This document shows, piece after piece, positions 1 to 64,000 of a stretch of 64,000 nucleotides of DNA; the stretch's first letter is position 1, and each line of letters starts with the position of its first letter. This DNA comes from Ensifer adhaerens. Lineage in GTDB: Bacteria; Pseudomonadota; Alphaproteobacteria; Rhizobiales; Rhizobiaceae. The DNA lies in NCBI RefSeq assembly GCF_002940685.1, contig NZ_PNFP01000014.1, positions 62,001-126,000 of the forward strand, read 5' to 3'. The notes under the pieces were generated by a model. That model was not told the origin of the DNA. It was given only the letters and a program-made list of their open reading frames with translations, and searched no databases. The position numbers were made by a program, and so were the translations under genes.

Positions 1-51
1 AACGCACTGTGGAGCGACGGCGGTCTGAACTATCCCTTCCCTTGGGAGTGA
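1..51 (+). CDS. C-terminal end of an amino-acid ABC transporter substrate-binding protein (partial)
   Basis: Only the last 16 codons are present, reading NALWSDGGLNYPFPWE and then TGA at 49-51. The phrase 'NALW..GGL.YP.P' is how Aap/Bzt-type general L-amino-acid binding proteins usually end. The three following genes are two permeases and an ATPase of the same transporter class, so this is most likely the periplasmic binding component of that importer. The substrate cannot be told from this fragment. Confidence 0.6.
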   Translation, partial: NALWSDGGLNYPFPWE

Positions 52-59
52 GCGGTCCT

Positions 60-81
60 GGGGCGCGCGGCTGCGCGCCCC
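60..81 (+). terminator. Hairpin between binding-protein and permease genes
   Basis: A perfect 9-bp inverted repeat (GGGGCGCGC / GCGCGCCCC) with a 4-nt loop GGCT starts 9 nt after the stop codon of the binding-protein gene. It is followed by AACACGCTTTTG rather than a clean T-run. Such hairpins after binding-protein genes commonly stabilise the upstream mRNA or partly terminate transcription, giving more binding protein than membrane components. Its role here is inferred. Confidence 0.5.
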
Positions 82-118
82 AACACGCTTTTGAAAACCG
101 CGAAACTGCGAGGCCAGC

Positions 119-1234
119 ATGCTGAGCGACGTCAAGACCAGATCCATTCTCATCCAAATCGTGCTGGTGGCGGCCGTCGCGGCTTTCGCCGTCTTGCTGG
201 TTCACACGACCTTCGCCAATCTCAGAGCGCGCGGGATCCCGGTCGGGTTCGACTTCCTGGCGATGCCGTCGAGGATCGTGATTTCCGAGGCGATCCTCAC
301 CTACAAGTCCCGGGACCCCTACTATTGGGCGATCGCCGTTGGGCTTGCCAACACGATCTTCCTTTCAACGCTCGTCATCGTCTTTTCATCGATCCTCGGG
401 CTGATCGTCGGCATAGCGCGCCTCAGCAGCAATCCGCTTGCTTCCGGGACGTGCCGGGTCTGGGTGGAGCTTGCCCGCAATTCTCCACCGATCGTCCTGT
501 TGATTTTTCTTTATTCGCTTTGGTGGAAGGTTCTGCCGCCGGTCGGAGAGGCGCTCAACCCGCTACCGGGAGTTTACGCCTCCATGCGCGGGTTCGTGGT
601 CCCGGACGTCAGCGTCAATCTCAGCACGGCAGGGCTGCTTACGGCGATCGCGCTTCTGGTGCTGGGCATGTCAAGTCTGCTTGTGTTGAGGAACATGATT
701 TCGCGCCTCGCGCTCGCACCGGCCGGCCTCTTTTTGGTTGTCGTCGCGCTATGGGTTGCAGACATTCGATTTGACGTTGAATGGCCGACCTTTACCGGAT
801 CGAACTTCTCGGGCGGCAACGAGTTGACCCCGGAGCTCAGCACGATCCTCATCGGGCTTACGATTTATACGACAGGCTTCATCGCCGAGATTGTGCGCGG
901 CGGCATACTGTCGGTCGGCCGCGGTCAGTGGGATGCCGGCCATTCGCTCGGCCTGTCGCGCGGGAAGATCCTGCGCCTGGTCGTCATCCCGCAGATGCTT
1001 CGGGTGATCCTGCCGCCGCTCAACAGCCAGTACATCAACGTCGTCAAGAATTCGACGCTGGCGATCGCGGTCGGCTATCCGGATTTCCTGGCGGTGATGA
1101 ACACCATTATCAGCAAATCCAGCCACTCGATCGAGGGCGTCTTCATCATCCTCGGCGTCTATCTGCTTCTCAATCTCACCCTGTCGAGCGCGGCCAACTG
1201 GTACAACCGCCGCATTTCCATCGTGGAGCGCTGA
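119..1234 (+). CDS. Amino-acid ABC transporter permease (AapQ/BztB-like)
   Basis: An inner-membrane permease of 371 residues, close to the length of AapQ-type permeases. Membrane segments are visible near residues 10-30, 75-100, 120-140, 175-230 and 240-265. The cytoplasmic EAA loop that contacts the ATPase is visible near residues 275-305 (DAGHSLGLSRGKILRLVVIP). The long segment between the first and second membrane helices is typical of the Aap/Bzt branch rather than the short HisM type. It lies between a binding-protein gene and a second permease gene, which starts 4 bp after this stop, so the two permeases are translationally linked and probably form a heterodimeric channel. Substrate is probably polar or general L-amino acids, inferred from family only. 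Confidence 0.85.
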   Translation: MLSDVKTRSILIQIVLVAAVAAFAVLLVHTTFANLRARGIPVGFDFLAMPSRIVISEAILTYKSRDPYYWAIAVGLANTIFLSTLVIVFSSILGLIVGIARLSSNPLASGTCRVWVELARNSPPIVLLIFLYSLWWKVLPPVGEALNPLPGVYASMRGFVVPDVSVNLSTAGLLTAIALLVLGMSSLLVLRNMISRLALAPAGLFLVVVALWVADIRFDVEWPTFTGSNFSGGNELTPELSTILIGLTIYTTGFIAEIVRGGILSVGRGQWDAGHSLGLSRGKILRLVVIPQMLRVILPPLNSQYINVVKNSTLAIAVGYPDFLAVMNTIISKSSHSIEGVFIILGVYLLLNLTLSSAANWYNRRISIVER

Positions 1235-1237
1235 ACC

Positions 1238-2329
1238 ATGAAAGCCTTGTCCCTCCCCATGCCCGCAGAAGCCCTGCCGCGCCGCGTTCGTTTCACCGCG
1301 CTGCTGCGATTGGGAAAACTTCTGTTTGGTACGCCGCTTAACGGCCTTCTGACGGTGCTCTTCGGCGCAATGCTTGTCGTCACGGTACCCCCCATGTTGC
1401 GCTGGCTGATCATCGATGCCGTGCTTTTTGATCCGGATCCAGATGCCTGCCGGGAAGCGGTCGGGGCCTGCTGGAGCTTTGTCTACGCAAAGTCCGGCCA
1501 GCTCCTGTTCGGTATCTATCCGCTCGCCGAACGTTGGCGTCCGGCGATTGTCTGCCTGGTCATCCTGGCTCTGCTCGGGTGGTCGGTGCGGCCGGCAAGC
1601 TGGACGGCGCGGCTCCTCGCGCTCTGGATCGCAACACTCGCATTCATCGTCTGGCTGATGGGCGGTGGTTTCGGGCTTGCCGAGGTGCCGACCGCATCGT
1701 GGGGTGGGCTTCCGGTGACGCTCATCCTGACGGTGGTGGCGATCGGCATCGCCTTCCCGGTCGGAATCCTGCTGGCCCTTGCCAGACGATCGACCATGCC
1801 GGCTGTGCGTATTGGCGCAGTGGTTCTGATCGAGTCCGTTCGAGGTTTGCCGCTCCTGTCGATCCTTTTCGTGGCATCGATCATGATGCCCCTGTTCCTG
1901 CCGGAGGCGCTGCTGCCGGACAAATTCGTCCGCGCTCTGGTTGCGCTTACGATTTTCGCGGCTGCCTATCTCGCCGAGGTCATCCGCGGTGGGCTCCAGG
2001 CCATCTCGAAGGGCCAGTATGAAGCGGCAGCGGCACTTGGTTTGCCCTTCTGGCCGATGCAATATCTCATAATCCTGCCGCAGGCGATCCGTGTCGTCAT
2101 TCCCGCCCTCGCCAACACCGTCATCGTCATGATCAAGAACACGAGCCTGGTCCTGGTGGTCGGCCTGTTTGACCTGATTAGTTCCGGCAAGGCCGCACTC
2201 GCCGATCCAGAATGGCCGTCGCCGGCAGCCGAAACCTTTCTTTTCATCGGCGCGATCTTCTTTGCGCTTTCGTTCTCCTTCGCCCGCTTCGCCGACTTTC
2301 TAGAGCGGCGCGGCCCGGTTTCTCACTGA
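1238..2329 (+). CDS. Amino-acid ABC transporter permease (AapM/BztC-like)
   Basis: The second permease of the importer, 363 residues. Hydrophobic segments lie near residues 30-55, 90-135, 150-180 and across the C-terminal half. The EAA motif ([20 protein letters not shown]) sits near residues 263-282. Start and stop are close-packed with neighbours: 3 bp separate it from the upstream permease and 11 bp from the ATPase gene downstream. The order binding protein, AapQ-like, AapM-like, AapP-like matches aapJQMP operons. The protein is somewhat shorter than the best known AapM proteins, so it may be a paralogous transporter with a different substrate range. Confidence 0.85.
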
Positions 2330-2340
2330 GGGACATCGTC

Positions 2341-3117
2341 ATGAGCGCTTCCCCTGCCTCAATTCCTGCGCCGTTTGCGGATCCAACGATCGCCATCGAG
2401 ATGAGCGAAATGAACAAATGGTATGGTGCATTCCACGTCCTGCGCGACATCGATCTGACAGTGCGGCGCGGAGAGCGGCTGGTCATCTGCGGCCCTTCCG
2501 GATCTGGCAAGTCCACCATGATCCGGTGCATCAACCGGTTGGAGGAACATCAGAGAGGTCGGATCGTTGTCGATGGGGTCGAACTCACCAACGATCTCAA
2601 AAGGATCGAGGAGATCCGCCGCGATGTCGGCATGGTGTTCCAGCACTTCAACCTGTTTCCGCACCTGACGATCCTGGAAAACCTCACACTGGCGCCGATC
2701 TGGGTGCGCAGGATGCCGCGACGTGAAGCCGAAGAGAACGCCATGTTCTATCTTGAGCGCGTGAGGATCCCGGACCAGGCGGGTAAGTATCCGGGGCAAC
2801 TGTCGGGGGGCCAGCAGCAGCGCGTGGCGATCGCCCGCTCGCTCTGCATGAACCCGAAAATCATGCTCTTTGACGAGCCGACCTCGGCGCTCGATCCGGA
2901 AATGGTCAAGGAGGTGCTTGAAACCATGGTCTCGCTCGCCGAGGAAGGAATGACAATGTTGTGCGTGACCCACGAAATGGGCTTTGCGCGTCAGGTCGCC
3001 GACCGCGTCGTCTTCATGGATCACGGTCAGATCATCGAAGAGGCCCATCCCGACGAATTCTTCAAAAACCCGCGCCACGACCGTACCCGGTTGTTCCTCA
3101 ACCAGATCCTGAACTAG
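2341..3117 (+). CDS. Amino-acid ABC transporter ATP-binding protein (AapP-like)
   Basis: A 258-residue cytoplasmic ATPase that powers the upstream permeases. It has a Walker A site (GPSGSGKST), Q-loop ([11 protein letters not shown]), signature LSGGQQQR, Walker B with the polar-amino-acid family hallmark [13 protein letters not shown], and the switch histidine (VTHEMGF). I chose ATG 2341, 11 bp after the permease stop. An in-frame upstream extension would read into the permease gene and carries no family similarity. It is the last gene of the importer operon; about 400 bp without a gene follow. Confidence 0.93.
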
Positions 3118-3520
3118 AGGCCCTTGACCCGAGAGAGCGACGCTCCCACACGCAAGTCTTCTTCGCTGCCTTCATCATTGCGCCGCTTCGAAAGTTTGAC
3201 GACAATCATCCATGATATCCGGCTTAAAATGCTCCGCACTCCACGCGTGCAAAACAAGGCTGGCGTGTACATGGCTGCAGTCGCAGCGCGTACCGTGCTC
3301 ATCGGACCCCGCCCATAGCTTGGTATGAGTTGGTAAGAGGTTGTTGCGCGTGTGGACATTCAACGGTCGCGAAGCGCCTTAATTTTATTGCAAGCATAAT
3401 CGTTGCAGAAGTCCGCATAATTTACCGAGCGGACTCTGCACCAGCGTGAGCAACGGCCATCGCTCTGCTTCGCATTCAGCTCCGCGCATTGGCAGAGGTG
3501 TAAAGTAAAGCCCTGCCTTT
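3118..3520. other. Intergenic stretch, no gene recognised
   Basis: About 400 bp after the ABC importer. Short reading frames exist on both strands, but none has a convincing start or recognisable protein sequence. I saw no clear rho-independent terminator. Confidence 0.5.
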
Positions 3521-3721
3521 TCAGAGCTTTTTGATGGAATTCCTTACCTGCTGGGCGGCCTTTGACAGGCCATCCTCTCGCTCGACCAGTTGAATCCTGC
3601 TCGTGGGATGGGCGAAGAAGAAAGCGTTTGCCTCGGCTTGAGCATTCAGAAACTGGGCTGATGGGGCCGTAGCGTGACGAAATGTTGAGGAACCATCGGG
3701 ATCGTCAACAACCGCCACCAT
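3521..3721 (-). CDS. Possible small hypothetical protein
   Basis: A 66-residue frame (MVAVVDDPDG to RNSIKKL) with protein-like composition but no family I recognise. Its ATG at 3721 lies 10 bp from the LysR-type operator at 3731-3760, so it could be a divergently transcribed regulon member. A longer in-frame version running to 3889 would cover the operator and the start of the hydrolase gene on the other strand, and is unlikely. The ribosome-binding site is weak. It may be a chance frame. Confidence 0.25.
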   Translation of the reverse strand: MVAVVDDPDGSSTFRHATAPSAQFLNAQAEANAFFFAHPTSRIQLVEREDGLSKAAQQVRNSIKKL

Positions 3722-3730
3722 TTCAGATAC

Positions 3731-3760
3731 CGCAATAAAATCGAAACTATTGGCGCAATT
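3731..3760 (+). promoter_or_regulatory. LysR-regulon operator, copy 1 (hydrolase promoter)
   Basis: The 30-bp element fits YGCAATTMAATCGAAA followed by a GCAATT box 23 bp after the first. Here the first box reads GCAATA, then AAATCGAAAC, and the second box is GCAATT at 3755-3760. Three more copies lie at 7151, 8278 and 11574 with exactly the same 23-bp spacing. It lies 89 bp before the chosen start of the chloroperoxidase-like gene. The best candidate binder is the LysR protein encoded at 6232-7131. Confidence 0.7.
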
Positions 3761-3849
3761 GTGAGCGCCCCACGCTTGCGGCACTATCAGGCCGTCAGAC
3801 GAATTCAGTGTCGCCTGATGCCTCAAAGAAGAAGCCGCAGGCAACCGAA

Positions 3850-4830
3850 ATGACCCAGACCTTTTCTTCCATGACACGCAGGAGCGCACTCATTTCCGCC
3901 GGTGCCGCCGTCGCAGCCATGGCGATTTCGCCGTCTCTCAATCTAGCAGCCGAGACTGTATCAGCATCCAGCTCAACCGAAGGAACCAAGACAATGGCAT
4001 TTGTAACCACCAAGGACGGCGTCGAAATATTCTACAAGGACTGGGGTCCGAAGGACGCTCAGCCGATCGTCTTCCACCACGGTTGGCCGCTGTCGTCGGA
4101 CGATTGGGATGCGCAGATGCTGTTTTTCCTGTCGAAGGGTTATCGCGTCGTCGCCCATGACCGCCGTGGTCACGGACGTTCCGCCCAGGTTTCCGACGGC
4201 CATGATATGGATCACTACGCCGCGGATGCCTTCGCCGTCGTCGAGGCGCTCGATCTTAAGAATGCCGTCCACATCGGTCACTCCACCGGCGGCGGTGAAG
4301 TCGCCCGCTACGTTGCCAAGCACGGCCAGCCGTCGGGCCGCGTCGCCAAGGCGGTTCTCGTCTCCGCAGTTCCGCCACTGATGCTGAAAACCGAAGCCAA
4401 CCCGGAAGGCCTGCCGATCGAAGTGTTCGACGGTTTCCGTTCGGCGCTTGCCGCCAATCGCGCGCAGTTCTTCCGTGACGTTCCGGCAGGCCCATTCTAC
4501 GGTTTCAACCGTGATGGTGCCACAGTCCAGGAAGGCGTAATCCAGAATTGGTGGCGCCAGGGCATGATGGGCGGCGCGAAGGCCCATTACGACGGCATCA
4601 AGGCCTTCTCCGAAACCGACCAGACGGTAGACCTGAAGGCGATCACCGTGCCGACGCTGGTCCTACACGGAGAGGACGACCAGATCGTGCCGATCGCAGA
4701 CTCCGCACTGAAGTCTTCCAAGCTCCTTAAGAACGGCACGCTCAAGACCTATCCCGGCTTCTCGCACGGCATGCTGACCGTCAACGCCGATGTCCTGAAT
4801 GCCGATCTCCTTGCCTTCGTGAAGGCCTGA
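3850..4830 (+). CDS. Alpha/beta hydrolase, non-heme chloroperoxidase-like, with Tat signal
   Basis: A 326-residue alpha/beta hydrolase. The nucleophile elbow GHSTGGG, the oxyanion segment [12 protein letters not shown], an acidic residue in [10 protein letters not shown] and the final histidine in GFSHGM form the catalytic set of the cofactor-free haloperoxidase/esterase family. The N-terminus carries [17 protein letters not shown], a twin-arginine-type signal, so export to the periplasm is likely. I prefer ATG 3850 over an in-frame ATG at 3808, because the signal then starts near the N-terminus. An internal ATG at about 3994 would give the cytoplasmic form typical of many homologues. It opens a run of three same-strand genes controlled by the operator at 3731. 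Confidence 0.85.
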
Positions 4831-4926
4831 TCGGTCCGGCGGCGGGTGCTTCCTCCCACGCATCCGTCGCCTCCATGAACCACAAGTGCCTACTCGGCAC
4901 GCCATCATTCAATGAACGGATCCATC

Positions 4927-5388
4927 ATGACGAAGAGCAACCACCCGTCCAAGAAAGTTGAGAACCATGGCGTCGCCTGGGAGCGTGCCTTCGGATACGT
5001 TCAGGCCGTGCAGGTCAAGGACACGATCTATGTCTCGGGCCAGTTGAGCCACGATGACCAAGGCAATCTCGTCGCTCCGGCGGAACTCGATGAGAATAGG
5101 CGTCCTTCGGACTTCTCGCAGATGGAGAGCCAAATCCGCCAGACCTACGTCAACGCAAAGACCTTGCTCGCCAGATATGGCGCGACCCTTGACGATGTCG
5201 TTGAAGAGACACTGTACGTGCTGGATGTTCCTAGCGCGTTTGCGGCCGCATCCAAGGTCCGCAAGGAAATGTATGGCACGGATGTGCCTCAGTGCGCCAG
5301 CAACCTCATCGGGGTCTCCGCGCTGGCTTTCCCCGAGCAGATCGTCGAAATCACCTTCCGGGCAATCATCAACGGGCCTGCTCATTGA
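4927..5388 (+). CDS. Rid (YjgF/YER057c) family protein
   Basis: A 153-residue protein of the Rid fold. Classical RidA is an imine/enamine deaminase. Family features are VKDTIYVSGQLSHDDQGNLV near the N-terminus, the helix QIRQTYVNAKTLLARYGATLDDVVEETLYVLDV, and the C-terminal strand IVEITFRAI. The arginine that classical RidA carries in its PARS-type motif is not present; the equivalent segment reads PQCASN. It therefore belongs to a Rid subgroup whose deaminase activity is uncertain. An in-frame ATG at 4912 is possible; 4927 has the better upstream GGA. Its place between a hydrolase and a ChaC-like gene suggests a role in removing reactive intermediates. Confidence 0.85.
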   Translation: MTKSNHPSKKVENHGVAWERAFGYVQAVQVKDTIYVSGQLSHDDQGNLVAPAELDENRRPSDFSQMESQIRQTYVNAKTLLARYGATLDDVVEETLYVLDVPSAFAAASKVRKEMYGTDVPQCASNLIGVSALAFPEQIVEITFRAIINGPAH

Positions 5389-5462
5389 TCGGGCGGCCAC
5401 CACTCCATTAACTGCCTGAGGCGATGGGCCTGCGGCGGCAAACTCGTTGAACGGTTCACACG

Positions 5463-6191
5463 ATGTCAAAGGCACCGTCCGCCAAGGCGCCCGCACCTGC
5501 TACCATGGAACTTACCCCGGACCTCGTCGCCACGACCATCAGAATTGTCGAAGACGAGGGACCGGAACCCAATTGGAATCCGATCTCGCCCGAGCAGCTC
5601 GACGACCTCGTCAGCAGGGTTGAGGAAGAGGCTGGTGGCGAGGAGATATGGGTGTTCGCGTACGGATCCTTGATGTGGAACCCGGGCTTCGAGGTGGCCG
5701 CCAGCGAAGAGGCGGTCGCTTACGGCTGGCACCGTGCATTCTCGTTGAGGATTGAGCGGCTCAGGGCCACCTCCGACGCGCCCGGTCTCATGCTCGCGCT
5801 TCGGCCAGGAGGAAGCTGTTCGGGTCTGATCCTCAAGCTTCCGTGCACTACCAAGAGGGAAAATCTGCGTACTCTTCTGGCACGAGAGATTCGGTATGCC
5901 GAAGTGTGCGACATGGTGCGTTGGGTTGCGGTCAAGACACTGACGGGTGTGCGACGGGCGCTGACGTTCTGGGCGAGCGGCAGGCAATCTCCGCTCACGC
6001 AGAAGATCCCCCTCGAAGAGGCGGCAGGGTTGATCGCCCAGGCATGTGGGCCTGCCGGATCTTGCGCGGAATACCTGCATCGGACGGTTTCAGATCTGGC
6101 GGATCGCAAAATCTACGATCGAAACCTGTGGCAGCTCCAGCAAATAGTCGCAGCTAGGCTTCGAGCACTCCAACAGCATGATCGCACCTGA
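5463..6191 (+). CDS. ChaC-like gamma-glutamylcyclotransferase
   Basis: A 242-residue protein with the ChaC signature FAYGSLMWNPGFE near residues 61-73, followed by YGWHRAFSLR and a glutamate in LLAREIRYAEV that fits the catalytic acid of gamma-glutamyl cyclotransferases. ChaC enzymes cleave the gamma-glutamyl bond of glutathione to 5-oxoproline and Cys-Gly. The first 55 residues are an extension with low similarity to the family core. The start at 5463 is the first ATG; 5505 is an alternative. It is the last gene of the hydrolase-Rid-ChaC run, hinting that the unit handles glutathione adducts or electrophiles. Confidence 0.85.
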   Translation: MSKAPSAKAPAPATMELTPDLVATTIRIVEDEGPEPNWNPISPEQLDDLVSRVEEEAGGEEIWVFAYGSLMWNPGFEVAASEEAVAYGWHRAFSLRIERLRATSDAPGLMLALRPGGSCSGLILKLPCTTKRENLRTLLAREIRYAEVCDMVRWVAVKTLTGVRRALTFWASGRQSPLTQKIPLEEAAGLIAQACGPAGSCAEYLHRTVSDLADRKIYDRNLWQLQQIVAARLRALQQHDRT

Positions 6192-6231
6192 AACGGGTGT
6201 GCCAGATCATGGTGAAGGGCATTTGCGTGCG

Positions 6232-7131
6232 TCAGTCCAACATGACCATCTTTGCCGCGACCTGCTCCTCGAAGAACTTGGAGAATGACGCAATCCTTGG
6301 CGGGAGGGCTTGGTAGGGCGGGTAGAACAACGTCAACCACAGGTCCGGCGGCGCCCATCCCTTGAAGACGTGGACAAGGCGACCGCTAGTGATGTGATCG
6401 GCGATGTTGAATCCTGGAAGCAGTGCGACACCCGCGCCGTCGGCGGCCATGTCCGCCAGAACCTCTCCGCTGTTCGCGCTGAAGGCTCGGCCTGCCGAAA
6501 TCGTGATGCTTGACCCACCGTCCGACAGCACCCAGTTCTCGCGCCGGCTTTCGCCGCTGTATGCGAGGCAGTCGTCGGGCTTCAGTTCGTTCGGGTGCTG
6601 CATGTCGGCGAATCTGCTTCCCGGAGCGGCGACCAGGATGCGCGGCACCACCCGGATCTTCCTCCAGATCGTGAACTTGTCCGAAGGCTGCGACGAGATG
6701 CGGATCGCCAGATCATAGTCGTCGTCGACGATGTTCACCAATCCATCGGACAGGGAGATCTCGAAGCTCATCTTCGGATAGCGTTCCTTGAACCCAGACA
6801 GGATCGGCGGCAGCACCGTCTTGCCGAACCACGTCGGCGCACTGATACGCAGCCGCCCCTCGTCCGCCTTGTGCGCGTTCATTACTTCGCGCCGCGCGTC
6901 CTCCAGAGTCTTGACCGCTGGCTGGATTTGCGCCGCAAAGATTGCGCCGTCGGTTGTCAGCGATACCTGTCTCGTCGTGCGAACGAAGAGCTGGACGCCG
7001 AGTTCCGCCTCGAGTGCGGCGATTGCCCGTGTGACGGCTGCTGGCGTCATGTCCAGTTCGCGGGCGACCTGGGCAAAATTCCGCTTCTCAGCGGCGAGCA
7101 GAAAGGTTCGGAGAGCTTTGTAGTCGTTCAT
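6232..7131 (-). CDS. LysR-family transcriptional regulator
   Basis: A 299-residue LysR protein. The N-terminal winged helix-turn-helix (residues 1-60: NFAQVARELDMTPAAVTRAIAALEAELGVQLF) is followed by the substrate-binding effector domain (from about residue 90). It is transcribed divergently from the ring-cleaving dioxygenase gene, and the 110-bp gap contains one copy of the 30-bp repeat found at four promoters of this region. LysR proteins usually control the divergent neighbour and themselves from such a site. I infer that it is the local regulator of the detoxification genes from 3.7 to 13.7 kb. The effector may be a quinone or other aromatic electrophile, judging only from the target genes. 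Confidence 0.92.
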   Translation of the reverse strand: MNDYKALRTFLLAAEKRNFAQVARELDMTPAAVTRAIAALEAELGVQLFVRTTRQVSLTTDGAIFAAQIQPAVKTLEDARREVMNAHKADEGRLRISAPTWFGKTVLPPILSGFKERYPKMSFEISLSDGLVNIVDDDYDLAIRISSQPSDKFTIWRKIRVVPRILVAAPGSRFADMQHPNELKPDDCLAYSGESRRENWVLSDGGSSITISAGRAFSANSGEVLADMAADGAGVALLPGFNIADHITSGRLVHVFKGWAPPDLWLTLFYPPYQALPPRIASFSKFFEEQVAAKMVMLD

Positions 7132-7150
7132 CGCATTGTTTCATAAATTG

Positions 7151-7180
7151 CAATTCAGTCAAAAGGAATATTGCAATTCC
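7151..7180 (+). promoter_or_regulatory. LysR-regulon operator, copy 2 (lysR/dioxygenase divergent promoter)
   Basis: GCAATT boxes start at 7152 and 7175, 23 bp apart, with CAGTCAAAA after the first. The first box lies in the perfect palindrome AATTGCAATT (7148-7157). The site is 17 bp from the lysR start and 61 bp from the dioxygenase start, the usual position for a LysR autoregulatory and activating site. Confidence 0.75.
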
Positions 7181-7241
7181 GAGCGGTGAGCAACGGGTCT
7201 ACACTCTTATCAACACCGGAACACAATCGAGAGGATTCAAG

Positions 7242-8174
7242 ATGATCAAGGACATCAAGGGACTGCACCACGTGACTTCGATGGCATCGGACGCGCGGCA
7301 GAACAACCGCTTCTTCACCGACACGCTTGGTCTTCGTCGTGTCAAGCAGACTGTTAACTTCGACGACCCGAGCGTCTATCACCTCTACTATGGTGACGAG
7401 ACGGGCTCGGCCGGAACGGTGATGACCTACTTCCCGTTCCCGAACATGATGCTCGGCCGCCCCGGTGTCGGTGAAGTCGGCGAGACCCAGTTCTCCGTTC
7501 CCGAGGGATCGCTGAAGTTCTGGCAGGATCGCTTCACCACACAAGGCGTGGACGGTCTGGAACGCGACACTGTCTTCGGTGTCGACCGACTCCGCTTCAT
7601 GGGACCGGACGGCGACAGCTTTGCGCTTATCGAGTCCGCAGACGACAAGCGTGCTCCTTGGCTGTCAGATGGAATTCCAGATGATGCGGCCATCCGCGGT
7701 TTCGCAGGCGCACGCTTCAGCCTGCACGACACCGCTGCAACGGAAGAACTGCTCGGCTTCATGGGCTACGAGCGCGCCGAGAAGGAGGGCGACGTTGTAC
7801 GCTTCATCATACCGGGCGGTAACGGAGCGGACACGATCGATCTAATGGCATTGCCAAAGACACCGTTCGCGCGACAGGGTGCAGGTTCAGTGCACCATAT
7901 CGCTTTCGCCGTTGACAACCGCGAGAAGCAGCTCGAGGTGCGCAAGGCGCTGATGGACACCGGCTATCAAGTCACCCCCGTCATCGACCGCGATTATTTC
8001 TGGGCCATCTACTTCCGCACGCCTGGCGGTATCCTCTTCGAGGTCGCCACAAACGAGCCCGGATTCAACCGCGACGAGGATACGGCCCATCTCGGGGAAG
8101 CCCTTAAGCTTCCGGTCAGATACGAAGAATACCGCGAACAGATTCAGGCAAGTCTCGTGCCGTTGGCGGCATAA
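7242..8174 (+). CDS. Ring-cleaving dioxygenase of the VOC/glyoxalase fold (MhqO/MhqA type)
   Basis: A 310-residue protein with two vicinal-oxygen-chelate modules. Metal-ligand motifs are visible: LHHVTSM near residue 8, SVHHIAFAVDN near residue 214 and GILFEVATNEPGF near residue 263, supplying the usual two histidines and a glutamate. Homologues of this length are extradiol-type dioxygenases such as MhqO, linked to hydroquinone and quinone detoxification. A good ribosome-binding site (GAGAGG) precedes ATG 7242. It is divergent from the LysR gene and has its own copy of the shared operator. Confidence 0.88.
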   Translation: MIKDIKGLHHVTSMASDARQNNRFFTDTLGLRRVKQTVNFDDPSVYHLYYGDETGSAGTVMTYFPFPNMMLGRPGVGEVGETQFSVPEGSLKFWQDRFTTQGVDGLERDTVFGVDRLRFMGPDGDSFALIESADDKRAPWLSDGIPDDAAIRGFAGARFSLHDTAATEELLGFMGYERAEKEGDVVRFIIPGGNGADTIDLMALPKTPFARQGAGSVHHIAFAVDNREKQLEVRKALMDTGYQVTPVIDRDYFWAIYFRTPGGILFEVATNEPGFNRDEDTAHLGEALKLPVRYEEYREQIQASLVPLAA

Positions 8175-8277
8175 GCAGCAGTCACCGAAAGTTTGGAATG
8201 ACAGCGCCGTGATCCGAAAGGATCGCGGCGTTCTTCCGTTTCCAACGTGCTCTCCGACCAATGATTATTTCAAATGA

Positions 8278-8307
8278 CGCAATTCAATCGAAAGTCTTAT
8301 TGCAATT
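8278..8307 (+). promoter_or_regulatory. LysR-regulon operator, copy 3 (isochorismatase promoter)
   Basis: GCAATT boxes start at 8279 and 8302, again 23 bp apart, with CAATCGAAAG between them as in the other copies. The site is 183 bp upstream of the isochorismatase-family gene. The remaining 300 bp between the dioxygenase and isochorismatase genes hold no recognisable gene. Confidence 0.72.
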
Positions 8308-8490
8308 CCTCGGATGGTGACGGCGCGATAAGTTTGTTTTCAGCAGCCAAGACGACGAGTGCACCGGCCCGGAACGGAGCCAGCAACACTCAAAGATTTG
8401 AAGGACGAGTGTCTCTCGAGGGCGTCCGATCGACGGCTGCTGACCATTTTCTGGCACCGCACGCGGGCCGCAACCGAAGAGGAATGAACC

Positions 8491-9180
8491 ATGTCCAAGC
8501 TTGAAGTCCTGACCCCGGCGAACAGCCAGCTCATCTTCATCGACCAGCAGCCGCAGATGGCCTTTGGTGTCCAATCGATCGACCGCCAGACGCTGAAGAA
8601 CAACGTCGTCGGCCTCGCCAGGGCCGCCAAGATCTTCAATATTCCGACCACGATCACCACGGTCGAGACGCAATCCTTCTCTGGAAACACCTTTCCCGAG
8701 CTGCTTGCCGTTTTCCCGGAGAACGACCTTCTCGAGCGCACCTCGATGAACTCCTGGGACGACCAGAACGTCCGTGACGCTCTGGCGAAGAATGCCTCCA
8801 GTGGACGGAAGAAGATCGTCGTCTCCGGTCTCTGGACCGAGGTCTGCAACACCACGTTTGCTCTTTCCGCTCTCCGTGATGTTCCGGAATACGAGATCTA
8901 CATGGTCGCCGATGCTTCCGGCGGCACTTCCGCCGACGCGCACAAATACGCGATGGACCGAATGGTGCAGGCAGGCGTGATCCCGGTCACCTGGCAGCAA
9001 GTCCTGCTCGAATGGCAGCGCGATTGGGCGCGGAAGGAAACCTACGATGCGGTCACCACGCTGGTGAAGGAGCATTCCGGCGCGTACGGCATGGGCATCG
9101 ACTACGCCTACACAATGGTTCACGGCGCAGAGGAACGCGTCAAGCACGGCAAGCGCATCGGCCCGAACCCCGCAAAGTAA
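8491..9180 (+). CDS. Isochorismatase-family (YcaC-like) cysteine hydrolase
   Basis: A 229-residue cytoplasmic hydrolase. The catalytic triad pattern of the family is visible: Asp in LIFIDQQPQM (near residue 14), Lys in KKIVVSGLW, and Cys in TEVCNTTFALSA (near residue 126). Family members hydrolyse amides or enol ethers; the substrate of YcaC-like members is unknown. A clear GAGGA ribosome-binding site precedes ATG 8491. It is followed on the same strand by the XapX and amidohydrolase genes, and the shared operator lies upstream. Confidence 0.9.
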   Translation: MSKLEVLTPANSQLIFIDQQPQMAFGVQSIDRQTLKNNVVGLARAAKIFNIPTTITTVETQSFSGNTFPELLAVFPENDLLERTSMNSWDDQNVRDALAKNASSGRKKIVVSGLWTEVCNTTFALSALRDVPEYEIYMVADASGGTSADAHKYAMDRMVQAGVIPVTWQQVLLEWQRDWARKETYDAVTTLVKEHSGAYGMGIDYAYTMVHGAEERVKHGKRIGPNPAK

Positions 9181-9245
9181 GGGCTCGATCAGGCCGCTCC
9201 GATAACCCCGTCGGCGCGGCTTTTTCTGCAACCGGAGAACATTCC

Positions 9246-9533
9246 ATGAAAGTCTATCTCCTATCACTTGGCGCAGGCCTGCTCGTCGGCATCGTCTACA
9301 GTCTGCTCAATGTCCGATCACCCGCACCACCTGTCATTGCCCTGGTCGGCCTTCTCGGCATTCTGGTCGGCGAGCAGATCCTCCCGCTCGCAAAGTCGCT
9401 TTGGACAAAGGAGCCGGCGGCCATTTCCTGGATCCACCAGATCAAGCCGCACGTGTTCGGCCACCTGCCGAAGGGCACCGATCGTGTTGAGATTGCCCAT
9501 CAGGCGAAGGTGAATGCCGAGGAACGGAGCTGA
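9246..9533 (+). CDS. XapX-domain (DUF1427) small membrane protein
   Basis: A 95-residue protein with two N-terminal membrane segments (about residues 3-20 and 28-46: YLLSLGAGLLVGIVYSLL and VIALVGLLGILVGEQILP), the XapX/DUF1427 signature, and a soluble tail of about 45 residues. Family function is unknown. Its stop codon overlaps the ATG of the amidohydrolase gene (shared A at 9533), so the two are translationally coupled. Homologues often sit beside isochorismatase and amidohydrolase genes, as here. Confidence 0.82.
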   Translation: MKVYLLSLGAGLLVGIVYSLLNVRSPAPPVIALVGLLGILVGEQILPLAKSLWTKEPAAISWIHQIKPHVFGHLPKGTDRVEIAHQAKVNAEERS

Positions 9534-11515
9534 TGACGACGCGTCGATCCTTTCTTGGAGGCGCATCGAGTCTGGCGTTCTCGAACCTCTTCTCCCCGGC
9601 AAAAGCCGCCAATCCCAACCCGACCGGAGTAGACACCATGCATCCCGACCTGATCCTCCACAATGGCCGCGTGACGACCCTTGACCGGACCAATCCGAAT
9701 GCGACGGCGATCGCCATCAAGGACGGGCTGTTTCTGGAAGTCGGATCCGACAGCGAAATCATCGCACTCGCAGGTTCCAACACCAGGGTCGTCGATCTCA
9801 AGGGCAAGCGCGTCCTGCCCGGTCTCATTGACAACCACACCCACGTCGTGCGCGGTGGCCTGAACTACAACATGGAACTGCGCTGGGACGGCGTGCGCTC
9901 GCTCGCCGACGCAATGGATATGCTGAAGCGGCAGGTGGCCATCACGCCTGCGCCGCAATGGGTGCGCGTGGTCGGCGGCTTCACCGAACACCAGTTCGCC
10001 GAAAAACGCCTTCCCACCATCGAGGAAATCAACACAGTCGCGCCCGACACGCCTGTCTTCCTACTTCATCTCTATGACCGCGCGCTGCTCAACGGCGCCG
10101 CTCTTCGTGCCGTCGGATACACCCGCGATACGCCGAACCCGCCTGGTGGGGAGATCACCCGTGATGCCATTGGGAACCCTACAGGCATGCTTCTCGCCAA
10201 GCCGAATGCGGGTATTCTGTATTCGACACTTGCGAAGGGTCCGAAGCTTCCTCTCGACTATCAGATCAACTCGACCCGCCACTTCATGCGCGAACTCAAT
10301 CGCCTCGGTGTGACAGGTGTCATCGATGCAGGCGGCGGCTTCCAGAACTATCCCGACGATTATGAAGTCATCCAGAAGCTTTCAGACGAGGGCCAGATGA
10401 CGGTGCGGCTGGCCTACAACCTCTTCACCCAGAAGCCGAAGGAAGAGAAGCAGGACTTCCTGAACTGGACGCAGTCAGTCAAATACAAGCAGGGCAATGA
10501 CTACTTCCGTCATAACGGTGCTGGAGAGATGCTCGTCTTCTCGGCTGCCGACTTCGAGGATTTCCGCCAGCCGCGTCCGGAGATGGCCCCGGAAATGGAA
10601 GGCGAGCTTGAAGAGGTCGTCCGGGTCCTGGCGGAAAACCGCTGGCCCTGGCGTCTGCATGCCACCTACGACGAGACGATCTCTCGCGCCCTCGATGTGT
10701 TCGAGGAGGTCAACAAGGACATTCCGCTCGAAGGGCTGAACTGGTTCTTCGACCATGCCGAAACCATCTCGGACCGCTCTATCGACCGTATCGCCGCACT
10801 CGGCGGTGGCATCGCCACGCAGCACCGCATGGCCTACCAGGGCGAATACTTCGTTGAGCGGTACGGTCATGGCGTGGCCGAGGCAACGCCGCCGATCCGC
10901 CGCATGCTCGACAAGGGCGTCAACGTCTCGGCCGGCACAGACGCCACCCGCGTCGCCTCTTACAATCCTTGGGTTTCGTTGTCGTGGATGGTGACCGGCA
11001 AGACGGTCGGCGGCATGCAGCTCTACCCGCGCGCCAACTGCCTCGACCGTGAAACCGCGCTGCGGATGTGGACCGAGAAGGTCACCTGGTTCTCCAATGA
11101 GGAAGGCAAGAAGGGCCGCATCGAGAAAGGGCAGTTCGCCGACCTCGTGGTGCCGGACAAGGACTTCTTCTCCTGCGCCGAGGACGAGATCTCCTTCCTA
11201 GTATCGGAGCTGACCATGGTCGGCGGCAAGATCGTCTATGGCGCGGGCGACTTTGAGACACTGGACGAGAACGACATCCCGCCCGCGATGCCCGACTGGT
11301 CGCCTGTCCGCAAATTCGGCGGCTATGCCGCCTGGGGTGAACCGGAAGGGGCAGGCGCTCGTTCCCTGCGCCGCACCGCGATCTCCGCATGCGGATGTGC
11401 GAGCGATTGCGGCGTTCACGGCCATGACCACGCCGGAGCCTGGACATCCAAGCTGCCGATCGCCGATCTCAAAGGTTTCTTCGGCGCTCTCGGCTGCTCG
11501 TGCTGGGCGGTCTGA
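9533..11515 (+). CDS. Amidohydrolase family protein (YtcJ-like) with Tat signal and Cys-rich tail
   Basis: A 660-residue metal-dependent hydrolase of the amidohydrolase_3 group. The N-terminus TTRRSFLGGASSLAF is a twin-arginine signal. The metal-binding pair DNHTHVV follows the beta-sandwich segment, and a later histidine/aspartate set is seen in HATYDE, DHAE and SAGTDATR. An internal start at about 9638 (MHPDLILHNG) would remove the signal. The last 40 residues hold several cysteines and histidines (CGCASDCGVHGHDH, then GCSC), an uncommon addition that might bind metal. It is translationally coupled to XapX, and its reaction is unknown. Confidence 0.85.
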   Translation: MTTRRSFLGGASSLAFSNLFSPAKAANPNPTGVDTMHPDLILHNGRVTTLDRTNPNATAIAIKDGLFLEVGSDSEIIALAGSNTRVVDLKGKRVLPGLIDNHTHVVRGGLNYNMELRWDGVRSLADAMDMLKRQVAITPAPQWVRVVGGFTEHQFAEKRLPTIEEINTVAPDTPVFLLHLYDRALLNGAALRAVGYTRDTPNPPGGEITRDAIGNPTGMLLAKPNAGILYSTLAKGPKLPLDYQINSTRHFMRELNRLGVTGVIDAGGGFQNYPDDYEVIQKLSDEGQMTVRLAYNLFTQKPKEEKQDFLNWTQSVKYKQGNDYFRHNGAGEMLVFSAADFEDFRQPRPEMAPEMEGELEEVVRVLAENRWPWRLHATYDETISRALDVFEEVNKDIPLEGLNWFFDHAETISDRSIDRIAALGGGIATQHRMAYQGEYFVERYGHGVAEATPPIRRMLDKGVNVSAGTDATRVASYNPWVSLSWMVTGKTVGGMQLYPRANCLDRETALRMWTEKVTWFSNEEGKKGRIEKGQFADLVVPDKDFFSCAEDEISFLVSELTMVGGKIVYGAGDFETLDENDIPPAMPDWSPVRKFGGYAAWGEPEGAGARSLRRTAISACGCASDCGVHGHDHAGAWTSKLPIADLKGFFGALGCSCWAV

Positions 11516-11573
11516 ACAAACTTCAGTTCGGGTGAGCCGGATCACCCGAGCTTCACACTATAATTGCAGAATA

Positions 11574-11603
11574 TGCAATTAAATCGAAACTTTTGCTGCA
11601 ATT
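11574..11603 (+). promoter_or_regulatory. LysR-regulon operator, copy 4 (doxX promoter)
   Basis: GCAATT boxes start at 11575 and 11598, 23 bp apart, with AAATCGAAAC between them. An extra half-site (ATTGCA) lies just upstream near 11563. The site is 74 bp before the DoxX-family start. Confidence 0.72.
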
Positions 11604-11676
11604 GTTGGCAGGGCGGCGCCCAGACAATATCGCTCCATAGAATGAAACGGCTCGCGGTGAACACGCAGGAGTAGAT

Positions 11677-12120
11677 ATGACCTACCAATCTCTAAAATCC
11701 CACTCAGTCCGGAGTGGCTTGACACGCGTCGTCGCCTCGCCTGTCGTGCGGACGGTTTCGCTGCTCGCGCTTTGCGCAGCCTATGTCCAGGGTCCGCTCA
11801 CCAAGATCTTCGACTTCAATGGCGCGTTGGCGGAGATGGATCATTTCGATCTGCAGCCGGCCGCGTACTTCGCAATCGCCGTTATCGCATTCGAACTGAC
11901 GGCTTCCGCCCTGGTGATCTCCGGCTTCCTGCGGTGGGCGGGTTCCCTGGCGCTGGCCGGCTTCACGCTTCTCGCGACCTTTATCGCTTTGCGCTTCTGG
12001 GAGATGGCTCCGGGTCTGGACCGCATGATGGCGACCAACGCCTTCTTCGAACATCTCGGTCTCTGTGGCGCATTCCTCTTCGTCGCCGCATTCGACTTGT
12101 CCATGGCAGCTGGCAAATGA
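11677..12120 (+). CDS. DoxX-family membrane protein
   Basis: A 147-residue inner-membrane protein with four predicted helices (about residues 20-45, 60-80, 85-110 and 120-142), as in the DoxX family. Members are linked to quinone or thiol redox chemistry at the membrane, but the specific role here is unknown. GGAG lies 6 nt before ATG 11677. Its stop overlaps the start of the MFS gene (ATGA), so they form one transcription unit behind operator copy 4. Confidence 0.85.
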   Translation: MTYQSLKSHSVRSGLTRVVASPVVRTVSLLALCAAYVQGPLTKIFDFNGALAEMDHFDLQPAAYFAIAVIAFELTASALVISGFLRWAGSLALAGFTLLATFIALRFWEMAPGLDRMMATNAFFEHLGLCGAFLFVAAFDLSMAAGK

Positions 12121-13715
12121 GGGCCGCAAAATCATCTGGGGGCACCTTCGCTCCCCTCGCTCAGCCTGTGTTCGCGGTCCTCTGGGTCGCAACCGTCCTT
12201 GGCAACACCGGAAGCTTCATGCGCGATGTCGCAAGCTCCTGGCTGATCACAGACCTGTCGGCATCCCCTGCCGCAGTCGCCATGGTTCAGGCGGCGGGAA
12301 CCCTGCCGATCTTCCTGCTTGCAATCCCTGCGGGCGTTCTCACCGACATCCTCGATCGTCGCAGGTTCCTGATCGCCATCCAGGTGCTGTTGGCCTCCGT
12401 CAGTATCTCCCTGATGGTGCTCGCTCAGACTGGCATGCTCTCGGTCAGCGCGCTGATCGGCCTGACCTTCCTCGGCGGCATCGGTGCCGCGCTCATGGGA
12501 CCGACGTGGCAAGCAATCGTTCCGGAACTGGTGAACCGCGAGAACGTGAAGAGTGCAGTTGCTCTCAATTCGCTCGGCATCAACATTGCCCGATCCATCG
12601 GTCCTGCGGCGGGTGGTCTCCTTCTAGCCGCCTTCGGAGCCGGGATCACCTATGGCGCGGACGTTGCCAGCTACATCGTGGTGATTGCTGCTCTCGTTTG
12701 GTGGCCTCGTGCGAAGAATGCCAATGACGCGCTTCAGGAGAACTTCTTCGGTGCCTTCCGGGCAGGACTTCGCTACACCCGCTCCAGCAGGCCGCTCCAC
12801 GTCGTTCTTATACGTGCGGCCGTCTTCTTCGCCTTCGCCAGCGCTGCCTGGGCGCTCTTGCCACTCGTTGCCCGCCAATTGCTCCGTGGTGATGCCAGCT
12901 TCTACGGCATCCTCCTTGGTGCTGTCGGAGCAGGTGCGATCGGCGGTGCGCTGGTCATGCCAAAATTGCGCGAACGCCTGAGTTCCGACGGTCTTCTTCT
13001 TGGTGCAGCGGTGATCACTTCCATCGTCATGGGTGTTCTGTCGCTTGCTCCGCCGCGACTCGCCGCGCTCATCGGACTTCTTTTCCTCGGGGGCGCATGG
13101 ATCACCGCCCTGACGACACTCAATGCCGCCGCGCAGTCCGTCCTACCAAACTGGGTGCGAGGTCGTGGTCTCGCCGTCTATCTGACGGTCTTCAACGGCG
13201 CGATGACAGCAGGAAGCCTCGGCTGGGGCGCTGTCGGTGAGGCTGTCGGCATTCAGTCCACCTTGGTCATCGGATCCGTCGGCCTCCTAATCGCCGGGTT
13301 CGTCATGCATCGCGTGAAACTCCCGGCAGGCGATGCCGACATGGTGCCGTCGAACCACTGGCCGGAACCTCTTGTCGCCGAACCTGTCGCCCACGACCGT
13401 GGCCCGGTTCTGATACTCATCGAGTATCGTGTCGAGAAGCACCACCGCAGCGCATTCCTGCACGCTCTCGACGATCTCTCCTACGAGCGTCGGCGCGATG
13501 GAGCCTATGGATGGGGTGTCACCGAAGACTCAGCCGACCCCGAGAAGATCGTTGAGTGGTTCATGGTTGAGTCCTGGGCTGAGCACCTTCGCCAGCACAG
13601 GCGGGTGTCCAACGCCGACGCCGATCTGCAGGGCAAGATAGTTGCTTACCATGTCGGCCCCGACAGGCCTGTCGTTCGTCACTTCCTGACGATAAATCGA
13701 CCCAGTATCGCATAA
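12117..13715 (+). CDS. MFS exporter (MFS_3/EntS-like) with C-terminal monooxygenase-like domain
   Basis: A 532-residue protein. Residues 1-405 form a 12-helix major-facilitator transporter of the enterobactin-exporter type. Residues about 420-520 form a soluble tail (VLILIEYRVEKHHRSAFLHAL, then a WFMVESWAEH segment) that resembles the dimeric alpha/beta-barrel antibiotic-monooxygenase fold seen in some proteobacterial MFS_3 proteins. ATG 12117 overlaps the DoxX stop. It likely exports the compound, or its product, that induces the regulon. The terminator hairpin at 13726 follows directly. Confidence 0.87.
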   Translation: MRAAKSSGGTFAPLAQPVFAVLWVATVLGNTGSFMRDVASSWLITDLSASPAAVAMVQAAGTLPIFLLAIPAGVLTDILDRRRFLIAIQVLLASVSISLMVLAQTGMLSVSALIGLTFLGGIGAALMGPTWQAIVPELVNRENVKSAVALNSLGINIARSIGPAAGGLLLAAFGAGITYGADVASYIVVIAALVWWPRAKNANDALQENFFGAFRAGLRYTRSSRPLHVVLIRAAVFFAFASAAWALLPLVARQLLRGDASFYGILLGAVGAGAIGGALVMPKLRERLSSDGLLLGAAVITSIVMGVLSLAPPRLAALIGLLFLGGAWITALTTLNAAAQSVLPNWVRGRGLAVYLTVFNGAMTAGSLGWGAVGEAVGIQSTLVIGSVGLLIAGFVMHRVKLPAGDADMVPSNHWPEPLVAEPVAHDRGPVLILIEYRVEKHHRSAFLHALDDLSYERRRDGAYGWGVTEDSADPEKIVEWFMVESWAEHLRQHRRVSNADADLQGKIVAYHVGPDRPVVRHFLTINRPSIA

Positions 13716-13725
13716 CGGATAGAGG

Positions 13726-13753
13726 AGCGGCGGCTGCGGCCGCCGCTTGGTTT
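13726..13753 (+). terminator. Rho-independent terminator after the doxX-MFS unit
   Basis: A perfect 9-bp GC stem AGCGGCGGC / GCCGCCGCT with loop TGCG is followed by TGGTTTGTTT. It starts 11 nt after the MFS stop codon. Confidence 0.75.
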
Positions 13754-14196
13754 GTTTATCCCACGCTGCCAGCCGTGCAAGCTATGTTCTCGACGCCTCG
13801 CTGACGAACCAGAAGATCTATCTGTTCTCCGCCCATGGGCTCGGGGTCAACGGATACTTTGGCACCCCCAGACATGCGTCGCCAGTTCGATTCCTTTCAA
13901 GGCGAGAGGTTCGTCAATTCGGTCCAATGCGGACGATAGCTTCGCGATGTCGCCCATCAATTGCTGGGTCCGCGACAGTCATCCGTCAGCTCAGCGGGCG
14001 GCCGTCGGGCAGGAAAATTGGCGTGTGCGCCTGGTCGCGGGTTCAAGATTCGATCTTGGGTCTTGCGCAGGCATCCTTATGACCTTATCCCGATTACTGT
14101 CACTAATTGACATCGCACTTCGAATTAGAATGTACCTTCTGGGATGGACGATCAGGCGATGGAGCTTGGTCCCGTTGACTTGCTTGGCTTGGTCCT
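13754..14196. other. Intergenic stretch, no gene recognised
   Basis: About 440 bp between the MFS terminator and the convergent cyclase gene. Open frames exist but lack plausible starts and resemble nothing I know. Confidence 0.5.
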
Positions 14197-16095
14197 TCAA
14201 TGCGGTTGGGGCGAAGTACATTCCGGCAGGCGCAACGGCTTCTCCATCTTCGCGAGCTCTTCCGCCTTGGCGCAATCAGGAAAGCCGACCAGCCGCATGG
14301 TTTCGATCAACCGCTGGCGCTCCGCTTCGTTGAAACCGGGAATGTTGACAAATCCCTCGACCGTCAAATTGGGAAACCGCTTGAGTCCGTCCGTTACTGA
14401 GACCTTCGCTTCTTCAGTTCGGCCAAGAGCCGCAAGCGCGCCAGAACGCATCACCCAGTGTTTCCTGCCATAGTTTTCCGGCGTCAAACGGTCCAGCATC
14501 CGCAGCGCATCCTCATACCGGCCAGCCATGAAGTAGGCATGAGTGAAAATCCTGGCGCTCCACATCGGGAAACCGGGGTTGAGACTGATCGCCTTGTCGA
14601 CCAGTTCCGCGGTGCGCTCGGGCTCGCCGAAGGTCGAGGCCCAATCTATATAGAATGTCAAAACTTCGAACTGACCGGGAGCGAGGCGCAGCGCGGTATC
14701 GAACTCTGCCTTGGCGCGTTCGATTTCGCCTCTGTCACCTAAAATGATGGCATAAACAGCATGCGCCTCGGCATCGCGCGGGTCGAGCTGGACGGCGCGC
14801 TCGGCAGCCTCGGCAGACAGAGCCCGGTTCTTTTCGGGTTCAACCCCAAAACCGGTCAAGACACCATGGGAATGGCTAAGTTCGACCCAGGCGCGGGCAA
14901 GGCCGGGGTCCAGTTCGACTGCGCGGGTAAGCAGCCTGACGGCCTCCTCGACATCTGCCTGATTGACTTGCTCGAGTTTTTCGGTGCCCAGCAGATAAAG
15001 TTCGTAGGCATTGAGATTCTCAGGCGGCTTTCGGTGGGCAGTGATGCGGCCGGCCTCCTGGACCAAACCTGCGCCACCGCCAAGGCGGTTCGAAATCTGC
15101 TCGGAAATTTCGATCTGGATTGCAAACAAGTCCTCGTCCGGCCGGTCCCAGCGCTGCGACCAAAGATGTTTGCCCGTTTTGGCGTCGATGAGCTGCGCCG
15201 TAATTCTTACGCGCTCAGACTGTCGCTGGATGGAGCCCTCGACCACAAATCCGGCGCCAAGCGCCTTACCCACTTCCCTCGGCCCGGCTGGTTTGTCCCG
15301 GTATTGTTCGGTCGAGTTACGGGCGATCACCTGGAATTCAGGGAACCCCGCCAGATCGGTGATTATGTCCTCAGTGAGGCCATCGGCGAGGCGTCCGGTC
15401 GCCTCGTCGCCGCCGTAGTTGTCGAATGGCAGCACCGCTACCGAAGGTTTGCCGCTTTCTATTGCAGTCGGCCAGAATTGCCAGACCGCCCCGGCCAAAA
15501 ACAGAATAAGGACTGGCAAGGCTGCTGCTGCCCAAACCCAGCGCGGCGGCGATGACCGCGCTGGTCGGCGAGCGGCTCGTCCCTCAAGGATGACGCGGAA
15601 GGCCTGCACCGGTTCGACGATATTCTTCACCTTCTGTTCGCCCATCGGCTCGAAGCCGAAAGCCAGCTTCTTCTCAACCTCCCTGGTGACCTTTCCCGAG
15701 ACACAGATGCCTCCCGGGTCTGCCAGTTGCTGAAGCCTGGCCGCGACATTGACGCCCTCGCCATACCGGTCCTCGCCCTCGACGATGACCTCGCCGAGAT
15801 TGATCCCAATCCTGACTCGGATCCGCTGGTCCTCGGGAACGGCGGCATTCCGTTCCGCCAGACCGCGCTGCAGCGAGACGGCGCATTCCACGGCGTCCAC
15901 CACACTGCCAAATTCGGCGAGCATCCCGTCACCCATGAGCTTGAAAATCTGGCCGTGATGGCGGGCAATCTCCGGCTCAAACAGTTCCTTGCGTCGGGCA
16001 CGAAGGCGCTCGAATGTGCCGGACTCGTCGCGTTCCATCAGCGCGGAATAGCCCACGACATCAGCAGCGAGGATAGCGGAAAGCTTGCGGTCCAT
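14197..16095 (-). CDS. Class III adenylate cyclase with TPR-rich C-terminus
   Basis: A 632-residue protein. Residues 1-170 form a class III nucleotide cyclase domain: metal aspartates in LAADVVGYS and KLMGDGMLAEF (with the ATP-selecting Lys before LMGD), and the transition-state Asn/Arg pair in GEGVNVAARLQ. A single membrane helix (about residues 186-210) follows. Residues 220-350 hold the segment typical of rhizobial cyclases (VAVLPFDNYGGDE..ADGLTEDIITDLA), and the remainder has tetratricopeptide-like repeats. All catalytic residues are present, so it should make cAMP. Rhizobia carry many such paralogues, so no specific role can be assigned. Confidence 0.9.
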   Translation of the reverse strand: MDRKLSAILAADVVGYSALMERDESGTFERLRARRKELFEPEIARHHGQIFKLMGDGMLAEFGSVVDAVECAVSLQRGLAERNAAVPEDQRIRVRIGINLGEVIVEGEDRYGEGVNVAARLQQLADPGGICVSGKVTREVEKKLAFGFEPMGEQKVKNIVEPVQAFRVILEGRAARRPARSSPPRWVWAAAALPVLILFLAGAVWQFWPTAIESGKPSVAVLPFDNYGGDEATGRLADGLTEDIITDLAGFPEFQVIARNSTEQYRDKPAGPREVGKALGAGFVVEGSIQRQSERVRITAQLIDAKTGKHLWSQRWDRPDEDLFAIQIEISEQISNRLGGGAGLVQEAGRITAHRKPPENLNAYELYLLGTEKLEQVNQADVEEAVRLLTRAVELDPGLARAWVELSHSHGVLTGFGVEPEKNRALSAEAAERAVQLDPRDAEAHAVYAIILGDRGEIERAKAEFDTALRLAPGQFEVLTFYIDWASTFGEPERTAELVDKAISLNPGFPMWSARIFTHAYFMAGRYEDALRMLDRLTPENYGRKHWVMRSGALAALGRTEEAKVSVTDGLKRFPNLTVEGFVNIPGFNEAERQRLIETMRLVGFPDCAKAEELAKMEKPLRLPECTSPQPH

Positions 16096-16306
16096 TGGTT
16101 CAGCCTAACCCACCGGATTATAGGTCTGGTCGCACTTAAATGAAACTTCAGACCGACAGCGCTTTAGGGGAACCCGCGTATCATCCAACACGTCTACTGA
16201 ACGCCGCAGGCGGTCCCCGGAGTGGAATGCCCAGGTGAATCCGATTGTGGATCGCAAAATGTATCGACTGGAAGGGGGCGGCGCCCAGCACATCCCCGTT
16301 GGCTGT

Positions 16307-16619
16307 TCACTCCGTCTTTCGAGCCAGTATCAGCGCTGCTTCCACGCCCGATAGCTGCATCCTCTTGCTTCAATTCATCATATTGATGAGACCGGGCGCC
16401 GGAGAGGGCTTCTCGGACAAGCGCCTCCTCGGATTCAAAATGGGTGCAGAATGCTCCGTTCGTCAGACCGGCATCCGCCATTATGCCCGCCAATCCGGTG
16501 GCCGAAGCGCGGTCCTTTCGAAAGCGCTTGGACGCGACATCGACAATGCGCCGGCGTATGCTTTCGTTGTGACCCTTCTCAAACCTACGGTGCTCCGCGT
16601 CGACGCGCCCGCGACGCCG
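16307..16619 (-). pseudogene. TetR-family regulator remnant (frameshifted, shortened)
   Basis: Translation shows a typical TetR DNA-binding domain (RIVDVASKRFRKDRASATGL, then MADAGLTNGAFCTHF and EALVREAL). After QEDAAIG the frame loses similarity. Shifting by one base restores VEAALILARKTE and a stop at 16307-16309, which looks like the natural C-terminus. Most of the ligand-binding domain is missing, and no good start codon precedes the domain. It is therefore best read as a degraded gene. It lies beside another decayed gene at 16716. Confidence 0.65.
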
Positions 16620-16715
16620 AAGCGTCTCGCGTTTTTCAGTGGAAGTGGGTTGATGGGAGAAGAATGATCGCAGAGAATGCTCGGCGCAATCTAAACATTG
16701 TACTCGGAGCAATAA

Positions 16716-17317
16716 ATGTCGAACTCCGAATATATCAGCCTGGCGGACGTGGTCGCGGCGCAGATCCAATGGTGACCTGATGGTACAGGACGCCGAGATG
16801 CATCGCTTCGATGCGCTCTCGTTTGTCGATGGTTTTTCAGCAGTTTAACCTGTGGAGCCACATGACGGCGAAGGAGAACGTGATGCTGGGGCCAATGCGA
16901 GTTCAGGGGATAAACCGCGCCGGGGCCGCTGAGCTAGCCGATGGGTACTTGGCGAAAGTTGGCGTATCGCATCGACGGGACGCCTTTCCGGCATTTCTCT
17001 CAGGCGGAGAACAGCAGCGCGTAGCGATCGCCCGGGCGCTCGCGATGGAACCGGAGATCATGCTTTTCGACGAGCCCACCTCGGCGCTTGATCCCGAACT
17101 TGTCGGCGAGGTGCTTCGGGTCATGCGGGGATTGGCCGAGGAGGGAAGAACGATGATCGTCGTCACCCACGAAATGGCGTTTGCGCGCGACGTTGGCAAT
17201 CATGTCATCTTTCTCAGCCAGGGTGTGATCGAGGAACAGGGCCATCCACGCGACGTTCTGAGCAATCCGAGTTCCGAACGTCTTCAAAGCTTTCTTTCTT
17301 CGCGGCACACGAATTGA
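16716..17317 (+). pseudogene. Decayed polar-amino-acid ABC ATPase lacking Walker A
   Basis: The 5' end (ATG 16716, MSNSEYISLADVV) looks like a genuine start of an amino-acid transporter ATPase but stops after 19 codons. In another frame from about 16811 the rest of the protein resumes at the Q-loop ([14 protein letters not shown]), followed by signature LSGGEQQR, Walker [13 protein letters not shown] and VTHEMAF, ending at 17317. The segment with Walker A is gone. An internal deletion with frameshift explains this. No permease or binding-protein genes remain nearby, so the transporter is lost. Confidence 0.8.
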
Positions 17318-17363
17318 GCGCCCCTGGCCGCTTCTCCGAGTTGGGTGATCTGGAGAAGTCGGA

Positions 17364-17768
17364 TCATATCAACTTTTGCACCGCCGAAGCGGAAAAATAC
17401 CCGGCGAGAGCGGACGCCGTGGTTATGAACACACCCCAACCAATGTCCACCAAGCTTACCTCCAACGACCACCCCTTGATCGTTGCCAGATTTGTCATGT
17501 CGTAGGTGCCGAAAGCGACAAGGCCGAGCACAGCGCCCGATACCAGTGCTGTCGTCCAACGTCCGGCGCTGAGCGCAGGCATGACGGCAAAGTACGAAAC
17601 GCCGGTGACATAGATGAGGTAAAACGCCGCTGCGGCAATGAAATCTGGGTGGTCGAGCAGAAGTTCTCCAATTCGGCTGCGATAGAACTTCGACGACCCG
17701 GTCAGCCATAAGAAGTCTAAGCCGAGGAAGACGATCGCTGTCGCCACGTAGGAGATCGCGTAGGTCAT
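17364..17768 (-). CDS. DUF2177 family membrane protein
   Basis: A 134-residue protein with four predicted membrane helices (about residues 5-25, 42-64, 72-92 and 105-130). The family-typical segments FLGLDFLWLTGSSKFY and GTYDMTNLATIKGWS are visible. Function is unknown. It begins 14 bp after the ChrR-like gene on the same strand, so it is probably the third gene of the sigma/anti-sigma operon. Confidence 0.85.
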   Translation of the reverse strand: MTYAISYVATAIVFLGLDFLWLTGSSKFYRSRIGELLLDHPDFIAAAAFYLIYVTGVSYFAVMPALSAGRWTTALVSGAVLGLVAFGTYDMTNLATIKGWSLEVSLVDIGWGVFITTASALAGYFSASAVQKLI

Positions 17769-17782
17769 CCGGTCGTCTCCGA

Positions 17783-18454
17783 TCAGATCCGAAGCACAGG
17801 TTGTAGCAAACGCATAAACCAGCTCGAGAACCTGAGCGGCGCGTCGGTTACCGCCAGACAGATACAGTCTTGGCCGGGCGTTGCCACGGGCTGGTGTTCA
17901 ACGCTCGCGTCTGCCTCCTCAATATCACCGCGGGCGAACAAGAGTTCACCGTCGTGGAAGCTGCCGCGGAGCACCAGTGTTAATTCGCGCCCTCCGTGAC
18001 TGTGTTCAGGCACCGGTTTTCCAGCGGGTATGCGAAGCAGACGCGCCGTTGTCGACCGATCGGCGAGCTTGATCGGAATATGATACGCGCCACGTCCCAG
18101 GGACTTCCATTTCAAGTCCGCCAGATCTCCCCCAAGATAGGTTCGCAACGGTTCCGGGATAGTTGGTGGCGAAACCATTTTGACTGCTTCCGTCGGCTGC
18201 CTCGGCGAGGCGCTACGGTTTCTCTCCCCGTTTCGTATGCGCTGTTTCAACCGATCGAAGGACGAGACCTCGATTGGTACTGGCGATATGCTCTCAAAGA
18301 GCTCTCCGGCCGCGTCTTCCATCAGCGTCAGCCTCGCCCGGCAGTTCGGGCACAGGGCAAGATGCGTTGCAACAGCCAGTCGCCAACCCTCTTCAAGCGT
18401 GCCGGACGCAAATCCCACCAGCAGTTCGTCGCTCAGATGATGACGGATATTCAT
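17783..18454 (-). CDS. chrR: ChrR-type anti-sigma factor with cupin domain
   Basis: A 223-residue protein. The N-terminal zinc-binding anti-sigma domain has the pattern HLALCPNC (His-x3-Cys-x2-Cys near residues 31-38). The C-terminal half is a cupin (HSHGGRELTLVLRG, then FARGDIEEADASVEH), as in ChrR. In Rhodobacter, ChrR holds the ECF factor RpoE inactive until singlet oxygen or organic hydroperoxide is sensed. Its start overlaps the sigma-factor stop by 4 bp, giving coupled translation and balanced amounts. Residues for both zinc sites look intact. Confidence 0.88.
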   Translation of the reverse strand: MNIRHHLSDELLVGFASGTLEEGWRLAVATHLALCPNCRARLTLMEDAAGELFESISPVPIEVSSFDRLKQRIRNGERNRSASPRQPTEAVKMVSPPTIPEPLRTYLGGDLADLKWKSLGRGAYHIPIKLADRSTTARLLRIPAGKPVPEHSHGGRELTLVLRGSFHDGELLFARGDIEEADASVEHQPVATPGQDCICLAVTDAPLRFSSWFMRLLQPVLRI

Positions 18455-19020
18455 TTTCCGTCCTCCAGCGCAGCTCGAAGCCTGGCAAATGCAAGTCGGA
18501 TTCTCGACTTCACCGTTCCAAGCGGCAGGTTCAGCTTGGTGGCGATCTTACTATGAGAACAATCGTCGAAGAACGACAGCGTCAGCAATTGGATCTGCTC
18601 CTGAGGCAAGTCCTTCATCGCGTCCTTCAACCGCGTCGCATCCTGGCGATCTGCCAGCGCGTTCTCCGCGCTTTTGGTATCGTCCGGCACAAATGCTGGG
18701 TCATTGACGTCGAAATCCGGCCTCCGGTTCTTGCGGTAGGCGTCAATACGAAGGTTGCGGGCAATCGTGAAGATCCACGTGCCTGCGTTACCGCGTGTCG
18801 CTTCGAACTGGCCTGCCTTGTTCCAAACAGTGATCATCACTTCCTGCATCAATTCCTCGGCGATGTTCGGATCACGCGTGAGGCGCGCCATATAGGCCTT
18901 AACGCGCGGACCGTAATACCGGAACAGTGTCTCAAAAGATTGGATGTCCCCGTCGCGGCCAACAGCCTCCAGCAGCGAGCAGGCTTCATCGTTCGTCAGT
19001 TCCCCGGCCGGCTCTATCAT
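18451..19020 (-). CDS. rpoE: ECF11-type RNA polymerase sigma factor (RpoE of the RpoE-ChrR pair)
   Basis: A 189-residue ECF sigma factor. Region 2 is seen in FETLFRYYGPRVKAYMARL and ELMQEVMITVWNKAGQF, and region 4 in LPQEQIQLLTLSFFDDCSHS and LPLGTVKSRIRLAFARLR. A longer in-frame version starts at 19164, but the probable autoregulated promoter at 19137-19163 lies inside that extension, so the start at 19020 (MIEPAGELTNDEA) is preferred. It also gives the normal family length. It forms an operon with chrR and the DUF2177 gene, and is divergent from the FAD-oxidoreductase operon. Confidence 0.88.
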   Translation of the reverse strand: MIEPAGELTNDEACSLLEAVGRDGDIQSFETLFRYYGPRVKAYMARLTRDPNIAEELMQEVMITVWNKAGQFEATRGNAGTWIFTIARNLRIDAYRKNRRPDFDVNDPAFVPDDTKSAENALADRQDATRLKDAMKDLPQEQIQLLTLSFFDDCSHSKIATKLNLPLGTVKSRIRLAFARLRAALEDGK

Positions 19021-19136
19021 GCGTCCACGCTTCTTGTACCTCCCAAGCTCGACCAGCGACTCATGCTCAGGTCGAACAAATGGGATATCTGGACCAGCGG
19101 TAGCCGAAATCGCAAGAATTGTCTCCATGGCACCAG

Positions 19137-19163
19137 TTACGATGCCTTCCGCTTCTTGGATCA
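19137..19163 (-). promoter_or_regulatory. Predicted ECF11 promoter of rpoE-chrR
   Basis: On the minus strand TGATCC (19163-19158) is followed after 16 bp by CGTAA (19141-19137). This fits the Rhodobacter RpoE consensus, in which TGATCC precedes a TAA-containing -10 element by 18 bp. An identically spaced copy lies at 25861-25835 in front of the DUF3833 operon. Confidence 0.65.
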
Positions 19164-19253
19164 TGGTCGATCAAAATTTTCCGACGGGTTCAATCCGATC
19201 GGGAGATTTTTCCGTAGTGCGTTCGTAATTGCTGGTCAAAATGAGGGGACGAC

Positions 19254-20612
19254 ATGCGATTTGATCGGGGTATGAGGGGTGAATTCGGACAACGGCGTGT
19301 GGCTGTCATTGGCGCCGGTATTTCGGGTATGTCCGCGGCCTGGCTACTCGGTAAAAGCTTGGAGGTGGTGCTATACGAAGCCGGCGATAAGCCCGGAGGT
19401 CATGCCAATACAGTTGTCGCCCCTACGGCTTCTGGGCCGGTTCCCGTCGACGCAGGGTTCATTGTTTACAACGATCGCAACTATCCCAACCTTGTTGCGC
19501 TGTTTGACCACCTCAACGTCCCGACCCAAGCATCCAACATGTCGTTCTCAGCGTCTTTGGATGGCGGGGCATTCGAATACTCGGGCTCTGGTTTGTCAGG
19601 CTTGTTTGCTCAGCCGTTGAACGCACTTCGTCCGCGCTTTTGGAGGATATTGTCAGACATTTTGCGCTTCTATCGCGCCGCTCCCGGGGCCCTCAAGTGC
19701 CGGAATTTGGTTGCCAAGACACTGGGCGAGTATCTCGACGAGAATGGCTATAGCCAGGCTTTCATTACCGACCATCTCCTTCCCATGGGCGCTGCGATCT
19801 GGTCTACGACGACCACGCGCATGCGCGATTATCCCCTCCATGCCTTCATTCGGTTCTGCGACAGTCATGGTTTGCTTGCATTGACGGACAGACCTCGCTG
19901 GCGAACGGTGACCGGCGGAAGCCGAGAATATGTTGACAGGTTAATGGCGGACTATTCCGGCGAGCTTCGAACAGGAAGGGCAGTCCGCGAGATCCGCCGC
20001 GAGGTGGGGACGGTGGCCATAACCGATCGTGATGGCAATCGTGACACGTTCACGGATGTGGTCATCGCGACTCACGCCGACCGGGCCCTGGCGATGCTTG
20101 CTGAGCCTGACGCACGTGAGAGAGAGCTGTTGTCGGCAATCGGTTACACGAGCAATAGGGCGGTTCTGCACACGGATGTCTCATTGATGCCCAAGCGGCG
20201 AAATGTGTGGTCGAGCTGGAACTACATTGGCGCGTCGGATGATTACGGTGAACGCCAGCTGTGTGTGACCTATTGGATGAACCGGTTGCAAGGTATCGAT
20301 CCGGCAACACCACTTTTTGTGACGCTCAACCCGCATCAAAAGATAGCCAGTGAGCGGATAATCGCGTCGTTCGACTATGACCATCCTCTGTTCGATCAGC
20401 GAGCCTTGGCGTCTCAAAAGGAGCTTTGGCGTCTCCAGGGACGTGGCGGTGTCTGGTTTTGCGGGGCGCACTTCGGGAGCGGATTCCATGAGGACGGTCT
20501 GCAGTCCGGGCTTGCTGTTGCCGAGGCCATCTCCGGCATGCGGCGTCCGTGGGCGGTCCGTGACGATTCTGGCCGGATCCCCTCCGAGATCGGTTACGCG
20601 GCGGCTCAATGA
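19254..20612 (+). CDS. FAD-dependent oxidoreductase (flavin amine-oxidase superfamily)
   Basis: A 452-residue flavoprotein with the dinucleotide-binding motif VAVIGAGISGMSAAWLLG near residues 14-31 and the following GGHANTV segment. It belongs to the group encoded next to DUF1365 and cyclopropane-synthase-like genes. In Rhodobacter sphaeroides, relatives in the RpoE-ChrR regulon are needed to form furan fatty acids that scavenge singlet oxygen. The 4-bp overlap with the DUF1365 gene shows an operon. I saw no TGATCC-N16-CGTAA element directly upstream, so its promoter is unresolved. Confidence 0.85.
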   Translation: MRFDRGMRGEFGQRRVAVIGAGISGMSAAWLLGKSLEVVLYEAGDKPGGHANTVVAPTASGPVPVDAGFIVYNDRNYPNLVALFDHLNVPTQASNMSFSASLDGGAFEYSGSGLSGLFAQPLNALRPRFWRILSDILRFYRAAPGALKCRNLVAKTLGEYLDENGYSQAFITDHLLPMGAAIWSTTTTRMRDYPLHAFIRFCDSHGLLALTDRPRWRTVTGGSREYVDRLMADYSGELRTGRAVREIRREVGTVAITDRDGNRDTFTDVVIATHADRALAMLAEPDARERELLSAIGYTSNRAVLHTDVSLMPKRRNVWSSWNYIGASDDYGERQLCVTYWMNRLQGIDPATPLFVTLNPHQKIASERIIASFDYDHPLFDQRALASQKELWRLQGRGGVWFCGAHFGSGFHEDGLQSGLAVAEAISGMRRPWAVRDDSGRIPSEIGYAAAQ

Positions 20613-21418
20613 TGTCAATGTCGGCTCTTTACAGCGGGCACGTGTGGCACGTTCGGTTTCGGCCCCGCCGACATCGGCTTTCCTACAGAGTCTTTTCGCT
20701 GCTTCTCGATCTGGATGAGTTGGCGTCTTTGGACCGCAAGCTGCGCCTGTTCGGCCATAATCGCTGGGCTCTGTTCAGTTTTCGCGACAGCGATCACGGG
20801 AGCGGTGAAGTGGGCGCGCTTCGCAGTTGGGTCGAGCGGCAGCTTTCCGAGGCTGGAGTGCACGCGCAGAAGCTGCGGATCCGTGTGCTATGTTACCCCC
20901 GCATACTCGGCTACGTCTTCAACCCGTTGACTGTTTTTTACTGCGAAACAGACGATGGCCAAGTCCGGGCCGTCCTCTATGAGGTCTGCAACACGTTCCA
21001 CGAACGTCACACCTATGTCATTCCGGTGAGCGACGGCCACCTTGGAGCGGTCCGCCAGTCGTGCGCCAAGGAACTTTACGTTTCTCCGTTTGTACCCATG
21101 GATTGCCGCTACGAGTTCAACCTCACACCGCCGGGGGAAAGTGTGCTCGTCGACATAACCGAAAACGATCGTGACGGACGGCTTCTCAAGGCGGCGTTTT
21201 CAGGAAAAAGGGAAGAGATCTCGGACACGAGGCTTCTTCTGACCTTCCTGAAACACCCCCTCATGACTGTCAAAGTAATGAGTGCGATCCACTGGGAGGC
21301 GCTCAAAATCTGGCTAAAGGGCGTGCCGGTGCATCGCCATCGGCCGGCGGACCTGCGGGTCGCCACAACGATTGTCTCCAGTTCGGAAGAGAAAGACCTG
21401 ATGCATGAGCGAGCTTGA
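20609..21418 (+). CDS. DUF1365 family protein
   Basis: A 269-residue protein beginning SALYSGHVWHVRFRPRRHRLSYRVF-like. DUF1365 hallmarks include YPRILGYVFNPLTVFYC near residues 97-113, the NTFHERHTY segment and KELYVSPFVPMD. Function is not established; members almost always sit between a flavin amine-oxidase-like gene and a cyclopropane-synthase-like gene, as here. Overlaps with both neighbours (4 and 14 bp) indicate tight translational coupling. Confidence 0.9.
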   Translation: MMSMSALYSGHVWHVRFRPRRHRLSYRVFSLLLDLDELASLDRKLRLFGHNRWALFSFRDSDHGSGEVGALRSWVERQLSEAGVHAQKLRIRVLCYPRILGYVFNPLTVFYCETDDGQVRAVLYEVCNTFHERHTYVIPVSDGHLGAVRQSCAKELYVSPFVPMDCRYEFNLTPPGESVLVDITENDRDGRLLKAAFSGKREEISDTRLLLTFLKHPLMTVKVMSAIHWEALKIWLKGVPVHRHRPADLRVATTIVSSSEEKDLMHERA

Positions 21419-22622
21419 CCGGAGTGCGGCGTTCTCAATATCGTCGGGCCGCCCGCTGTGGCAGAAAATAGTATGCGGTTGGCTTGACCGGATCGAACGT
21501 GGGCAATTGCGCGCGGAGTTCCCCTGCGGCGCAGTGCATGTGGTGAAAGGCACCGTCCCCGGTCCCACTGCAGCGATCGTCTTTACGAATGCAAGACCGG
21601 TCTGGCGTATGCTCACGAGCGGCAGCCTTGGGTTTTCGCGATCCTATCTCGATGGGGACTGGGAGACGCCAGACTTGGGTGCGCTCATGGATCTGGCGCT
21701 TGCCAACGAAGAGACCCTCAAGCCTGCGCTCGCCTCTCGCCCGCTATTAAGCCGCCTCGCTTATCTCCGGCATCTGTTCAGACGAAACTCCCGTGCCGGG
21801 AGTCGCCGAAACATCGCGTTCCATTACGACCTCGGGAACGGTTTCTACCGCGCATGGCTCGATGAGACGATGACCTACTCTGCCGCCATCTTTGAGCGGC
21901 AAGGGCAGTCACTCGGTGAAGCCCAGCAAGCCAAGTACAACAGGATCCTAAGTGAGCTTCGAATCGGTCCGCAAGATCATGTTCTTGAGATCGGTTGCGG
22001 CTGGGGCGGGTTTATGGAGTACGCTGCCTCGCGCACGGGGTGTCGCATTACCGGGCTGACTTTGTCGAAGGAGCAGGCCGACTTTGCGAGAGCTCGGCTG
22101 GCAAACAAGGGATTGTCTCCGTTGGCCGAGATGCGGCTGCAGGACTACAGGGATTGTGAAGGACGTTTCACCAAGATCGTCTCGATAGAGATGTTCGAAG
22201 CCGTCGGCGAGGAGAATTGGCCGGTTTACTTCGAGAAGCTGCGGACGAACCTCGCTCCTGGCGGCCAAGCGCTGATCCAGGTGATTACGATCGACGAGAG
22301 GCGGTATGAGCGGTATCGGCAAAACGCCGATTTCATTCAAACCTATGTGTTTCCCGGTGGCATGCTGCCTTCTGCGGCAGTTTTCAGGCAGAAGGCTGTC
22401 ACCTCCGGATTTATGGTGCTGGACGCATTTTCCTTCGGCCGTGACTACGAGAAAACCCTGCTCTTGTGGGAAGGTGCTTTCCTCAAAAGTTGGCACAAGA
22501 TTGAATCCGCTGCATTCGACGAACGGTTCAAGCGCTTGTGGCGCTACTACCTTCACTACTGCGCCGCCGGCTTTCGCAACGGTACCATCGATGTCTACCA
22601 GTTCCGGCTCGAACCAACGTGA
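21405..22622 (+). CDS. Cyclopropane-fatty-acyl-phospholipid synthase family methyltransferase
   Basis: A 405-residue S-adenosylmethionine-dependent methyltransferase. Motif I reads VLEIGCGWGGF near residues 191-201, preceded by the family segment IAFHYDLGNGFYRAWLDETMTYSAA. IEMFEAVGEENW matches the lipid-bound active-site region of Cfa enzymes. Substrates are unsaturated acyl chains of phospholipids. With the two upstream genes it probably modifies membrane fatty acids in response to oxidants; whether the product is a cyclopropane, a methylated or a furan fatty acid is open. The convergent SDR gene begins only 6 bp beyond its stop. Confidence 0.9.
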   Translation: MSELDRSAAFSISSGRPLWQKIVCGWLDRIERGQLRAEFPCGAVHVVKGTVPGPTAAIVFTNARPVWRMLTSGSLGFSRSYLDGDWETPDLGALMDLALANEETLKPALASRPLLSRLAYLRHLFRRNSRAGSRRNIAFHYDLGNGFYRAWLDETMTYSAAIFERQGQSLGEAQQAKYNRILSELRIGPQDHVLEIGCGWGGFMEYAASRTGCRITGLTLSKEQADFARARLANKGLSPLAEMRLQDYRDCEGRFTKIVSIEMFEAVGEENWPVYFEKLRTNLAPGGQALIQVITIDERRYERYRQNADFIQTYVFPGGMLPSAAVFRQKAVTSGFMVLDAFSFGRDYEKTLLLWEGAFLKSWHKIESAAFDERFKRLWRYYLHYCAAGFRNGTIDVYQFRLEPT

Positions 22623-22628
22623 CGGAGG

Positions 22629-23435
22629 TCAGGTGTGGTCCTCACGCAACATGCGGCGCGTCAAGGCGAACCGCAGGCTTGGAGGAAGTGCCTTCAATAG
22701 CTTCAAGACCACTTTCATCCTCCACGGGAATGCGATCTCGAACTTCCCCCGCTCAAGCCCGCGCATGATGTATTCCGACGCACGTTCCGAAGAGATCAGG
22801 AACGGCATTGGAAAGTCATTCTGACGCGTCAACGGCGTATCGACAAATCCTGGATTGATAATTGTCATCTGAACGCCCTGCCGTTCTAGTTCGGGATAAA
22901 GGGCTTCGCACATGTTTATCAAGGCGGCTTTCGTTGCGCCGTAGCCCGCGGCACCAGGAAGACCGGTGTAGCCCGCCACAGATGCCATGACTGCAATCCG
23001 ACCCGACCGGCGCGCGGTCATTGCTGGCATGATCGCCTGCAAACAATTGACGGTGCCCATGATATTGAGCCCGACCATCTCTCCGATCGCCGCGGCGTCG
23101 AAAGTCGACAGGCTGTCGCGCCGGTACGTTCCTGCGCCGAAAACCGCCAAGGAAATTGGACCCAGACGCATTTCAATATCGCGTACGGTGATTTCTGTCG
23201 CTTCGCGGTCGGTCACATCGAGGGGAAAGGCGTGGATCTTATTTTCCGGCGATTGTGCGAGAGTATCGAGCTCCACCGAGTTGCGCGCGCTGACGGCGAC
23301 GGTCCAGCCGTCATGTGCCAAACGGATTGCAAGCGATTTCCCGATGCCGGAGCTTGCGCCCGTAACCCACGCCACCTTTCGCCGATCGGTCTCGTGGAAG
23401 GCGTGATTGTTGATCAAATCGCGATCGATCGTCAT
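22629..23435 (-). CDS. Short-chain dehydrogenase/reductase
   Basis: A 268-residue classical SDR with the cofactor motif VTGASSGIGKSLA near residues 23-35, the active-site serine in VMASVAGYTG, and YGATK supplying the catalytic Tyr and Lys. FPLDVTD is the usual adenine-ring segment. It is last in a minus-strand unit with the MFS, DUF3833 and small secreted-protein genes, whose predicted promoter matches the ECF11 consensus. The substrate is unknown; an acyl-chain or aldehyde product of lipid damage is a possibility from context. Confidence 0.88.
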   Translation of the reverse strand: MTIDRDLINNHAFHETDRRKVAWVTGASSGIGKSLAIRLAHDGWTVAVSARNSVELDTLAQSPENKIHAFPLDVTDREATEITVRDIEMRLGPISLAVFGAGTYRRDSLSTFDAAAIGEMVGLNIMGTVNCLQAIMPAMTARRSGRIAVMASVAGYTGLPGAAGYGATKAALINMCEALYPELERQGVQMTIINPGFVDTPLTRQNDFPMPFLISSERASEYIMRGLERGKFEIAFPWRMKVVLKLLKALPPSLRFALTRRMLREDHT

Positions 23436-23504
23436 TAAAAACCTACCTCAGTCGGCGATGGAAAAAATGTCTTCAGCCCGCAGCCGAAGACGGGCGCCAT
23501 ATCG

Positions 23505-24839
23505 TCATATCCGTCCAACAACCTCTCGCTGGGCAACACGATCGATCGGAAAGCGCCACATCAGTCCGATAGCTCCAAGCTTCGGAACGATCGGTGCCCA
23601 GGCGTAAAGCATCGAAAGACCGTTGAGGGCGTCGGACGACGGACGATCTTGAGCCGGGTCGAAGCCAAGCAAACTGAGCACGGGAAACGTCACTCCTACG
23701 GCTGTCGCGAGAGAGAGCTTCGTGGCAAGCGCCCACGCGGCGAAATACATGCCGGAACGCTGAGAACCTGAGACTGCGGTGTCGGTGTCGATGACGTCTG
23801 CCTGCATGGACGGCGGCAGGACCAGGTCGAAGCCGAGCAGAAGCCCGGTGCACACGCATATCGCACCGAAGGCGACCAGGTCGCCGTCGCCGAGAAATCC
23901 AGATATGCCGAAGATGGCGCACGTCGCCAGCATAGCGACGCTCCAGGCCTTGTGCTTGCTCCAGCGCCTTGCAGCCTTTGCCGCGAGCGGTACGCCAAGC
24001 ATTGCGCATGCGAAATAGACCAGGAGAAACGGGCCGCGCCACTCCGGAGCTCCCAGCCGCTCTGACACAAAGTAGAGAAACAAAGTGGCTGGGATTGCGT
24101 TGGCAAATCCATTCAAAAGAAAAGCGGTGATGAGACGCAGGAACGACCGGTTCCTCGACATGAAAACCAGGCTTTGCATCAAGCCAAGCTGCCGCGTCGA
24201 CCGATTGACGGGTTCGGGGACGAAAACGAATGCCGCAAGACTTGTGATCGGAAGCATCACCGCAACGAGGAGGGCTATCGTCTCTAGGCCCTCCGCACCA
24301 CTGCTGGCTGTCGTCCCGAAAACGAATGGCAGGCTTATGGCCGCCAAGGTGCCGATCAGTGTGGCCCCTTCGCGGAAAGCGGCGATGCGTGTTCGCTCGG
24401 CATAGTCGCTTGAAAGTTCTGCACCCCAGGCGGTGTAAGGAAGAGAGGTCCAGGTAAAGCCAAGAGACAAAAGCCCGCCCCATAGGACCAGATAGCCAAG
24501 TCCGACCGTTTGCGGCGGCCAGAAAAGCATGAAGGCGGCGCTTGCAGTCACCGGGATCGACGCGATAAAAAACCCGCGACGGCGACCGCCGACGCCATGC
24601 CACCGGTCGGCCAGCCAGCCGAATATCGGATCGCTCGCGGCATCAAGAAGACGAATCGCAAAAAGTACGCCCCCGACGGCCGCGACCGGCAGTCCCATCA
24701 CTTCGGAATAAAATGTTGGAACGATTACGAAAATCGGCAAAGCTAGCGCGGCCAACGGAAACGCTGGTAGTGCATAGAGGATGAGTGTCGATGCCTGCGA
24801 CCTGTAGGCTGTTCCGCCCGATGCTTCCCCCATCGTCAC
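23505..24839 (-). CDS. MFS transporter of the glycoside-pentoside-hexuronide (MFS_2) type
   Basis: A 444-residue, 12-helix transporter. The segment RLLDAASDPIFGWLADR near residue 68 and the loop GRRRGFFIASIP are characteristic of the GPH/MFS_2 group. Some MFS_2 proteins move sugars and others lysolipids. Its start overlaps the DUF3833 stop by 4 bp (24836-24839). Linked to lipid-modifying genes and to an ECF11 promoter, it may act on a lipid or oxidised fatty acid, but that is inference. Confidence 0.85.
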   Translation of the reverse strand: MTMGEASGGTAYRSQASTLILYALPAFPLAALALPIFVIVPTFYSEVMGLPVAAVGGVLFAIRLLDAASDPIFGWLADRWHGVGGRRRGFFIASIPVTASAAFMLFWPPQTVGLGYLVLWGGLLSLGFTWTSLPYTAWGAELSSDYAERTRIAAFREGATLIGTLAAISLPFVFGTTASSGAEGLETIALLVAVMLPITSLAAFVFVPEPVNRSTRQLGLMQSLVFMSRNRSFLRLITAFLLNGFANAIPATLFLYFVSERLGAPEWRGPFLLVYFACAMLGVPLAAKAARRWSKHKAWSVAMLATCAIFGISGFLGDGDLVAFGAICVCTGLLLGFDLVLPPSMQADVIDTDTAVSGSQRSGMYFAAWALATKLSLATAVGVTFPVLSLLGFDPAQDRPSSDALNGLSMLYAWAPIVPKLGAIGLMWRFPIDRVAQREVVGRI

Positions 24840-25339
24840 CGTCTCCTGAACTCGACACGCGTCCAGGCAACCGGCAATCCGAACTTCGTCACATAGGCGG
24901 TATTGAGGACGCGACGATCAGTGTTTAACGTCATGGTGTCGTGAAAGCGCACTTTGTTTCTGCGGTTTTTCGGGTCCAGAAACAACAGGTAGCTGAAGCG
25001 TGCGACGTTATCCTCAATACGCACCTCAGTCTCACCGATCACGTCCTCGCGCGTACCCCTGTATCTGCCGGGTCCATCCTTGACGAAACGCCACGTCTTG
25101 CGATCGCGAGCGCCGTCATCAAACGTGAAATCTTCCCTGAGCGTTAAGGTTCGACCATCCCATTTGCCCAGCAACTGAACCTGGAAGGTCTTCTTGACTC
25201 CGGTGATGCTGCGAAAGCTGCCCTCGGCGCTCGACCTGCCGGTAAAGAAGCGCTCAAGCGAAAAGGTTTCGGCGGCCGCGGGTGTAACAAATGCGAGGTT
25301 CATAGCGATGACCGTGAGAAAAACACAGATGGTGTTCAT
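24836..25339 (-). CDS. DUF3833 family exported protein
   Basis: A 167-residue protein with an N-terminal signal sequence (residues 1-24, ending PAAAETF). The DUF3833 features are FSLERFFTGRSSAEG, a segment around REDFTFDDGARDRKTW and the C-terminal FGLPVAWTRVEF. A lipoprotein cysteine is absent, so it is probably periplasmic. Homologues accompany RpoE-ChrR-controlled lipid genes. It is translationally coupled to the MFS gene. Confidence 0.85.
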   Translation of the reverse strand: MNTICVFLTVIAMNLAFVTPAAAETFSLERFFTGRSSAEGSFRSITGVKKTFQVQLLGKWDGRTLTLREDFTFDDGARDRKTWRFVKDGPGRYRGTREDVIGETEVRIEDNVARFSYLLFLDPKNRRNKVRFHDTMTLNTDRRVLNTAYVTKFGLPVAWTRVEFRRR

Positions 25340-25407
25340 GCTCGTTCTCCGTCAAACGGAATTGCGCGGCATAAGCATCAATTCCACTCCCCGTATCCGG
25401 TGCCATT

Positions 25408-25797
25408 TCAAAGCTCGGGGCCGATTCGGGCGATACCGGTCTTTCCGTCGTTCCGGATCCACTTCAGCTTCTGTTCGTTGACTCGATACAGCTCGAAACA
25501 CATCGGGCGACCGTCGTACCAGCTGCGAAACCGCTGGCAGAGACGATCGGAGTCTATCCACCATTTGCCCGTGTCCTTCGGCTTGACGAACCGACCAAGG
25601 CCCAGGGCTTCGCCGTCCCCGTCGACACTGCCACTCCTTCGATAGTTCAGGGGGAATTCTCCACCCAGCGGTGCTGCAAGGAAAATGCGGCGGCCGACTA
25701 TTTCTCCCTCGATCTCGTTTGCCTTGTATCGCTCCGCGGCGGCCCCTGACGGAACGGCTGCGCACACAGCTGCGATCGCTATTGCGGTTCGGAACAT
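25408..25797 (-). CDS. Small secreted protein, DUF995-like
   Basis: A 129-residue protein with a clear signal peptide (MFRTAIAIAAVCAAVPSGAAAE). The mature part has a W..DSDRLCQRF..WYDGRPMC pattern with two cysteines, reminiscent of small rhizobial exported proteins of the DUF995 type. I chose the start at 25797; a longer frame to 25917 would run through the predicted promoter at 25835-25861. It heads the unit followed by DUF3833, MFS and SDR genes. Function unknown. Confidence 0.7.
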   Translation of the reverse strand: MFRTAIAIAAVCAAVPSGAAAERYKANEIEGEIVGRRIFLAAPLGGEFPLNYRRSGSVDGDGEALGLGRFVKPKDTGKWWIDSDRLCQRFRSWYDGRPMCFELYRVNEQKLKWIRNDGKTGIARIGPEL

Positions 25798-25834
25798 GGT
25801 CGTTCGTTCGCTCCCGTTGTTTTTGTCAGCTGAA

Positions 25835-25861
25835 TTACGAGACCTGGGTGCGGTTGGATCA
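25835..25861 (-). promoter_or_regulatory. Predicted ECF11 promoter of the secreted protein-DUF3833-MFS-SDR unit
   Basis: The minus strand shows TGATCC (25861-25856), a 16-bp spacer and CGTAA (25839-25835), identical in both boxes and in spacing to the predicted rpoE promoter. It lies 38 bp before the start codon at 25797. Confidence 0.65.
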
Positions 25862-26851
25862 GTCTGGATCAGCATTGAAGTGATTCTGATTGGGCGATGC
25901 TCCGGCCCCATGCTCATGCATGCAAGGAGTGAAGGCCATAGTGGACGGACCGTCCGTCGCGTACGGACTGCCGCCGATGCGACCGACTTATCACCGCCGC
26001 CATGAGCGGACTGTCGAGAAAATGGGTATGGCGCTGCGCCGCCGACTGCACGCTGGCGGCTTCACAATCCGATTTGCCGGCCATTCGCCTCATTCCATCT
26101 CCTGAATGCGCGCCATTAGCGCCAGGAAGTGCTAGGGCGCCAAGGTCAGATACTCGCGCAGGATCCCCAGGTGCCGGCGGCCTGGAGACGGCGACAACTG
26201 ATGCGCCTCACTTGCCGCGTGAGGAATATCTCGAAGGTCGATGGACGCCACTCGCCGTAGTCCGCGGTAGCTGCGGCGTTATCGCCAGCGACAAAGGTGG
26301 CAACGTCCATGCCGGAACAATGGCCCAGTCGCGGAAGCGAACGCCCGGTGGCCGGCAGCCAGTGAGGGTCGGAATGCAAAGGCTGGAGACCGCACGGCAG
26401 AAATTTGCTGCCAAGCCTCCCCACGTCGTAAATCCGCTCTAGAGGACAGACAATCGTCCGACGCTGATCGCGACCTTCGCGAAATCGCTGCGGCGATCAA
26501 GGCCCGCCAGCCAAGCCGTTGGTTCCGGTGAGATCAAAGGCTGCGCGAGCAAAGATGATCCAGCAAGATCGGCCCTTGAAACGCGCGCTCTGCTCACCTA
26601 CCTCATTTGTGCCGGATGCCTTCTCGGATCCTGGCACGGGAATGATGGTCCGCTTATGCGTTGACCGGGTTCGGTTCATATCTCTTCGCAAGGAGGATAT
26701 GGTCCGGCGTTTGCCCGACCCCTTTGCGAAGGTATTGTGCGATCGACCGTCTCGGTCTTTTGATCATCAATTCCGTCCATCTCCGATCATGCGGCCTCCG
26801 GCATGCACGTACTTGGCACGTCGCAAATCAACTGTGGCTGATTACGCAGCG
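25862..26851. other. Intergenic stretch of about 1 kb, no gene recognised
   Basis: Several short frames on both strands show no recognisable protein sequence and poor starts. A 7-bp inverted repeat GACGGAC-C-GTCCGTC (25944-25958) might be a regulator site. Near 26690 there is an AAGGAGGATATGG leader resembling those of the Hsp20 genes, but the frame behind it is not Hsp20-like; it may be debris from a duplication. Confidence 0.5.
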
Positions 26852-26865
26852 AAAGGAGGATGTAC

Positions 26866-27300
26866 ATGCTGGTATCTGATTATAGCCGCGCCGGGTTCGA
26901 CCCATTTCTGGAAATGCGGCGAATGCAGCAGGAAATGAATCAGCGCTTATCGGACATGACAGCCAAAGCCGCCCAGGAGTTTCCACCCGTCAACCTCTGG
27001 ATGGGTGAGGACAGCGTGGCGGTGACTGCTCAATTGCCTGGGATCGCGCCGGACGAGGTCGACCTCACGGTTCGCGAGAATACGTTGACAGTGAGGGGCG
27101 AACGCGCTTCCCCGATGGAGGACGAGAAACCCGTCTGGCACCGGCGCGAACGAGTGTATGGAAACTTCTCTCGAACGGTGCAATTGCCTTTCCGCGTCGA
27201 TCCAGAACAGGTCGAGGCGCGTTTCGCAAACGGGCTTCTTGAAGTCGAGCTGCACCGGCCTGAGACGGATCGGCCGAAGAAGATCCAGATCAAAGGCTAA
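26866..27300 (+). CDS. Hsp20/alpha-crystallin small heat-shock protein
   Basis: A 144-residue small chaperone that holds unfolding proteins. The alpha-crystallin domain spans about residues 40-135, with AQLPGIAPDEVDLTVRENTLTVRGER and the closing A..ANGLLEVEL motif. Two ATGs compete: 26860 touches the strong AAAGGAGG site (26852-26859), while 26866 lies 6 nt beyond it and is therefore the likely start. It is the first of three consecutive Hsp20 genes. Confidence 0.92.
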   Translation: MLVSDYSRAGFDPFLEMRRMQQEMNQRLSDMTAKAAQEFPPVNLWMGEDSVAVTAQLPGIAPDEVDLTVRENTLTVRGERASPMEDEKPVWHRRERVYGNFSRTVQLPFRVDPEQVEARFANGLLEVELHRPETDRPKKIQIKG

Positions 27301-27310
27301 GGAGGACAAA

Positions 27311-27715
27311 ATGGCTCAGGAACTGAAAACGACCGAACGCCGGGCTCCAAGCCAGCTTGACGGTGGCGAACCGACCCGTGCGCGTGCGGTGTTTATGCCG
27401 CGCACCGATATCTATGAGACAGAGGACAATGTCGTTGTTCTCGTCGACATGCCCGGCGTCGCCTCGGAGGGCGTCGACATCACGCTTGAAAAGCGAACGC
27501 TGGCGATTCGCGGATTCGCGACGGACCAGCAGCACGACAACTATCGCCAAATCTATGCCGAATACGGCGCCGGCAATTATGAGCGTGTCTTCACCCTGTC
27601 CGAGGATATCGATCGGGACAGTATCGAGGCATCGCAGAAGAACGGCGTACTGCGGTTGGTCTTGCCGAAGGCCGCGCCGGCGAAAGCGAGAAAGATCAAG
27701 CTGAAGATGGCGTAA
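27311..27715 (+). CDS. Hsp20/alpha-crystallin small heat-shock protein
   Basis: A 134-residue Hsp20 protein. The alpha-crystallin domain begins around residue 35 (PRTDIYETEDNVVVLVDMPGV) and ends with ASQKNGVLRLVLPKA. GGAGG lies 5 nt before ATG 27311, and the gene begins 10 bp after the first Hsp20 gene. The central loop (QQHDNYRQIYAEYGAGNYERVF) differs from its neighbours, so the three proteins are not recent copies of each other. Confidence 0.92.
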   Translation: MAQELKTTERRAPSQLDGGEPTRARAVFMPRTDIYETEDNVVVLVDMPGVASEGVDITLEKRTLAIRGFATDQQHDNYRQIYAEYGAGNYERVFTLSEDIDRDSIEASQKNGVLRLVLPKAAPAKARKIKLKMA

Positions 27716-27739
27716 TCGTCCGGAGAAAGGAGGTTGACC

Positions 27740-28240
27740 ATGCAGATTAGAGATCTGATCCCCTGGGGCAGTAACAAGGGTAGCGAAATGGCGAAGTCTG
27801 ACGAGGGGAACCCCGTGTTTTCTCTGCAGCGCGACGTGAACCGTATTTTCGAGGATTTCTGGAGGCGGCTCGATCAGCCGTTCGGCGCTTTCGGGCGTTG
27901 GGATACCGGTGGGCCGCGAACGGACGTCACCGAAACCGAGTGTGCCATCGAAGTTTCGGTCGAACTTCCTGGAATTGACCAGAGGGATGTCGATGTATCC
28001 CTGACGGACAGCGCGCTCACGATAAAGGGAGAAAAGAAGCGTGAGCAAAATGAAAGCAAGAAGGGGTATCATTTGTTGGAACGCTCATACGGGTCCTTCT
28101 ACCGCTCGATCCCGCTGCCGTCGGGCGTCGACGCGGACAAGGTAGCCGCCCAGTTTGAGAACGGCGTTCTGACCGTGACGCTTCCAAAAACTGACGAAGC
28201 GCTGTCGCGTGTTAGGAAGATCGAGGTGAAGGCGACCTGA
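27740..28240 (+). CDS. Hsp20/alpha-crystallin small heat-shock protein
   Basis: A 166-residue Hsp20 with a longer N-terminal arm of about 60 residues (FSLQRDVNRIFEDFWRRLDQPFG). The complete alpha-crystallin domain includes SVELPGIDQRDVDVSLTDSA and ends AQFENGVLTVTLPK. The arm and domain match the Hsp20 class most widespread in proteobacteria. AAAGGAGG precedes the ATG at 27740, which is preferred over an in-frame TTG at 27734. It closes the three-gene cluster. Confidence 0.92.
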   Translation: MQIRDLIPWGSNKGSEMAKSDEGNPVFSLQRDVNRIFEDFWRRLDQPFGAFGRWDTGGPRTDVTETECAIEVSVELPGIDQRDVDVSLTDSALTIKGEKKREQNESKKGYHLLERSYGSFYRSIPLPSGVDADKVAAQFENGVLTVTLPKTDEALSRVRKIEVKAT

Positions 28241-28289
28241 CATCGACTTCACGGTCGTGAGATGTGGCGGACCGCCTCACTTGGTACGA

Positions 28290-28574
28290 CTACTGTAGAG
28301 ATCTCGTCCGGGGATACGACTTCAGCGAAGCGCGGGCGCGGGCGAGATCTTCTCGGGCGACGGTCAGCATCTCGTCTGCCGTATCGAGGGCCGCGAAAGC
28401 AGCCGCACTCGGATTGGGTCGTTCCCCAGTGATGCGAACCCAGGCGCGATCGATTTCAGCAAGAGCCGCGCGAACATTCGCGATCGCTCGTTCGATGGCA
28501 TCGTAGAGAGCAATTTCTTCTTCGGAGACGATTGGCGAATTGACACCGGTCATCGATCTTTTGCGTGGGTCCAT
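28290..28574 (-). CDS. Small hypothetical helical protein
   Basis: A 94-residue protein without a family I recognise. Most of it is predicted helical (IALYDAIERAIANVRAALAEI, then ALDTADEMLTVAREDLARA). Possible starts are at 28574 (MDPRKRSMTG) and 28553 (MTGVNSPIV). It is convergent with the Hsp20 cluster. Codon use looks like that of the neighbours, so a real gene is plausible. Confidence 0.5.
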   Translation of the reverse strand: MDPRKRSMTGVNSPIVSEEEIALYDAIERAIANVRAALAEIDRAWVRITGERPNPSAAAFAALDTADEMLTVAREDLARARASLKSYPRTRSLQ

Positions 28575-28838
28575 TGTACATGCTCGAATGGTAAATTTAC
28601 CACGGAAAGCGCTCATTTTAAACAGTCGGCGTGGCGTCGTTGGGACCGCAATTTGCTCCCTCGCCAGAACTCGTGGGCACCGGTGGACGTAGACTAAGGA
28701 TCAAGGGAGTCGCGACCATGGAAACGGCTGATGAGCGCAGTTTCAACTTCCTCCTGAGGGGCCTTTTGTCTATCCCTTGACCCATGGGGAGGGCTTTGGT
28801 TCCCAGCCAATCGGGCCCCTGGACTTAGACCTGTGCGG

Positions 28839-28910
28839 CCTGGCATGTATAGCGCGGCAATCAGAACGCGACGAGACTCTTGTCTCATCCTGATCGCCGC
28901 GCATGGCAGG
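28839..28910. other. Long imperfect stem-loop, possible structured RNA
   Basis: CCTGGCAT (28839-28846) pairs with ATGGCAGG (28903-28910) with one mismatch. GCGCGGCAATCAG (28852-28864) pairs with CTGATCGCCGCGC (28890-28902) with one mismatch. An inner stem GAGAC-TCTT-GTCTC lies at 28873-28886. The whole folds into a 72-nt hairpin. No gene covers it. The surrounding stretch (28575-29470) otherwise holds only the terminator-like hairpin at 29160. Confidence 0.4.
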
Positions 28911-29159
28911 ACTTGGACATGGCTTAGGATGTTACGGCGCCGAGGCAAAAATCAAGCAGGCCCGGAACTAGATTCGAGCTCATCCGTTTCGATCGCGGGC
29001 CCCGCGTGTTGGCCCTGGGTCGCTTTCGTGGCCATTTTTTTATAGCCGGCGGGAACTCATTTCCGATATCGGCGTTTTCAGGCCTGTGAGACCCATGAGC
29101 CCCCGATCAGGGTTTCGCCTTCATCAATCCCTCCGGATGTGAAGTTCGATAGGTGCCTC

Positions 29160-29189
29160 ATGGCCTCGTCTCTCCCCGGACGAGGCCAT
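29160..29189 (+). terminator. Terminator-like hairpin in a gene-free stretch
   Basis: ATGGCCTCGTC (29160-29170) pairs perfectly with GACGAGGCCAT (29179-29189) around an 8-nt loop, followed by TCTTTTGC. The 10-mer TGGCCTCGTC recurs at 29312-29321 next to a GAGGCCA/TGGCCTC inverted repeat. No gene ends just upstream, so it may close a small RNA transcript. Confidence 0.45.
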
Positions 29190-29470
29190 TCTTTTGCAAT
29201 CCCTCGGGCGGCGCTGGCGAATGGAGATCCGCGCCCTACATCAGCTATTGCGCATGTACTCCCGCACTCCGGGCATTGAGAGCACAACCGGGCTTCATCA
29301 TTGAGGCCACTTGGCCTCGTCGCGCCCCACCGGGAGACCTTCGTTTTTTGAAACAAGCGAGCGGGTTCTTCGTGACAAATGTCGAGTCACCTGGGACATG
29401 ATCGATTTTGATTGTCTGCCTCAGCCGCGGGTTCGAAAATCAACCCTCCGGTTGCGTTTGATCCGAGCAC

Positions 29471-30547
29471 TTACAGCTGAAGACCCAGGAACTTGAACGG
29501 CTCAGCCGGCTTGAAATCACCTGTGGCGTCGCCCGAATAGGTGTGATCCTGGTTTTCGCCGAGGTCGAGTTTCATCACCTTGCCCGTCTCTTTGGCGAAA
29601 TCGACCTTCTTGAGGTCGATCCAAAAGGTATTCGGCGTCAGCGCGGACTCGAAGAAATAGAGCTTGCGCTTGTGATCGACGACGGTACGCCAGCGGGTCG
29701 AGGAGATGTTCGGTTCCTCCGGCGTGTTCAGTCCATAGGGCACCGAGACATTGCGAATGACGCTGAAGACGCTGGCAAGCGCCCGGTCGGGGTTCTGGTC
29801 CTTCGGAATGGCGTTCACGTAGAACGAGGCGCGTGCGAACCGGTCCGATGCCCGGTTGGTGCCGGGCAGCATCACCGTGCCGCCGATCTGCTTCCAGTAG
29901 GCATTGAGTGCCAGTTGCTGGTCGAAGACGGGCGAATTGGTCATCACCTGGTACTTGCGATCGTGATGGATCACCTGCTTGCCGCCGATATACTCGACGA
30001 TGGCACTGTCGCCGGTGCTATCGGAAATCGAAAGGTGCAGAGTCGTCAGCCGGTTCTCGCCGGGAACGTTGTCGGTGACGATGGTGAAGGGTTCTTTGTC
30101 GAGCGCTGCGACTGCCTCTTCGACGGTCGCGAAACTGTCGAGCACATATTGCGCCCAGGCGGCGATCGTCAGACCCGGTTTCGATTTGTCGTCGAAATTG
30201 GGATACTCGGATTCGACGAGCCAGAGCAGGTTGGCATTGAGGCCGGCCTCGTTGATGCCATCGGTGGTGGAGACGTCATATCCGGTGGCAACGACGCTGC
30301 CGTATTTCGCCGTCCACTTGAACGAATTGGGACCGGCCTGTCCGTTCCGTTCGAGACCGCGCGGCAGCACCCAGAGATTGGTCGCCACGTCGCTCTTCCA
30401 GTCCATCGAGCGGGCGGTGATGATGTTGTTTTCGGGGCCGAGATAGACGAGGCGCGTGCAGGCGTCAGCGGTTGACTGCCCGAACATAAGAAGGGCGGCA
30501 AGCGCCGCGGTCACCGAGCGAACAGCGGACGTTCCGTTGAACAGCAT
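29471..30547 (-). CDS. Linear-amide C-N hydrolase (choloylglycine hydrolase/penicillin V acylase family), periplasmic
   Basis: A 358-residue Ntn-hydrolase. After a signal peptide (residues 1-29) the chain would begin at Cys30 (ACTRLVY), the catalytic nucleophile of this family. Other family landmarks are ITARSMDWKSDV and NEAGLNANLLWL. Gram-negative members such as the Agrobacterium penicillin V acylase cleave penicillin V and long-chain acyl-homoserine lactones, so quorum-signal quenching is a realistic role. I chose ATG 30547, because the signal peptide starts there. It is downstream of an outer-membrane protein gene on the same strand, separated by 67 bp. Confidence 0.88.
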   Translation of the reverse strand: MLFNGTSAVRSVTAALAALLMFGQSTADACTRLVYLGPENNIITARSMDWKSDVATNLWVLPRGLERNGQAGPNSFKWTAKYGSVVATGYDVSTTDGINEAGLNANLLWLVESEYPNFDDKSKPGLTIAAWAQYVLDSFATVEEAVAALDKEPFTIVTDNVPGENRLTTLHLSISDSTGDSAIVEYIGGKQVIHHDRKYQVMTNSPVFDQQLALNAYWKQIGGTVMLPGTNRASDRFARASFYVNAIPKDQNPDRALASVFSVIRNVSVPYGLNTPEEPNISSTRWRTVVDHKRKLYFFESALTPNTFWIDLKKVDFAKETGKVMKLDLGENQDHTYSGDATGDFKPAEPFKFLGLQL

Positions 30548-30614
30548 GCCATTTTCCTTCCTGGGTTGAATGGGTCGTGCCGCGTCCTTCGTGCATTCAA
30601 GGACGCGCGGAGCT

Positions 30615-31451
30615 TTAAAACAACATGGAGAAGCCGATGACCGGGCCATGCTGGTTCACGTCCCAGCGGAACTTGTTTGCCCCGGTGAAGTCGTCGCTTT
30701 CATAGTCCTGATAGAGCATCCGGTAACCGGCGCGCAGGATGGTCGGCTGGCCGAACATTTCTGTCCGGTAGCCGAGATAGGCTTGGGCGTTGACGCTGAG
30801 CTTGGAGCCGACGTCGAAGCCGCCGACATCGGCCTCGGCAACGAGGTTCCAGCGTTCGCTGAGATCGGCGTTGAGGCGTAGGCCGACGAAAGGATCGGTC
30901 CAGTCGGCGCTCTTGCTGGTGTTGAAGCCGGCCACGGACACATCCGCTTCGAGCTTTGTCCAGCGCAGGCCGACTGTCGGTTCGATCGACAGCGTTCTGG
31001 GCTTGCCGAAGGCGGTATTGCCGCCGAGCTCCTGCTCGTAGATCTGGTAGAACGCGCCGAAGGCCAGCGTCGTCATCTTGATATCGAGGCCGATCTCATG
31101 GGAGAGCAGCGCTTCGTCCTGGCTGGTACGGACGTATTGACCGTCAAAATAGACGCCCCATTGACCGTTGGTCAGCTCGACATTGCCCATCAGCGCCAGA
31201 TCGAGATGGTCGAGCGTATCTCTGAAGGGTACGTCGACATCCGTATCGAAGCCGGCAAGCGACGCGTCGCCCTTCAGGCTGGCCGCCCAGACATAGGGGC
31301 TGACGATCACCGTCCAGTCGTTTACGGGGGCCATTCGCGCTTGGTCGAAATCGGCGGCGCGCACCGCGGTCGAGCCGAGCAGCGCAAGCGAGAAAACGCC
31401 GGCAAGGTGAACTGCGGCGCGTCCGGTTGCGGCTATGCGTCGTGTCTGCAT
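30615..31451 (-). CDS. Outer-membrane beta-barrel protein
   Basis: A 278-residue protein with a signal peptide (residues 1-32, ending STAVRAADF) and alternating polar/aromatic strands (WTVIVSPYVWAASLKG, GQWGVYFDGQYVRTS, LSVNAQAYLGYRTEMFG). The C-terminal residue is phenylalanine (GFSMLF), the usual BAM recognition end of an outer-membrane barrel. No pore family is recognisable. It precedes the amide hydrolase gene and may serve uptake of its substrate. Confidence 0.8.
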   Translation of the reverse strand: MQTRRIAATGRAAVHLAGVFSLALLGSTAVRAADFDQARMAPVNDWTVIVSPYVWAASLKGDASLAGFDTDVDVPFRDTLDHLDLALMGNVELTNGQWGVYFDGQYVRTSQDEALLSHEIGLDIKMTTLAFGAFYQIYEQELGGNTAFGKPRTLSIEPTVGLRWTKLEADVSVAGFNTSKSADWTDPFVGLRLNADLSERWNLVAEADVGGFDVGSKLSVNAQAYLGYRTEMFGQPTILRAGYRMLYQDYESDDFTGANKFRWDVNQHGPVIGFSMLF

Positions 31452-31626
31452 GTCGGCCCCCTCAAGCGTTCGCTAACCTAACCCTTGTGGCCACAATTTC
31501 AAGTCGCGGTTTGATTGCTGTTTGCACGACGAGCGAGGCTGTCCCCGGTAACTCCAATTTCGATGTATCGAACGCGACGATACGAGCGGAGAGGCCGCGA
31601 TCGCAGCCTCTCACGGCAAGATTGGT

Positions 31627-31929
31627 TCACGGCGAGATCCGACCGCCACCGGACTTCGCCTTGATCATCCACGGGAGCACCGCGGGAGCCTTGACGAGAA
31701 TACCCTTTTTCTTCGCGAAGGAGCGAAGGGCGTCTCGCGCAACCTCGACTGGCTTGTGTCCGTCATGTGCTAGGTAGCACGTCTTCAAGGTCGCGTCGTG
31801 AATGATGTCGCGGTCTCCCTTGCACCATTCCTCAAGAAAATCGATCGCATCGTCCAGGTTTGTGATTTCGACGACCAGATCCTTCCTTTCACGCAGGTAA
31901 ACTGGCCGGTCAAACATCTTCCTTTGCAT
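31627..31929 (-). CDS. DUF982 family protein
   Basis: A 100-residue protein of a family nearly restricted to rhizobia and relatives. Typical features are the central DAIDFLEEWCKGDRDIIHDATL and a following helix PVEVARDALRSFAKKKGI. Starts at 31929 and 31917 are both possible; 31929 follows GGGAG closely. Function unknown. Two more DUF982 proteins are encoded at 35351 and 35700, all around the chaperonin genes. Confidence 0.82.
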   Translation of the reverse strand: MQRKMFDRPVYLRERKDLVVEITNLDDAIDFLEEWCKGDRDIIHDATLKTCYLAHDGHKPVEVARDALRSFAKKKGILVKAPAVLPWMIKAKSGGGRISP

Positions 31930-32049
31930 TTCTCCCTCACTGAGTGGCTGCGGCACAACGCCAACCTGAAGAGCCTGTTAGCTACTAGGCGGCGGCGCCG
32001 ATCGGTTTCCGTCAGGCCCGCCCATGGCAGAACGGGCCTGAACAATGCT

Positions 32050-33702
<1,653 letters not shown>

Positions 33703-33732
33703 CTATTTGACTAATGGACTTCGTAGGCTGGC

Positions 33733-34047
33733 TCAGGCTGCCTGCTTGCTCTCAACCTGGGCTTCGAGGACACCGAGGACTTCGCTTTCTTTCATGATCA
33801 GCAGATCTTCCCCGTCGATCTTGATCTCGGTGCCTGACCACTTGCCGAACAGGATGCGGTCGCCTGCTTTGACGTCGAGCGCCTGGACCTGGCCCGCTTC
33901 GTTGCGGGCGCCAGCGCCCACGGCAACGACTTCGCCCTCCTGCGGTTTCTCTTTCGCCGTATCGGGAATGATGATCCCGCCCCTGGTTTTCTCTTCTGAG
34001 CCAACCCGGCGGACGAGAATGCGGTCATGCAGCGGTCGGAAAGTCAT
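33733..34047 (-). CDS. groES: Co-chaperonin GroES (10 kDa)
   Basis: A 104-residue co-chaperonin. Hallmarks are [13 protein letters not shown] at the N-terminus, the mobile loop [12 protein letters not shown], and [33 protein letters not shown] at the end of the fold. The start at 34047 follows GGAGG; upstream codons in frame to 34122 lie in the untranslated leader, which contains a GC hairpin. It is the first gene of the groESL operon. Confidence 0.96.
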
Positions 34048-34090
34048 GTTTTCCTCCATGGACAAACAGGTATGACGTTGTTCCCCATCA

Positions 34091-34112
34091 CCGGACCGGA
34101 TGACCGGTCCGG
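34091..34112 (-). promoter_or_regulatory. GC hairpin in the groESL leader
   Basis: CCGGACCGG and CCGGTCCGG form a perfect 9-bp stem with a 4-nt loop, about 45 nt upstream of the groES start in the expected 5' untranslated region. It may affect mRNA stability or translation. Confidence 0.45.
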
Positions 34113-34151
34113 ACGGGTGCAAAACCTCGTTTGAGCATCTTGCGCGAAATC

Positions 34152-34180
34152 ATCTGGTTTTGCGGTTTTTTGATTTCAAG
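34152..34180 (-). promoter_or_regulatory. Predicted RpoH (heat-shock sigma) promoter of groESL
   Basis: The minus strand carries CTTGAA (34180-34175), a 17-bp spacer and CCAGAT (34157-34152), close to the alphaproteobacterial RpoH pattern (CTTGAA then CCATAT-like). A similar element drives the Hsp20 gene at 34808. Confidence 0.55.
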
Positions 34181-34197
34181 AGGGCGCCCCAAAAAAA

Positions 34198-34224
34198 TCA
34201 GCACTCGCTCCGCATGGCTGCTAA
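34198..34224. promoter_or_regulatory. Degenerate CIRCE-like element
   Basis: TCAGCACTC, 9 bp, then GGCTGCTAA. Compared with the HrcA operator TTAGCACTC-N9-GAGTGCTAA, 8 of 9 and 7 of 9 positions match, and the spacer length is exact. It lies upstream of the predicted -35 box rather than over the start site, so it may be a decayed or weak HrcA site. Confidence 0.35.
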
Positions 34225-34327
34225 CACGCTGTAAAGGAACAACAAAGTCCTCGTCGCGTTTAGAATTCCATTGATGACCGCGAACAATTGCGCCACCTTG
34301 GCGCTTGTTGAGAAACGGAGATGAAGC

Positions 34328-34600
34328 ATGCCATTTTCATCGGATTTCGAGCGTCAAATAAACGGCTATGGACTGACCACCGCGCACATCCTTTACCGCA
34401 TTCCCGATTTCGAATCCGTTCTGCAGACCTTTGTCTGGCAGGACTACGATCTCGCACCTGACTTTCCTGAGATGCAGAAGTTCCTCGATTTCTGGCAAGC
34501 CAATCTCGATGGCCCCCTGCATTCCGTACGGTATTCCCATCAACGTCTAATAGGTCCCAATGAATGGCGCCGCGTGGATGGCGAGTTCAGGGTGAATTGA
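34328..34600 (+). CDS. Usg family protein
   Basis: A 90-residue protein of the Usg family, named from an open frame next to trp genes in other bacteria. Characteristic stretches are QINGYGLTTAHILYRIPDF, the WQDYDLAPDFPEM segment and the C-terminal RLIGPNEWRRVDGEFRV. Biochemical function is unknown. It is divergent from groESL and followed by an Hsp20 gene. ATG 34328 is preceded by GGAG. Confidence 0.88.
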   Translation: MPFSSDFERQINGYGLTTAHILYRIPDFESVLQTFVWQDYDLAPDFPEMQKFLDFWQANLDGPLHSVRYSHQRLIGPNEWRRVDGEFRVN

Positions 34601-34685
34601 GACGCTTCCTTGAAAGGAGCCGGGTCCGCACAGGGGCTGCGCCCTAAGGGCGGTTGAGGGCTTTGTAGATTTTTTCTTCCGGCCC

Positions 34686-34714
34686 CTTGAAACCAAACTT
34701 GTGCCTAACCAAAT
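34686..34714 (+). promoter_or_regulatory. Predicted RpoH promoter of the fourth Hsp20 gene
   Basis: CTTGAA (34686-34691), a 17-bp spacer and CCAAAT (34709-34714) match the element in front of groESL. It lies about 95 bp before the Hsp20 start at 34808. Confidence 0.55.
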
Positions 34715-34807
34715 CGCTTGCCGCCAGCCGCTGAATGAGGGCTGGACTTGCTGGAAGCGCCGTCTTTCGGCGCTTCCGTACCCATGTTGCTCGAGGAGGA
34801 TATGGTT

Positions 34808-35281
34808 ATGGCAACAACTTACGACTACGCACCGCTTTTCCGTTCGACTGTGGGGTTCGACCGGCTCTTCAATCTGCTCGAAACCCAGCGCGCGCGTTCG
34901 ATCAGCGATTGGCCCCCCTACGACATCGCCAAGACCGGAGATGATAGCTATCGGATCTCGATTGCGGTTGCCGGGTTTACCCGCGATGATCTCGACATCA
35001 CGTTTCAAACCAATCTTCTGACGGTCGTCGGCAAGAAGCAGGAACCCTCTTCCGATGCGTATCTGCATCGCGGGATCGCCGGTCGACCGTTCGAGCACCG
35101 GTTCGAGCTTGCCGATCACGTCCGGGTGACAGGCGCTGATCTGAACAACGGTCTCCTGGAGATCGACCTGGTGCGGGAAATCCCCGAGGAGATGAAACCG
35201 CGCAAAATCGCGATCGAAAGCGCCGCGACGGCTGAACGGTCACAGGCGCCGATGCAAATCGAGGCATCGAATGCCGCGTGA
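34808..35281 (+). CDS. Hsp20 small heat-shock protein (IbpA-like)
   Basis: A 157-residue small heat-shock protein of the IbpA type: the start TTYDYAPLFRSTVGFDRLFNLLE and the core YDIAKTGDDSYRISIAVAGF are typical, and the alpha-crystallin domain closes with ADLNNGLLEIDLVREIPEEMKPRKI-like sequence. Of two ATGs (34802 and 34808), 34808 has the better distance (7 nt) from GAGGAGGA. Two DUF982 genes follow on the same strand. Confidence 0.92.
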   Translation: MATTYDYAPLFRSTVGFDRLFNLLETQRARSISDWPPYDIAKTGDDSYRISIAVAGFTRDDLDITFQTNLLTVVGKKQEPSSDAYLHRGIAGRPFEHRFELADHVRVTGADLNNGLLEIDLVREIPEEMKPRKIAIESAATAERSQAPMQIEASNAA

Positions 35282-35350
35282 TTGACGGCGATCAACTGGG
35301 CGCCGGTCTCAAGGCGCCCATCGACATCCCGGGTTGGAAAGGAGAGCACG

Positions 35351-35707
35351 ATGAAACCCGATATGTTCGAGCGGCCAGTTGGCATCCTTGTGGGTCTCGG
35401 TTTTCCCGCAGAAATCCGCTCAGTGATGGACGCTTACCGTCTCCTCGTAGAGTGGCGAGCCCCTTCTGGGGACGCGGCGCATTCGATGGCGCTTAAGGCC
35501 TGTCTGGCTGCATTGCGCGGCGAGGTTGAAGCAGAGACTGTGCGGGGCCTCTTCGTCGCCTTCGCCGAAAGACACCATCTGCTGGCACCAGTAATGGACA
35601 CAAGCGTCGGATTTGCGCCGCCGACTTTTCAGATCGGCACTGCTCCTCGCACAAGCGTTGGAGAGTCTTCGTTTGGCATCAATGCGAAGGGAGATCACCA
35701 TGCTTAA
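35351..35707 (+). CDS. DUF982 family protein
   Basis: A 118-residue protein with the DUF982 pattern PVGILVGLGFPAEIRSVMDA, then LLVEWRAPSGDAAHSMALKAC and a helix EAETVRGLFVAFAERHHLL. The 26-residue tail after residue 92 is specific to this copy. GGAGAG precedes ATG 35351. Its stop overlaps the next gene by 8 bp. Function unknown. Confidence 0.78.
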   Translation: MKPDMFERPVGILVGLGFPAEIRSVMDAYRLLVEWRAPSGDAAHSMALKACLAALRGEVEAETVRGLFVAFAERHHLLAPVMDTSVGFAPPTFQIGTAPRTSVGESSFGINAKGDHHA

Positions 35708-36002
35708 TCCCGAACTGCTGCTCATGGCACCCATCTCGGTTGAGATGAAGGACGGTACACGACAGGTCTTTGCGTCTGTCAACGACGTCCTCGATTTCCT
35801 GGAAGGCGAATGGACTATTTATAGGGGCCGCAAGCACAACAGGGCGGTTCAAACTTGTCGGCGGGCGCTTAACCGAATGACGCCGGTTGCCATCGCCCGC
35901 GAAGCGTTCGTTGAGGCTTGCCGAGACGCCGGACTGTCGACGGATGCCGAGAGCCCATTCGGGGCCAAACCTGATGTCGGCGGACACCATTCCCCAATTT
36001 AG
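35700..36002 (+). CDS. DUF982 family protein
   Basis: A 100-residue DUF982 protein (PISVEMKDGTRQVFASVNDV, LDFLEGEWTIYRGRKHNRAV, PVAIAREAFVEACRDAGL). It overlaps the end of the preceding DUF982 gene by 8 bp, so the two are coupled. The pair follows an IbpA-like gene and may share its heat-shock promoter. Confidence 0.8.
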   Translation: MLNPELLLMAPISVEMKDGTRQVFASVNDVLDFLEGEWTIYRGRKHNRAVQTCRRALNRMTPVAIAREAFVEACRDAGLSTDAESPFGAKPDVGGHHSPI

Positions 36003-36112
36003 AATGGCGAAGGTCGTGACCCCCGAAGCGCCAGCCCGAGACGATGTCATCCGGCATTGCCCCGGCGCTGGCGCCTCATCCTCGACATGAAGCCTGGACA
36101 TGGAGCTTCGAG

Positions 36113-36289
36113 ATGGAACAGCTTACAATGAAATTCCCTGCCGATCGCGTGATCGAGATCATTCCCCCTGCGCCCGAAAAACGGAAAGCGCGGAGCACTG
36201 CGATGTGTCTGTGTTGTCATAAAAAGTTCCCAGCCTCACGTATGGACGTCGACGGCTGTGGCATTTGCGAGGAATGTCTCGCGCCTTAG
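36113..36289 (+). CDS. Small protein with a four-cysteine zinc-ribbon-like motif
   Basis: A 58-residue protein. After MEQLTMKFPADRVIEIIPPA the C-terminal half contains MCLCCHKKF and GCGICEECL, two CxxC pairs spaced like a zinc ribbon. A second start at 36128 is possible. I do not recognise the family. It lies between the DUF982 pair and the IS66 remnant. Confidence 0.5.
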   Translation: MEQLTMKFPADRVIEIIPPAPEKRKARSTAMCLCCHKKFPASRMDVDGCGICEECLAP

Positions 36290-36757
36290 GGGGCCGGGGG
36301 GCGAGCACCATGTTGAATCTCTCCTGGCGTTCTCCGTTCGTAGAGATTCTCTCCCGCCCTCTATTTCGATGACGCCGGGGCGTCCGTCGAATGTCGGCCC
36401 TTTGGGCGGCAACACCGATTTTGGGCGCATCGAACTCTCCACCGAGGTAACGGGCGCAGCAGGGGGTGCCCGGTATTGCCATCGCTGGTCCTTCGTCATC
36501 ACCTCGCCAAACACGCCGATCGGAATGAAGTCTAACGTGGGTTTCGGCAGACGCATAAGGGAAGTCGACGGGTGACCGAGTTGCCAAGCCTCGTCAGTCC
36601 GCCTCCAGCGAAAAAGCAGGTTGCTGTTGACACCGCGCCGGCGCGCCACCTCCGCAACTGAATTGCCGGGAAGCCGCGCTTCTTCAACAATTTGCCATTT
36701 GTCTTCCAGCGACCAGTTTCGTCGACCGCGCTTCGCCGCTTCGCTTGTTCCCGACAT
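36236..36757 (-). pseudogene. IS66-type orfA (transposase accessory protein) remnant
   Basis: The frame begins like IS66 OrfA: RRNWSLEDKWQIVEEARLPG, NSVAEVARRRGVNSNLLFRW, then a low-complexity middle and PGVIEIEGGRES. After that the similarity ends, probably by frameshift, and no orfB or transposase orfC follows. It is therefore a non-functional fragment. The last 54 bp overlap the small zinc-ribbon frame on the other strand. It marks the left edge of the secretion/RiPP island. Confidence 0.7.
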
Positions 36758-37035
36758 CGGATACCGCCATAGTGTCCACTTAGAATTTGGTGGACCTATC
36801 TCACTCCAGGGCTGCGCCGGTAGGCGGCCATCACGTCACGCTTACACTCGAACAAGTCGCTGCGACTTCAAACGCATTCGCCTTCGAGCAGTCGGTAGTT
36901 ACTATGCTCATCTGTCACGCCCTCGATTATGGTATCCCCTCCGGCATCGTTACCCATGCCGTATCGCGTCATAGTATGGGGTCGGTACTTGTGTGACTCA
37001 ATTTTGGGTGTACTGACCCAGGGCCCGCTTATTTG

Positions 37036-37064
37036 TTGATCAAGCTCTTACCCGCTCGCTATGA
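37036..37064 (+). promoter_or_regulatory. Predicted sigma-70-type promoter in cassette copy 1
   Basis: TTGATC (37036-37041), a 17-bp spacer and CTATGA (37059-37064). The same boxes with the same spacing occur in copy 2 (63372-63400), although the spacer sequence has diverged. Confidence 0.55.
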
Positions 37065-37089
37065 GAGATCAGTTTCTTGGGGAAACATC

Positions 37090-37125
37090 ATGAAATCAGT
37101 TCTTTGCCGTCTGCAGGTAGGCTGA
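37090..37125 (+). CDS. Conserved 11-residue leader peptide, copy 1
   Basis: ATG AAA TCA ... TGA encodes MKSVLCRLQVG behind a GGGGAA ribosome-binding site. The second cassette encodes MKSILCRLRAV with the stop at the same place. In the first eight codons the differences are one conservative V/I change and three silent third-base changes, which suggests selection on the peptide. It may act as a translated leader that controls the downstream gene. Confidence 0.45.
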   Translation: MKSVLCRLQVG

Positions 37126-37177
37126 GCAACCGTATTGCCGAGGTCGTCTTTGTTGCCACGTGCTGGTTGCCATTCCT

Positions 37178-38188
37178 ATGTCTTTGCCGTCATCTCGTTT
37201 CGACACTCGCCTTTTCCCGGCGCCGGTCGCGCTTAGCCTGTGGCACGAGCAGATTTCCGTGCTCTTTGAATCGCGCCCACGGAAATCCGTTGAGGAAGGT
37301 TTCTTCGCTTCCGTCGACGCCTACCTCGTTGGCGATGTTGCTGTCGGCTTTATGAGAAGTGGAGCGCAACTCTTTGACCGTTCGCGAAGGAAAATCGGTC
37401 GCGACGGCATGGACGGATACATCCTGCAGTTCTACACCCAAGGAACGAGTGAAGATCGCCAGGGCGGGCATGTTGCGCGGCCGGGCGATTTTTACATCCT
37501 GGATATAGCGCAGCCAATTTCCACCAGCGTGACGGACCACGCTCATCTCAATCTCATCGTGCCGCGTCGCATGCTAGCTCCGCTGCTCAAGGCGCCGGAT
37601 GAATGCCACGAGCGTGTGCTGCCGGCTGGACTGCCCATGGTCGCGCTCTTGCGGGACACGATGGCGAGCTATTTCCAGAACCTCAAGGAGATGTCCGTCG
37701 ACAACAGTCAGGCCGTCTTGCGGCCCCTCCTCGACTTGGCCGCGCTTGCCATTGGCGGCCAAGCGGACGAGGAGAAGGTCGGTTCCCTCAACATGGCGCT
37801 GTTTGCCAGCATTCGCAGGCACGTCGAAGCCAATCTCCTGGATCCAAATCTGGACGCAGAGGGCGTCGCCGCCGCGTTTGGGGTCTCCCGTCGCAGCCTC
37901 TACAGAATGTTCGAACCGACGGGGGGCTTTATCCATTATGTGCAAGAACGGCGGCTCCGCAGAGCGCACGCTGCCTTGCGGGCCGTCGAGACCCGCCATG
38001 TGCCCGTCGCTACGATTGCCGAGGAACACGGCTTCTCGAACCCGGAAAATTTCAGTCGCGCGTTTCGTCGCCTGTTCGGAATGACGCCGCGAGAAGTGCG
38101 CGGCCTTGCTTTTGCGCTCGCATATGGCCCCCATGCCGAGGAGGCTGACTCGGCCTGGAGTCACTGGATCGGCCGCATCGGAAGATGA
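37178..38188 (+). CDS. AraC-family transcriptional regulator
   Basis: A 336-residue regulator. The N-terminal part (about residues 10-190) resembles the AraC_binding_2 sensor domain (DGYILQFYTQG, ARPGDFYILDIAQP, LNLIVPRRMLAPLL). The C-terminal double helix-turn-helix (about 205-315) includes LDAEGVAAAFGVSRRSLYRMF and VATIAEEHGFSNPENFSRAFRRLFG. An in-frame start at 37160 is possible. It is first in line before the two-partner secretion genes and downstream of the leader cassette. It is one of two AraC proteins that could bind the 20-bp direct repeats. Confidence 0.9.
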   Translation: MSLPSSRFDTRLFPAPVALSLWHEQISVLFESRPRKSVEEGFFASVDAYLVGDVAVGFMRSGAQLFDRSRRKIGRDGMDGYILQFYTQGTSEDRQGGHVARPGDFYILDIAQPISTSVTDHAHLNLIVPRRMLAPLLKAPDECHERVLPAGLPMVALLRDTMASYFQNLKEMSVDNSQAVLRPLLDLAALAIGGQADEEKVGSLNMALFASIRRHVEANLLDPNLDAEGVAAAFGVSRRSLYRMFEPTGGFIHYVQERRLRRAHAALRAVETRHVPVATIAEEHGFSNPENFSRAFRRLFGMTPREVRGLAFALAYGPHAEEADSAWSHWIGRIGR

Positions 38189-38235
38189 TGCCTTCATCCG
38201 GCATATCGGTCGTGCGCTGTGCGGGTACCTCGCAA

Positions 38236-38265
38236 ACTATGATTCCTCGACAAGAACTATGAATG
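38236..38265 (+). promoter_or_regulatory. Direct-repeat operator A (tpsB promoter)
   Basis: ACTATGATT at 38236 and ACTATGAATG at 38256 are repeated with a 20-bp period, about 80 bp before the tpsB start. The same arrangement is found at 44455, 46326, 46374, 54931 and 62152. Two head-to-tail boxes one or two helical turns apart are typical of AraC-family sites. Confidence 0.65.
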
Positions 38266-38342
38266 CCGGACGGGTGCATTGCCGCGCGCGCCCAGTCCGT
38301 GTCAGCGGATGGACAGCACCCCGTTCCGGAAAGGTTGGCCCT

Positions 38343-40049
38343 GTGTCCCGCGTCGTATTCCTTGGCCTTGCGATTGCCGCCTTGCTCGATGTTCCGGCGC
38401 TTGCCCAGGACGCCGGCTCACTTCTGCGCGACCGTGAGCTCCAGTCGGTGCAGCCGCTTCCCGAGGCGCTTCGAGCGGAAGTGGAAGACATTCGCGCCGA
38501 CGGGCAGCGTACCGCGCCGGGAGGAGTGACCGTAAAGGTCACCCACCTGATTTTCTCCGGCAAGACCAGCCTCCTCACCCCGGATGAACGCGCACGGCTG
38601 GTCGATGGTGTCGCCGGAAAGGCCTTCGATCTTGCTGGTCTGCGCGATCTCACCACAGAGGTGACAAGACTTGCGCAAACAAAGGGGCATCTGTTTGCGC
38701 GGGCGTTTCTACCGCCGCAGGACGTGACCGAAGGCGTCGTGGAAATTGCCCTGATGGAAGCCCGGGTCGAGGAGATCGGGCTGGTGCGGGTCGGGTCCGT
38801 GCGGGTACGAGAAGAGGTCTTGCGCGGGATCGAGCAACGCTACCTCACGGACCGCTCTTCAATGACGGAACCGCAGCTCGAGGCGGCGTTGCTGCAGATG
38901 AACAGTCTGCCCGGCCTGAAGGTTCGGGCAAGCGTAGAAGCAGGAGACAGCCCCGGCACCTCGAAGGTCTCGATCGGTATCGAGGAAGGACCGATGTTCT
39001 CGGGACAGGTCTGGGCAGACAATTTCGGTTCGGCGAGTACTGGTCGGGCCGAAGGCAATGCGCTCTTCAATTTTACCGATCCCTGGGGTTATGGTGAGCA
39101 ATTCCGACTTCAGAGCGTCACCTCGCAAGGCCTGGTTTACGGCCGGTTCTCGGCAAGTGCTCCGGTCGGCACGGCAGGGACCTTTTTCAATGGCGCCTAC
39201 AGCTATCTGACCTATCACGATGTGACCGATACGGGGCGTGCCGCGGACCTTGATGGGGATGGGCATCAATTGGTTCTCGGTCTCACCCATCCGTTGCTTC
39301 GCGACCGGGTCACGGAACTGACCCTCGGTGGAGCTGTGACGGGGAAGGCACTGCGAAATGATTCTGCCGCAGGCGAACTCGACGACAAGCGCCTGCTCAC
39401 CGGCACCCTGTCCTTGAGTGGCGTTCGCCGGGATTTTGATGGGGCAACGACCTGGGGATTGGATGCCACCTACGGCGTCCTTGATCTGTCGCGCATCGAA
39501 AGTTCGGCTGCGGCGGATGCCGCGGGCCTCAAGACCGAAGGTGGATTTGCGCGCCTCAATGCGCGTATCGAGCGACAGCAAAACCTCGCGGACCGTTGGA
39601 CGTTGCTCGCGCGTGTGAGTGGGCAATGGGCCTCGAAGAATCTTGAATCATCCGAGGAAATTGCGCTCGGCGGACCCTATGGCGTACGTGGCTGGCCTGT
39701 CGGGGAGGCGTCTGCGGACATGGGCGCGATCGGGACACTCGAGCTGCGCCACGATCTGGCCGTACCAGAGGGCTGGGGACAGCTTCAATTGGGCGGTTTC
39801 CTTGATAGCGGCTATGCAAAGATCAATGCCCGCCCTGGGGGTGTCACGCTCTCCACCGCCACCAGGAAGAATGAGTATGCCCTGTTCGCCGCAGGCCTCA
39901 CTCTCGATTGGCAGCGCGAGAATCTCGCGCTGACCGCCGGCTGGGGCATGGGCCTCGGCGACAATCCAGGGCGAAACACGAACGGTACCAATGTGGATGG
40001 AGGCACTGGCCGCTATCAGCTCTGGCTGTCGGGTCGCCTTAGCTTCTAG
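38343..40049 (+). CDS. Two-partner secretion outer-membrane transporter (TpsB, ShlB/FhaC type)
   Basis: A 568-residue outer-membrane protein that exports a large partner protein. A signal peptide (FLGLAIAALLDVPALAQ) starts at GTG 38343, preceded by GGAAAGG. Upstream in-frame starts would run through operator A. A POTRA domain follows (VTVKVTHLIFSGKTSLLTPD). The barrel contains YGVRGWPVG near residue 450, the conserved loop-6 VRGY-type motif, and the chain ends in phenylalanine. The partner TpsA gene begins 11 bp downstream. Confidence 0.9.
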   Translation: MSRVVFLGLAIAALLDVPALAQDAGSLLRDRELQSVQPLPEALRAEVEDIRADGQRTAPGGVTVKVTHLIFSGKTSLLTPDERARLVDGVAGKAFDLAGLRDLTTEVTRLAQTKGHLFARAFLPPQDVTEGVVEIALMEARVEEIGLVRVGSVRVREEVLRGIEQRYLTDRSSMTEPQLEAALLQMNSLPGLKVRASVEAGDSPGTSKVSIGIEEGPMFSGQVWADNFGSASTGRAEGNALFNFTDPWGYGEQFRLQSVTSQGLVYGRFSASAPVGTAGTFFNGAYSYLTYHDVTDTGRAADLDGDGHQLVLGLTHPLLRDRVTELTLGGAVTGKALRNDSAAGELDDKRLLTGTLSLSGVRRDFDGATTWGLDATYGVLDLSRIESSAAADAAGLKTEGGFARLNARIERQQNLADRWTLLARVSGQWASKNLESSEEIALGGPYGVRGWPVGEASADMGAIGTLELRHDLAVPEGWGQLQLGGFLDSGYAKINARPGGVTLSTATRKNEYALFAAGLTLDWQRENLALTAGWGMGLGDNPGRNTNGTNVDGGTGRYQLWLSGRLSF

Positions 40050-40060
40050 GAGGAACCAAC

Positions 40061-43000
40061 TTGGCTATACGTTATTCCAGCGTGACGATGACGCTCCTCG
40101 GCAGCGCGGCGGTTGCGGCGCCCGCTTTGGCTGGCGATCTGCCGACCGGCGGTACTGTCGTTTCCGGCTCGGCGAGCATTTCCACGCAAGGCTCGACGCT
40201 CTCGGTTCATCAGACAAGCGACCGGCTGGTCACGAACTGGAACAGTTTCTCGATCGGCGGTGCCAATTCGGTGGTGTTTCGGCAGCCTTCGTCCTCTTCG
40301 GTTGCCCTCAATCGCGTGACCGGCGTGGAACCGAGCCAGATACGAGGGTCGCTTAGCGCGAACGGTCAGGTCTTCCTCGTCAATCCGAACGGGATCGTTT
40401 TCGGTGCGGGTTCGCAGGTGAATACTGCAGCGCTCGTCGCCTCCACACTTGATATCGCCAATAGAGATTTTCTTTCAGGGAGCTACACGTTCTCAGGTTC
40501 TGGTGGCAGCATCGCGAACCACGGCAGCCTCAATGGCAAGGTCGTGGCGTTGATTGCGCCGGAAGTGACCAACGCGGGCACGATTACCGGTGACACCGCC
40601 CTGGCGGCCGGGACCAAGGTGGGGCTGGACTTTGGCGGAGATGGACTGATCTCGGTCAAGGTCGAGGAATCGACGCTTGCGACCCTTGTCGACAACAGAG
40701 GGGTCGTGAAGGCGCCTGGCGGCACCGTCATCTTCACCGCCAAGGGTGCAACTGCAGCCAAGGCGTCGGTCATCAACAATTCCGGAACTGTGGAAGCCAA
40801 GGGCATGGTCAACAAGAATGGCCGCATCCTGCTTCTGGGTGACATGGCATCCGGGACAGTCAAGGTCTCCGGCACGCTGGATGCGTCCGCCCCGGAACAT
40901 GGCAATGGGGGGTTCATCGAGACCTCCGCCAGGAAGGTTAGCATTTCCGAGAAGGCAAAGGTCACGACCCGATCCGCGCATGGCAGGTCTGGCCACCTGC
41001 TTATAGACCCCACCAACTACACCATCGCAGCCTCTGGCGGAGACATGACCGGCTCCATGCTTACGAGCCTGCTGGCGAGCAATGGGACCGTAACCATTCA
41101 ATCGGTGAGCGGCGCGTCGGGCACCGAAGGCGACATTTACGTCAACGATACCGTGAGCTGGGGCAATGGCAGCACGCTCACGCTCGAAGCGCAGAACGAT
41201 ATTGTCGTGAACGGTGCCCTTAATGTGAGCGGGACCGGTGGTCTCGTTTTCAACTATGGGCAGGCAACGCCGGCTCTCGGCAACACCTCGACTTACGTGG
41301 TCAGGGGAGCGGTCAATCTGGCGTCGACGTCGTCCTTCCAGACGAAACAGGGGTTTAATGGGTCTATCATCAACTACTCGATCATCAATTCGGCCGCTCA
41401 GCTGCAGGCCATAGGTGACGCGTCGAACCTCAGCAATGTTCCCGGTTACTATGTCCTCGGGTCGGATATCGACCTGTCTTCCATCACCAATTTCGCACCG
41501 ATCGTAAACATCAGCGGCATGTTTCAGCCAGAGGGGCGGGATGCTTTCGTCGGCATCTTCGACGGATTGGGGCACACGATGTCCAACCTCAACATCAACA
41601 GGCCGACGCTTGAGGGCGTGGGCCTCTTTGGCTTTGTCGGCGGCGACGGCGTAATCCGCAATTTCACGATCTCAGGCGGAGCCGTCACCGGGAACTATAC
41701 CGTCGGTGCTGCGGCCGGCATGCTTTCCAGTGGTGGTTTTGGCGCGAGCGCGGCGAAAATCGTCAACGTCGGCGTTCGAGGCGTCACGGTGACCTCCAAC
41801 AACGACGGGGCGGGTGGCTTGGTCGGCCGCAATCAAGGCATTATCCGCGGCTCCTACGCGACGGGCAATGTGGCAGCGAATGGTGCAAGCGGCTTCAGCG
41901 CTTCTGCGGGCGGCCTCGTTGGCATCAATCAGGGGGTGATTGCCAACTCCTATGCCACCGGCGCGGTCACCGCAGTCACCCGTGCGGGTGGGCTCGTCGG
42001 AGACAGCATGGGCGGAAGCGTTACCAACACCTATGCGACCGGCGCCGTCTCCGCGGCAACAACCGGCGGCCTGATAGCGGAATCCTCGGGGACCACCATT
42101 TCGGCCAGCTACTTCCTCAACACCGCTCCCGACAACGGCTACGGCGTTGCAATCAGTAGTGCGCAACTAACGGATCCATCGACGTTCTCCACCTGGGAAA
42201 TCGCCTCAAGCGGGGGGCAAAAGACGATCTGGCGGATCTACCAAGGGCAGACAGCTCCGCTCCTTTCAGCGTTTTTGAAACCGGTGACGGTCACCGCCAA
42301 TTCGGGCACCGCCATCTACAGCGGTGGTGTTCCGACGCTGGGGGTGAGCTATTCTTCTCTTAGCGGCACTGTGGACACGAGCCTCCTGATGGGAACGCCG
42401 TCGATCGGGGGCGCTGGCAGCAATGCCGGCAGTTACACTCTTACACCCACCGGCCTCTATTCCGGACAGGGCGGGTACGATATCTCCTACGTTGCCGGCA
42501 CGCTTTCGATCACCCCGGCAGCGCTTACGGTCACGGCTAATGGCGGCAGCCGCAACTACAGCGGGATCGGTTATTCCGGCGGCAATGGCGTCAGCTATTC
42601 CGGTTTCGTAAATGGCGAGGGTGCCGCGGTGTTGTCCGGTTCGCTCGTCTATGGAGGCTCCGCGCAAGGGGCAGTATCTCCTGGTGTCTACACCTTGTCG
42701 GCGTCCGGACTGAGTTCCTCGAACTATGCGATAACGTGGGTGGATGGTCTGTTGAGCATTTTACCGGCTACGACAGTTCCGACAGTTCCGACAGTTCCGA
42801 CAACCACGCCTTCCCGTCTGCCGCTGTGGCCGCAACCTGTGCCGCATTCTCCGCTGATTGCGGACGTCGGAGGCCTCCCTGTTCCCGTGACTTTCGTCGG
42901 CGACCTTCGACGCGATCCGCTGTTCTATCCGGAGGGAGGGCGCACCCTCCTCGTCAATACGCGACGCGGCTCCGATGGCGCCGATATCGTCACCTTGCCA

Positions 43001-43132
43001 CGTACCATTGTACCGACTGAGGAGTTGCTGGTGGGCCTGGAGGAAACCGTTCGTGGCAAGACGGGTCGTTTGACCCGCTTTACTCAAGATGCGCGTGGAT
43101 GCGGATGTTTGATGAGGGACGAGGTCAATTGA
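40061..43132 (+). CDS. Two-partner secretion exoprotein (TpsA) with GLUG and MBG repeats
   Basis: A 1023-residue secreted protein. It starts at TTG 40061, 7 nt after AGGAGG. A signal peptide (to about residue 25) is followed by the TPS secretion domain, with NRVTG near residue 84 and NPNGI at residues 108-112, both hallmarks of filamentous-haemagglutinin-type substrates. GLUG-type repeats (GGLVG.N.G.I..SYATG) occupy about residues 575-690, and MBG-like beta domains about 745-905. A TVPTVPTVPTT linker (a 9-bp tandem repeat near 42775) leads to a C-terminal segment ending GCGCLMRDEVN. Probable adhesin or surface protein; no toxin domain is visible. Confidence 0.87.
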   Translation: MAIRYSSVTMTLLGSAAVAAPALAGDLPTGGTVVSGSASISTQGSTLSVHQTSDRLVTNWNSFSIGGANSVVFRQPSSSSVALNRVTGVEPSQIRGSLSANGQVFLVNPNGIVFGAGSQVNTAALVASTLDIANRDFLSGSYTFSGSGGSIANHGSLNGKVVALIAPEVTNAGTITGDTALAAGTKVGLDFGGDGLISVKVEESTLATLVDNRGVVKAPGGTVIFTAKGATAAKASVINNSGTVEAKGMVNKNGRILLLGDMASGTVKVSGTLDASAPEHGNGGFIETSARKVSISEKAKVTTRSAHGRSGHLLIDPTNYTIAASGGDMTGSMLTSLLASNGTVTIQSVSGASGTEGDIYVNDTVSWGNGSTLTLEAQNDIVVNGALNVSGTGGLVFNYGQATPALGNTSTYVVRGAVNLASTSSFQTKQGFNGSIINYSIINSAAQLQAIGDASNLSNVPGYYVLGSDIDLSSITNFAPIVNISGMFQPEGRDAFVGIFDGLGHTMSNLNINRPTLEGVGLFGFVGGDGVIRNFTISGGAVTGNYTVGAAAGMLSSGGFGASAAKIVNVGVRGVTVTSNNDGAGGLVGRNQGIIRGSYATGNVAANGASGFSASAGGLVGINQGVIANSYATGAVTAVTRAGGLVGDSMGGSVTNTYATGAVSAATTGGLIAESSGTTISASYFLNTAPDNGYGVAISSAQLTDPSTFSTWEIASSGGQKTIWRIYQGQTAPLLSAFLKPVTVTANSGTAIYSGGVPTLGVSYSSLSGTVDTSLLMGTPSIGGAGSNAGSYTLTPTGLYSGQGGYDISYVAGTLSITPAALTVTANGGSRNYSGIGYSGGNGVSYSGFVNGEGAAVLSGSLVYGGSAQGAVSPGVYTLSASGLSSSNYAITWVDGLLSILPATTVPTVPTVPTTTPSRLPLWPQPVPHSPLIADVGGLPVPVTFVGDLRRDPLFYPEGGRTLLVNTRRGSDGADIVTLPRTIVPTEELLVGLEETVRGKTGRLTRFTQDARGCGCLMRDEVN

Positions 43133-43138
43133 ACGTAT

Positions 43139-44089
43139 TCAGAGCCGCTTGAGCGCCAGGTAGCGAACACCGGTGGTGCTGCTGCCGGTCGCGTTCATCG
43201 ACCGTCCTTTTAAATCCCCCTGGCCACGTAGATGCGGCACGAGGCGCGTTTCCATGAACCTGTGCATTGCCGAGCCAGGAAGGGTCCAATGGGCGGCCAC
43301 GCTGTCGCCGCCCAGTTTTTCAACTTGGCGGAGACAGCTCTCTAACATCCCGGCAATGAGGTAGCCCCGGCGCTGAAATCGAGGCAACGTGTAGCCGAGT
43401 GGGTAATGAACCTGGGTCTCACTGCTCCTGCAACCGACAATCCAGCCCGCAATCTCCTTGTCGTGATACATGGCAAGGGAGAAGTCGGCGGATGTCTGAT
43501 CCGTATGAGCACCTGGCTGCCAGTCGGAGTGGACTCGACCAGTGGCGGATGTCTCGGCGATTGCTCGATGATCGGTTGTGGAAAGGTCTTGCCAAGATAC
43601 CGTGCGGAAACCACCCCGTTTTAGACGTTCAAGCAAAAAGGACCATTCGTCGAGGGCACCAAACGCGCACTTCACTTCGCACTTCAGCATGTATTCGCTG
43701 GCGCGCGGCGCCTCCCAGGCGCATGCAGCGAGGACGCTTTCGAATGCGTTGCGCGAAGTCATGTGGCCTGAATAGAGAGCAAACATCTCCTCAAGGCCGT
43801 CACGTCGCACCACTGTTTCGGCCAGCCTGAGCAGGGCGCGGCCAATGCCTGCGTTGCGCGACGATCGGTCCACCGCGAGTGAAAGCAGCCGCCGACTTGT
43901 CTTGCCGTTGTGCGCGTGGATGGTTCCCAATAGCGCGAGCCCAGCAGGCCTGCCGTCTACTCTCCGTGCCATGATCCCCAGCCAACCGGAGCCTCCGCAC
44001 GACCAGAAACTCCAGAACCTTGGGTAGGTAAGGGATCTGCAGCCGACTTCCGGCCGTTCCATCACCTCGAAGGTTAGCGGTTCCTTCAA
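43139..44089 (-). CDS. Tandem GNAT-domain protein, candidate RiPP acyltransferase (short form)
   Basis: A 316-residue protein with two GNAT-like halves. The first has the acyl-CoA-binding motif RNAGIGRALLRLAE (near residue 97) and LLSLAVDRSS before it; the second has PRFQRRGYLIAGMLES (near 245). It aligns with the last 330 residues of the GNAT protein at 44476-46254 (PLTYGRFW/SLTYPRFW; RFMETRLLP/RFMETRLVP). Its start overlaps the stop of the NHLP precursor gene by 4 bp, tying it to that peptide. GNAT enzymes in selidamide clusters fatty-acylate lysine or ornithine of the precursor. That role is inferred here. Confidence 0.75.
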   Translation of the reverse strand: MKEPLTFEVMERPEVGCRSLTYPRFWSFWSCGGSGWLGIMARRVDGRPAGLALLGTIHAHNGKTSRRLLSLAVDRSSRNAGIGRALLRLAETVVRRDGLEEMFALYSGHMTSRNAFESVLAACAWEAPRASEYMLKCEVKCAFGALDEWSFLLERLKRGGFRTVSWQDLSTTDHRAIAETSATGRVHSDWQPGAHTDQTSADFSLAMYHDKEIAGWIVGCRSSETQVHYPLGYTLPRFQRRGYLIAGMLESCLRQVEKLGGDSVAAHWTLPGSAMHRFMETRLVPHLRGQGDLKGRSMNATGSSTTGVRYLALKRL

Positions 44090-44391
44090 GTCCGCTGAAC
44101 CACACTTTTTTCCCGTGCGGAGGTCGAAGGATCCATCAATCCGCCGGTTACGACCTCGAGTTCCTCGTCGCTCAATTCTTCCGCTGGCTGCCAGTCAGCG
44201 GCAAGGCGCATTCGCCCGCCCGCCTCCTGCTGCCGAACATCGAGATCGGCTGGCAACGTCAACCCCAATGCCTGCTCAACCGCCAAGCGTGCGTCCTGAC
44301 GTGCCGCCTGCCGGAACTCTTCGTCGTAATCGACGAGATCCTGCAAGGCCGCTAGCGCGCGACGGACTTCCTCGGATGTGAAGGCGGGCAT
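44086..44391 (-). CDS. NHLP-type RiPP precursor peptide with GG leader
   Basis: A 101-residue precursor. The leader resembles the nitrile hydratase alpha-subunit N-terminus (DEEFRQAARQDARLAVEQAL, then LTLPADLDV), as in NHLP precursors, and ends ELSDEELEVVTGG, a double-glycine cleavage site for C39 peptidases. The predicted core is LMDPSTSAREKSVVQRT (17 residues). I chose the ATG at 44391 (MPAFTSEEV), which has an AGGA upstream. It is coupled to the GNAT gene that follows and lies 84 bp after the larger GNAT gene. Confidence 0.78.
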   Translation of the reverse strand: MPAFTSEEVRRALAALQDLVDYDEEFRQAARQDARLAVEQALGLTLPADLDVRQQEAGGRMRLAADWQPAEELSDEELEVVTGGLMDPSTSAREKSVVQRT

Positions 44392-44454
44392 GACAGCTGT
44401 CCTGGTTTTCAGTTGTACGTTATCGGCCCAGGCGGCGGAAATCCGTGCAACAAA

Positions 44455-44484
44455 GCTATGAGACAGCAGCAAAGACTATGAAAT
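44455..44484 (+). promoter_or_regulatory. Direct-repeat operator D (before the NHLP precursor)
   Basis: GCTATGA at 44455 and ACTATGAAAT at 44475, 20 bp apart, reading on the plus strand. It lies between the long GNAT gene, whose stop it overlaps, and the NHLP precursor start 64 bp away. Confidence 0.6.
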
Positions 44485-46254
44485 TGCCGTCAGACAGACG
44501 GATTGTGTACCGGCCTGGTGACGCGCGAGGTAGCGAATCTCAAGGTAGCCGCCGGGGCGTTCTGAACGGGTCGCGGCCAGCTGCGGCGGAGATGCGAAGT
44601 TTCCGTCCAGGAGCGGTAGCAACCGCGTCTCCATGAAGCGGGCCATGTCGGAACCGGCACTCGCCCAGTTTACGCAAACGCTGTGCTCACCCAGCAGTTC
44701 CGCCTGGCGACGACAGGCCTCAAACAGTCCGACGATGAGAAACCCGTGTTTGCGATAGGCGGGGAAGAGGCAGCCGCGTCGGTAGTGCACACACAGATCG
44801 CCGTCCCGCTCGCCAATGATCCAGCCGATGATTTTCCCGTGGTAGCGAAGGAGGAGCGAAAGGGCCTCGCCACCCTCCCTAAGGAAGAGGTCGGGATGCC
44901 ATTCCGCCGGAGCCTCACCCTGGTGGATGGTGGCATCGATTTCCATTCGGTCACTGCTGGTGATCTCAGTCCAGGGCTGCATGGAAAACCCTTGCCGAGC
45001 AGCGCGGGCCAAGAGCGGCTTCCATTGCTCTTCTGCTGCACGAACCCATTTGGCCTGGCCGACAATCGTGTATTCCATTGGCTCAGGAGTGCTCCATCCG
45101 GCTGCAGCCAGGGTGCGCTCGAAATGGGCACGCGAGGCCATGTGATGCGAGTAGGTCGTAAACAAGGCCGGCGTGCCGCTCGCCTGCGCAGCCTCGGATG
45201 CGGCCGTGAGAAGGCTGCGTCCAAGCCCGCGGCGACGATGGGCGTTGCTAACTGAAAGAGACAAGAGGCGTCGCCCCACGCTGCCCTCAACGGACAGGGG
45301 CTCCGATAGCAGTGCCAGTCCCACGATCTGGCCATCGCCGTCGCGCGCCGCAATGGCCAGCCAGTCCGGGCGCCGCATGGACCATTGAAACCAGAAGCGA
45401 CCGTAGGTCAGGGGCATGCAACCGGGCTCTGGAGCATCAAGGGTTTCGAGCGTGACACCGTCCGTGCCACGCCGCCGAAAACGAACCGGCGGCGGAAGGG
45501 TGGCGCCGCCCCAGGTCAGCAGGTCTCTCAGACGCTGATTGAGGCAAAAGCTGATGAGCGCGGCCGTGCCACCATCGACGACATTCTGATCCATGAGGAC
45601 TTCCACCAGCCGCCGCTCGCCCAGTCGCATCAGCGTGGCTTGCGGTCGGGCGTCTGTGCCTCTTGAGAGGGCGTCGGCTTTTCGTATGGCAGATTCGGGG
45701 GGGCACAGCGTCGCAAGGAGGGCCTGGACGCGGGATGTATAGAGGTCCGCCGCATTGAGTGCGCGCCAGTCGGAGAAATCCACGTCGGGGTCCGCGGGGG
45801 CAATGCGTGGCACCGGCAGATTGGGCCAGCGCGCGAACGGACGAGCACTGCCAGTGGTGACGATCTCCGTCGCAATGCCGTGACGCGCGAGGCGAGCGAT
45901 TTCATCCGGCAAGGTTGCATCGATCTCGGTGCCGTCCAGCCGCAGGGTAAGCATGAGCAATCCAGCCGTCGCGGCCGCGGCAAGTGTCCGGTCGTCTGGA
46001 AGGGGCCATGCGGCAGGCGCGAGGAGAAGGAGCAGGGGGCCACCGTCCGTTCGCTGCGCGGCCGTCAGACGGTGCCAGAGCGTGACGTCGTCCCAAAGAT
46101 CGTTGCCCTCGACGAGCGCCCAGGCATGTGTTTGGCGGATGCGGTCGATTTCCGTTTGCAACTGCGCATCCGTGACGTCGCAGACGTCTTTCAAGGTCAG
46201 CCACGGCATGCGCGCGACGGGGGACAGCAAGGAAGTGTCGACATCATTGAGCAT
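44476..46254 (-). CDS. Large tandem GNAT-domain protein, candidate RiPP maturase (long form)
   Basis: A 592-residue protein. About 255 N-terminal residues form a domain I do not recognise (LLSPVARMPWLTLKDVCDV, then TDGGPLLLLLAPAAWPLPDD). Two GNAT halves follow, with SNAHRRRGLGRSLLTAASEA in the first and FPAYRKHGFLIVGLFEACRR in the second. I prefer ATG 46254 over a TTG at 46287. No LanM, YcaO, radical-SAM or other standard RiPP enzyme is present in the island, so the two GNAT proteins are the best candidates for modifying the precursors, perhaps by attaching an acyl chain to lysine. It is divergent from three Nif11-type precursor genes. Confidence 0.75.
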   Translation of the reverse strand: MLNDVDTSLLSPVARMPWLTLKDVCDVTDAQLQTEIDRIRQTHAWALVEGNDLWDDVTLWHRLTAAQRTDGGPLLLLLAPAAWPLPDDRTLAAAATAGLLMLTLRLDGTEIDATLPDEIARLARHGIATEIVTTGSARPFARWPNLPVPRIAPADPDVDFSDWRALNAADLYTSRVQALLATLCPPESAIRKADALSRGTDARPQATLMRLGERRLVEVLMDQNVVDGGTAALISFCLNQRLRDLLTWGGATLPPPVRFRRRGTDGVTLETLDAPEPGCMPLTYGRFWFQWSMRRPDWLAIAARDGDGQIVGLALLSEPLSVEGSVGRRLLSLSVSNAHRRRGLGRSLLTAASEAAQASGTPALFTTYSHHMASRAHFERTLAAAGWSTPEPMEYTIVGQAKWVRAAEEQWKPLLARAARQGFSMQPWTEITSSDRMEIDATIHQGEAPAEWHPDLFLREGGEALSLLLRYHGKIIGWIIGERDGDLCVHYRRGCLFPAYRKHGFLIVGLFEACRRQAELLGEHSVCVNWASAGSDMARFMETRLLPLLDGNFASPPQLAATRSERPGGYLEIRYLARHQAGTQSVCLTAIS

Positions 46255-46325
46255 GACAACCACGCGAGTACGGAGGGCTTTCCGCAATCATAGGGGCGCC
46301 GCGACAGGCACGTCCTGCCGACCGA

Positions 46326-46355
46326 ACTATGAATGGTCGCGCACGACTATGAATG
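46326..46355 (+). promoter_or_regulatory. Direct-repeat operator B (GNAT/precursor divergent region)
   Basis: Two perfect copies of ACTATGAATG start at 46326 and 46346, exactly 20 bp apart. They read towards the precursor genes. This is the best-conserved of the six sites. Confidence 0.7.
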
Positions 46356-46373
46356 ATGCTCACCATGCTGCGA

Positions 46374-46403
46374 TTTCCATAGCCGCTGCCCGAATGCCAT
46401 AGC
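46374..46403 (-). promoter_or_regulatory. Direct-repeat operator C (GNAT/precursor divergent region)
   Basis: On the minus strand GCTATGG starts at 46403 and GCTATGGAAAT at 46383, 20 bp apart, reading towards the long GNAT gene. It closely resembles operator F at 62152 (both contain GCGCTATGGCA and GGCAGCGGCTATG). Together B and C give each divergent gene a site oriented towards it. Confidence 0.65.
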
Positions 46404-46488
46404 GCTCCGTTCTTTCCATGGTGCGGATCATCGCCAATGATCACGGCGATCGGCAACAAAGCCGAGCGATCTGAGAAAGGATCCAGAT

Positions 46489-46794
46489 ATGACGAATAGC
46501 GATAATGTTCGCTTCTATGCCGCAATCCGCGGCGACGCCGAGGCTTTGTCGCGGCTCCGGCAGGCGACGAGCGAAGCCGAGCTCATCGAACTCATCATGG
46601 ACGAAGCGCGCGCGCGTGGATTTGCGCTGACGGCGGATCTCGTTCGTGCTGGGCTTGCGGATCTCGGCACTCTCGTGAAGGAAGCGGCAAGCGGTGAAGA
46701 ACTGACGGAGCTTGAACTCGAGATCGTTTCCGGCGGCACCATGTTCTCAACCTTCCGCGAGCACAGAACGACCCAAACGCTAAGTTGCAAGTGA
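46489..46794 (+). CDS. Nif11-type RiPP precursor peptide 1
   Basis: A 101-residue precursor of the Nif11-like leader family. The leader of 83 residues contains VRFYAAIRGD, SEAELIELIMDEARARGF and ends ELTELELEIVSGG, a double-glycine site. The predicted core is TMFSTFREHRTTQTLSCK (18 residues), ending Cys-Lys like the cores of precursors 2 and 4. AAAGGA lies 7 nt before ATG 46489. It is first of three tandem precursor genes, divergent from the large GNAT gene, with operators B and C between them. Confidence 0.85.
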   Translation: MTNSDNVRFYAAIRGDAEALSRLRQATSEAELIELIMDEARARGFALTADLVRAGLADLGTLVKEAASGEELTELELEIVSGGTMFSTFREHRTTQTLSCK

Positions 46795-46941
46795 CCTGGC
46801 GGAGGAGGCGCTGAGACCGCGACCGCGTCTCCTCCGGCGATCGAACGTCCGAACATCCGCCTGCGAAGGTGCCGTGGCTTCGGGGCCAGTCGGGCACGTG
46901 TGACCGATACTGCTCCAAGGTGGCAGCAGAAAGGAACGACA

Positions 46942-47256
46942 ATGATTGAACCACAGTCCGTCAGATTTTATGCCGCAATCCGCAAGGAACCGGCGGTGCT
47001 CGCCCGTCTTGGCCAGGCAGCGAGCGAAACCGAACTCATTGAACGGATCCTCGATGAGGCAAAGGCGCTCGGCTTCGATCCGACGGTCGAGCTCGTCAAG
47101 AATGGGCTCGATAATTTGCCGATGATTATCGAGGAGACGTCGAAAGGAGATGAACTCAGCGAAGTGGAATTGGAAATCGTCTCCGGCGGGGTCTCCTTCA
47201 GCTCCTTTGTTCTCTTCGACGAGGGCGGCCGGCGCTCGGGCACCGGCTGCAAGTAA
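46942..47256 (+). CDS. Nif11-type RiPP precursor peptide 2
   Basis: A 104-residue precursor. The leader (VRFYAAIRKE, SETELIERILDEAKALGF) ends ELSEVELEIVSGG. The 21-residue predicted core begins VSFSSFVLF and ends RRSGTGCK, again with a terminal Cys-Lys. I chose ATG 46942, with AAAGGA 6 nt upstream. The leader is strongly conserved with precursors 1, 3 and 4, while the core is completely different, as expected for a shared export and maturation system acting on variable products. Confidence 0.85.
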   Translation: MIEPQSVRFYAAIRKEPAVLARLGQAASETELIERILDEAKALGFDPTVELVKNGLDNLPMIIEETSKGDELSEVELEIVSGGVSFSSFVLFDEGGRRSGTGCK

Positions 47257-47311
47257 GAGACCTCACTGGCTGCTGCGCAAGCTTAAGCCTCCACTCGCAA
47301 GGAATGTGCAA

Positions 47312-47629
47312 ATGACCGATACACAGACCGTTCAATTCTATTCTGCGATCCGCAAGGATCGCGAAACACTCGATCGCCTGGCGAAGGCGGCAAGCGAGTC
47401 CGAACTCATCGAACTGATTATGGATGAAGCCAAAAAGCGTGGTTTTGCTCCCTCAAAGGAACTTGTGAGGGCCGGTCTTTCCGACCTCGGCGCCATCGTT
47501 CAACAGGTCGCTGGTGGCGACGAACTTACGGAAATGGAACTGGAGATTGTCTCCGGGGGCTACGACCAGGTTCGTGGCCCGACGGATTCATGTGGTCGCC
47601 CCTATGTGTCGACTCCGAAGCGAGGCTGA
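47312..47629 (+). CDS. Nif11-type RiPP precursor peptide 3
   Basis: A 105-residue precursor. The leader (VQFYSAIRKD, SESELIELIMDEAKKRGF) ends ELTEMELEIVSGG. The 22-residue predicted core begins YDQVRGPTDSCGR and ends STPKRG. Unlike precursors 1, 2 and 4 it has an internal cysteine and a Lys-Arg-Gly end, so it may be modified differently. AAGGAA precedes ATG 47312. It is the last of the tandem; about 200 bp without a gene separate it from the convergent cNMP-binding gene. Confidence 0.85.
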   Translation: MTDTQTVQFYSAIRKDRETLDRLAKAASESELIELIMDEAKKRGFAPSKELVRAGLSDLGAIVQQVAGGDELTEMELEIVSGGYDQVRGPTDSCGRPYVSTPKRG

Positions 47630-47836
47630 CCTACTACTCCTGCTTCTCTGACGTCTAGTCGGTGCCAGTTTTGCACGGATTGTTTGTACCGAAGCCGCGG
47701 ACCTGTTTACCAAGTCCGCGGCGCTCGTCGTTTGTGACGGGCCACGCGGAGCTCGTTTCGACCGGATCTCGCGGTCGGTTTCGGCAGGTCGACATAAGGT
47801 CCGAAGCGACCTCGGACCGACGGATGTGCAGGACGA

Positions 47837-48367
47837 TCAGGCCTTCAACATTTCCATCATGCGGTTGAACCGTTCTCCAGCCAGAGACAGGCCGTCGAGC
47901 ACAGCGTCGTCCAGCTCGTCGGCTGTTTCCTCGGCAATACTGACCGCCTTGTCGCCGTAGCCGAGCCGTTTGACTGTGCCCCGCAGGCGATCGGAAAGGA
48001 AGGTGGCGAGCGCACGATAAAAGCGCATCCCGAAGGCCGGGTCCCGATCGATATGGGCTTCGATTGCAGCCTTGGCGACGGAGAGAACCTGCGCGGGTCC
48101 GCGTGCAACGACCGAAGCTGAAGGCGCAGCTCTGTCGATGAAGCTCATCTCGCCAACGACTTCGCCGGGCAGCAACCGCGCCACTTGGCCAATGCCGCGG
48201 ACCTCCACATCCAGTTCACCGGCAAGCAGGACAAAAAGGGCGGGCACAGCTTCGCCCTCGGCAATCAGCACATGGTCGGCCGACAGCGAGCGCTTCTCGC
48301 CCGACCGGGCCAGCCATTCCACATCCTCATCGGTGAGTTGGCCAAGAATATAAAGTACCTTTCGCAT
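47837..48367 (-). CDS. Cyclic-nucleotide-binding domain protein without DNA-binding domain
   Basis: A 176-residue protein. The cNMP-binding fold covers about residues 12-130 (HVLIAEGEAVPALFVLLAGE, then LLPGEVVGEMSFIDRAAPSA with the phosphate-binding GEMSF..R.APSA motif). The helical tail has no helix-turn-helix, so it is not a CRP-type transcription factor. It begins 10 bp after the second ABC transporter gene and ends the export operon. A CHASE2 adenylate cyclase is encoded nearby, so cAMP gating of peptide export or maturation is a reasonable inference. Confidence 0.82.
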   Translation of the reverse strand: MRKVLYILGQLTDEDVEWLARSGEKRSLSADHVLIAEGEAVPALFVLLAGELDVEVRGIGQVARLLPGEVVGEMSFIDRAAPSASVVARGPAQVLSVAKAAIEAHIDRDPAFGMRFYRALATFLSDRLRGTVKRLGYGDKAVSIAEETADELDDAVLDGLSLAGERFNRMMEMLKA

Positions 48368-48377
48368 GCTGCTGTCC

Positions 48378-50462
48378 TCAAAGCTGTTGTCGCTGCGCAA
48401 GGCGAGCGAAGGCGCCATCCTTGCGCATGAGATCGTCATAGGCACCATCCTCAACCAGCCGACCGCGCTCCATGACGAGAATTCGATCCGCTCGCCTGAT
48501 GGTGGAGAGGCGGTGTGCCACCATGATCCGCGTTGCGGAAAGGCTGGCCAGTGTCTCCATCACCAAGGCCTGAGTAACGTTGTCGAGAGCGCTCGAAGCC
48601 TCGTCGAGCAACAGCACGGCAGGCTTGTTGACCAGCGCCCGGGCGATCAAGAGCCGCTGGCGCTGTCCTCCGGAAAGGCTTGCCCCGCCGGCCTGCATTA
48701 CGGTGTGATAGCCCATCGGCATCGCGTCGATGTCGCGATCAAGACCCGCCATCGCCGCGGCGCGGCGGGCTTCATCAATTCCACGCCCGCTGGCGCCGAC
48801 GATGTTGGACAGGATGGTTCCGGAAAGGACCTGACCGTGCTGCAGCACAACGCCGATCTGTCGGCGCACAGTCTCCGCGCGCAAGGTTGCAAGTGGCTGA
48901 TTGTCGTAAAGAATGTCGCCGCCTTCGGGCACGTCGAATGCCATCAGCAATCTCAACAGGGTCGACTTTCCGCTGCCGGAAGCCCCGACAACTGCGACGA
49001 AGCTCCCGGGCCGGATGTCGAGACTCAAGCGATCGAGCACAAGCGGCGTCTGTGGCGTGTAACGGAAAGACACCGCGTTAAGGCTGATGGTGCCCTCGAG
49101 CTTGCCGACGTCGCGCGCCGAGCTGGTGGCTTCGGGTTGGGCCTCGAGAATGGGCTTGGCGCGTGCGAGGTGAGGCAAAGCGGAAAGCAGTTGGGTCGCT
49201 GAAAGCGCGGTGGAGGTCAAAGCCTCCATGAATTGGCCAAAGGCCGTCGAAAAGGCAATCAAGGTGCCGGCGCTCATCGCCTTTGCGGCACCTCCCTCGG
49301 CAAGCGATTGCTTCAGGAAGTAGGCCGCAAGGCTGTAGACGATGAGATTTGCGAGGAGCGGGTAGCTATTGGAGAACACTTCCGTGAGGTTACCCCAGGC
49401 AAGCTCCTTGTGCCGTAAACGCAGGAGCTTTGCATAGTGCGAAAGCCAGACGCTGAAAGCCCGCTCTTCGGCCTGTCCTGCCCGAAGTTTTGCCATTCCG
49501 CAAAGCATTTGCAGTGTCAGGCCGCTAACGCCGTTCTCCACCACCGCTTCGCCAGCCTTGATCTGCCGGCGGGCAATCGCTGTCAAGGTCAGCGCGCCGA
49601 ACGCGGCGAGCAGAACTGCAACGGCGGCAAGTCTTGCGTCATAAAAAAACAAGAGCATGAGGCTCGGTATTCCGGTCGCTGCTCCCATGAGCACCTGAAA
49701 CACCGAGGTCGAAGCAATCGCGCGAGCCCGTTGTATGCTGAGAGCTCTCGTCGTCAGGTCACCGATGGTGAAACTCTTGAAAAACCGTGGCGAAAGCCGC
49801 AACAGTCGGTCGAACAGAGCCGTCTGCGCACGAGGATCGAGCCGCCCTTCTACCTTCAAGGCCGCCCATCCCTGAAGCGCGGCGAACGCGGCGCTGCCGA
49901 GAGCGGCGGCAAGCAGCAGGAAGCCGATCTGTGCGATCGATGAGACATCCGCCTGGGGAATGGCGTTATTGAACATCTGTTGCGTGACGATCGGCAGCAG
50001 CAAAGCAAGCAACGCGCCCGCCGTCGCAAGTGCTGCAATGTGAAGCCCGTCGGCTTTGCTGCCTGAGGTTGCAAACTGCACAAGCGCACGCCATTCCCGG
50101 GCGCCGTCCGGAAGGGGGGCGTGCAGCAGGTAGGCCTCGCCCTCCAGTTCTTCGGCGAGAGCCATCGTGACCGGATACGAACCTTCCGTCGTGACCATGC
50201 GGTATCCGGAAAAGCTCCCGGGAACAAGGGCCACCTCCTGCTTGCGCAAGTGCGCCAGCATGACGCCTTGTGAACTTGTCTGCCAGCCTTGGCGCAACTG
50301 AACGGTGCGAAGGCGGATCCCAGCGCAGGCGAGGATCTCCGAGGCACTGCCGCGTGCCCGGGGTGGCATCGCGACGCCGATGGAGGCGAGGAGCGCTCCG
50401 GCCACTCCCTGCGGCGGCGCAGGACCATCGATGACGGCGGCGGCGAGATTGGCGATCGACAT
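48378..50462 (-). CDS. NHLM-type ABC transporter, second subunit (no active C39 peptidase)
   Basis: A 694-residue protein of the NHLM bacteriocin-export type 2. The N-terminal 130 residues form a domain specific to this group, with no catalytic Cys. Six membrane helices follow (about 145-420), then an ATPase with Walker A VGASGSGKST, signature SLSGGQRQR, Walker B LLLDEASSALD and H-loop MVAHRLST. It starts 2 bp after the peptidase-ABC gene, and the two probably act as a pair to export GG-leader peptides. Confidence 0.87.
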   Translation of the reverse strand: MSIANLAAAVIDGPAPPQGVAGALLASIGVAMPPRARGSASEILACAGIRLRTVQLRQGWQTSSQGVMLAHLRKQEVALVPGSFSGYRMVTTEGSYPVTMALAEELEGEAYLLHAPLPDGAREWRALVQFATSGSKADGLHIAALATAGALLALLLPIVTQQMFNNAIPQADVSSIAQIGFLLLAAALGSAAFAALQGWAALKVEGRLDPRAQTALFDRLLRLSPRFFKSFTIGDLTTRALSIQRARAIASTSVFQVLMGAATGIPSLMLLFFYDARLAAVAVLLAAFGALTLTAIARRQIKAGEAVVENGVSGLTLQMLCGMAKLRAGQAEERAFSVWLSHYAKLLRLRHKELAWGNLTEVFSNSYPLLANLIVYSLAAYFLKQSLAEGGAAKAMSAGTLIAFSTAFGQFMEALTSTALSATQLLSALPHLARAKPILEAQPEATSSARDVGKLEGTISLNAVSFRYTPQTPLVLDRLSLDIRPGSFVAVVGASGSGKSTLLRLLMAFDVPEGGDILYDNQPLATLRAETVRRQIGVVLQHGQVLSGTILSNIVGASGRGIDEARRAAAMAGLDRDIDAMPMGYHTVMQAGGASLSGGQRQRLLIARALVNKPAVLLLDEASSALDNVTQALVMETLASLSATRIMVAHRLSTIRRADRILVMERGRLVEDGAYDDLMRKDGAFARLAQRQQL

Positions 50463-50464
50463 GA

Positions 50465-52648
50465 TTACTGGCTCCGAACCAGGTCCGCATAAGCACCTGC
50501 AAGCGCCATGAGCCGGTCATGACTTCCCCGCTCTATGACACGCCCACGCTCCAGAACCAGGATCTCCTCGCAGTCTCGGATTGTGGAAAGTCGATGAGCG
50601 ATGACGAGGCAGGCGCAGCCGCGTCGTCTAAGATTGGCGTCGACGATTTCTTCCGTAAGAGCGTCGAGCGCTGAGGTGGCTTCGTCGAGAACGAGGAGGC
50701 GGCTGTTGCGGGTGAGCGCGCGGGCGATCTCCAGCCGTTGTCGCTGGCCACCTGAGAAGTTCATTCCACCCTCGAGGACGCGCGCCTCAAGCCCGCCACG
50801 TGCCATGACCTCCGCGAGCAGTTCGGCGTCGCTCAACGCTTCCATCAAGACATCGTCGGAGAGCGTGTCATCCCAAAGCGTAAGATTGTCACGCACTGTT
50901 CCATCAAACAGAAAAATGTCCTGATCGACATAGGCCATGAGCCCAACCTTTGTTGCTGCGTCGAGGGTTGCCAGCGGATGACCGTCAACGCAGATCTTGC
51001 CTGTCCACGGGGCCGTAAGGCCGGCTGCCAAACGCCCGACGGTGCTCTTGCCGGAGCCGGACCCTCCCACCAAGGCGACGCGTGTTCCGGGATGGAGGTC
51101 GAGCGAGAAATTGTCCAATATCGGTGCCGACAAGGGAGCGTAGCCGAAGGAGATGTTTTCGATCGTCAGCCGCCCCTGCGGCGCTGCGGTCAATCTGACG
51201 GGTGAGGACGGTTCGGGAAGGGGATAGCGGAAGGCGTCCTCGAGCTTGGAAAGATCGGCCTTGGCGGCTTGCACCTGCGTGGACAGCTGCGTCAAGCGTG
51301 CGATCGGCGTGGCGAAGCTTCCAAGCAATGTCTGGAACGCGACGAGGTCGCCTGCGGTCATCGCGCCTTCCATGACCCGAAACGCGCCCAACATCAAAAC
51401 GAGCGCGGTGGTGAGACCCGAGAGAAGTTTCGGGATGACCTGGATGAGTTGCGACGCGGCCATCTGCCTCTGGACGGTCTTGAGCGCATTGGCTTGGTAG
51501 CCGGACCAGGTAGCAAATGCGTCGTTCTCCTCGCCGTTTGCCTTGAGCGTCTCGATCGCCGAAAGCGTGCCTACCGTTGCCCCTTGCAACTTTCCAGCCG
51601 CGGAGGCGACAGCGGCGCTATCCTCTTCGGCGCGCGTGGTGTTGAACCAGATGGCAACACCGTTTGCGGCCGAGAGCCAGATTGCCAATCCCGCCAGAAC
51701 GGGATCGTAGAGCAGCATGGCCGCGCTGAAGAAGATGACTGAGATCAGATTGAAAGCGCTTGTGGCAAGATCACCTGAAAGGAGCCGTGCCATGCGCTCC
51801 CCTGCCTCGACCCGGTTCATCAGGTCACCTGGCTGACGCTGCAGGAAGAATGCAAGCGGGAGATGGAGCAAACGTTCGAAGTAGCGGGACGATGCTATGG
51901 CCGCGAGCTTGGCTTCCAGCCGCGCGAGGTAAAACTGCTGCACAAAGGTGAGCCCGCCGCGGATAAGAGCCGTCAGTCCCATGGCAAGGAGCAATGGGGC
52001 AAGCCAGCTTTGTGCCTGCCTGCCGAAGATGTCGTCGACAAGAACCTTGGAGAAGGCAGGAATGACGAGACCCGGGATCGCCAGCAGAAGGCTTGCAAGA
52101 AGCACCATTGACAGTCCGTCTCGAGCACCAGCGAGGCGTGCGCTCAGCATGGGTAGGAGCTTCGACGGAGCGCCTTTCCGCACGAAGTCGGGACCCGGCT
52201 CGAAGGCAAGCAACACACCGGTGAAAGCCGCGTCCACTTCCTCACGCGAAAGAACGCGCCGCCCTTGAGCCGGATCGTTGATGACATACTTGCCGCGCTT
52301 TATGCCTTCGAACACAACGAAATGATTGAAGTTCCAATGGAAGATGGCCGGTGTTCGGATCTCTGGCAGCTGGCCAACTTCCTTGCGGAAGCCTTTGGCG
52401 GTGAAGCCGTGGCGGCGCGCGGCCTTGAGAATGTTACCCGCATTGGTGCCGTCGCGAGCGACCCCGCATTCTTCCCGCAACAGTTCCAGTGGTACCCAGC
52501 ATCCGTGGTGTGCCAGCACCATCGCAAGCGAGGCGGCGCCACACTCGACAGCCTCCATCTGCAGGATAGTCGGTGTCCTCGCGGTCAGTCCGGTGTTGGC
52601 GCGCTTCCCGTTGACCAGCCATCGCCTCATGGCTCCACGCTCATCCAT
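50465..52648 (-). CDS. Peptidase-containing ABC transporter (C39, NHLM type 1)
   Basis: A 727-residue transporter that cleaves leaders after Gly-Gly and exports the core. The N-terminal C39 peptidase domain (about residues 20-155) has the catalytic Cys in VECGAASLAMVLAHHG, the His in FNHFVVFEG and the Asp in VINDPAQG. Six membrane helices and an ATPase follow (Walker A VGGSGSGKST, signature NFSGGQRQR, Walker B LVLDEATSALD). All key residues are present. It overlaps the HlyD gene by 22 bp. Five precursors with GG sites in this window are its likely substrates. Confidence 0.92.
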   Translation of the reverse strand: MDERGAMRRWLVNGKRANTGLTARTPTILQMEAVECGAASLAMVLAHHGCWVPLELLREECGVARDGTNAGNILKAARRHGFTAKGFRKEVGQLPEIRTPAIFHWNFNHFVVFEGIKRGKYVINDPAQGRRVLSREEVDAAFTGVLLAFEPGPDFVRKGAPSKLLPMLSARLAGARDGLSMVLLASLLLAIPGLVIPAFSKVLVDDIFGRQAQSWLAPLLLAMGLTALIRGGLTFVQQFYLARLEAKLAAIASSRYFERLLHLPLAFFLQRQPGDLMNRVEAGERMARLLSGDLATSAFNLISVIFFSAAMLLYDPVLAGLAIWLSAANGVAIWFNTTRAEEDSAAVASAAGKLQGATVGTLSAIETLKANGEENDAFATWSGYQANALKTVQRQMAASQLIQVIPKLLSGLTTALVLMLGAFRVMEGAMTAGDLVAFQTLLGSFATPIARLTQLSTQVQAAKADLSKLEDAFRYPLPEPSSPVRLTAAPQGRLTIENISFGYAPLSAPILDNFSLDLHPGTRVALVGGSGSGKSTVGRLAAGLTAPWTGKICVDGHPLATLDAATKVGLMAYVDQDIFLFDGTVRDNLTLWDDTLSDDVLMEALSDAELLAEVMARGGLEARVLEGGMNFSGGQRQRLEIARALTRNSRLLVLDEATSALDALTEEIVDANLRRRGCACLVIAHRLSTIRDCEEILVLERGRVIERGSHDRLMALAGAYADLVRSQ

Positions 52649-53880
52649 TTACGCAGTGCGGGGAGCACCAGATCGACCGGACGACGACGCTCGTAAGTGA
52701 TCTCGGATGCGACGGTGGTGCCTGAGGTAATGGTGAGGGGCGGCGTCTTGCCCGAGGTCCATAGCCATCGACCGTCCTCGCCAACCTGAAGGTTCAGTCG
52801 GGCTATGTAAGGTTGGCTCCCAGCCGCCAATTGCTGGACCAGCGCCTGATTGGACAGCCAGGCTTCCAATCCGTTCGCCGCGACCGGATAGTCGGAGCGC
52901 TCCAGGACCTCGCCACGGATGCTGCCCCATTCTTCCTTGCGCACGGCATCGGGCGTGATGCGAGCTTTCATTCCCGCAACCACCTTCTTGCCGTCGGCAG
53001 TCGGCAGGAAGACGAGGGCTTCCAGCCCGCCCCCGTTCGTCTCGATCGAAACGATTTGCGCTCCGGCCGCGACGACGGATCCCGCCGCTTGCTTGACCGC
53101 CACCACGCGCCCTGCAACGGGTGCAGTCACAAGATTTTCCTGCTGCATTCGCGCCTCGGTCAGGGCCCTGCGCCGGATCGCATCGTTGTAGGCAGCCTCA
53201 AGCTCCTTCAAGGCGGTTTCGCGAGAAAGCCGGAGTTCGGCGAGTTCGCTATCAAGCTTGGAAAGCGCGAGTTCGACGTCGCTCACCTGCTTTTGAGCGT
53301 TGGCGAGGGACACGCGCTGATCCTGAAGGCCGCGAGCCGACACGACGCCTTGGGTTTGAAGCTTCTCGATACCGGGCATCGACTTCGCCAGCCACTCTGC
53401 GTGCTGACGGGAGGCATCCAGGTTGGTACGAAGAGCCTCTTCCTGTTCGGTCTTGATGGCCTCGCGGCTACGCATTTCGGCCAGGAACAAGGCTTGCCGC
53501 CGGGCGAGCTCCCCCCGCTTCTCCTCGATCTCCTGATCCAGGTTCAGCAACTGGCGTTCGCTGCCAGCCTGTTCAATTCGGGCGACCACCTGTCCCTTGG
53601 AGACGATTTGACCTTGAGCCGCCACTATCTCCGTGAGGACGCCGGATGCCAGCGTCATCGCTTCCTGTACGCGTCCCTCACGCACGACCAGAATTCCCTT
53701 GCCCGAGATATTGGACGGCAAGGAGCCGAAGATGCCCCACAACAAGGCGCATAGAATGAGGAAGCCCAAGACGGTGATGCCGGCCCATCCTCTGGCATTC
53801 ACCAGTGGGAGCGCCGTGTCCAACTGTTCAGGGGAGGAAAGGCGGTCAAGGGCCGCCTGACGAAAGATCTGTCGGGACAT
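52627..53880 (-). CDS. HlyD-family adaptor of the NHLM peptide exporter
   Basis: A 417-residue periplasmic adaptor with one N-terminal membrane helix (about residues 33-52). A lipoyl-type segment (VREGRVQEAMTLASGVLTEI) is split by a long coiled coil (about 105-240, EEKRGELARRQALFLAEMRS and onward), and a beta-barrel part follows. It connects the inner-membrane ABC subunits to the periplasm. A TolC-type outer-membrane channel is not encoded here and would be shared. It overlaps the peptidase-ABC gene and starts 6 bp after the FecR gene. Confidence 0.9.
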   Translation of the reverse strand: MSRQIFRQAALDRLSSPEQLDTALPLVNARGWAGITVLGFLILCALLWGIFGSLPSNISGKGILVVREGRVQEAMTLASGVLTEIVAAQGQIVSKGQVVARIEQAGSERQLLNLDQEIEEKRGELARRQALFLAEMRSREAIKTEQEEALRTNLDASRQHAEWLAKSMPGIEKLQTQGVVSARGLQDQRVSLANAQKQVSDVELALSKLDSELAELRLSRETALKELEAAYNDAIRRRALTEARMQQENLVTAPVAGRVVAVKQAAGSVVAAGAQIVSIETNGGGLEALVFLPTADGKKVVAGMKARITPDAVRKEEWGSIRGEVLERSDYPVAANGLEAWLSNQALVQQLAAGSQPYIARLNLQVGEDGRWLWTSGKTPPLTITSGTTVASEITYERRRPVDLVLPALRKWMSVEP

Positions 53881-53886
53881 GAAGGT

Positions 53887-54549
53887 TTATCTCGCAGGCA
53901 ACTTGCTGCGATCGATCGGTATCTCCGCCAATTGATCGGTCTTCTTCGGTCCGCGATCGAACTGGCAGAGAAGATCATCGATCTCGATGGGGGAGAGGGG
54001 TCGAGCCGTACGGGGGGCGTGGCCCGGCTCAGCGTCGATAGCCGTACCTTTTTTACGCGTCGAACGCGTGACCCCATTACGGCGCAGCGTCAACTCTTCG
54101 CCATAGAGGAAGGCGGCCGAGACCGATTGATCGGGCTGAACCGTCAGAAAGGCAATGCCGCCGCGAATTCCCATCGTCGCGGTGCCCGCCGAAATGGTAA
54201 CCGGCTGCTCCTTGGAGAGTTTGCCACCGACAAAACGAAACACGCCTTTGGTAACCGACAGCGCAATTTTACCGGTGCCTCGGTCGGGATCGTAGACGAA
54301 GGTGTCGAGCACGACGTCGCTACCGGGACCGATCGAGAAGGCGCTTCCGTCGGCGAAAAGCAACTGCGCGCGCCCCTCCGCTCCGGTCACGATCCGCTCA
54401 TTGGCACGCACGGCGGCGTCCACACGGATGATCCGTTCGCCTTCACCGATCACTGTTGGTTGAACGGCAGCCGCAGTGCCGATGTCACGCGCCACAACTG
54501 GCTGGGTGAGCCACAGCAGCAACGATACGCAGACATAGTGCCGCTTCAT
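53887..54549 (-). CDS. FecR-domain periplasmic protein
   Basis: A 220-residue protein with a signal peptide (residues 1-21) and a FecR beta domain (ANERIVTGAEGRAQLLFADG, SAFSIGPGSDVVLDTFVYD, then GTATMGIRGGIAFLTV). Unlike iron-regulatory FecR it has no N-terminal cytoplasmic segment, so it is a stand-alone periplasmic FecR-fold protein. Such proteins accompany surface-export systems and CHASE2 cyclases. It overlaps the small TPR gene by 4 bp and precedes hlyD by 6 bp. Confidence 0.82.
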   Translation of the reverse strand: MKRHYVCVSLLLWLTQPVVARDIGTAAAVQPTVIGEGERIIRVDAAVRANERIVTGAEGRAQLLFADGSAFSIGPGSDVVLDTFVYDPDRGTGKIALSVTKGVFRFVGGKLSKEQPVTISAGTATMGIRGGIAFLTVQPDQSVSAAFLYGEELTLRRNGVTRSTRKKGTAIDAEPGHAPRTARPLSPIEIDDLLCQFDRGPKKTDQLAEIPIDRSKLPAR

Positions 54550-54860
54550 GGCTTCGACCGATCGATGATGCGCAGCCGATCGAGGGCAACACGCTTGAGC
54601 GAGGCGGGAGCCGCATCGTTCCGGGCGACTGTCGCGTAGTAGACCCGAGCGGCCTTCTCTGAACGAATGCTCTCGTAGAGCTGTCCGAGTTTCAATTGCG
54701 CGCCTGCGTCGCCCGGCGCAGCGATCAGGCGCCGTTCCAGGACGGCAATTGCACCTTCCGGATCCTGGCGCGCTTCAAAACGCCGAGCGGCAGAGAGTGC
54801 CTCTTCGGCGACGGCGGGGGTAGCCACTAGCAGGGCCAAGAACAGGCTGCGCAAACGCAT
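54546..54860 (-). CDS. Small exported TPR-like protein
   Basis: A 104-residue protein with a signal peptide (MRLRSLFLALLVATPAVAEE) and roughly two tetratricopeptide-like helical pairs (ALSAARRFEARQDPEGAIAV, then GDAGAQLKLGQLYESIRSEK). It is the first gene of the export operon and is coupled to the FecR gene by a 4-bp overlap. Possibly a scaffold for FecR or the adaptor; function unknown. Confidence 0.72.
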   Translation of the reverse strand: MRLRSLFLALLVATPAVAEEALSAARRFEARQDPEGAIAVLERRLIAAPGDAGAQLKLGQLYESIRSEKAARVYYATVARNDAAPASLKRVALDRLRIIDRSKP

Positions 54861-54930
54861 GAGGTTCCGTCACATGGGTTGATTGCCAAGCAACTTAAGC
54901 GACGGGCGTTACCCGGCTCAACGCGTGAAA

Positions 54931-54960
54931 ACTATGCGCGAGCCTCAAGAACTATGGATT
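54931..54960 (+). promoter_or_regulatory. Direct-repeat operator E (export operon/cyclase divergent region)
   Basis: ACTATGCGC at 54931 and ACTATGGATT at 54951, 20 bp apart. It lies in the 150-bp gap between the first gene of the export operon (minus) and the CHASE2 cyclase gene (plus), so one site could serve both. Confidence 0.62.
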
Positions 54961-55010
54961 TCGGATCGATCACATTGGCAGTGCCTGTAGCTGTCCTCAC
55001 AGTCAGTTCC

Positions 55011-57113
55011 ATGTACTCGCGCCTGAAAATTCTGCTGGCTCCTGCCTGTCTGCTCACCCTCATTCTCGTCTGGAGGGCCTTCGACCCCGGTGAACTGCTC
55101 GTTCGGGCGAGGGTGATGGTTTTTGATGCCTACACAAGGCTGCAGCCGCGCAGCTTCGAAGCCGCACCTGTCCGCATCGTCGACATTGATGACGAAAGTC
55201 TTCGGCGTGTCGGCCAATGGCCCTGGCCCCGCCGAGTGCTCGCCGAAATCACCGACCGGCTCGATGAAATGGGGGCGGCGGCCATCGGCTTCGACAGTCT
55301 GTTTGCCGAGGAAGATCGCACGGCCCCGAAGTTCCTGGCGCAAGCCTATCCCGACATCAAAGCGCTCGCCGGGCTGCCTGATCCCGACGACCGTTTTGCC
55401 GATGCGATCGCGCGCGCCGGCAACGTCGTGATGGGTTACGGATTGTCGATGGATGCCAATCAGGCGACACCAGCCATGAAGGCCGGCTTTGCGTTTTCGG
55501 GTCCTGATCCCGCCGCCTTCCTACCCAAATTTGAACGTGCAATCGTCAATCTGCCTAAGCTGGACGAAGCAGCGGCAGGATCAGGTGCGTTTGACTTCTA
55601 TCCTTCCGACGGGTTGATCGTGCGTGCTGTGCCGATGGTGTATGCCTTGCGCGGTAAGCTCTACCCCAGCCTGGCTGCCGAACTGCTTCGGGTGGCACAA
55701 GGCGCCAGTTCTTACACGCTGAAGGCGCAAGACGGCGCGCTCACGGATATGCGCATCGGCGAGCTTACCGTGCCATTGACTGCGCGCGGCGAGTTGCGCA
55801 TGCACTTCTCCCGTCCCGAGGGCGTGCGCTACCTTTCGGCCTGGAAACTGCTCGCCGAAAGCGCGCCACCGGAACTGATTGCCGGACATATCGTGCTCAT
55901 CGGCACCTCGGCAACCGGCCTCAACGATATCCGTGCTTCCAGTCTTGATCCGACGATGCCCGGCGTCGAAGCTCATGCCCAGGCAATCGAGCAGATATTG
56001 CTGCAGTCCTTCCTGCAGCGGCCGGATTGGGCGGAGGGGGCAGAGTGGTTGGTGACGCTGCTGCTCGGACTTCTGCTGATGGCATTGCTGTTTTATGCAA
56101 ACGCTTTCTGGGGTGCGATCGCAGGGTTGGCGGCAATCCTTGTCGCCGGTGGAGCCTCCTGGCACCTCTACGTCGCCGAGCGACTGCTGCTCGATCCCGT
56201 GACGCCGGGTCTGGCGGGCCTTTTCGTCTATCTGGCGGGGTCGCTGGCCTCTTATCTGAAGGTTGAGGGCGAACGCCGGCATGTCACGGCCGCCTTCGGC
56301 CAGTACCTTTCTCCCGCACTGGTCAAGAAGCTCGCCGCTGATCCGAGGCAATTGGCCCTTGGAGGCGAGACACGGGAGCTTACGCTGATGTTCTGTGACG
56401 TGCGGGGCTTTACCGCTATCTCCGAGCACTTCCGCGGAAACCCTCAAGAGCTGACCAGCCTCATCAACCGCTTTCTGACGCCGATGAGCGACGTGATCCT
56501 CGCCGCTGGCGGTACCATCGACAAGTACATGGGCGATTGTATCATGGCCTTCTGGAATGCTCCTCTCGACGATCCTCAACACGCCGTTCACGCGTGCGCG
56601 GCTGCGCGTGGAATGATGGCCGAACTTGAGGTCCTGAACGCGCAGCTGCCAGTCAAGCTCGGGATCGGCATTGGCCTCAATACCGGCACCTGCGTGGTCG
56701 GCAACATGGGCTCCGAACGGCGTTTTGACTATTCTGCGCTTGGCGACGCGGTCAATCTCGCATCACGCCTTGAGGGGCAATCGAAGACCTACGGTGTGAC
56801 GGTGGTGTTGAGCGAGGAGACACTTCGCCGGACCGGGCTTGCCGGCGTGGAACTCGACCTGATCGCGGTCAAGGGCAAAGAGGAGGCCGTACGAATCTTC
56901 ACCTTGGGAGAGCCTCCGGAGGAGCATGACGCCATGCTCGCAGCCTACCGCGCCCGGGCGTGGAAGGAAGCCCAGGCGCTTCTGAAACGCTTGAGCGCCA
57001 CCTATCCGGAATTCTCGACGCTCTACGCGCTCTACGCTGAGCGCGTTGCCGATCTGAGACTTCAGCCGCCGCCTGAGGATTGGGATGGCGTGTTTCGAGC
57101 GACCTCAAAGTGA
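55011..57113 (+). CDS. CHASE2-domain adenylate cyclase
   Basis: A 700-residue membrane cyclase. After an N-terminal helix, the extracytoplasmic CHASE2 sensor covers about residues 30-340 (VRIVDIDDESLRRVGQWPWP is its signature). Three membrane helices lie about 350-425, and a class III cyclase domain about 450-630. Metal aspartates (LMFCDVRGFTAISE, KYMGDCIMAFWNAP), the ATP-type Lys before YMGD and the Asn/Arg pair in LGDAVNLASRLE are all intact. In-frame starts at 54879 and 54954 would run through operator E, so 55011 is preferred. It probably makes cAMP for the cNMP-binding proteins of the island. Confidence 0.9.
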   Translation: MYSRLKILLAPACLLTLILVWRAFDPGELLVRARVMVFDAYTRLQPRSFEAAPVRIVDIDDESLRRVGQWPWPRRVLAEITDRLDEMGAAAIGFDSLFAEEDRTAPKFLAQAYPDIKALAGLPDPDDRFADAIARAGNVVMGYGLSMDANQATPAMKAGFAFSGPDPAAFLPKFERAIVNLPKLDEAAAGSGAFDFYPSDGLIVRAVPMVYALRGKLYPSLAAELLRVAQGASSYTLKAQDGALTDMRIGELTVPLTARGELRMHFSRPEGVRYLSAWKLLAESAPPELIAGHIVLIGTSATGLNDIRASSLDPTMPGVEAHAQAIEQILLQSFLQRPDWAEGAEWLVTLLLGLLLMALLFYANAFWGAIAGLAAILVAGGASWHLYVAERLLLDPVTPGLAGLFVYLAGSLASYLKVEGERRHVTAAFGQYLSPALVKKLAADPRQLALGGETRELTLMFCDVRGFTAISEHFRGNPQELTSLINRFLTPMSDVILAAGGTIDKYMGDCIMAFWNAPLDDPQHAVHACAAARGMMAELEVLNAQLPVKLGIGIGLNTGTCVVGNMGSERRFDYSALGDAVNLASRLEGQSKTYGVTVVLSEETLRRTGLAGVELDLIAVKGKEEAVRIFTLGEPPEEHDAMLAAYRARAWKEAQALLKRLSATYPEFSTLYALYAERVADLRLQPPPEDWDGVFRATSK

Positions 57114-57123
57114 TTGTGACCAG

Positions 57124-57939
57124 ATGACCTTTTCCGTGACTTTCTGGGGAGTGCGCGGGTCGATTGCCTGTTCGGGCGATGCATTTGCTCGCTATGGTGG
57201 GAACACCGCCTGCGTGGAGGCGCAAATAGGAGGCACAAGCTTCATTCTCGATGCGGGTACGGGGCTGATGCCATTGGGACGCAGTATGACTGGAGCAGAA
57301 CCCGCAGCCTGTCATCTTCTTCTGTCCCACGCCCATTGGGACCATATTGGCGGCTTCCCATTCTTCGCGCCGTGTTACGACCCGCGTTGGCGCATACACG
57401 TGCATGCGGGCAACATGTCCGCTAATGGTGGTGTCAGGCAGGTCCTGATGAGGCAGATGTCAGCGCTCTATTTCCCTGTGCCACTGTCGGCGATGGCAGC
57501 TGATATTCGTTTTGCCGATTTCGACCCAGGTGAAACTTTGATTCTTGGCGATGGAGTTACGGTGCGAACCGCGCCCCTCAATCACCCGGGTGGCTGCACC
57601 GGCTACCGTCTCGAATGGAGGGGCAAGAGCCTCGCCTACATAACCGACAACGAAGTGCGGCCAGGCTCGGACGATCCTGCACTTGCAGTGATGCAGGACG
57701 TCGATCTCGTTCTTTTTGATGCTGCCTACACAGAAGCAGACGAAGGTCGCAAGGGATGGAGCCACTCCACCTGGCAAGACGGAGTGCGGCTTGCGAGAGT
57801 TGCTGGTGCAAAGAAGCTCGTCCTGATCCACCACGATGCGGCGCATGACGACGCGATCATGGATAGGATCGAGCGGGAAGCTCAAGACAGGTGGCCCCAC
57901 GCGTCGGCCGCACGAGAGAGCGCGAACATTGTCCTGTAG
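57124..57939 (+). CDS. Metallo-beta-lactamase-fold hydrolase
   Basis: A 271-residue MBL-fold protein with the zinc-binding motif SHAHWDHIGG (HxHxDH, near residues 68-77), further ligands in LNHPGGCTGYR and LFDAAYTEAD, and a final HHD (IHHDAAHDD). It opens FWGVRGSIACSGDAFARYGG, as in a group often encoded after cyclase or signalling genes. It starts 10 bp after the cyclase stop. A role in cyclic-nucleotide turnover would fit the position but is not shown by sequence alone. Confidence 0.85.
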   Translation: MTFSVTFWGVRGSIACSGDAFARYGGNTACVEAQIGGTSFILDAGTGLMPLGRSMTGAEPAACHLLLSHAHWDHIGGFPFFAPCYDPRWRIHVHAGNMSANGGVRQVLMRQMSALYFPVPLSAMAADIRFADFDPGETLILGDGVTVRTAPLNHPGGCTGYRLEWRGKSLAYITDNEVRPGSDDPALAVMQDVDLVLFDAAYTEADEGRKGWSHSTWQDGVRLARVAGAKKLVLIHHDAAHDDAIMDRIEREAQDRWPHASAARESANIVL

Positions 57940-57966
57940 CCGCTTATCCAAGTCGGATTTTTGCAC

Positions 57967-58875
57967 TCACCCATGCGCCAGTTTTCGCGCATGACGGCGC
58001 GGAGAGCTTCCGAAGCGTTCGCGATAGGCAGCGATGAAGTTGTTCGCATGCCCGTAGCCCACATGGAAGGCGATCTGCTTGAGAGGCATGTCCGTTTCCT
58101 CAAGCATCGTACGTGCGGCGGAGAGGCGGGCTTCACGCAGATAACCGAACATCGTCGATCCGTAGCTCTCGCGAAAGCCTTGCGTCAGCCGTCGCTGGCT
58201 CAGGCCTGCCGCCTCCGCAAGTTCCGAAAGCGAAGGCGGTTGGGCCAGGTTGGAGGAGAGTATCTGTGCTGCGCGCGCAACGGCCTCGCGCTCACGCACG
58301 CTGAGGCTCTCCTCACTGTCTCTCGCCTCGTCAAATGCGAGTGTCGGCGTGTGCAGTGCCAATATCTCCAGAAGCTTGCCCCAGCGATAGATATCGCTCC
58401 CGTGGCCGGCAATGGGCGGTGTCGCCAGAAGGTTGAGATTCGCGGCCAATAGGTCCGGCGTACGGCGCAGTGCGGGTCGCTCGAGTTCCAGCGTATGTGC
58501 CGGAAGATTGGTCAGCCGCGCCAGGCAGGAAACCGCAGCCCGGTAACCTGCGATCAATGTGCGTGTCCTTGCCGGAAAGTGCATATGCACCGCGCCCGGG
58601 CCATGACTGTGCCAACCGAAACCTGCGTCGAGCCGAAGTGGGCCAAGGGACACGTGACCGGTAAGCGCAAAGAGACATGCAAGCGAGGCTTCCTGAGCGC
58701 CGCACAAGAGGTCTAGTCTTCCGTCCTGGTCCGCTTCGACGAGGATGATGTAGAGTTCAAGTCCTTCGAATTTGCATCCGTGATGCACAAGCCCGGTAAC
58801 CCCGTCAGCGGAACGGATCTGATGGTACGGAGAAAAAGCCGCCGAACCATCGAGCGTCAGGGCGTCAATCCGCAT
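57967..58875 (-). CDS. AraC-family transcriptional regulator
   Basis: A regulator of about 302 residues. The C-terminal double helix-turn-helix (about residues 200-300) has LSELAEAAGLSQRRLTQGFR and PLKQIAFHVGYGHANNFIAAYRERFG-like sequence; the N-terminal 190 residues resemble the PchR/ferripyochelin-receptor-regulator type of sensor. The start is uncertain: ATG 58875 follows GGAG, while the frame stays open upstream to 59316 with unconvincing sequence. It is convergent with the cyclase/MBL genes and is a second candidate for binding the CTATGR repeats. Confidence 0.82.
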   Translation of the reverse strand: MRIDALTLDGSAAFSPYHQIRSADGVTGLVHHGCKFEGLELYIILVEADQDGRLDLLCGAQEASLACLFALTGHVSLGPLRLDAGFGWHSHGPGAVHMHFPARTRTLIAGYRAAVSCLARLTNLPAHTLELERPALRRTPDLLAANLNLLATPPIAGHGSDIYRWGKLLEILALHTPTLAFDEARDSEESLSVREREAVARAAQILSSNLAQPPSLSELAEAAGLSQRRLTQGFRESYGSTMFGYLREARLSAARTMLEETDMPLKQIAFHVGYGHANNFIAAYRERFGSSPRRHARKLAHG

Positions 58876-59341
58876 CGACCGATCTCCGAATGCAACGTGA
58901 AGACACAAACCGCCGTCGACAACTGAGGTGGGTTCTGATGTTCCCGTTACGGCTGGAGAACCTTTGAGGTGAAAGGGCAACGCTTTGCAACAATTAGGTT
59001 TTTTCGAATGCGCGAATTGTCTGGAGATGCCACGGAACCGGCAATCCGTGCCAAACATCGGCGATGTGCTTGTGGTCTCGTGGCTGGCAAGAAAGCAGGA
59101 TTGACTGTTTGGTCCGCCGAAATAAGGGGCGGTTTCAGCTGAACGAAGCACCCGACGAATGTCGAGCGAACGACTGAAGATTGAGGCACCAAGCCATCGG
59201 CATCGCACAGAAAATTGCCGCCAGCATACTGCGCGAGCATTTGCCGAGCATAGGCCGACACAGTGAAGTCCTGCGCCGATGGCGCGTCCTGGAAGGAGCG
59301 GCCCGTCAAGCGACACGAACGATATCCCTTCAATGCGGCTC
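58876..59341. other. Stretch between AraC and SulP genes, no further gene recognised
   Basis: About 465 bp. The upstream extension of the AraC frame is open here but reads unlike a protein (many Cys and Ser, no family similarity). A short plus-strand frame is also unconvincing. The AraC promoter should lie here. Confidence 0.45.
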
Positions 59342-61546
59342 TTACGCGTTCGCCACTGTAACCATGCGATTGGCGACCGTCAGGCGATCAGCGAGGGTGC
59401 GGGCGAAGAGCCGATGGGCAAGAACGGCCAGTTCCGGGTCGTTCTTCTCCAGAGCCTTGAGCGTTTTCCGGGTCAGTCTGAAAAGGATCGCTTCCCTTTC
59501 AATAAACACGTCGGCGGTGCGGGTTCCGCCGAGATAGAAGGAGATTTCGCCGAGCACGGCCCCGGATGTCATGCTGCGCAGGCGCAGGATTTGTCCGTCG
59601 GGCAGGGTGAGCTGTACCCGTACCGCGCCACGCCCCAGCAGGAAGATGTCGTCTGCCTCATCTCCGGCCGTGATCAGCCGTTCTCCCACCTTCCGTTCGA
59701 GGCGCTCCATAGCCGCGATGAGCGCGGCAAGCCTTGGATGATGGCCGAGTGCCTTGACAAACTGGGCGGCGACATCGCTCTCGCCATGTTCGTGGCATTC
59801 GGCCGTGATCAACCGCTCTTCGCAATCTTCGAGCGCGTGGTCCAGATCGACGGCGAACGTCACGCTGCCGGTACCCGGACTGGACCTCAGGGCAGGGCCG
59901 AGCATGGTCTTCACCGCCGGCGGAAGTGACGAGAGAGTGACCGAAATCCCTTCGGCCGCCAGCAGGCTGAAGATCCGCGAAAAGCCGGCAACCGCGGCAG
60001 AGTCCGTCCCGCAGATGCGTCGGAAGTCGAGGATCAGGAAGCGGGGCGGCGGATCGTCGTCGATACGCTGCTTCACGGCATCGGCCACCTGTCCCATCGT
60101 CCCGAAGAAGAGATAGTTATGGAGTTCCAGGATGTGGATGAGATCGCCGTTCTCGTCGAGAATGCGGTTTGCCAGGTGCGAACGGTCGGTGCGGCTGCGC
60201 CGATCCCGTCCGCTCGCGGCAAGGCGGACGACGGGGAGCCGGGCATAGGTGTAGACGAAGGTTGCCAGCGAGGCGGCAAGTCCCACCGCCATGCCGGCCA
60301 TGAAGCCAAAGGCCATCATCGATGCGACGATCGAAAGCACCACGGCCCACTCCAGCCGGGGCAGCGCCCTTCGCGTCGCGACCGCCCAGTCATGGAGGAG
60401 TTCCGAGCCGAGCATGATCATCAGTCCGGCGGCGACGAAGAGCGGGATGCCGGCGGCAAGCGCGGTGGCGAAGGGGAGAGCGAGCGCCATGATGGCCGCG
60501 GTTGCAAGGCCGGCGGATCGATCCGTGACCCCCAACCGGCGCGCCAGCAGCGTCATGCCGAGGCCGGTGAAGCCCGAGGCGCCGCTGATGAGGCCGACGG
60601 CCACGTTCGCCTGGCCAGCGACGCGTAGTTCGGCATTCGCGTCGATGTCGCGACCGACGGCGGCCTCAAGGCCGCTCGTATTGAGAAGCATGCCGGTCAT
60701 CGAGATGAGCGGGAGCGAAACGAGCATCGGCGCGACCGACAGCACGGCCGACCAGTCTGCGGCCGAGGCGATCCAGAGCGGAGAGGGCAGGGCAAGGCCG
60801 CCGGAGTCCGAGATCGCCGGCAGCCATCCCGACGCGCGTGCCGTTTCGATCGGCATGCCGGCCAGAAAAAGGGCGCCATAGAAGAGGGCGATGGCGGCCA
60901 GCATGACGGTCGGCGCCGCGATCGGGCTCGGCAAAAGACGAAGGGTGGCGGCCAGCGCCACGGCAAAGATCAGCGCCGGGACGAGGATGCAGAGAGCCGA
61001 GGGATCGGCGAGGGACTGGAGGATCCTTGATGGATCGGTACCGGGGCCGATCATCACCAGCGCGCCATCGATCAGCAGCCAGCCGGAGCCGGCGAGGAAG
61101 CCCGCCACGACCGGGTAGGGCAGGAAGCGCACCAACGCGCCGAAGCGGAAGCGGCCGGAGAGGTAGAAGATGGAGCCCGTCGCCAGTGTGCTGACAGCCA
61201 GGATTGCGAAAGCCGTGGCGATCTTCTCCTCCGGACCGGCGGCGATCATCGATCCGGTCGCGGCCGCCACAGCCGAGGCAAGTATGGCGATGCTGGTCTC
61301 CTGGACCTGCGCCACGCTGGTGGGCAATCGGCTGAATAGCGACACGTAGACCGCGAGGATCACGCAGCTTAAGAGCATGACGCTGACGCCGGCTCCGAAG
61401 CCGGCGGCAAGCGTGCCGGAGAAGACGAGCGCTGCGAAGGCAACGCTCGTGCCGAGGCCGTCGATACCGGCAACCAGGCCGAACATGACTGAGGATATGG
61501 GCTTTCCGGTCACGGCGCTCACCTTCGCCCTTGCGGCCTTCAACAT
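59342..61546 (-). CDS. SulP-family transporter with STAS and cyclic-nucleotide-binding domains
   Basis: A 734-residue protein. Residues about 15-440 form the SulP anion-transporter core (GLVAGIDGLGTSVAFAALVF near the start, SGASGFTGLGMTLLARRLG in the middle). A STAS domain spans about 465-585 (PPPRFLILDFRRICGTDSAA), and a cNMP-binding domain about 600-725 (GDEADDIFLLGRGAVRVQLT, then GAVLGEISFYLGGTRTADVF). The last domain is unusual for bacterial SulP proteins and gives a direct route for cAMP control. The start may be 61546 (MLKAARAKV) or upstream at 61621. The anion is unknown. Confidence 0.85.
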   Translation of the reverse strand: MLKAARAKVSAVTGKPISSVMFGLVAGIDGLGTSVAFAALVFSGTLAAGFGAGVSVMLLSCVILAVYVSLFSRLPTSVAQVQETSIAILASAVAAATGSMIAAGPEEKIATAFAILAVSTLATGSIFYLSGRFRFGALVRFLPYPVVAGFLAGSGWLLIDGALVMIGPGTDPSRILQSLADPSALCILVPALIFAVALAATLRLLPSPIAAPTVMLAAIALFYGALFLAGMPIETARASGWLPAISDSGGLALPSPLWIASAADWSAVLSVAPMLVSLPLISMTGMLLNTSGLEAAVGRDIDANAELRVAGQANVAVGLISGASGFTGLGMTLLARRLGVTDRSAGLATAAIMALALPFATALAAGIPLFVAAGLMIMLGSELLHDWAVATRRALPRLEWAVVLSIVASMMAFGFMAGMAVGLAASLATFVYTYARLPVVRLAASGRDRRSRTDRSHLANRILDENGDLIHILELHNYLFFGTMGQVADAVKQRIDDDPPPRFLILDFRRICGTDSAAVAGFSRIFSLLAAEGISVTLSSLPPAVKTMLGPALRSSPGTGSVTFAVDLDHALEDCEERLITAECHEHGESDVAAQFVKALGHHPRLAALIAAMERLERKVGERLITAGDEADDIFLLGRGAVRVQLTLPDGQILRLRSMTSGAVLGEISFYLGGTRTADVFIEREAILFRLTRKTLKALEKNDPELAVLAHRLFARTLADRLTVANRMVTVANA

Positions 61547-61730
61547 TATTCGACTTGCCAAATTGAGAGGATCGACGGGCGAAGTGTGTCTTGCGAAAGG
61601 CAGGTGCCCATGGTGACCCACGCCTTGCCGCGATCAGCGCGCACCCGACTGCGAAGATCACACCCATCGCCACGGTTTGCGGTGGCGCAGTGCGATCTTC
61701 AGCTGTGGGCTGAATGCCGGCGCGCTTAGC

Positions 61731-62039
61731 TTACTTGCACGGAGCGTTCTCCTTTTTGGCGCGTTCCCATTGTTCCCAGGCCGATTCGATACCGCCCGAG
61801 ACGAGTTCCAGCTCGAAGTCCTGAAGTTCTTCGCCTCCAGCGGCTTTGCCGATGAGGCTGCCGAGATCGGCAAGACCGGCCTTGACCTGTGAGGCATCCA
61901 ACATGATGTTCCGGGCCCCAGCCTCATCCAGGATCAACTCGATCAGTTGGGCTTCGTTTGACGCAGTTGCGAGACGGCCAAGTGCCTCTGCGTCCTTGCG
62001 AAGAGTGGAATAAAATTCGATTGCTTGGATATCGCTCAT
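61731..62039 (-). CDS. Nif11-type RiPP precursor peptide 4
   Basis: A 102-residue precursor about 14 kb from the other three. The leader (IEFYSTLRKD, NEAQLIELILDEAGARNI) ends ELQDFELELVSGG. The predicted core is IESAWEQWERAKKENAPCK (19 residues), ending Cys-Lys like precursors 1 and 2. GAGGAAAG lies about 6 nt before the start. It has its own copy of the direct-repeat operator upstream (62152), linking it to the rest of the island although it has no maturation gene beside it. Confidence 0.85.
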   Translation of the reverse strand: MSDIQAIEFYSTLRKDAEALGRLATASNEAQLIELILDEAGARNIMLDASQVKAGLADLGSLIGKAAGGEELQDFELELVSGGIESAWEQWERAKKENAPCK

Positions 62040-62151
62040 AGTATCTTTCCTCAGGATCCAGGGTTATCCGGCGCCGCCTCGCGATGCCGAGACGTGCCGT
62101 TTTCGATGTCCCGATCTTCGGGGAAAGCAGTCATTCATGAAAGCGTGCGGC

Positions 62152-62182
62152 GCTATGGCAAGTACGGCAGCGGCTATGAATT
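62152..62182 (+). promoter_or_regulatory. Direct-repeat operator F (precursor 4 promoter)
   Basis: GCTATGG at 62152 and GCTATGAATT at 62173, a 21-bp period. It lies 113 bp upstream of precursor 4 and 130 bp from the end of the next gene. The sequence between the boxes closely resembles operator C. The rest of the 270-bp gap holds no gene. Confidence 0.6.
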
Positions 62183-62311
62183 CCGGTACGCGGGAGACGG
62201 GTTCATACCTGCATCGACGATTTTATGGTTTGCGAAAGGGCCGCATCGGCGTCCCATCCCAGTGGCTTTGAGGGGCTCACGTCTGTAGGGAGACCGGCTC
62301 TGCCGGGGTGC

Positions 62312-63241
62312 TCACGCAATCGACAGCATAGTTGCGCGGATATGCGCTCTCGCGTCGCTTCTCCCGTTCAAGTCCTCCTGCGCCTGCCCGTAGGCCACGG
62401 AAATGGCGCGGAACTTGATAGCCTGCCAATGGACATAGTCCCGGAGCAGGGTTTGGGAGACGAACAAGTCGCCACGATTGCCAGGAAGGCTCCAGACGAG
62501 AAGTCCCTCCGATTTTGCCCGGGAAAATACCCTTTGCACATGGCCGCGCGACAGGGTGTGTCGGGTCGAGATGTCACTTGCAGGGAGCGGTCCGAGACAG
62601 ACCTGTTGATCAATGCCCTCAAGGCTGGCCGGCATCCGGCAGATGAGCTCATGCAGGATATTGCTTCCCGATTCCGTGCGGACGAAGAGGTTGACGCTCG
62701 CTGGCGGCTGTGCCCAATCCGGGTGAAAAACAAGGGACCGAACAGTCAGAGGATGGATGCGCGCAAGCAGGCGCTGGTCGCTGCCTAGACTGGAGGCCCG
62801 ATCACCTCCATCGAGCCGGTCGAGGGCCGAAAGATGGCTTGCCAGCCATTGGCCAATCATCGTCTCGCCATATGCGCTCAACTGCACTGGCCTGACGCGC
62901 CTGTCCCGGCATTCCTGCGGGACAAGCAAGCCGTAGGCCGCCATTTCGGCCAGATGGGCCGTAAGCGTGTTCTTGCTGAAGGGCAGCTCTGCCGCAAAGA
63001 ATTCGATGAGCGCCCCGGCCGTAAGAGGCGGACGCGTTTCATCGTGCTTTCGCTCAAAATGAAGGGCAACGATTGCTTGCGTGATCAGCCACTTCTGCAT
63101 GCTGGCGACGTAGCGCACCACCCTTGGCGCGACATCGTGCATCGCGAGCAGCTCCTTGGCCGCATCCCGCAAGACGGCAAAGAATGCGGCCCCGCCACTC
63201 GAAGTCATCGGACTGAAATCGTCTTGCGATCCTAAAGGCAT
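62312..63241 (-). CDS. Putative transcriptional regulator with two winged-helix segments
   Basis: A 309-residue protein not matching a family I can name. A MarR-like winged helix is seen near residues 80-135 (FAAELPFSKNTLTAHLAEMA, then LLVPQECRDRRVRPVQLSAYG). A second helix-turn-helix-like segment lies near 245-285 (STRHTLSRGHVQRVFSRAKS, then LLVWSLPGNRGDLFVSQ). The start at 63241 (MPLGSQDD) or 63208 (MTSSGG) is preferred to 63379, which would overlap the leader cassette. It is divergent from cassette copy 2 and adjacent to precursor 4, so it may regulate either. Confidence 0.6.
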   Translation of the reverse strand: MPLGSQDDFSPMTSSGGAAFFAVLRDAAKELLAMHDVAPRVVRYVASMQKWLITQAIVALHFERKHDETRPPLTAGALIEFFAAELPFSKNTLTAHLAEMAAYGLLVPQECRDRRVRPVQLSAYGETMIGQWLASHLSALDRLDGGDRASSLGSDQRLLARIHPLTVRSLVFHPDWAQPPASVNLFVRTESGSNILHELICRMPASLEGIDQQVCLGPLPASDISTRHTLSRGHVQRVFSRAKSEGLLVWSLPGNRGDLFVSQTLLRDYVHWQAIKFRAISVAYGQAQEDLNGRSDARAHIRATMLSIA

Positions 63242-63371
63242 GGTTGTGTCTGTCGCACCGCAGGTTATGGCATCCCCGGCATCACTACCCACCCAGTCTT
63301 GCCTCAGTATGTCGCCGCGTCGCCCGGGTGACTCAATTTTGGGTGCACCCACCCGCAGTCTGCTTCTCCTG

Positions 63372-63400
63372 TTGATCACGATCTTCCCCTGTCGCTATCA
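63372..63400 (+). promoter_or_regulatory. Predicted sigma-70-type promoter in cassette copy 2
   Basis: TTGATC (63372-63377), 17 bp and CTATCA (63395-63400). The boxes and spacing match copy 1, with only one base changed in the -10 box. Confidence 0.55.
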
Positions 63401-63425
63401 GTGACCAGTTTTTGGGGGAAGCATC

Positions 63426-63461
63426 ATGAAATCAATTCTCTGTCGCCTGCGCGCGGTCTGA
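63426..63461 (+). CDS. Conserved 11-residue leader peptide, copy 2
   Basis: Encodes MKSILCRLRAV with TGA at 63459-63461, behind GGGGGAAG. Compare MKSVLCRLQVG in copy 1: same length, same stop position and mostly silent changes in the first eight codons. Whether it is translated is unproven. Confidence 0.45.
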   Translation: MKSILCRLRAV

Positions 63462-63629
63462 ACGACCGCCCTACCGAGGTCGGCTGTTGGCTGTTTCTTA
63501 GGAGGCTTCCAACCGGCAGACCGAACTTGCCCGTCCAGAATTCAAGCGCGTCCCATGACGATGTCATGGGGAGGGCTGCCCTCGTCCGTCGATTGATCCG
63601 GCAACAACGCCCCCTCGAGGCAAAATCGA

Positions 63630-64000
63630 ATGTTCAACAGCCTGCCGTGTGCCACCGCTTTCGCCGATGCCGCCCTGCCGATGATGGTTTTCAGACTATT
63701 GCAGCTGTGTTTCCGCGCGCCACGGGCATTGCGGATGCTTGTCGTGGGTGTGGCTGTGATGTGCGGGTCGGCAGGCGGGGCGATGGCTGCTCCGTGCACG
63801 CCGAGCATTTCCTTTTCGAGCGTCGGTTTGATGGTCGCAAAAAACTTCAACTCCTGTGATGTCGTCTTTAACGACACTCCCCCGATCTGGGCCGGACCGT
63901 ACAAAGTCCAAGGAACGCATACGGACTATCAGCCTCCGGTCGGGATTGTGGACGACGGTACGTTCCGCAACCCCAAGCCTGACGACCCGGTTGGTACAGC
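63630..64000 (+). CDS. Secreted protein with long signal region (cut by window end)
   Basis: The frame opens at ATG 63630 and is still open at the last base, giving at least 123 residues. The first 55 residues hold a charged segment (FRLLQLCFRAPRALRM) and then LVVGVAVMCGSAGGAMAAP, resembling the extended signal peptides of large autotransporter or two-partner proteins. The mature part begins CTPSISFSSVGLMVAKNFNS. No domain can be named. It sits behind cassette copy 2, as the AraC and secretion genes do behind copy 1. Confidence 0.6.
   Translation, partial: MFNSLPCATAFADAALPMMVFRLLQLCFRAPRALRMLVVGVAVMCGSAGGAMAAPCTPSISFSSVGLMVAKNFNSCDVVFNDTPPIWAGPYKVQGTHTDYQPPVGIVDDGTFRNPKPDDPVGT

Follow-up and report, generated by a model that had tools for sequence, protein, structure and literature searches.

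A Selidamide-Like Locus for Putative Peptide Acylation and Export in Ensifer adhaerens

Introduction

A 64,000-nucleotide stretch of the Ensifer adhaerens genome (contig NZ_PNFP01000014.1, positions 62,001 to 126,000; hereafter, the window) carries a real and conserved locus for putative peptide acylation and export, which is read as a variant of the selidamide type and whose products are putatively lipidated. In this locus, precursor genes with double-glycine (GG) leaders lie beside two tandem GNAT proteins and an NHLM exporter, and related gene sets of other rhizobia suggest that secreted, acylated peptides form a family not yet characterised. According to the excerpted text of PMC9505594, selidamides are defined by the GNAT-catalysed fatty acylation of lysine or (hydroxy)ornithine, and the excerpts of PMC13060382 describe NpuN as a characterised tandem GNAT, with an acyl-CoA loop in its N-half only, that acylates Lys1 of the NpuA core.

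Organization of the Locus

An earlier note on this DNA had listed one NHLP-type and three Nif11-type precursors, two tandem GNAT proteins, a C39 peptidase-ABC protein, a second ABC protein, and an HlyD adaptor. Open reading frames and domain profiles confirmed that all these parts are present together at 43139–53880. The real unit extends beyond the interval first noted; a fourth Nif11-type precursor (N4) and the genes for a cNMP-binding protein, a CHASE2 cyclase, a FecR-domain protein, a TPR protein, and a SulP-cNMP protein had been omitted.

On the minus strand, the 316-residue GNAT-short (43139..44089) overlaps, at its start, the stop of the 101-residue NHLP-type precursor (44086..44391, minus strand), whose core, LMDPSTSAREKSVVQRT, follows TGG. 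The next gene encodes GNAT-long (44476..46254, minus strand), a protein of about 592 residues composed of an N-terminal domain of about 250 residues (45490..46254) and a tandem GNAT part. Three Nif11-type precursors follow on the plus strand: N1 (46489..46794; core TMFSTFREHRTTQTLSCK), N2 (46942..47256; core VSFSSFVLFDEGGRRSGTGCK), and N3 (47312..47629; core YDQVRGPTDSCGRPYVSTPKRG). N4 (61731..62039, minus strand; core IESAWEQWERAKKENAPCK) was found by a scan for GG-leader open reading frames and lies upstream of the SulP-STAS-cNMP gene. No promoter-like sites were found in 46200–48500, and terminator-like sites do not exceed the level of shuffled sequence.

The earlier claim that no usual RiPP enzyme is present has held. 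No PF05147 match (LanC-like domain) occurs anywhere in the genome, so that the locus does not qualify as a class II lanthipeptide (LanM) system; the genome has 14 radical SAM matches, none of them on this contig; and domain profiles detected no other usual RiPP enzyme within the locus.

Precursor Leaders and Cores

The assignment of the precursors to known classes stands in part. The NHLP-type precursor scores 33.3 bits against TIGR03793, under the curated cut-off of 50.9, and N1, N2, and N3 score 15.7, 19.4, and 13.3 bits against TIGR03798, each under the cut-off of 32.3. N1 reaches 20.8 bits against Pfam Nif11 (cut-off 23.8), and N4 has no match in NCBIfam or Pfam. The Nif11 type is supported by profile comparison: a leader profile of N1–N4 and their counterparts in Ensifer sp. 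PDNC004 (genome G389) aligned by hhalign, at 96.6% and E 4.7e-10, with eight Nif11-type precursors from other loci, of which five of the seven scanned pass the TIGR03798 cut-off. The leaders of N1–N4 and of the four counterparts are each 83 residues long and align without gaps. Across the genus, the leader profile has four matches in the window's genome, four in Ensifer sp. PDNC004, and one in genome G399, with none in the remaining 13 genomes.

Lysine is enriched in the cores. It is present in 28 of the 32 cores associated with the GNAT clade of the window (clade II, see below), against 10.5 expected from the 2.18% lysine content of eight window proteins; these 32 cores are not independent, four having been found through the FSxF pattern itself, and one being the G399 copy of N4, now away from any GNAT. 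The four lysine-free cores are all from genome G379 and each has one cysteine. Cysteine is present in 15 of the 32 cores and absent from 17, including the NHLP-type core of the window. Among the eight Nif11-type precursors of the window and Ensifer sp. PDNC004, a single cysteine is the sole invariant core residue, and lysine is not invariant; this cysteine is also kept in the G399 copy of N4, whose final residue differs. No core begins with lysine, either among the five of the window or among the 32 of clade II.

An xxFSxF core motif is carried by the Nif11-type leaders of N1 and N2 in both the window and Ensifer sp. PDNC004, and by NHLP-type leaders in Shinella and in genomes G691, G787, G728, and G799. 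The alignment score between the Shinella NHLP core and the Ensifer sp. PDNC004 N2 core is 52 (shuffle mean 15.4), a value reached by none of 5000 shuffles. The same motif on both leaders indicates that one core type has switched leaders. Four orphan NHLP precursors (one in Rhizobium SSA_523 and three in Tistrella), which have no GNAT in the stretch shown, lack the xxFSxF core, and one of the four contains lysine.

Tandem GNAT Proteins and Their Relatives

Both GNAT proteins of the window exceed the Pfam PF00583 threshold (40.4 bits for GNAT-short and 42.7 bits for GNAT-long), and Pfam detects the first GNAT domain only; the GNAT-long match is at 297–391 in the numbering of a 603-residue frame, the start given above being a chosen ATG. 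The predicted structure of GNAT-short contains two successive copies of the GNAT strand-and-helix order, at a pLDDT of about 80 in the N-half and below 50 in much of the C-half. Over its whole length, the model aligns with solved tandem GNATs (Foldseek; 2wpw, E 9.2e-5), and the tandem build claimed by the earlier note is thus supported. The genome holds two GNATs of this kind, both at the locus.

In a tree of 22 GNATs, two sister clades are separated with support of 100/99. Clade I contains cyanobacterial GNATs (Microcoleus; Nostoc and Gloeothece, in which the GNAT is fused to TIGR03032) together with the GNATs of radical-SAM loci (Mesorhizobium, G354, and G206), and the cores begin with lysine in all six of its loci with a precursor read, as does the NpuA core. 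Clade II consists of 15 GNATs from nine alphaproteobacterial genomes (the window's genome, Ensifer sp. PDNC004, Shinella, Azospirillum, G379, G691, G799, G767, and G585). The long and short GNATs of the window and Ensifer sp. PDNC004 are paralogues, whose split, according to the tree, predates the parting of both genomes. An acyl-CoA P-loop is found in the N-half of 14 of the 15 clade II proteins and in the C-half of none; both window proteins have it in the N-half only (RNAGIG in GNAT-short).

All 15 clade II GNATs adjoin a GG-leader open reading frame, often overlapping it or lying within 0.3 kb, so the pairing of GNATs with precursors, whose absence would have refuted the reading of the earlier note, extends to related genomes. 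In both Shinella and G691, one GNAT lies beside an NHLP precursor and another beside a Nif11 precursor, an arrangement that points to a dedicated GNAT for each leader type. From this, and from the overlap with the NHLP stop, we would expect GNAT-short to serve the NHLP-type precursor. The two GNAT-precursor pairs of the Shinella locus flank a radical SAM gene.

Against Ensifer sp. PDNC004, the N-terminal domain of GNAT-long is 56% identical (dN/dS 0.33) and the GNAT part 79% (dN/dS 0.12), the whole protein being 70% identical. The domain had been said to have no obvious relatives, and, Ensifer sp. PDNC004 aside, the searches bear this out. No relative was found in Pfam or NCBIfam; the best match to PDB sequences has an E of 1.2; a search of 72,556 plasmid records with E values up to 10 matched Ensifer alone; nothing beyond Ensifer turned up in the genomes searched, 385 from the class, 151 from relatives, and 397 from the order; and the best other match among 6352 open reading frames of 70 loci has an E of 0.09. 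An AlphaFold2 model of GNAT-long, built from two sequences only, has a mean pLDDT of 44. By eye, the domain could be taken for a decayed radical SAM domain; this idea was unsupported by pairwise shuffles and by hhalign against four radical SAM proteins (best probability 0.9%). The fused domain, present in two genomes so far, may represent a new leader-reading or substrate-selecting module, and it may, as the earlier note suggested, mark a new enzyme subtype.

Exporter and Cyclic-Nucleotide Setting

As had been proposed, the locus encodes a complete NHLM export system, all three components of which exceed their NCBIfam cut-offs: ABC1, with C39 peptidase, permease, and ATPase domains for predicted GG-leader cleavage and export (50465..52648, minus strand; TIGR03796, 930.5 bits against 853.3); ABC2, with permease and ATPase domains (48378..50462, minus strand; TIGR03797, 717.7 against 709.4); and the HlyD adaptor (52627..53880, minus strand; TIGR03794, 239.5 against 156.2). 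ABC1 is the sole protein above the TIGR03796 cut-off in the whole genome. Near other clade II GNATs, an NHLM HlyD is found in Ensifer sp. PDNC004, Shinella, G379, and one G691 locus. Azospirillum and loci L109 and L111 have the C39-ABC/ABC pair only, and L107, L108, and L110 have a GNAT and precursor with, within 19 kb, neither an NHLM HlyD nor that pair.

Between the precursors and ABC2 lies the gene for a cNMP-binding protein with no further domain (47837..48367, minus strand; PF00027, 49.4 bits), which is related to TIGR03896 (154.4 bits; cut-off 161.05). On the far side of the exporter are genes for a FecR-domain protein (53887..54549, minus strand; PF04773, 36.9 bits), a small TPR protein (54546..54860, minus strand; PF13428, 25 bits), a divergent CHASE2 adenylate/guanylate cyclase (54879..57113, plus strand; PF05226 and PF00211), and, further away, a SulP transporter that also has a STAS domain and, at its C-terminus, a cNMP domain (59342..61621, minus strand; PF00916, PF01740, and PF00027).

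This setting recurs. A free cNMP protein lies beside the clade II exporters of the window, Ensifer sp. PDNC004, Shinella, G379, and G691; it is absent from the Azospirillum stretch. None of the remaining 20 NHLM loci in the class has it either; these include two clade I GNAT loci, and contig ends truncate some of them. Homologues of the cyclase, FecR, and SulP genes stand beside the Shinella and G691 exporters and at none of those 20 loci, so that, with the cNMP gene, they accompany the exporter in two further genera. A cyclase match (E about 1e-32) also adjoins the GNATs of L109 and L111. From gene adjacency, export may be under cAMP or cGMP control.

Conservation, Distribution, and Loss

Ensifer sp. 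PDNC004 keeps the whole unit in identical gene order on an 834-kb plasmid. The 16 gene pairs compared have dN/dS ratios of 0.05–0.23, which indicate purifying selection on every gene, the ratios being rough because synonymous sites are near saturation (pS 0.47–0.68). The orthologue of the NHLP-type precursor is 84% identical (dN/dS 0.06), and that of N4 has a ratio of 0.23. Among the cores alone, N1, N3, and N4 have ratios of 0.10–0.11, and N2 has diverged (0.50). The kept gene order and the purifying selection show that the locus is more than a chance assembly.

Within the genus, two of 16 genomes carry GNAT-long, and NHLM HlyD is present in exactly those two. A GNAT profile run against 385 genomes of the class gave five matches at E up to 1e-15, four of them full length (the window's own genome, G379, G354, and G206) and the fifth, in G376, partial (119 positions, E 3.9e-16). 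An NHLM HlyD above the cut-off is present in 18 of the 385 genomes, including all four with a full-length GNAT; G376 has none. By chance, such a four-of-four co-occurrence has a probability of 3.4e-6; with the window's own genome left out, the figure for three of three is 7.3e-5. The profile itself included G379 and G354, both first found with the window protein alone. Seven matches were obtained in 397 genomes of the order (the window's own genome, four genomes from one genus, and two from a second), none over the N-terminal domain. No closest relatives were found by peptide patterns in viral contigs or genome contigs.

Genome G399 preserves a trace of loss. There, tpsB and the initial part of tpsA run directly into the initial part of sulP: positions 38082–40329 and 61304–61639 of the window abut at L083 9256/9257, with two shared bases (GA). 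About 21 kb is absent, including the GNATs, N1–N3, and the exporter, and N4 is retained. As this junction shows, an ancestor carried the island in one stretch with tps, sulP, and N4.

Interpretation

We favour, with modest confidence, the reading that the locus makes lysine-acylated, exported peptides as a selidamide variant whose expression or export is governed by cyclic nucleotides. By analogy with NpuN and PhaN, the steps would run as follows. Short linear peptides of 17–22 residues would be made from the locus, and the Nif11-type and NHLP-type leaders would deliver the precursors to the tandem GNATs. These would acylate the side chain of a core lysine, putatively with a long chain, from acyl-CoA held in the N-half. 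The C39 domain of ABC1 would cleave after Gly-Gly, the ABC1/ABC2/HlyD machine would secrete the product, and, judging from gene adjacency, a circuit of the CHASE2 cyclase, free cNMP protein, and FecR would govern expression or export; acylation with its long chain and lysine acceptor, cleavage, and export are predictions from the two precedents. The selidamide-like interpretation of the earlier note is borne out by the GNAT-precursor pairing and by the NpuN-like tandem build with its N-half loop, and is weakened by the separation of clade II from the clade with lysine-first cores. In its favour we also counted the exporter components above their cut-offs, the co-occurrence of GNATs with NHLM HlyD, the lysine enrichment, the recurrence of xxFSxF on two unrelated leader types, the lack of a LanC-like domain in the genome, and the purifying selection on the enzymes and leaders and on the cores of N1, N3, and N4. 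Counted against it were the lysine-free G379 cores, the invariance of cysteine and not lysine, the divergence of N2, G376 with its GNAT match and no NHLM, the incomplete exporters (L107–L111 and Azospirillum), and the precursors that fall under curated cut-offs.

Three rival readings have to be weighed. The peptides could exit essentially unmodified, like class II bacteriocins, with the GNATs acetylating some other target such as an immunity or regulatory protein. The GNAT superfamily is vast, the cores are short and linear with no cyclising enzyme, and the leader end resembles that of unmodified double-glycine bacteriocins, as described in the excerpts of PMC2887384. However, the constant adjacency of clade II GNATs to precursors, often overlapping, the provision in Shinella and G691 of one GNAT per leader type, and the lysine enrichment in the cores make this reading unlikely. 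Acylation may instead fall on the sulphur of the conserved cysteine, at least among the Nif11-type precursors of the window and of G379. This would account for the invariant residue in eight of eight precursors, its persistence in G399, and the four G379 cores with one cysteine and no lysine. The reading appears quite improbable, given that 17 of 32 clade II cores, the NHLP-type core here included, lack cysteine, that NpuN acylates Lys1 in the excerpted account of PMC13060382, and that a free cysteine could serve dimerisation or metal binding. Least probable among the readings considered is that the GNATs perform one step only and the main modification comes from an enzyme encoded elsewhere. 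The radical SAM gene inside the Shinella locus and the 14 radical SAM matches elsewhere in the genome speak for it; the genome, however, has no LanC-like domain, and no other RiPP enzyme was recognised at the window, Ensifer sp. PDNC004, Azospirillum, or G379 loci.

Beyond the preferred reading of a lysine-acylating selidamide variant, a bolder one can be drawn, which we regard as rather doubtful: acylation would be the sole modification in a separate class of exported peptides. One alphaproteobacterial GNAT clade would place the acyl group on a near-C-terminal lysine (or the conserved cysteine) of xxFSxF cores and those related to them, with two interchangeable leaders and release switched by the adjoining cyclic-nucleotide circuit, and the products would be secreted signals or surface-active rhizobial peptides. 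If true, GNAT acylation alone could define a class of peptide natural products, and rhizobia would have a secreted acylated peptide family so far isolated by nobody. The xxFSxF cores on Nif11 and NHLP leaders are a natural leader-swap experiment, which parts the role of the leader from that of the core, and the lysine-free G379 cores could show directly whether another acceptor is open to such GNATs.

Comparison with Known Systems

According to the excerpted literature, GNAT clusters without LanM are not new in kind. Among the matches listed in the mostly open-access literature, no rhizobial, cyclic-nucleotide-linked, or GNAT-only case was recognised. A link between Rhizobium and Pseudomonas Os17-type peptides was considered and dropped.

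The exporter resembles those of the NHLM type described by Haft et al. (2010), as excerpted in PMC2887384, in having TIGR03794, TIGR03796, and TIGR03797 above their cut-offs, and differs in its company of a free cNMP protein, CHASE2 cyclase, and FecR, absent from the remaining 20 NHLM loci in the class. The GNAT/radical-SAM Nif11 clusters on Mesorhizobium and Aminobacter plasmids likewise combine a tandem GNAT with a Nif11 precursor, and two of the four annotated have an NHLM exporter; in contrast to the present locus, they have their own epimerase and C-methyltransferase radical SAM enzymes, their cores start with lysine, and their GNAT falls in the other clade.

With the selidamides (phaeornamide, kamptornamide, and nostolysamides), as far as the excerpts of PMC9505594 and PMC13060382 describe them, the locus shares an NHLP/Nif11 precursor, a GNAT as candidate maturase, predicted cleavage after GG, and a peptidase-ABC exporter. 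Like NpuN as described, the GNATs of the window are tandem with an N-half acyl-CoA loop. In the same excerpts, the described members also have a LanM, whereas no LanC-like domain exists in this genome; phaeornamide has its own arginase and hydroxylase; and nostolysamide is acylated on Lys1, a position at which none of the five cores here has lysine. Unlike the selidamides so described, the present locus has two GNATs, one of them with an extra domain.

Border of the island and its deletion in a sister species

The island adjoins a two-partner secretion pair (window 38106-43132), made up of a ShlB-type protein and a TPS-domain exoprotein with MBG repeats, which is retained in Ensifer sp. PDNC004. 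In the sister species G399 (stretch L083, 8138-11502), approximately 21 kb of the locus has been deleted, and tpsA is fused, with a 2-base overlap, to sulP, the SulP-STAS-cNMP gene near the precursor N4. After this deletion, N4 has been left in G399 as an orphan precursor.

Related GNAT loci

The cores, that is, the peptides following the GG leader, were also inspected at other loci of clade II, the GNAT clade that contains the window proteins. In the alphaproteobacterium G379, the clade II GNAT adjoins four tiny cores of 10-12 residues, each with one Cys and no Lys (L033, 8303-9620 and 15994-16437). A common K[DE]xxKG was spotted by eye in the cores of Azospirillum (L037, 10775-11083), G767 (L109, 9223-9642), and Shinella (L036, 14992-15270); a loose pattern scan did not return these cores.

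On plasmids of Mesorhizobium and Aminobacter (L072, L073, L084, and L085), a Nif11 precursor, whose core starts with KHH, is found with a radical SAM epimerase, a GNAT, and a radical SAM C-methyltransferase, and some copies of these clusters are interrupted by IS elements. GNATs of the sister clade I are also present on cyanobacterial plasmids. On conjugative plasmids of Nostoc (L070, 7516-9627) and Gloeothece (L071, 7615-9609), a TIGR03032 domain is followed by a fused clade I GNAT, and these fusions adjoin very large cadherin-like or Ig-like proteins. On a 22-kb plasmid of Microcoleus vaginatus, the GNAT is broken across two frames (L038, 9775-10681) and adjoins a radical SAM gene, a C39-ABC, and a precursor with Lys as its first core residue.
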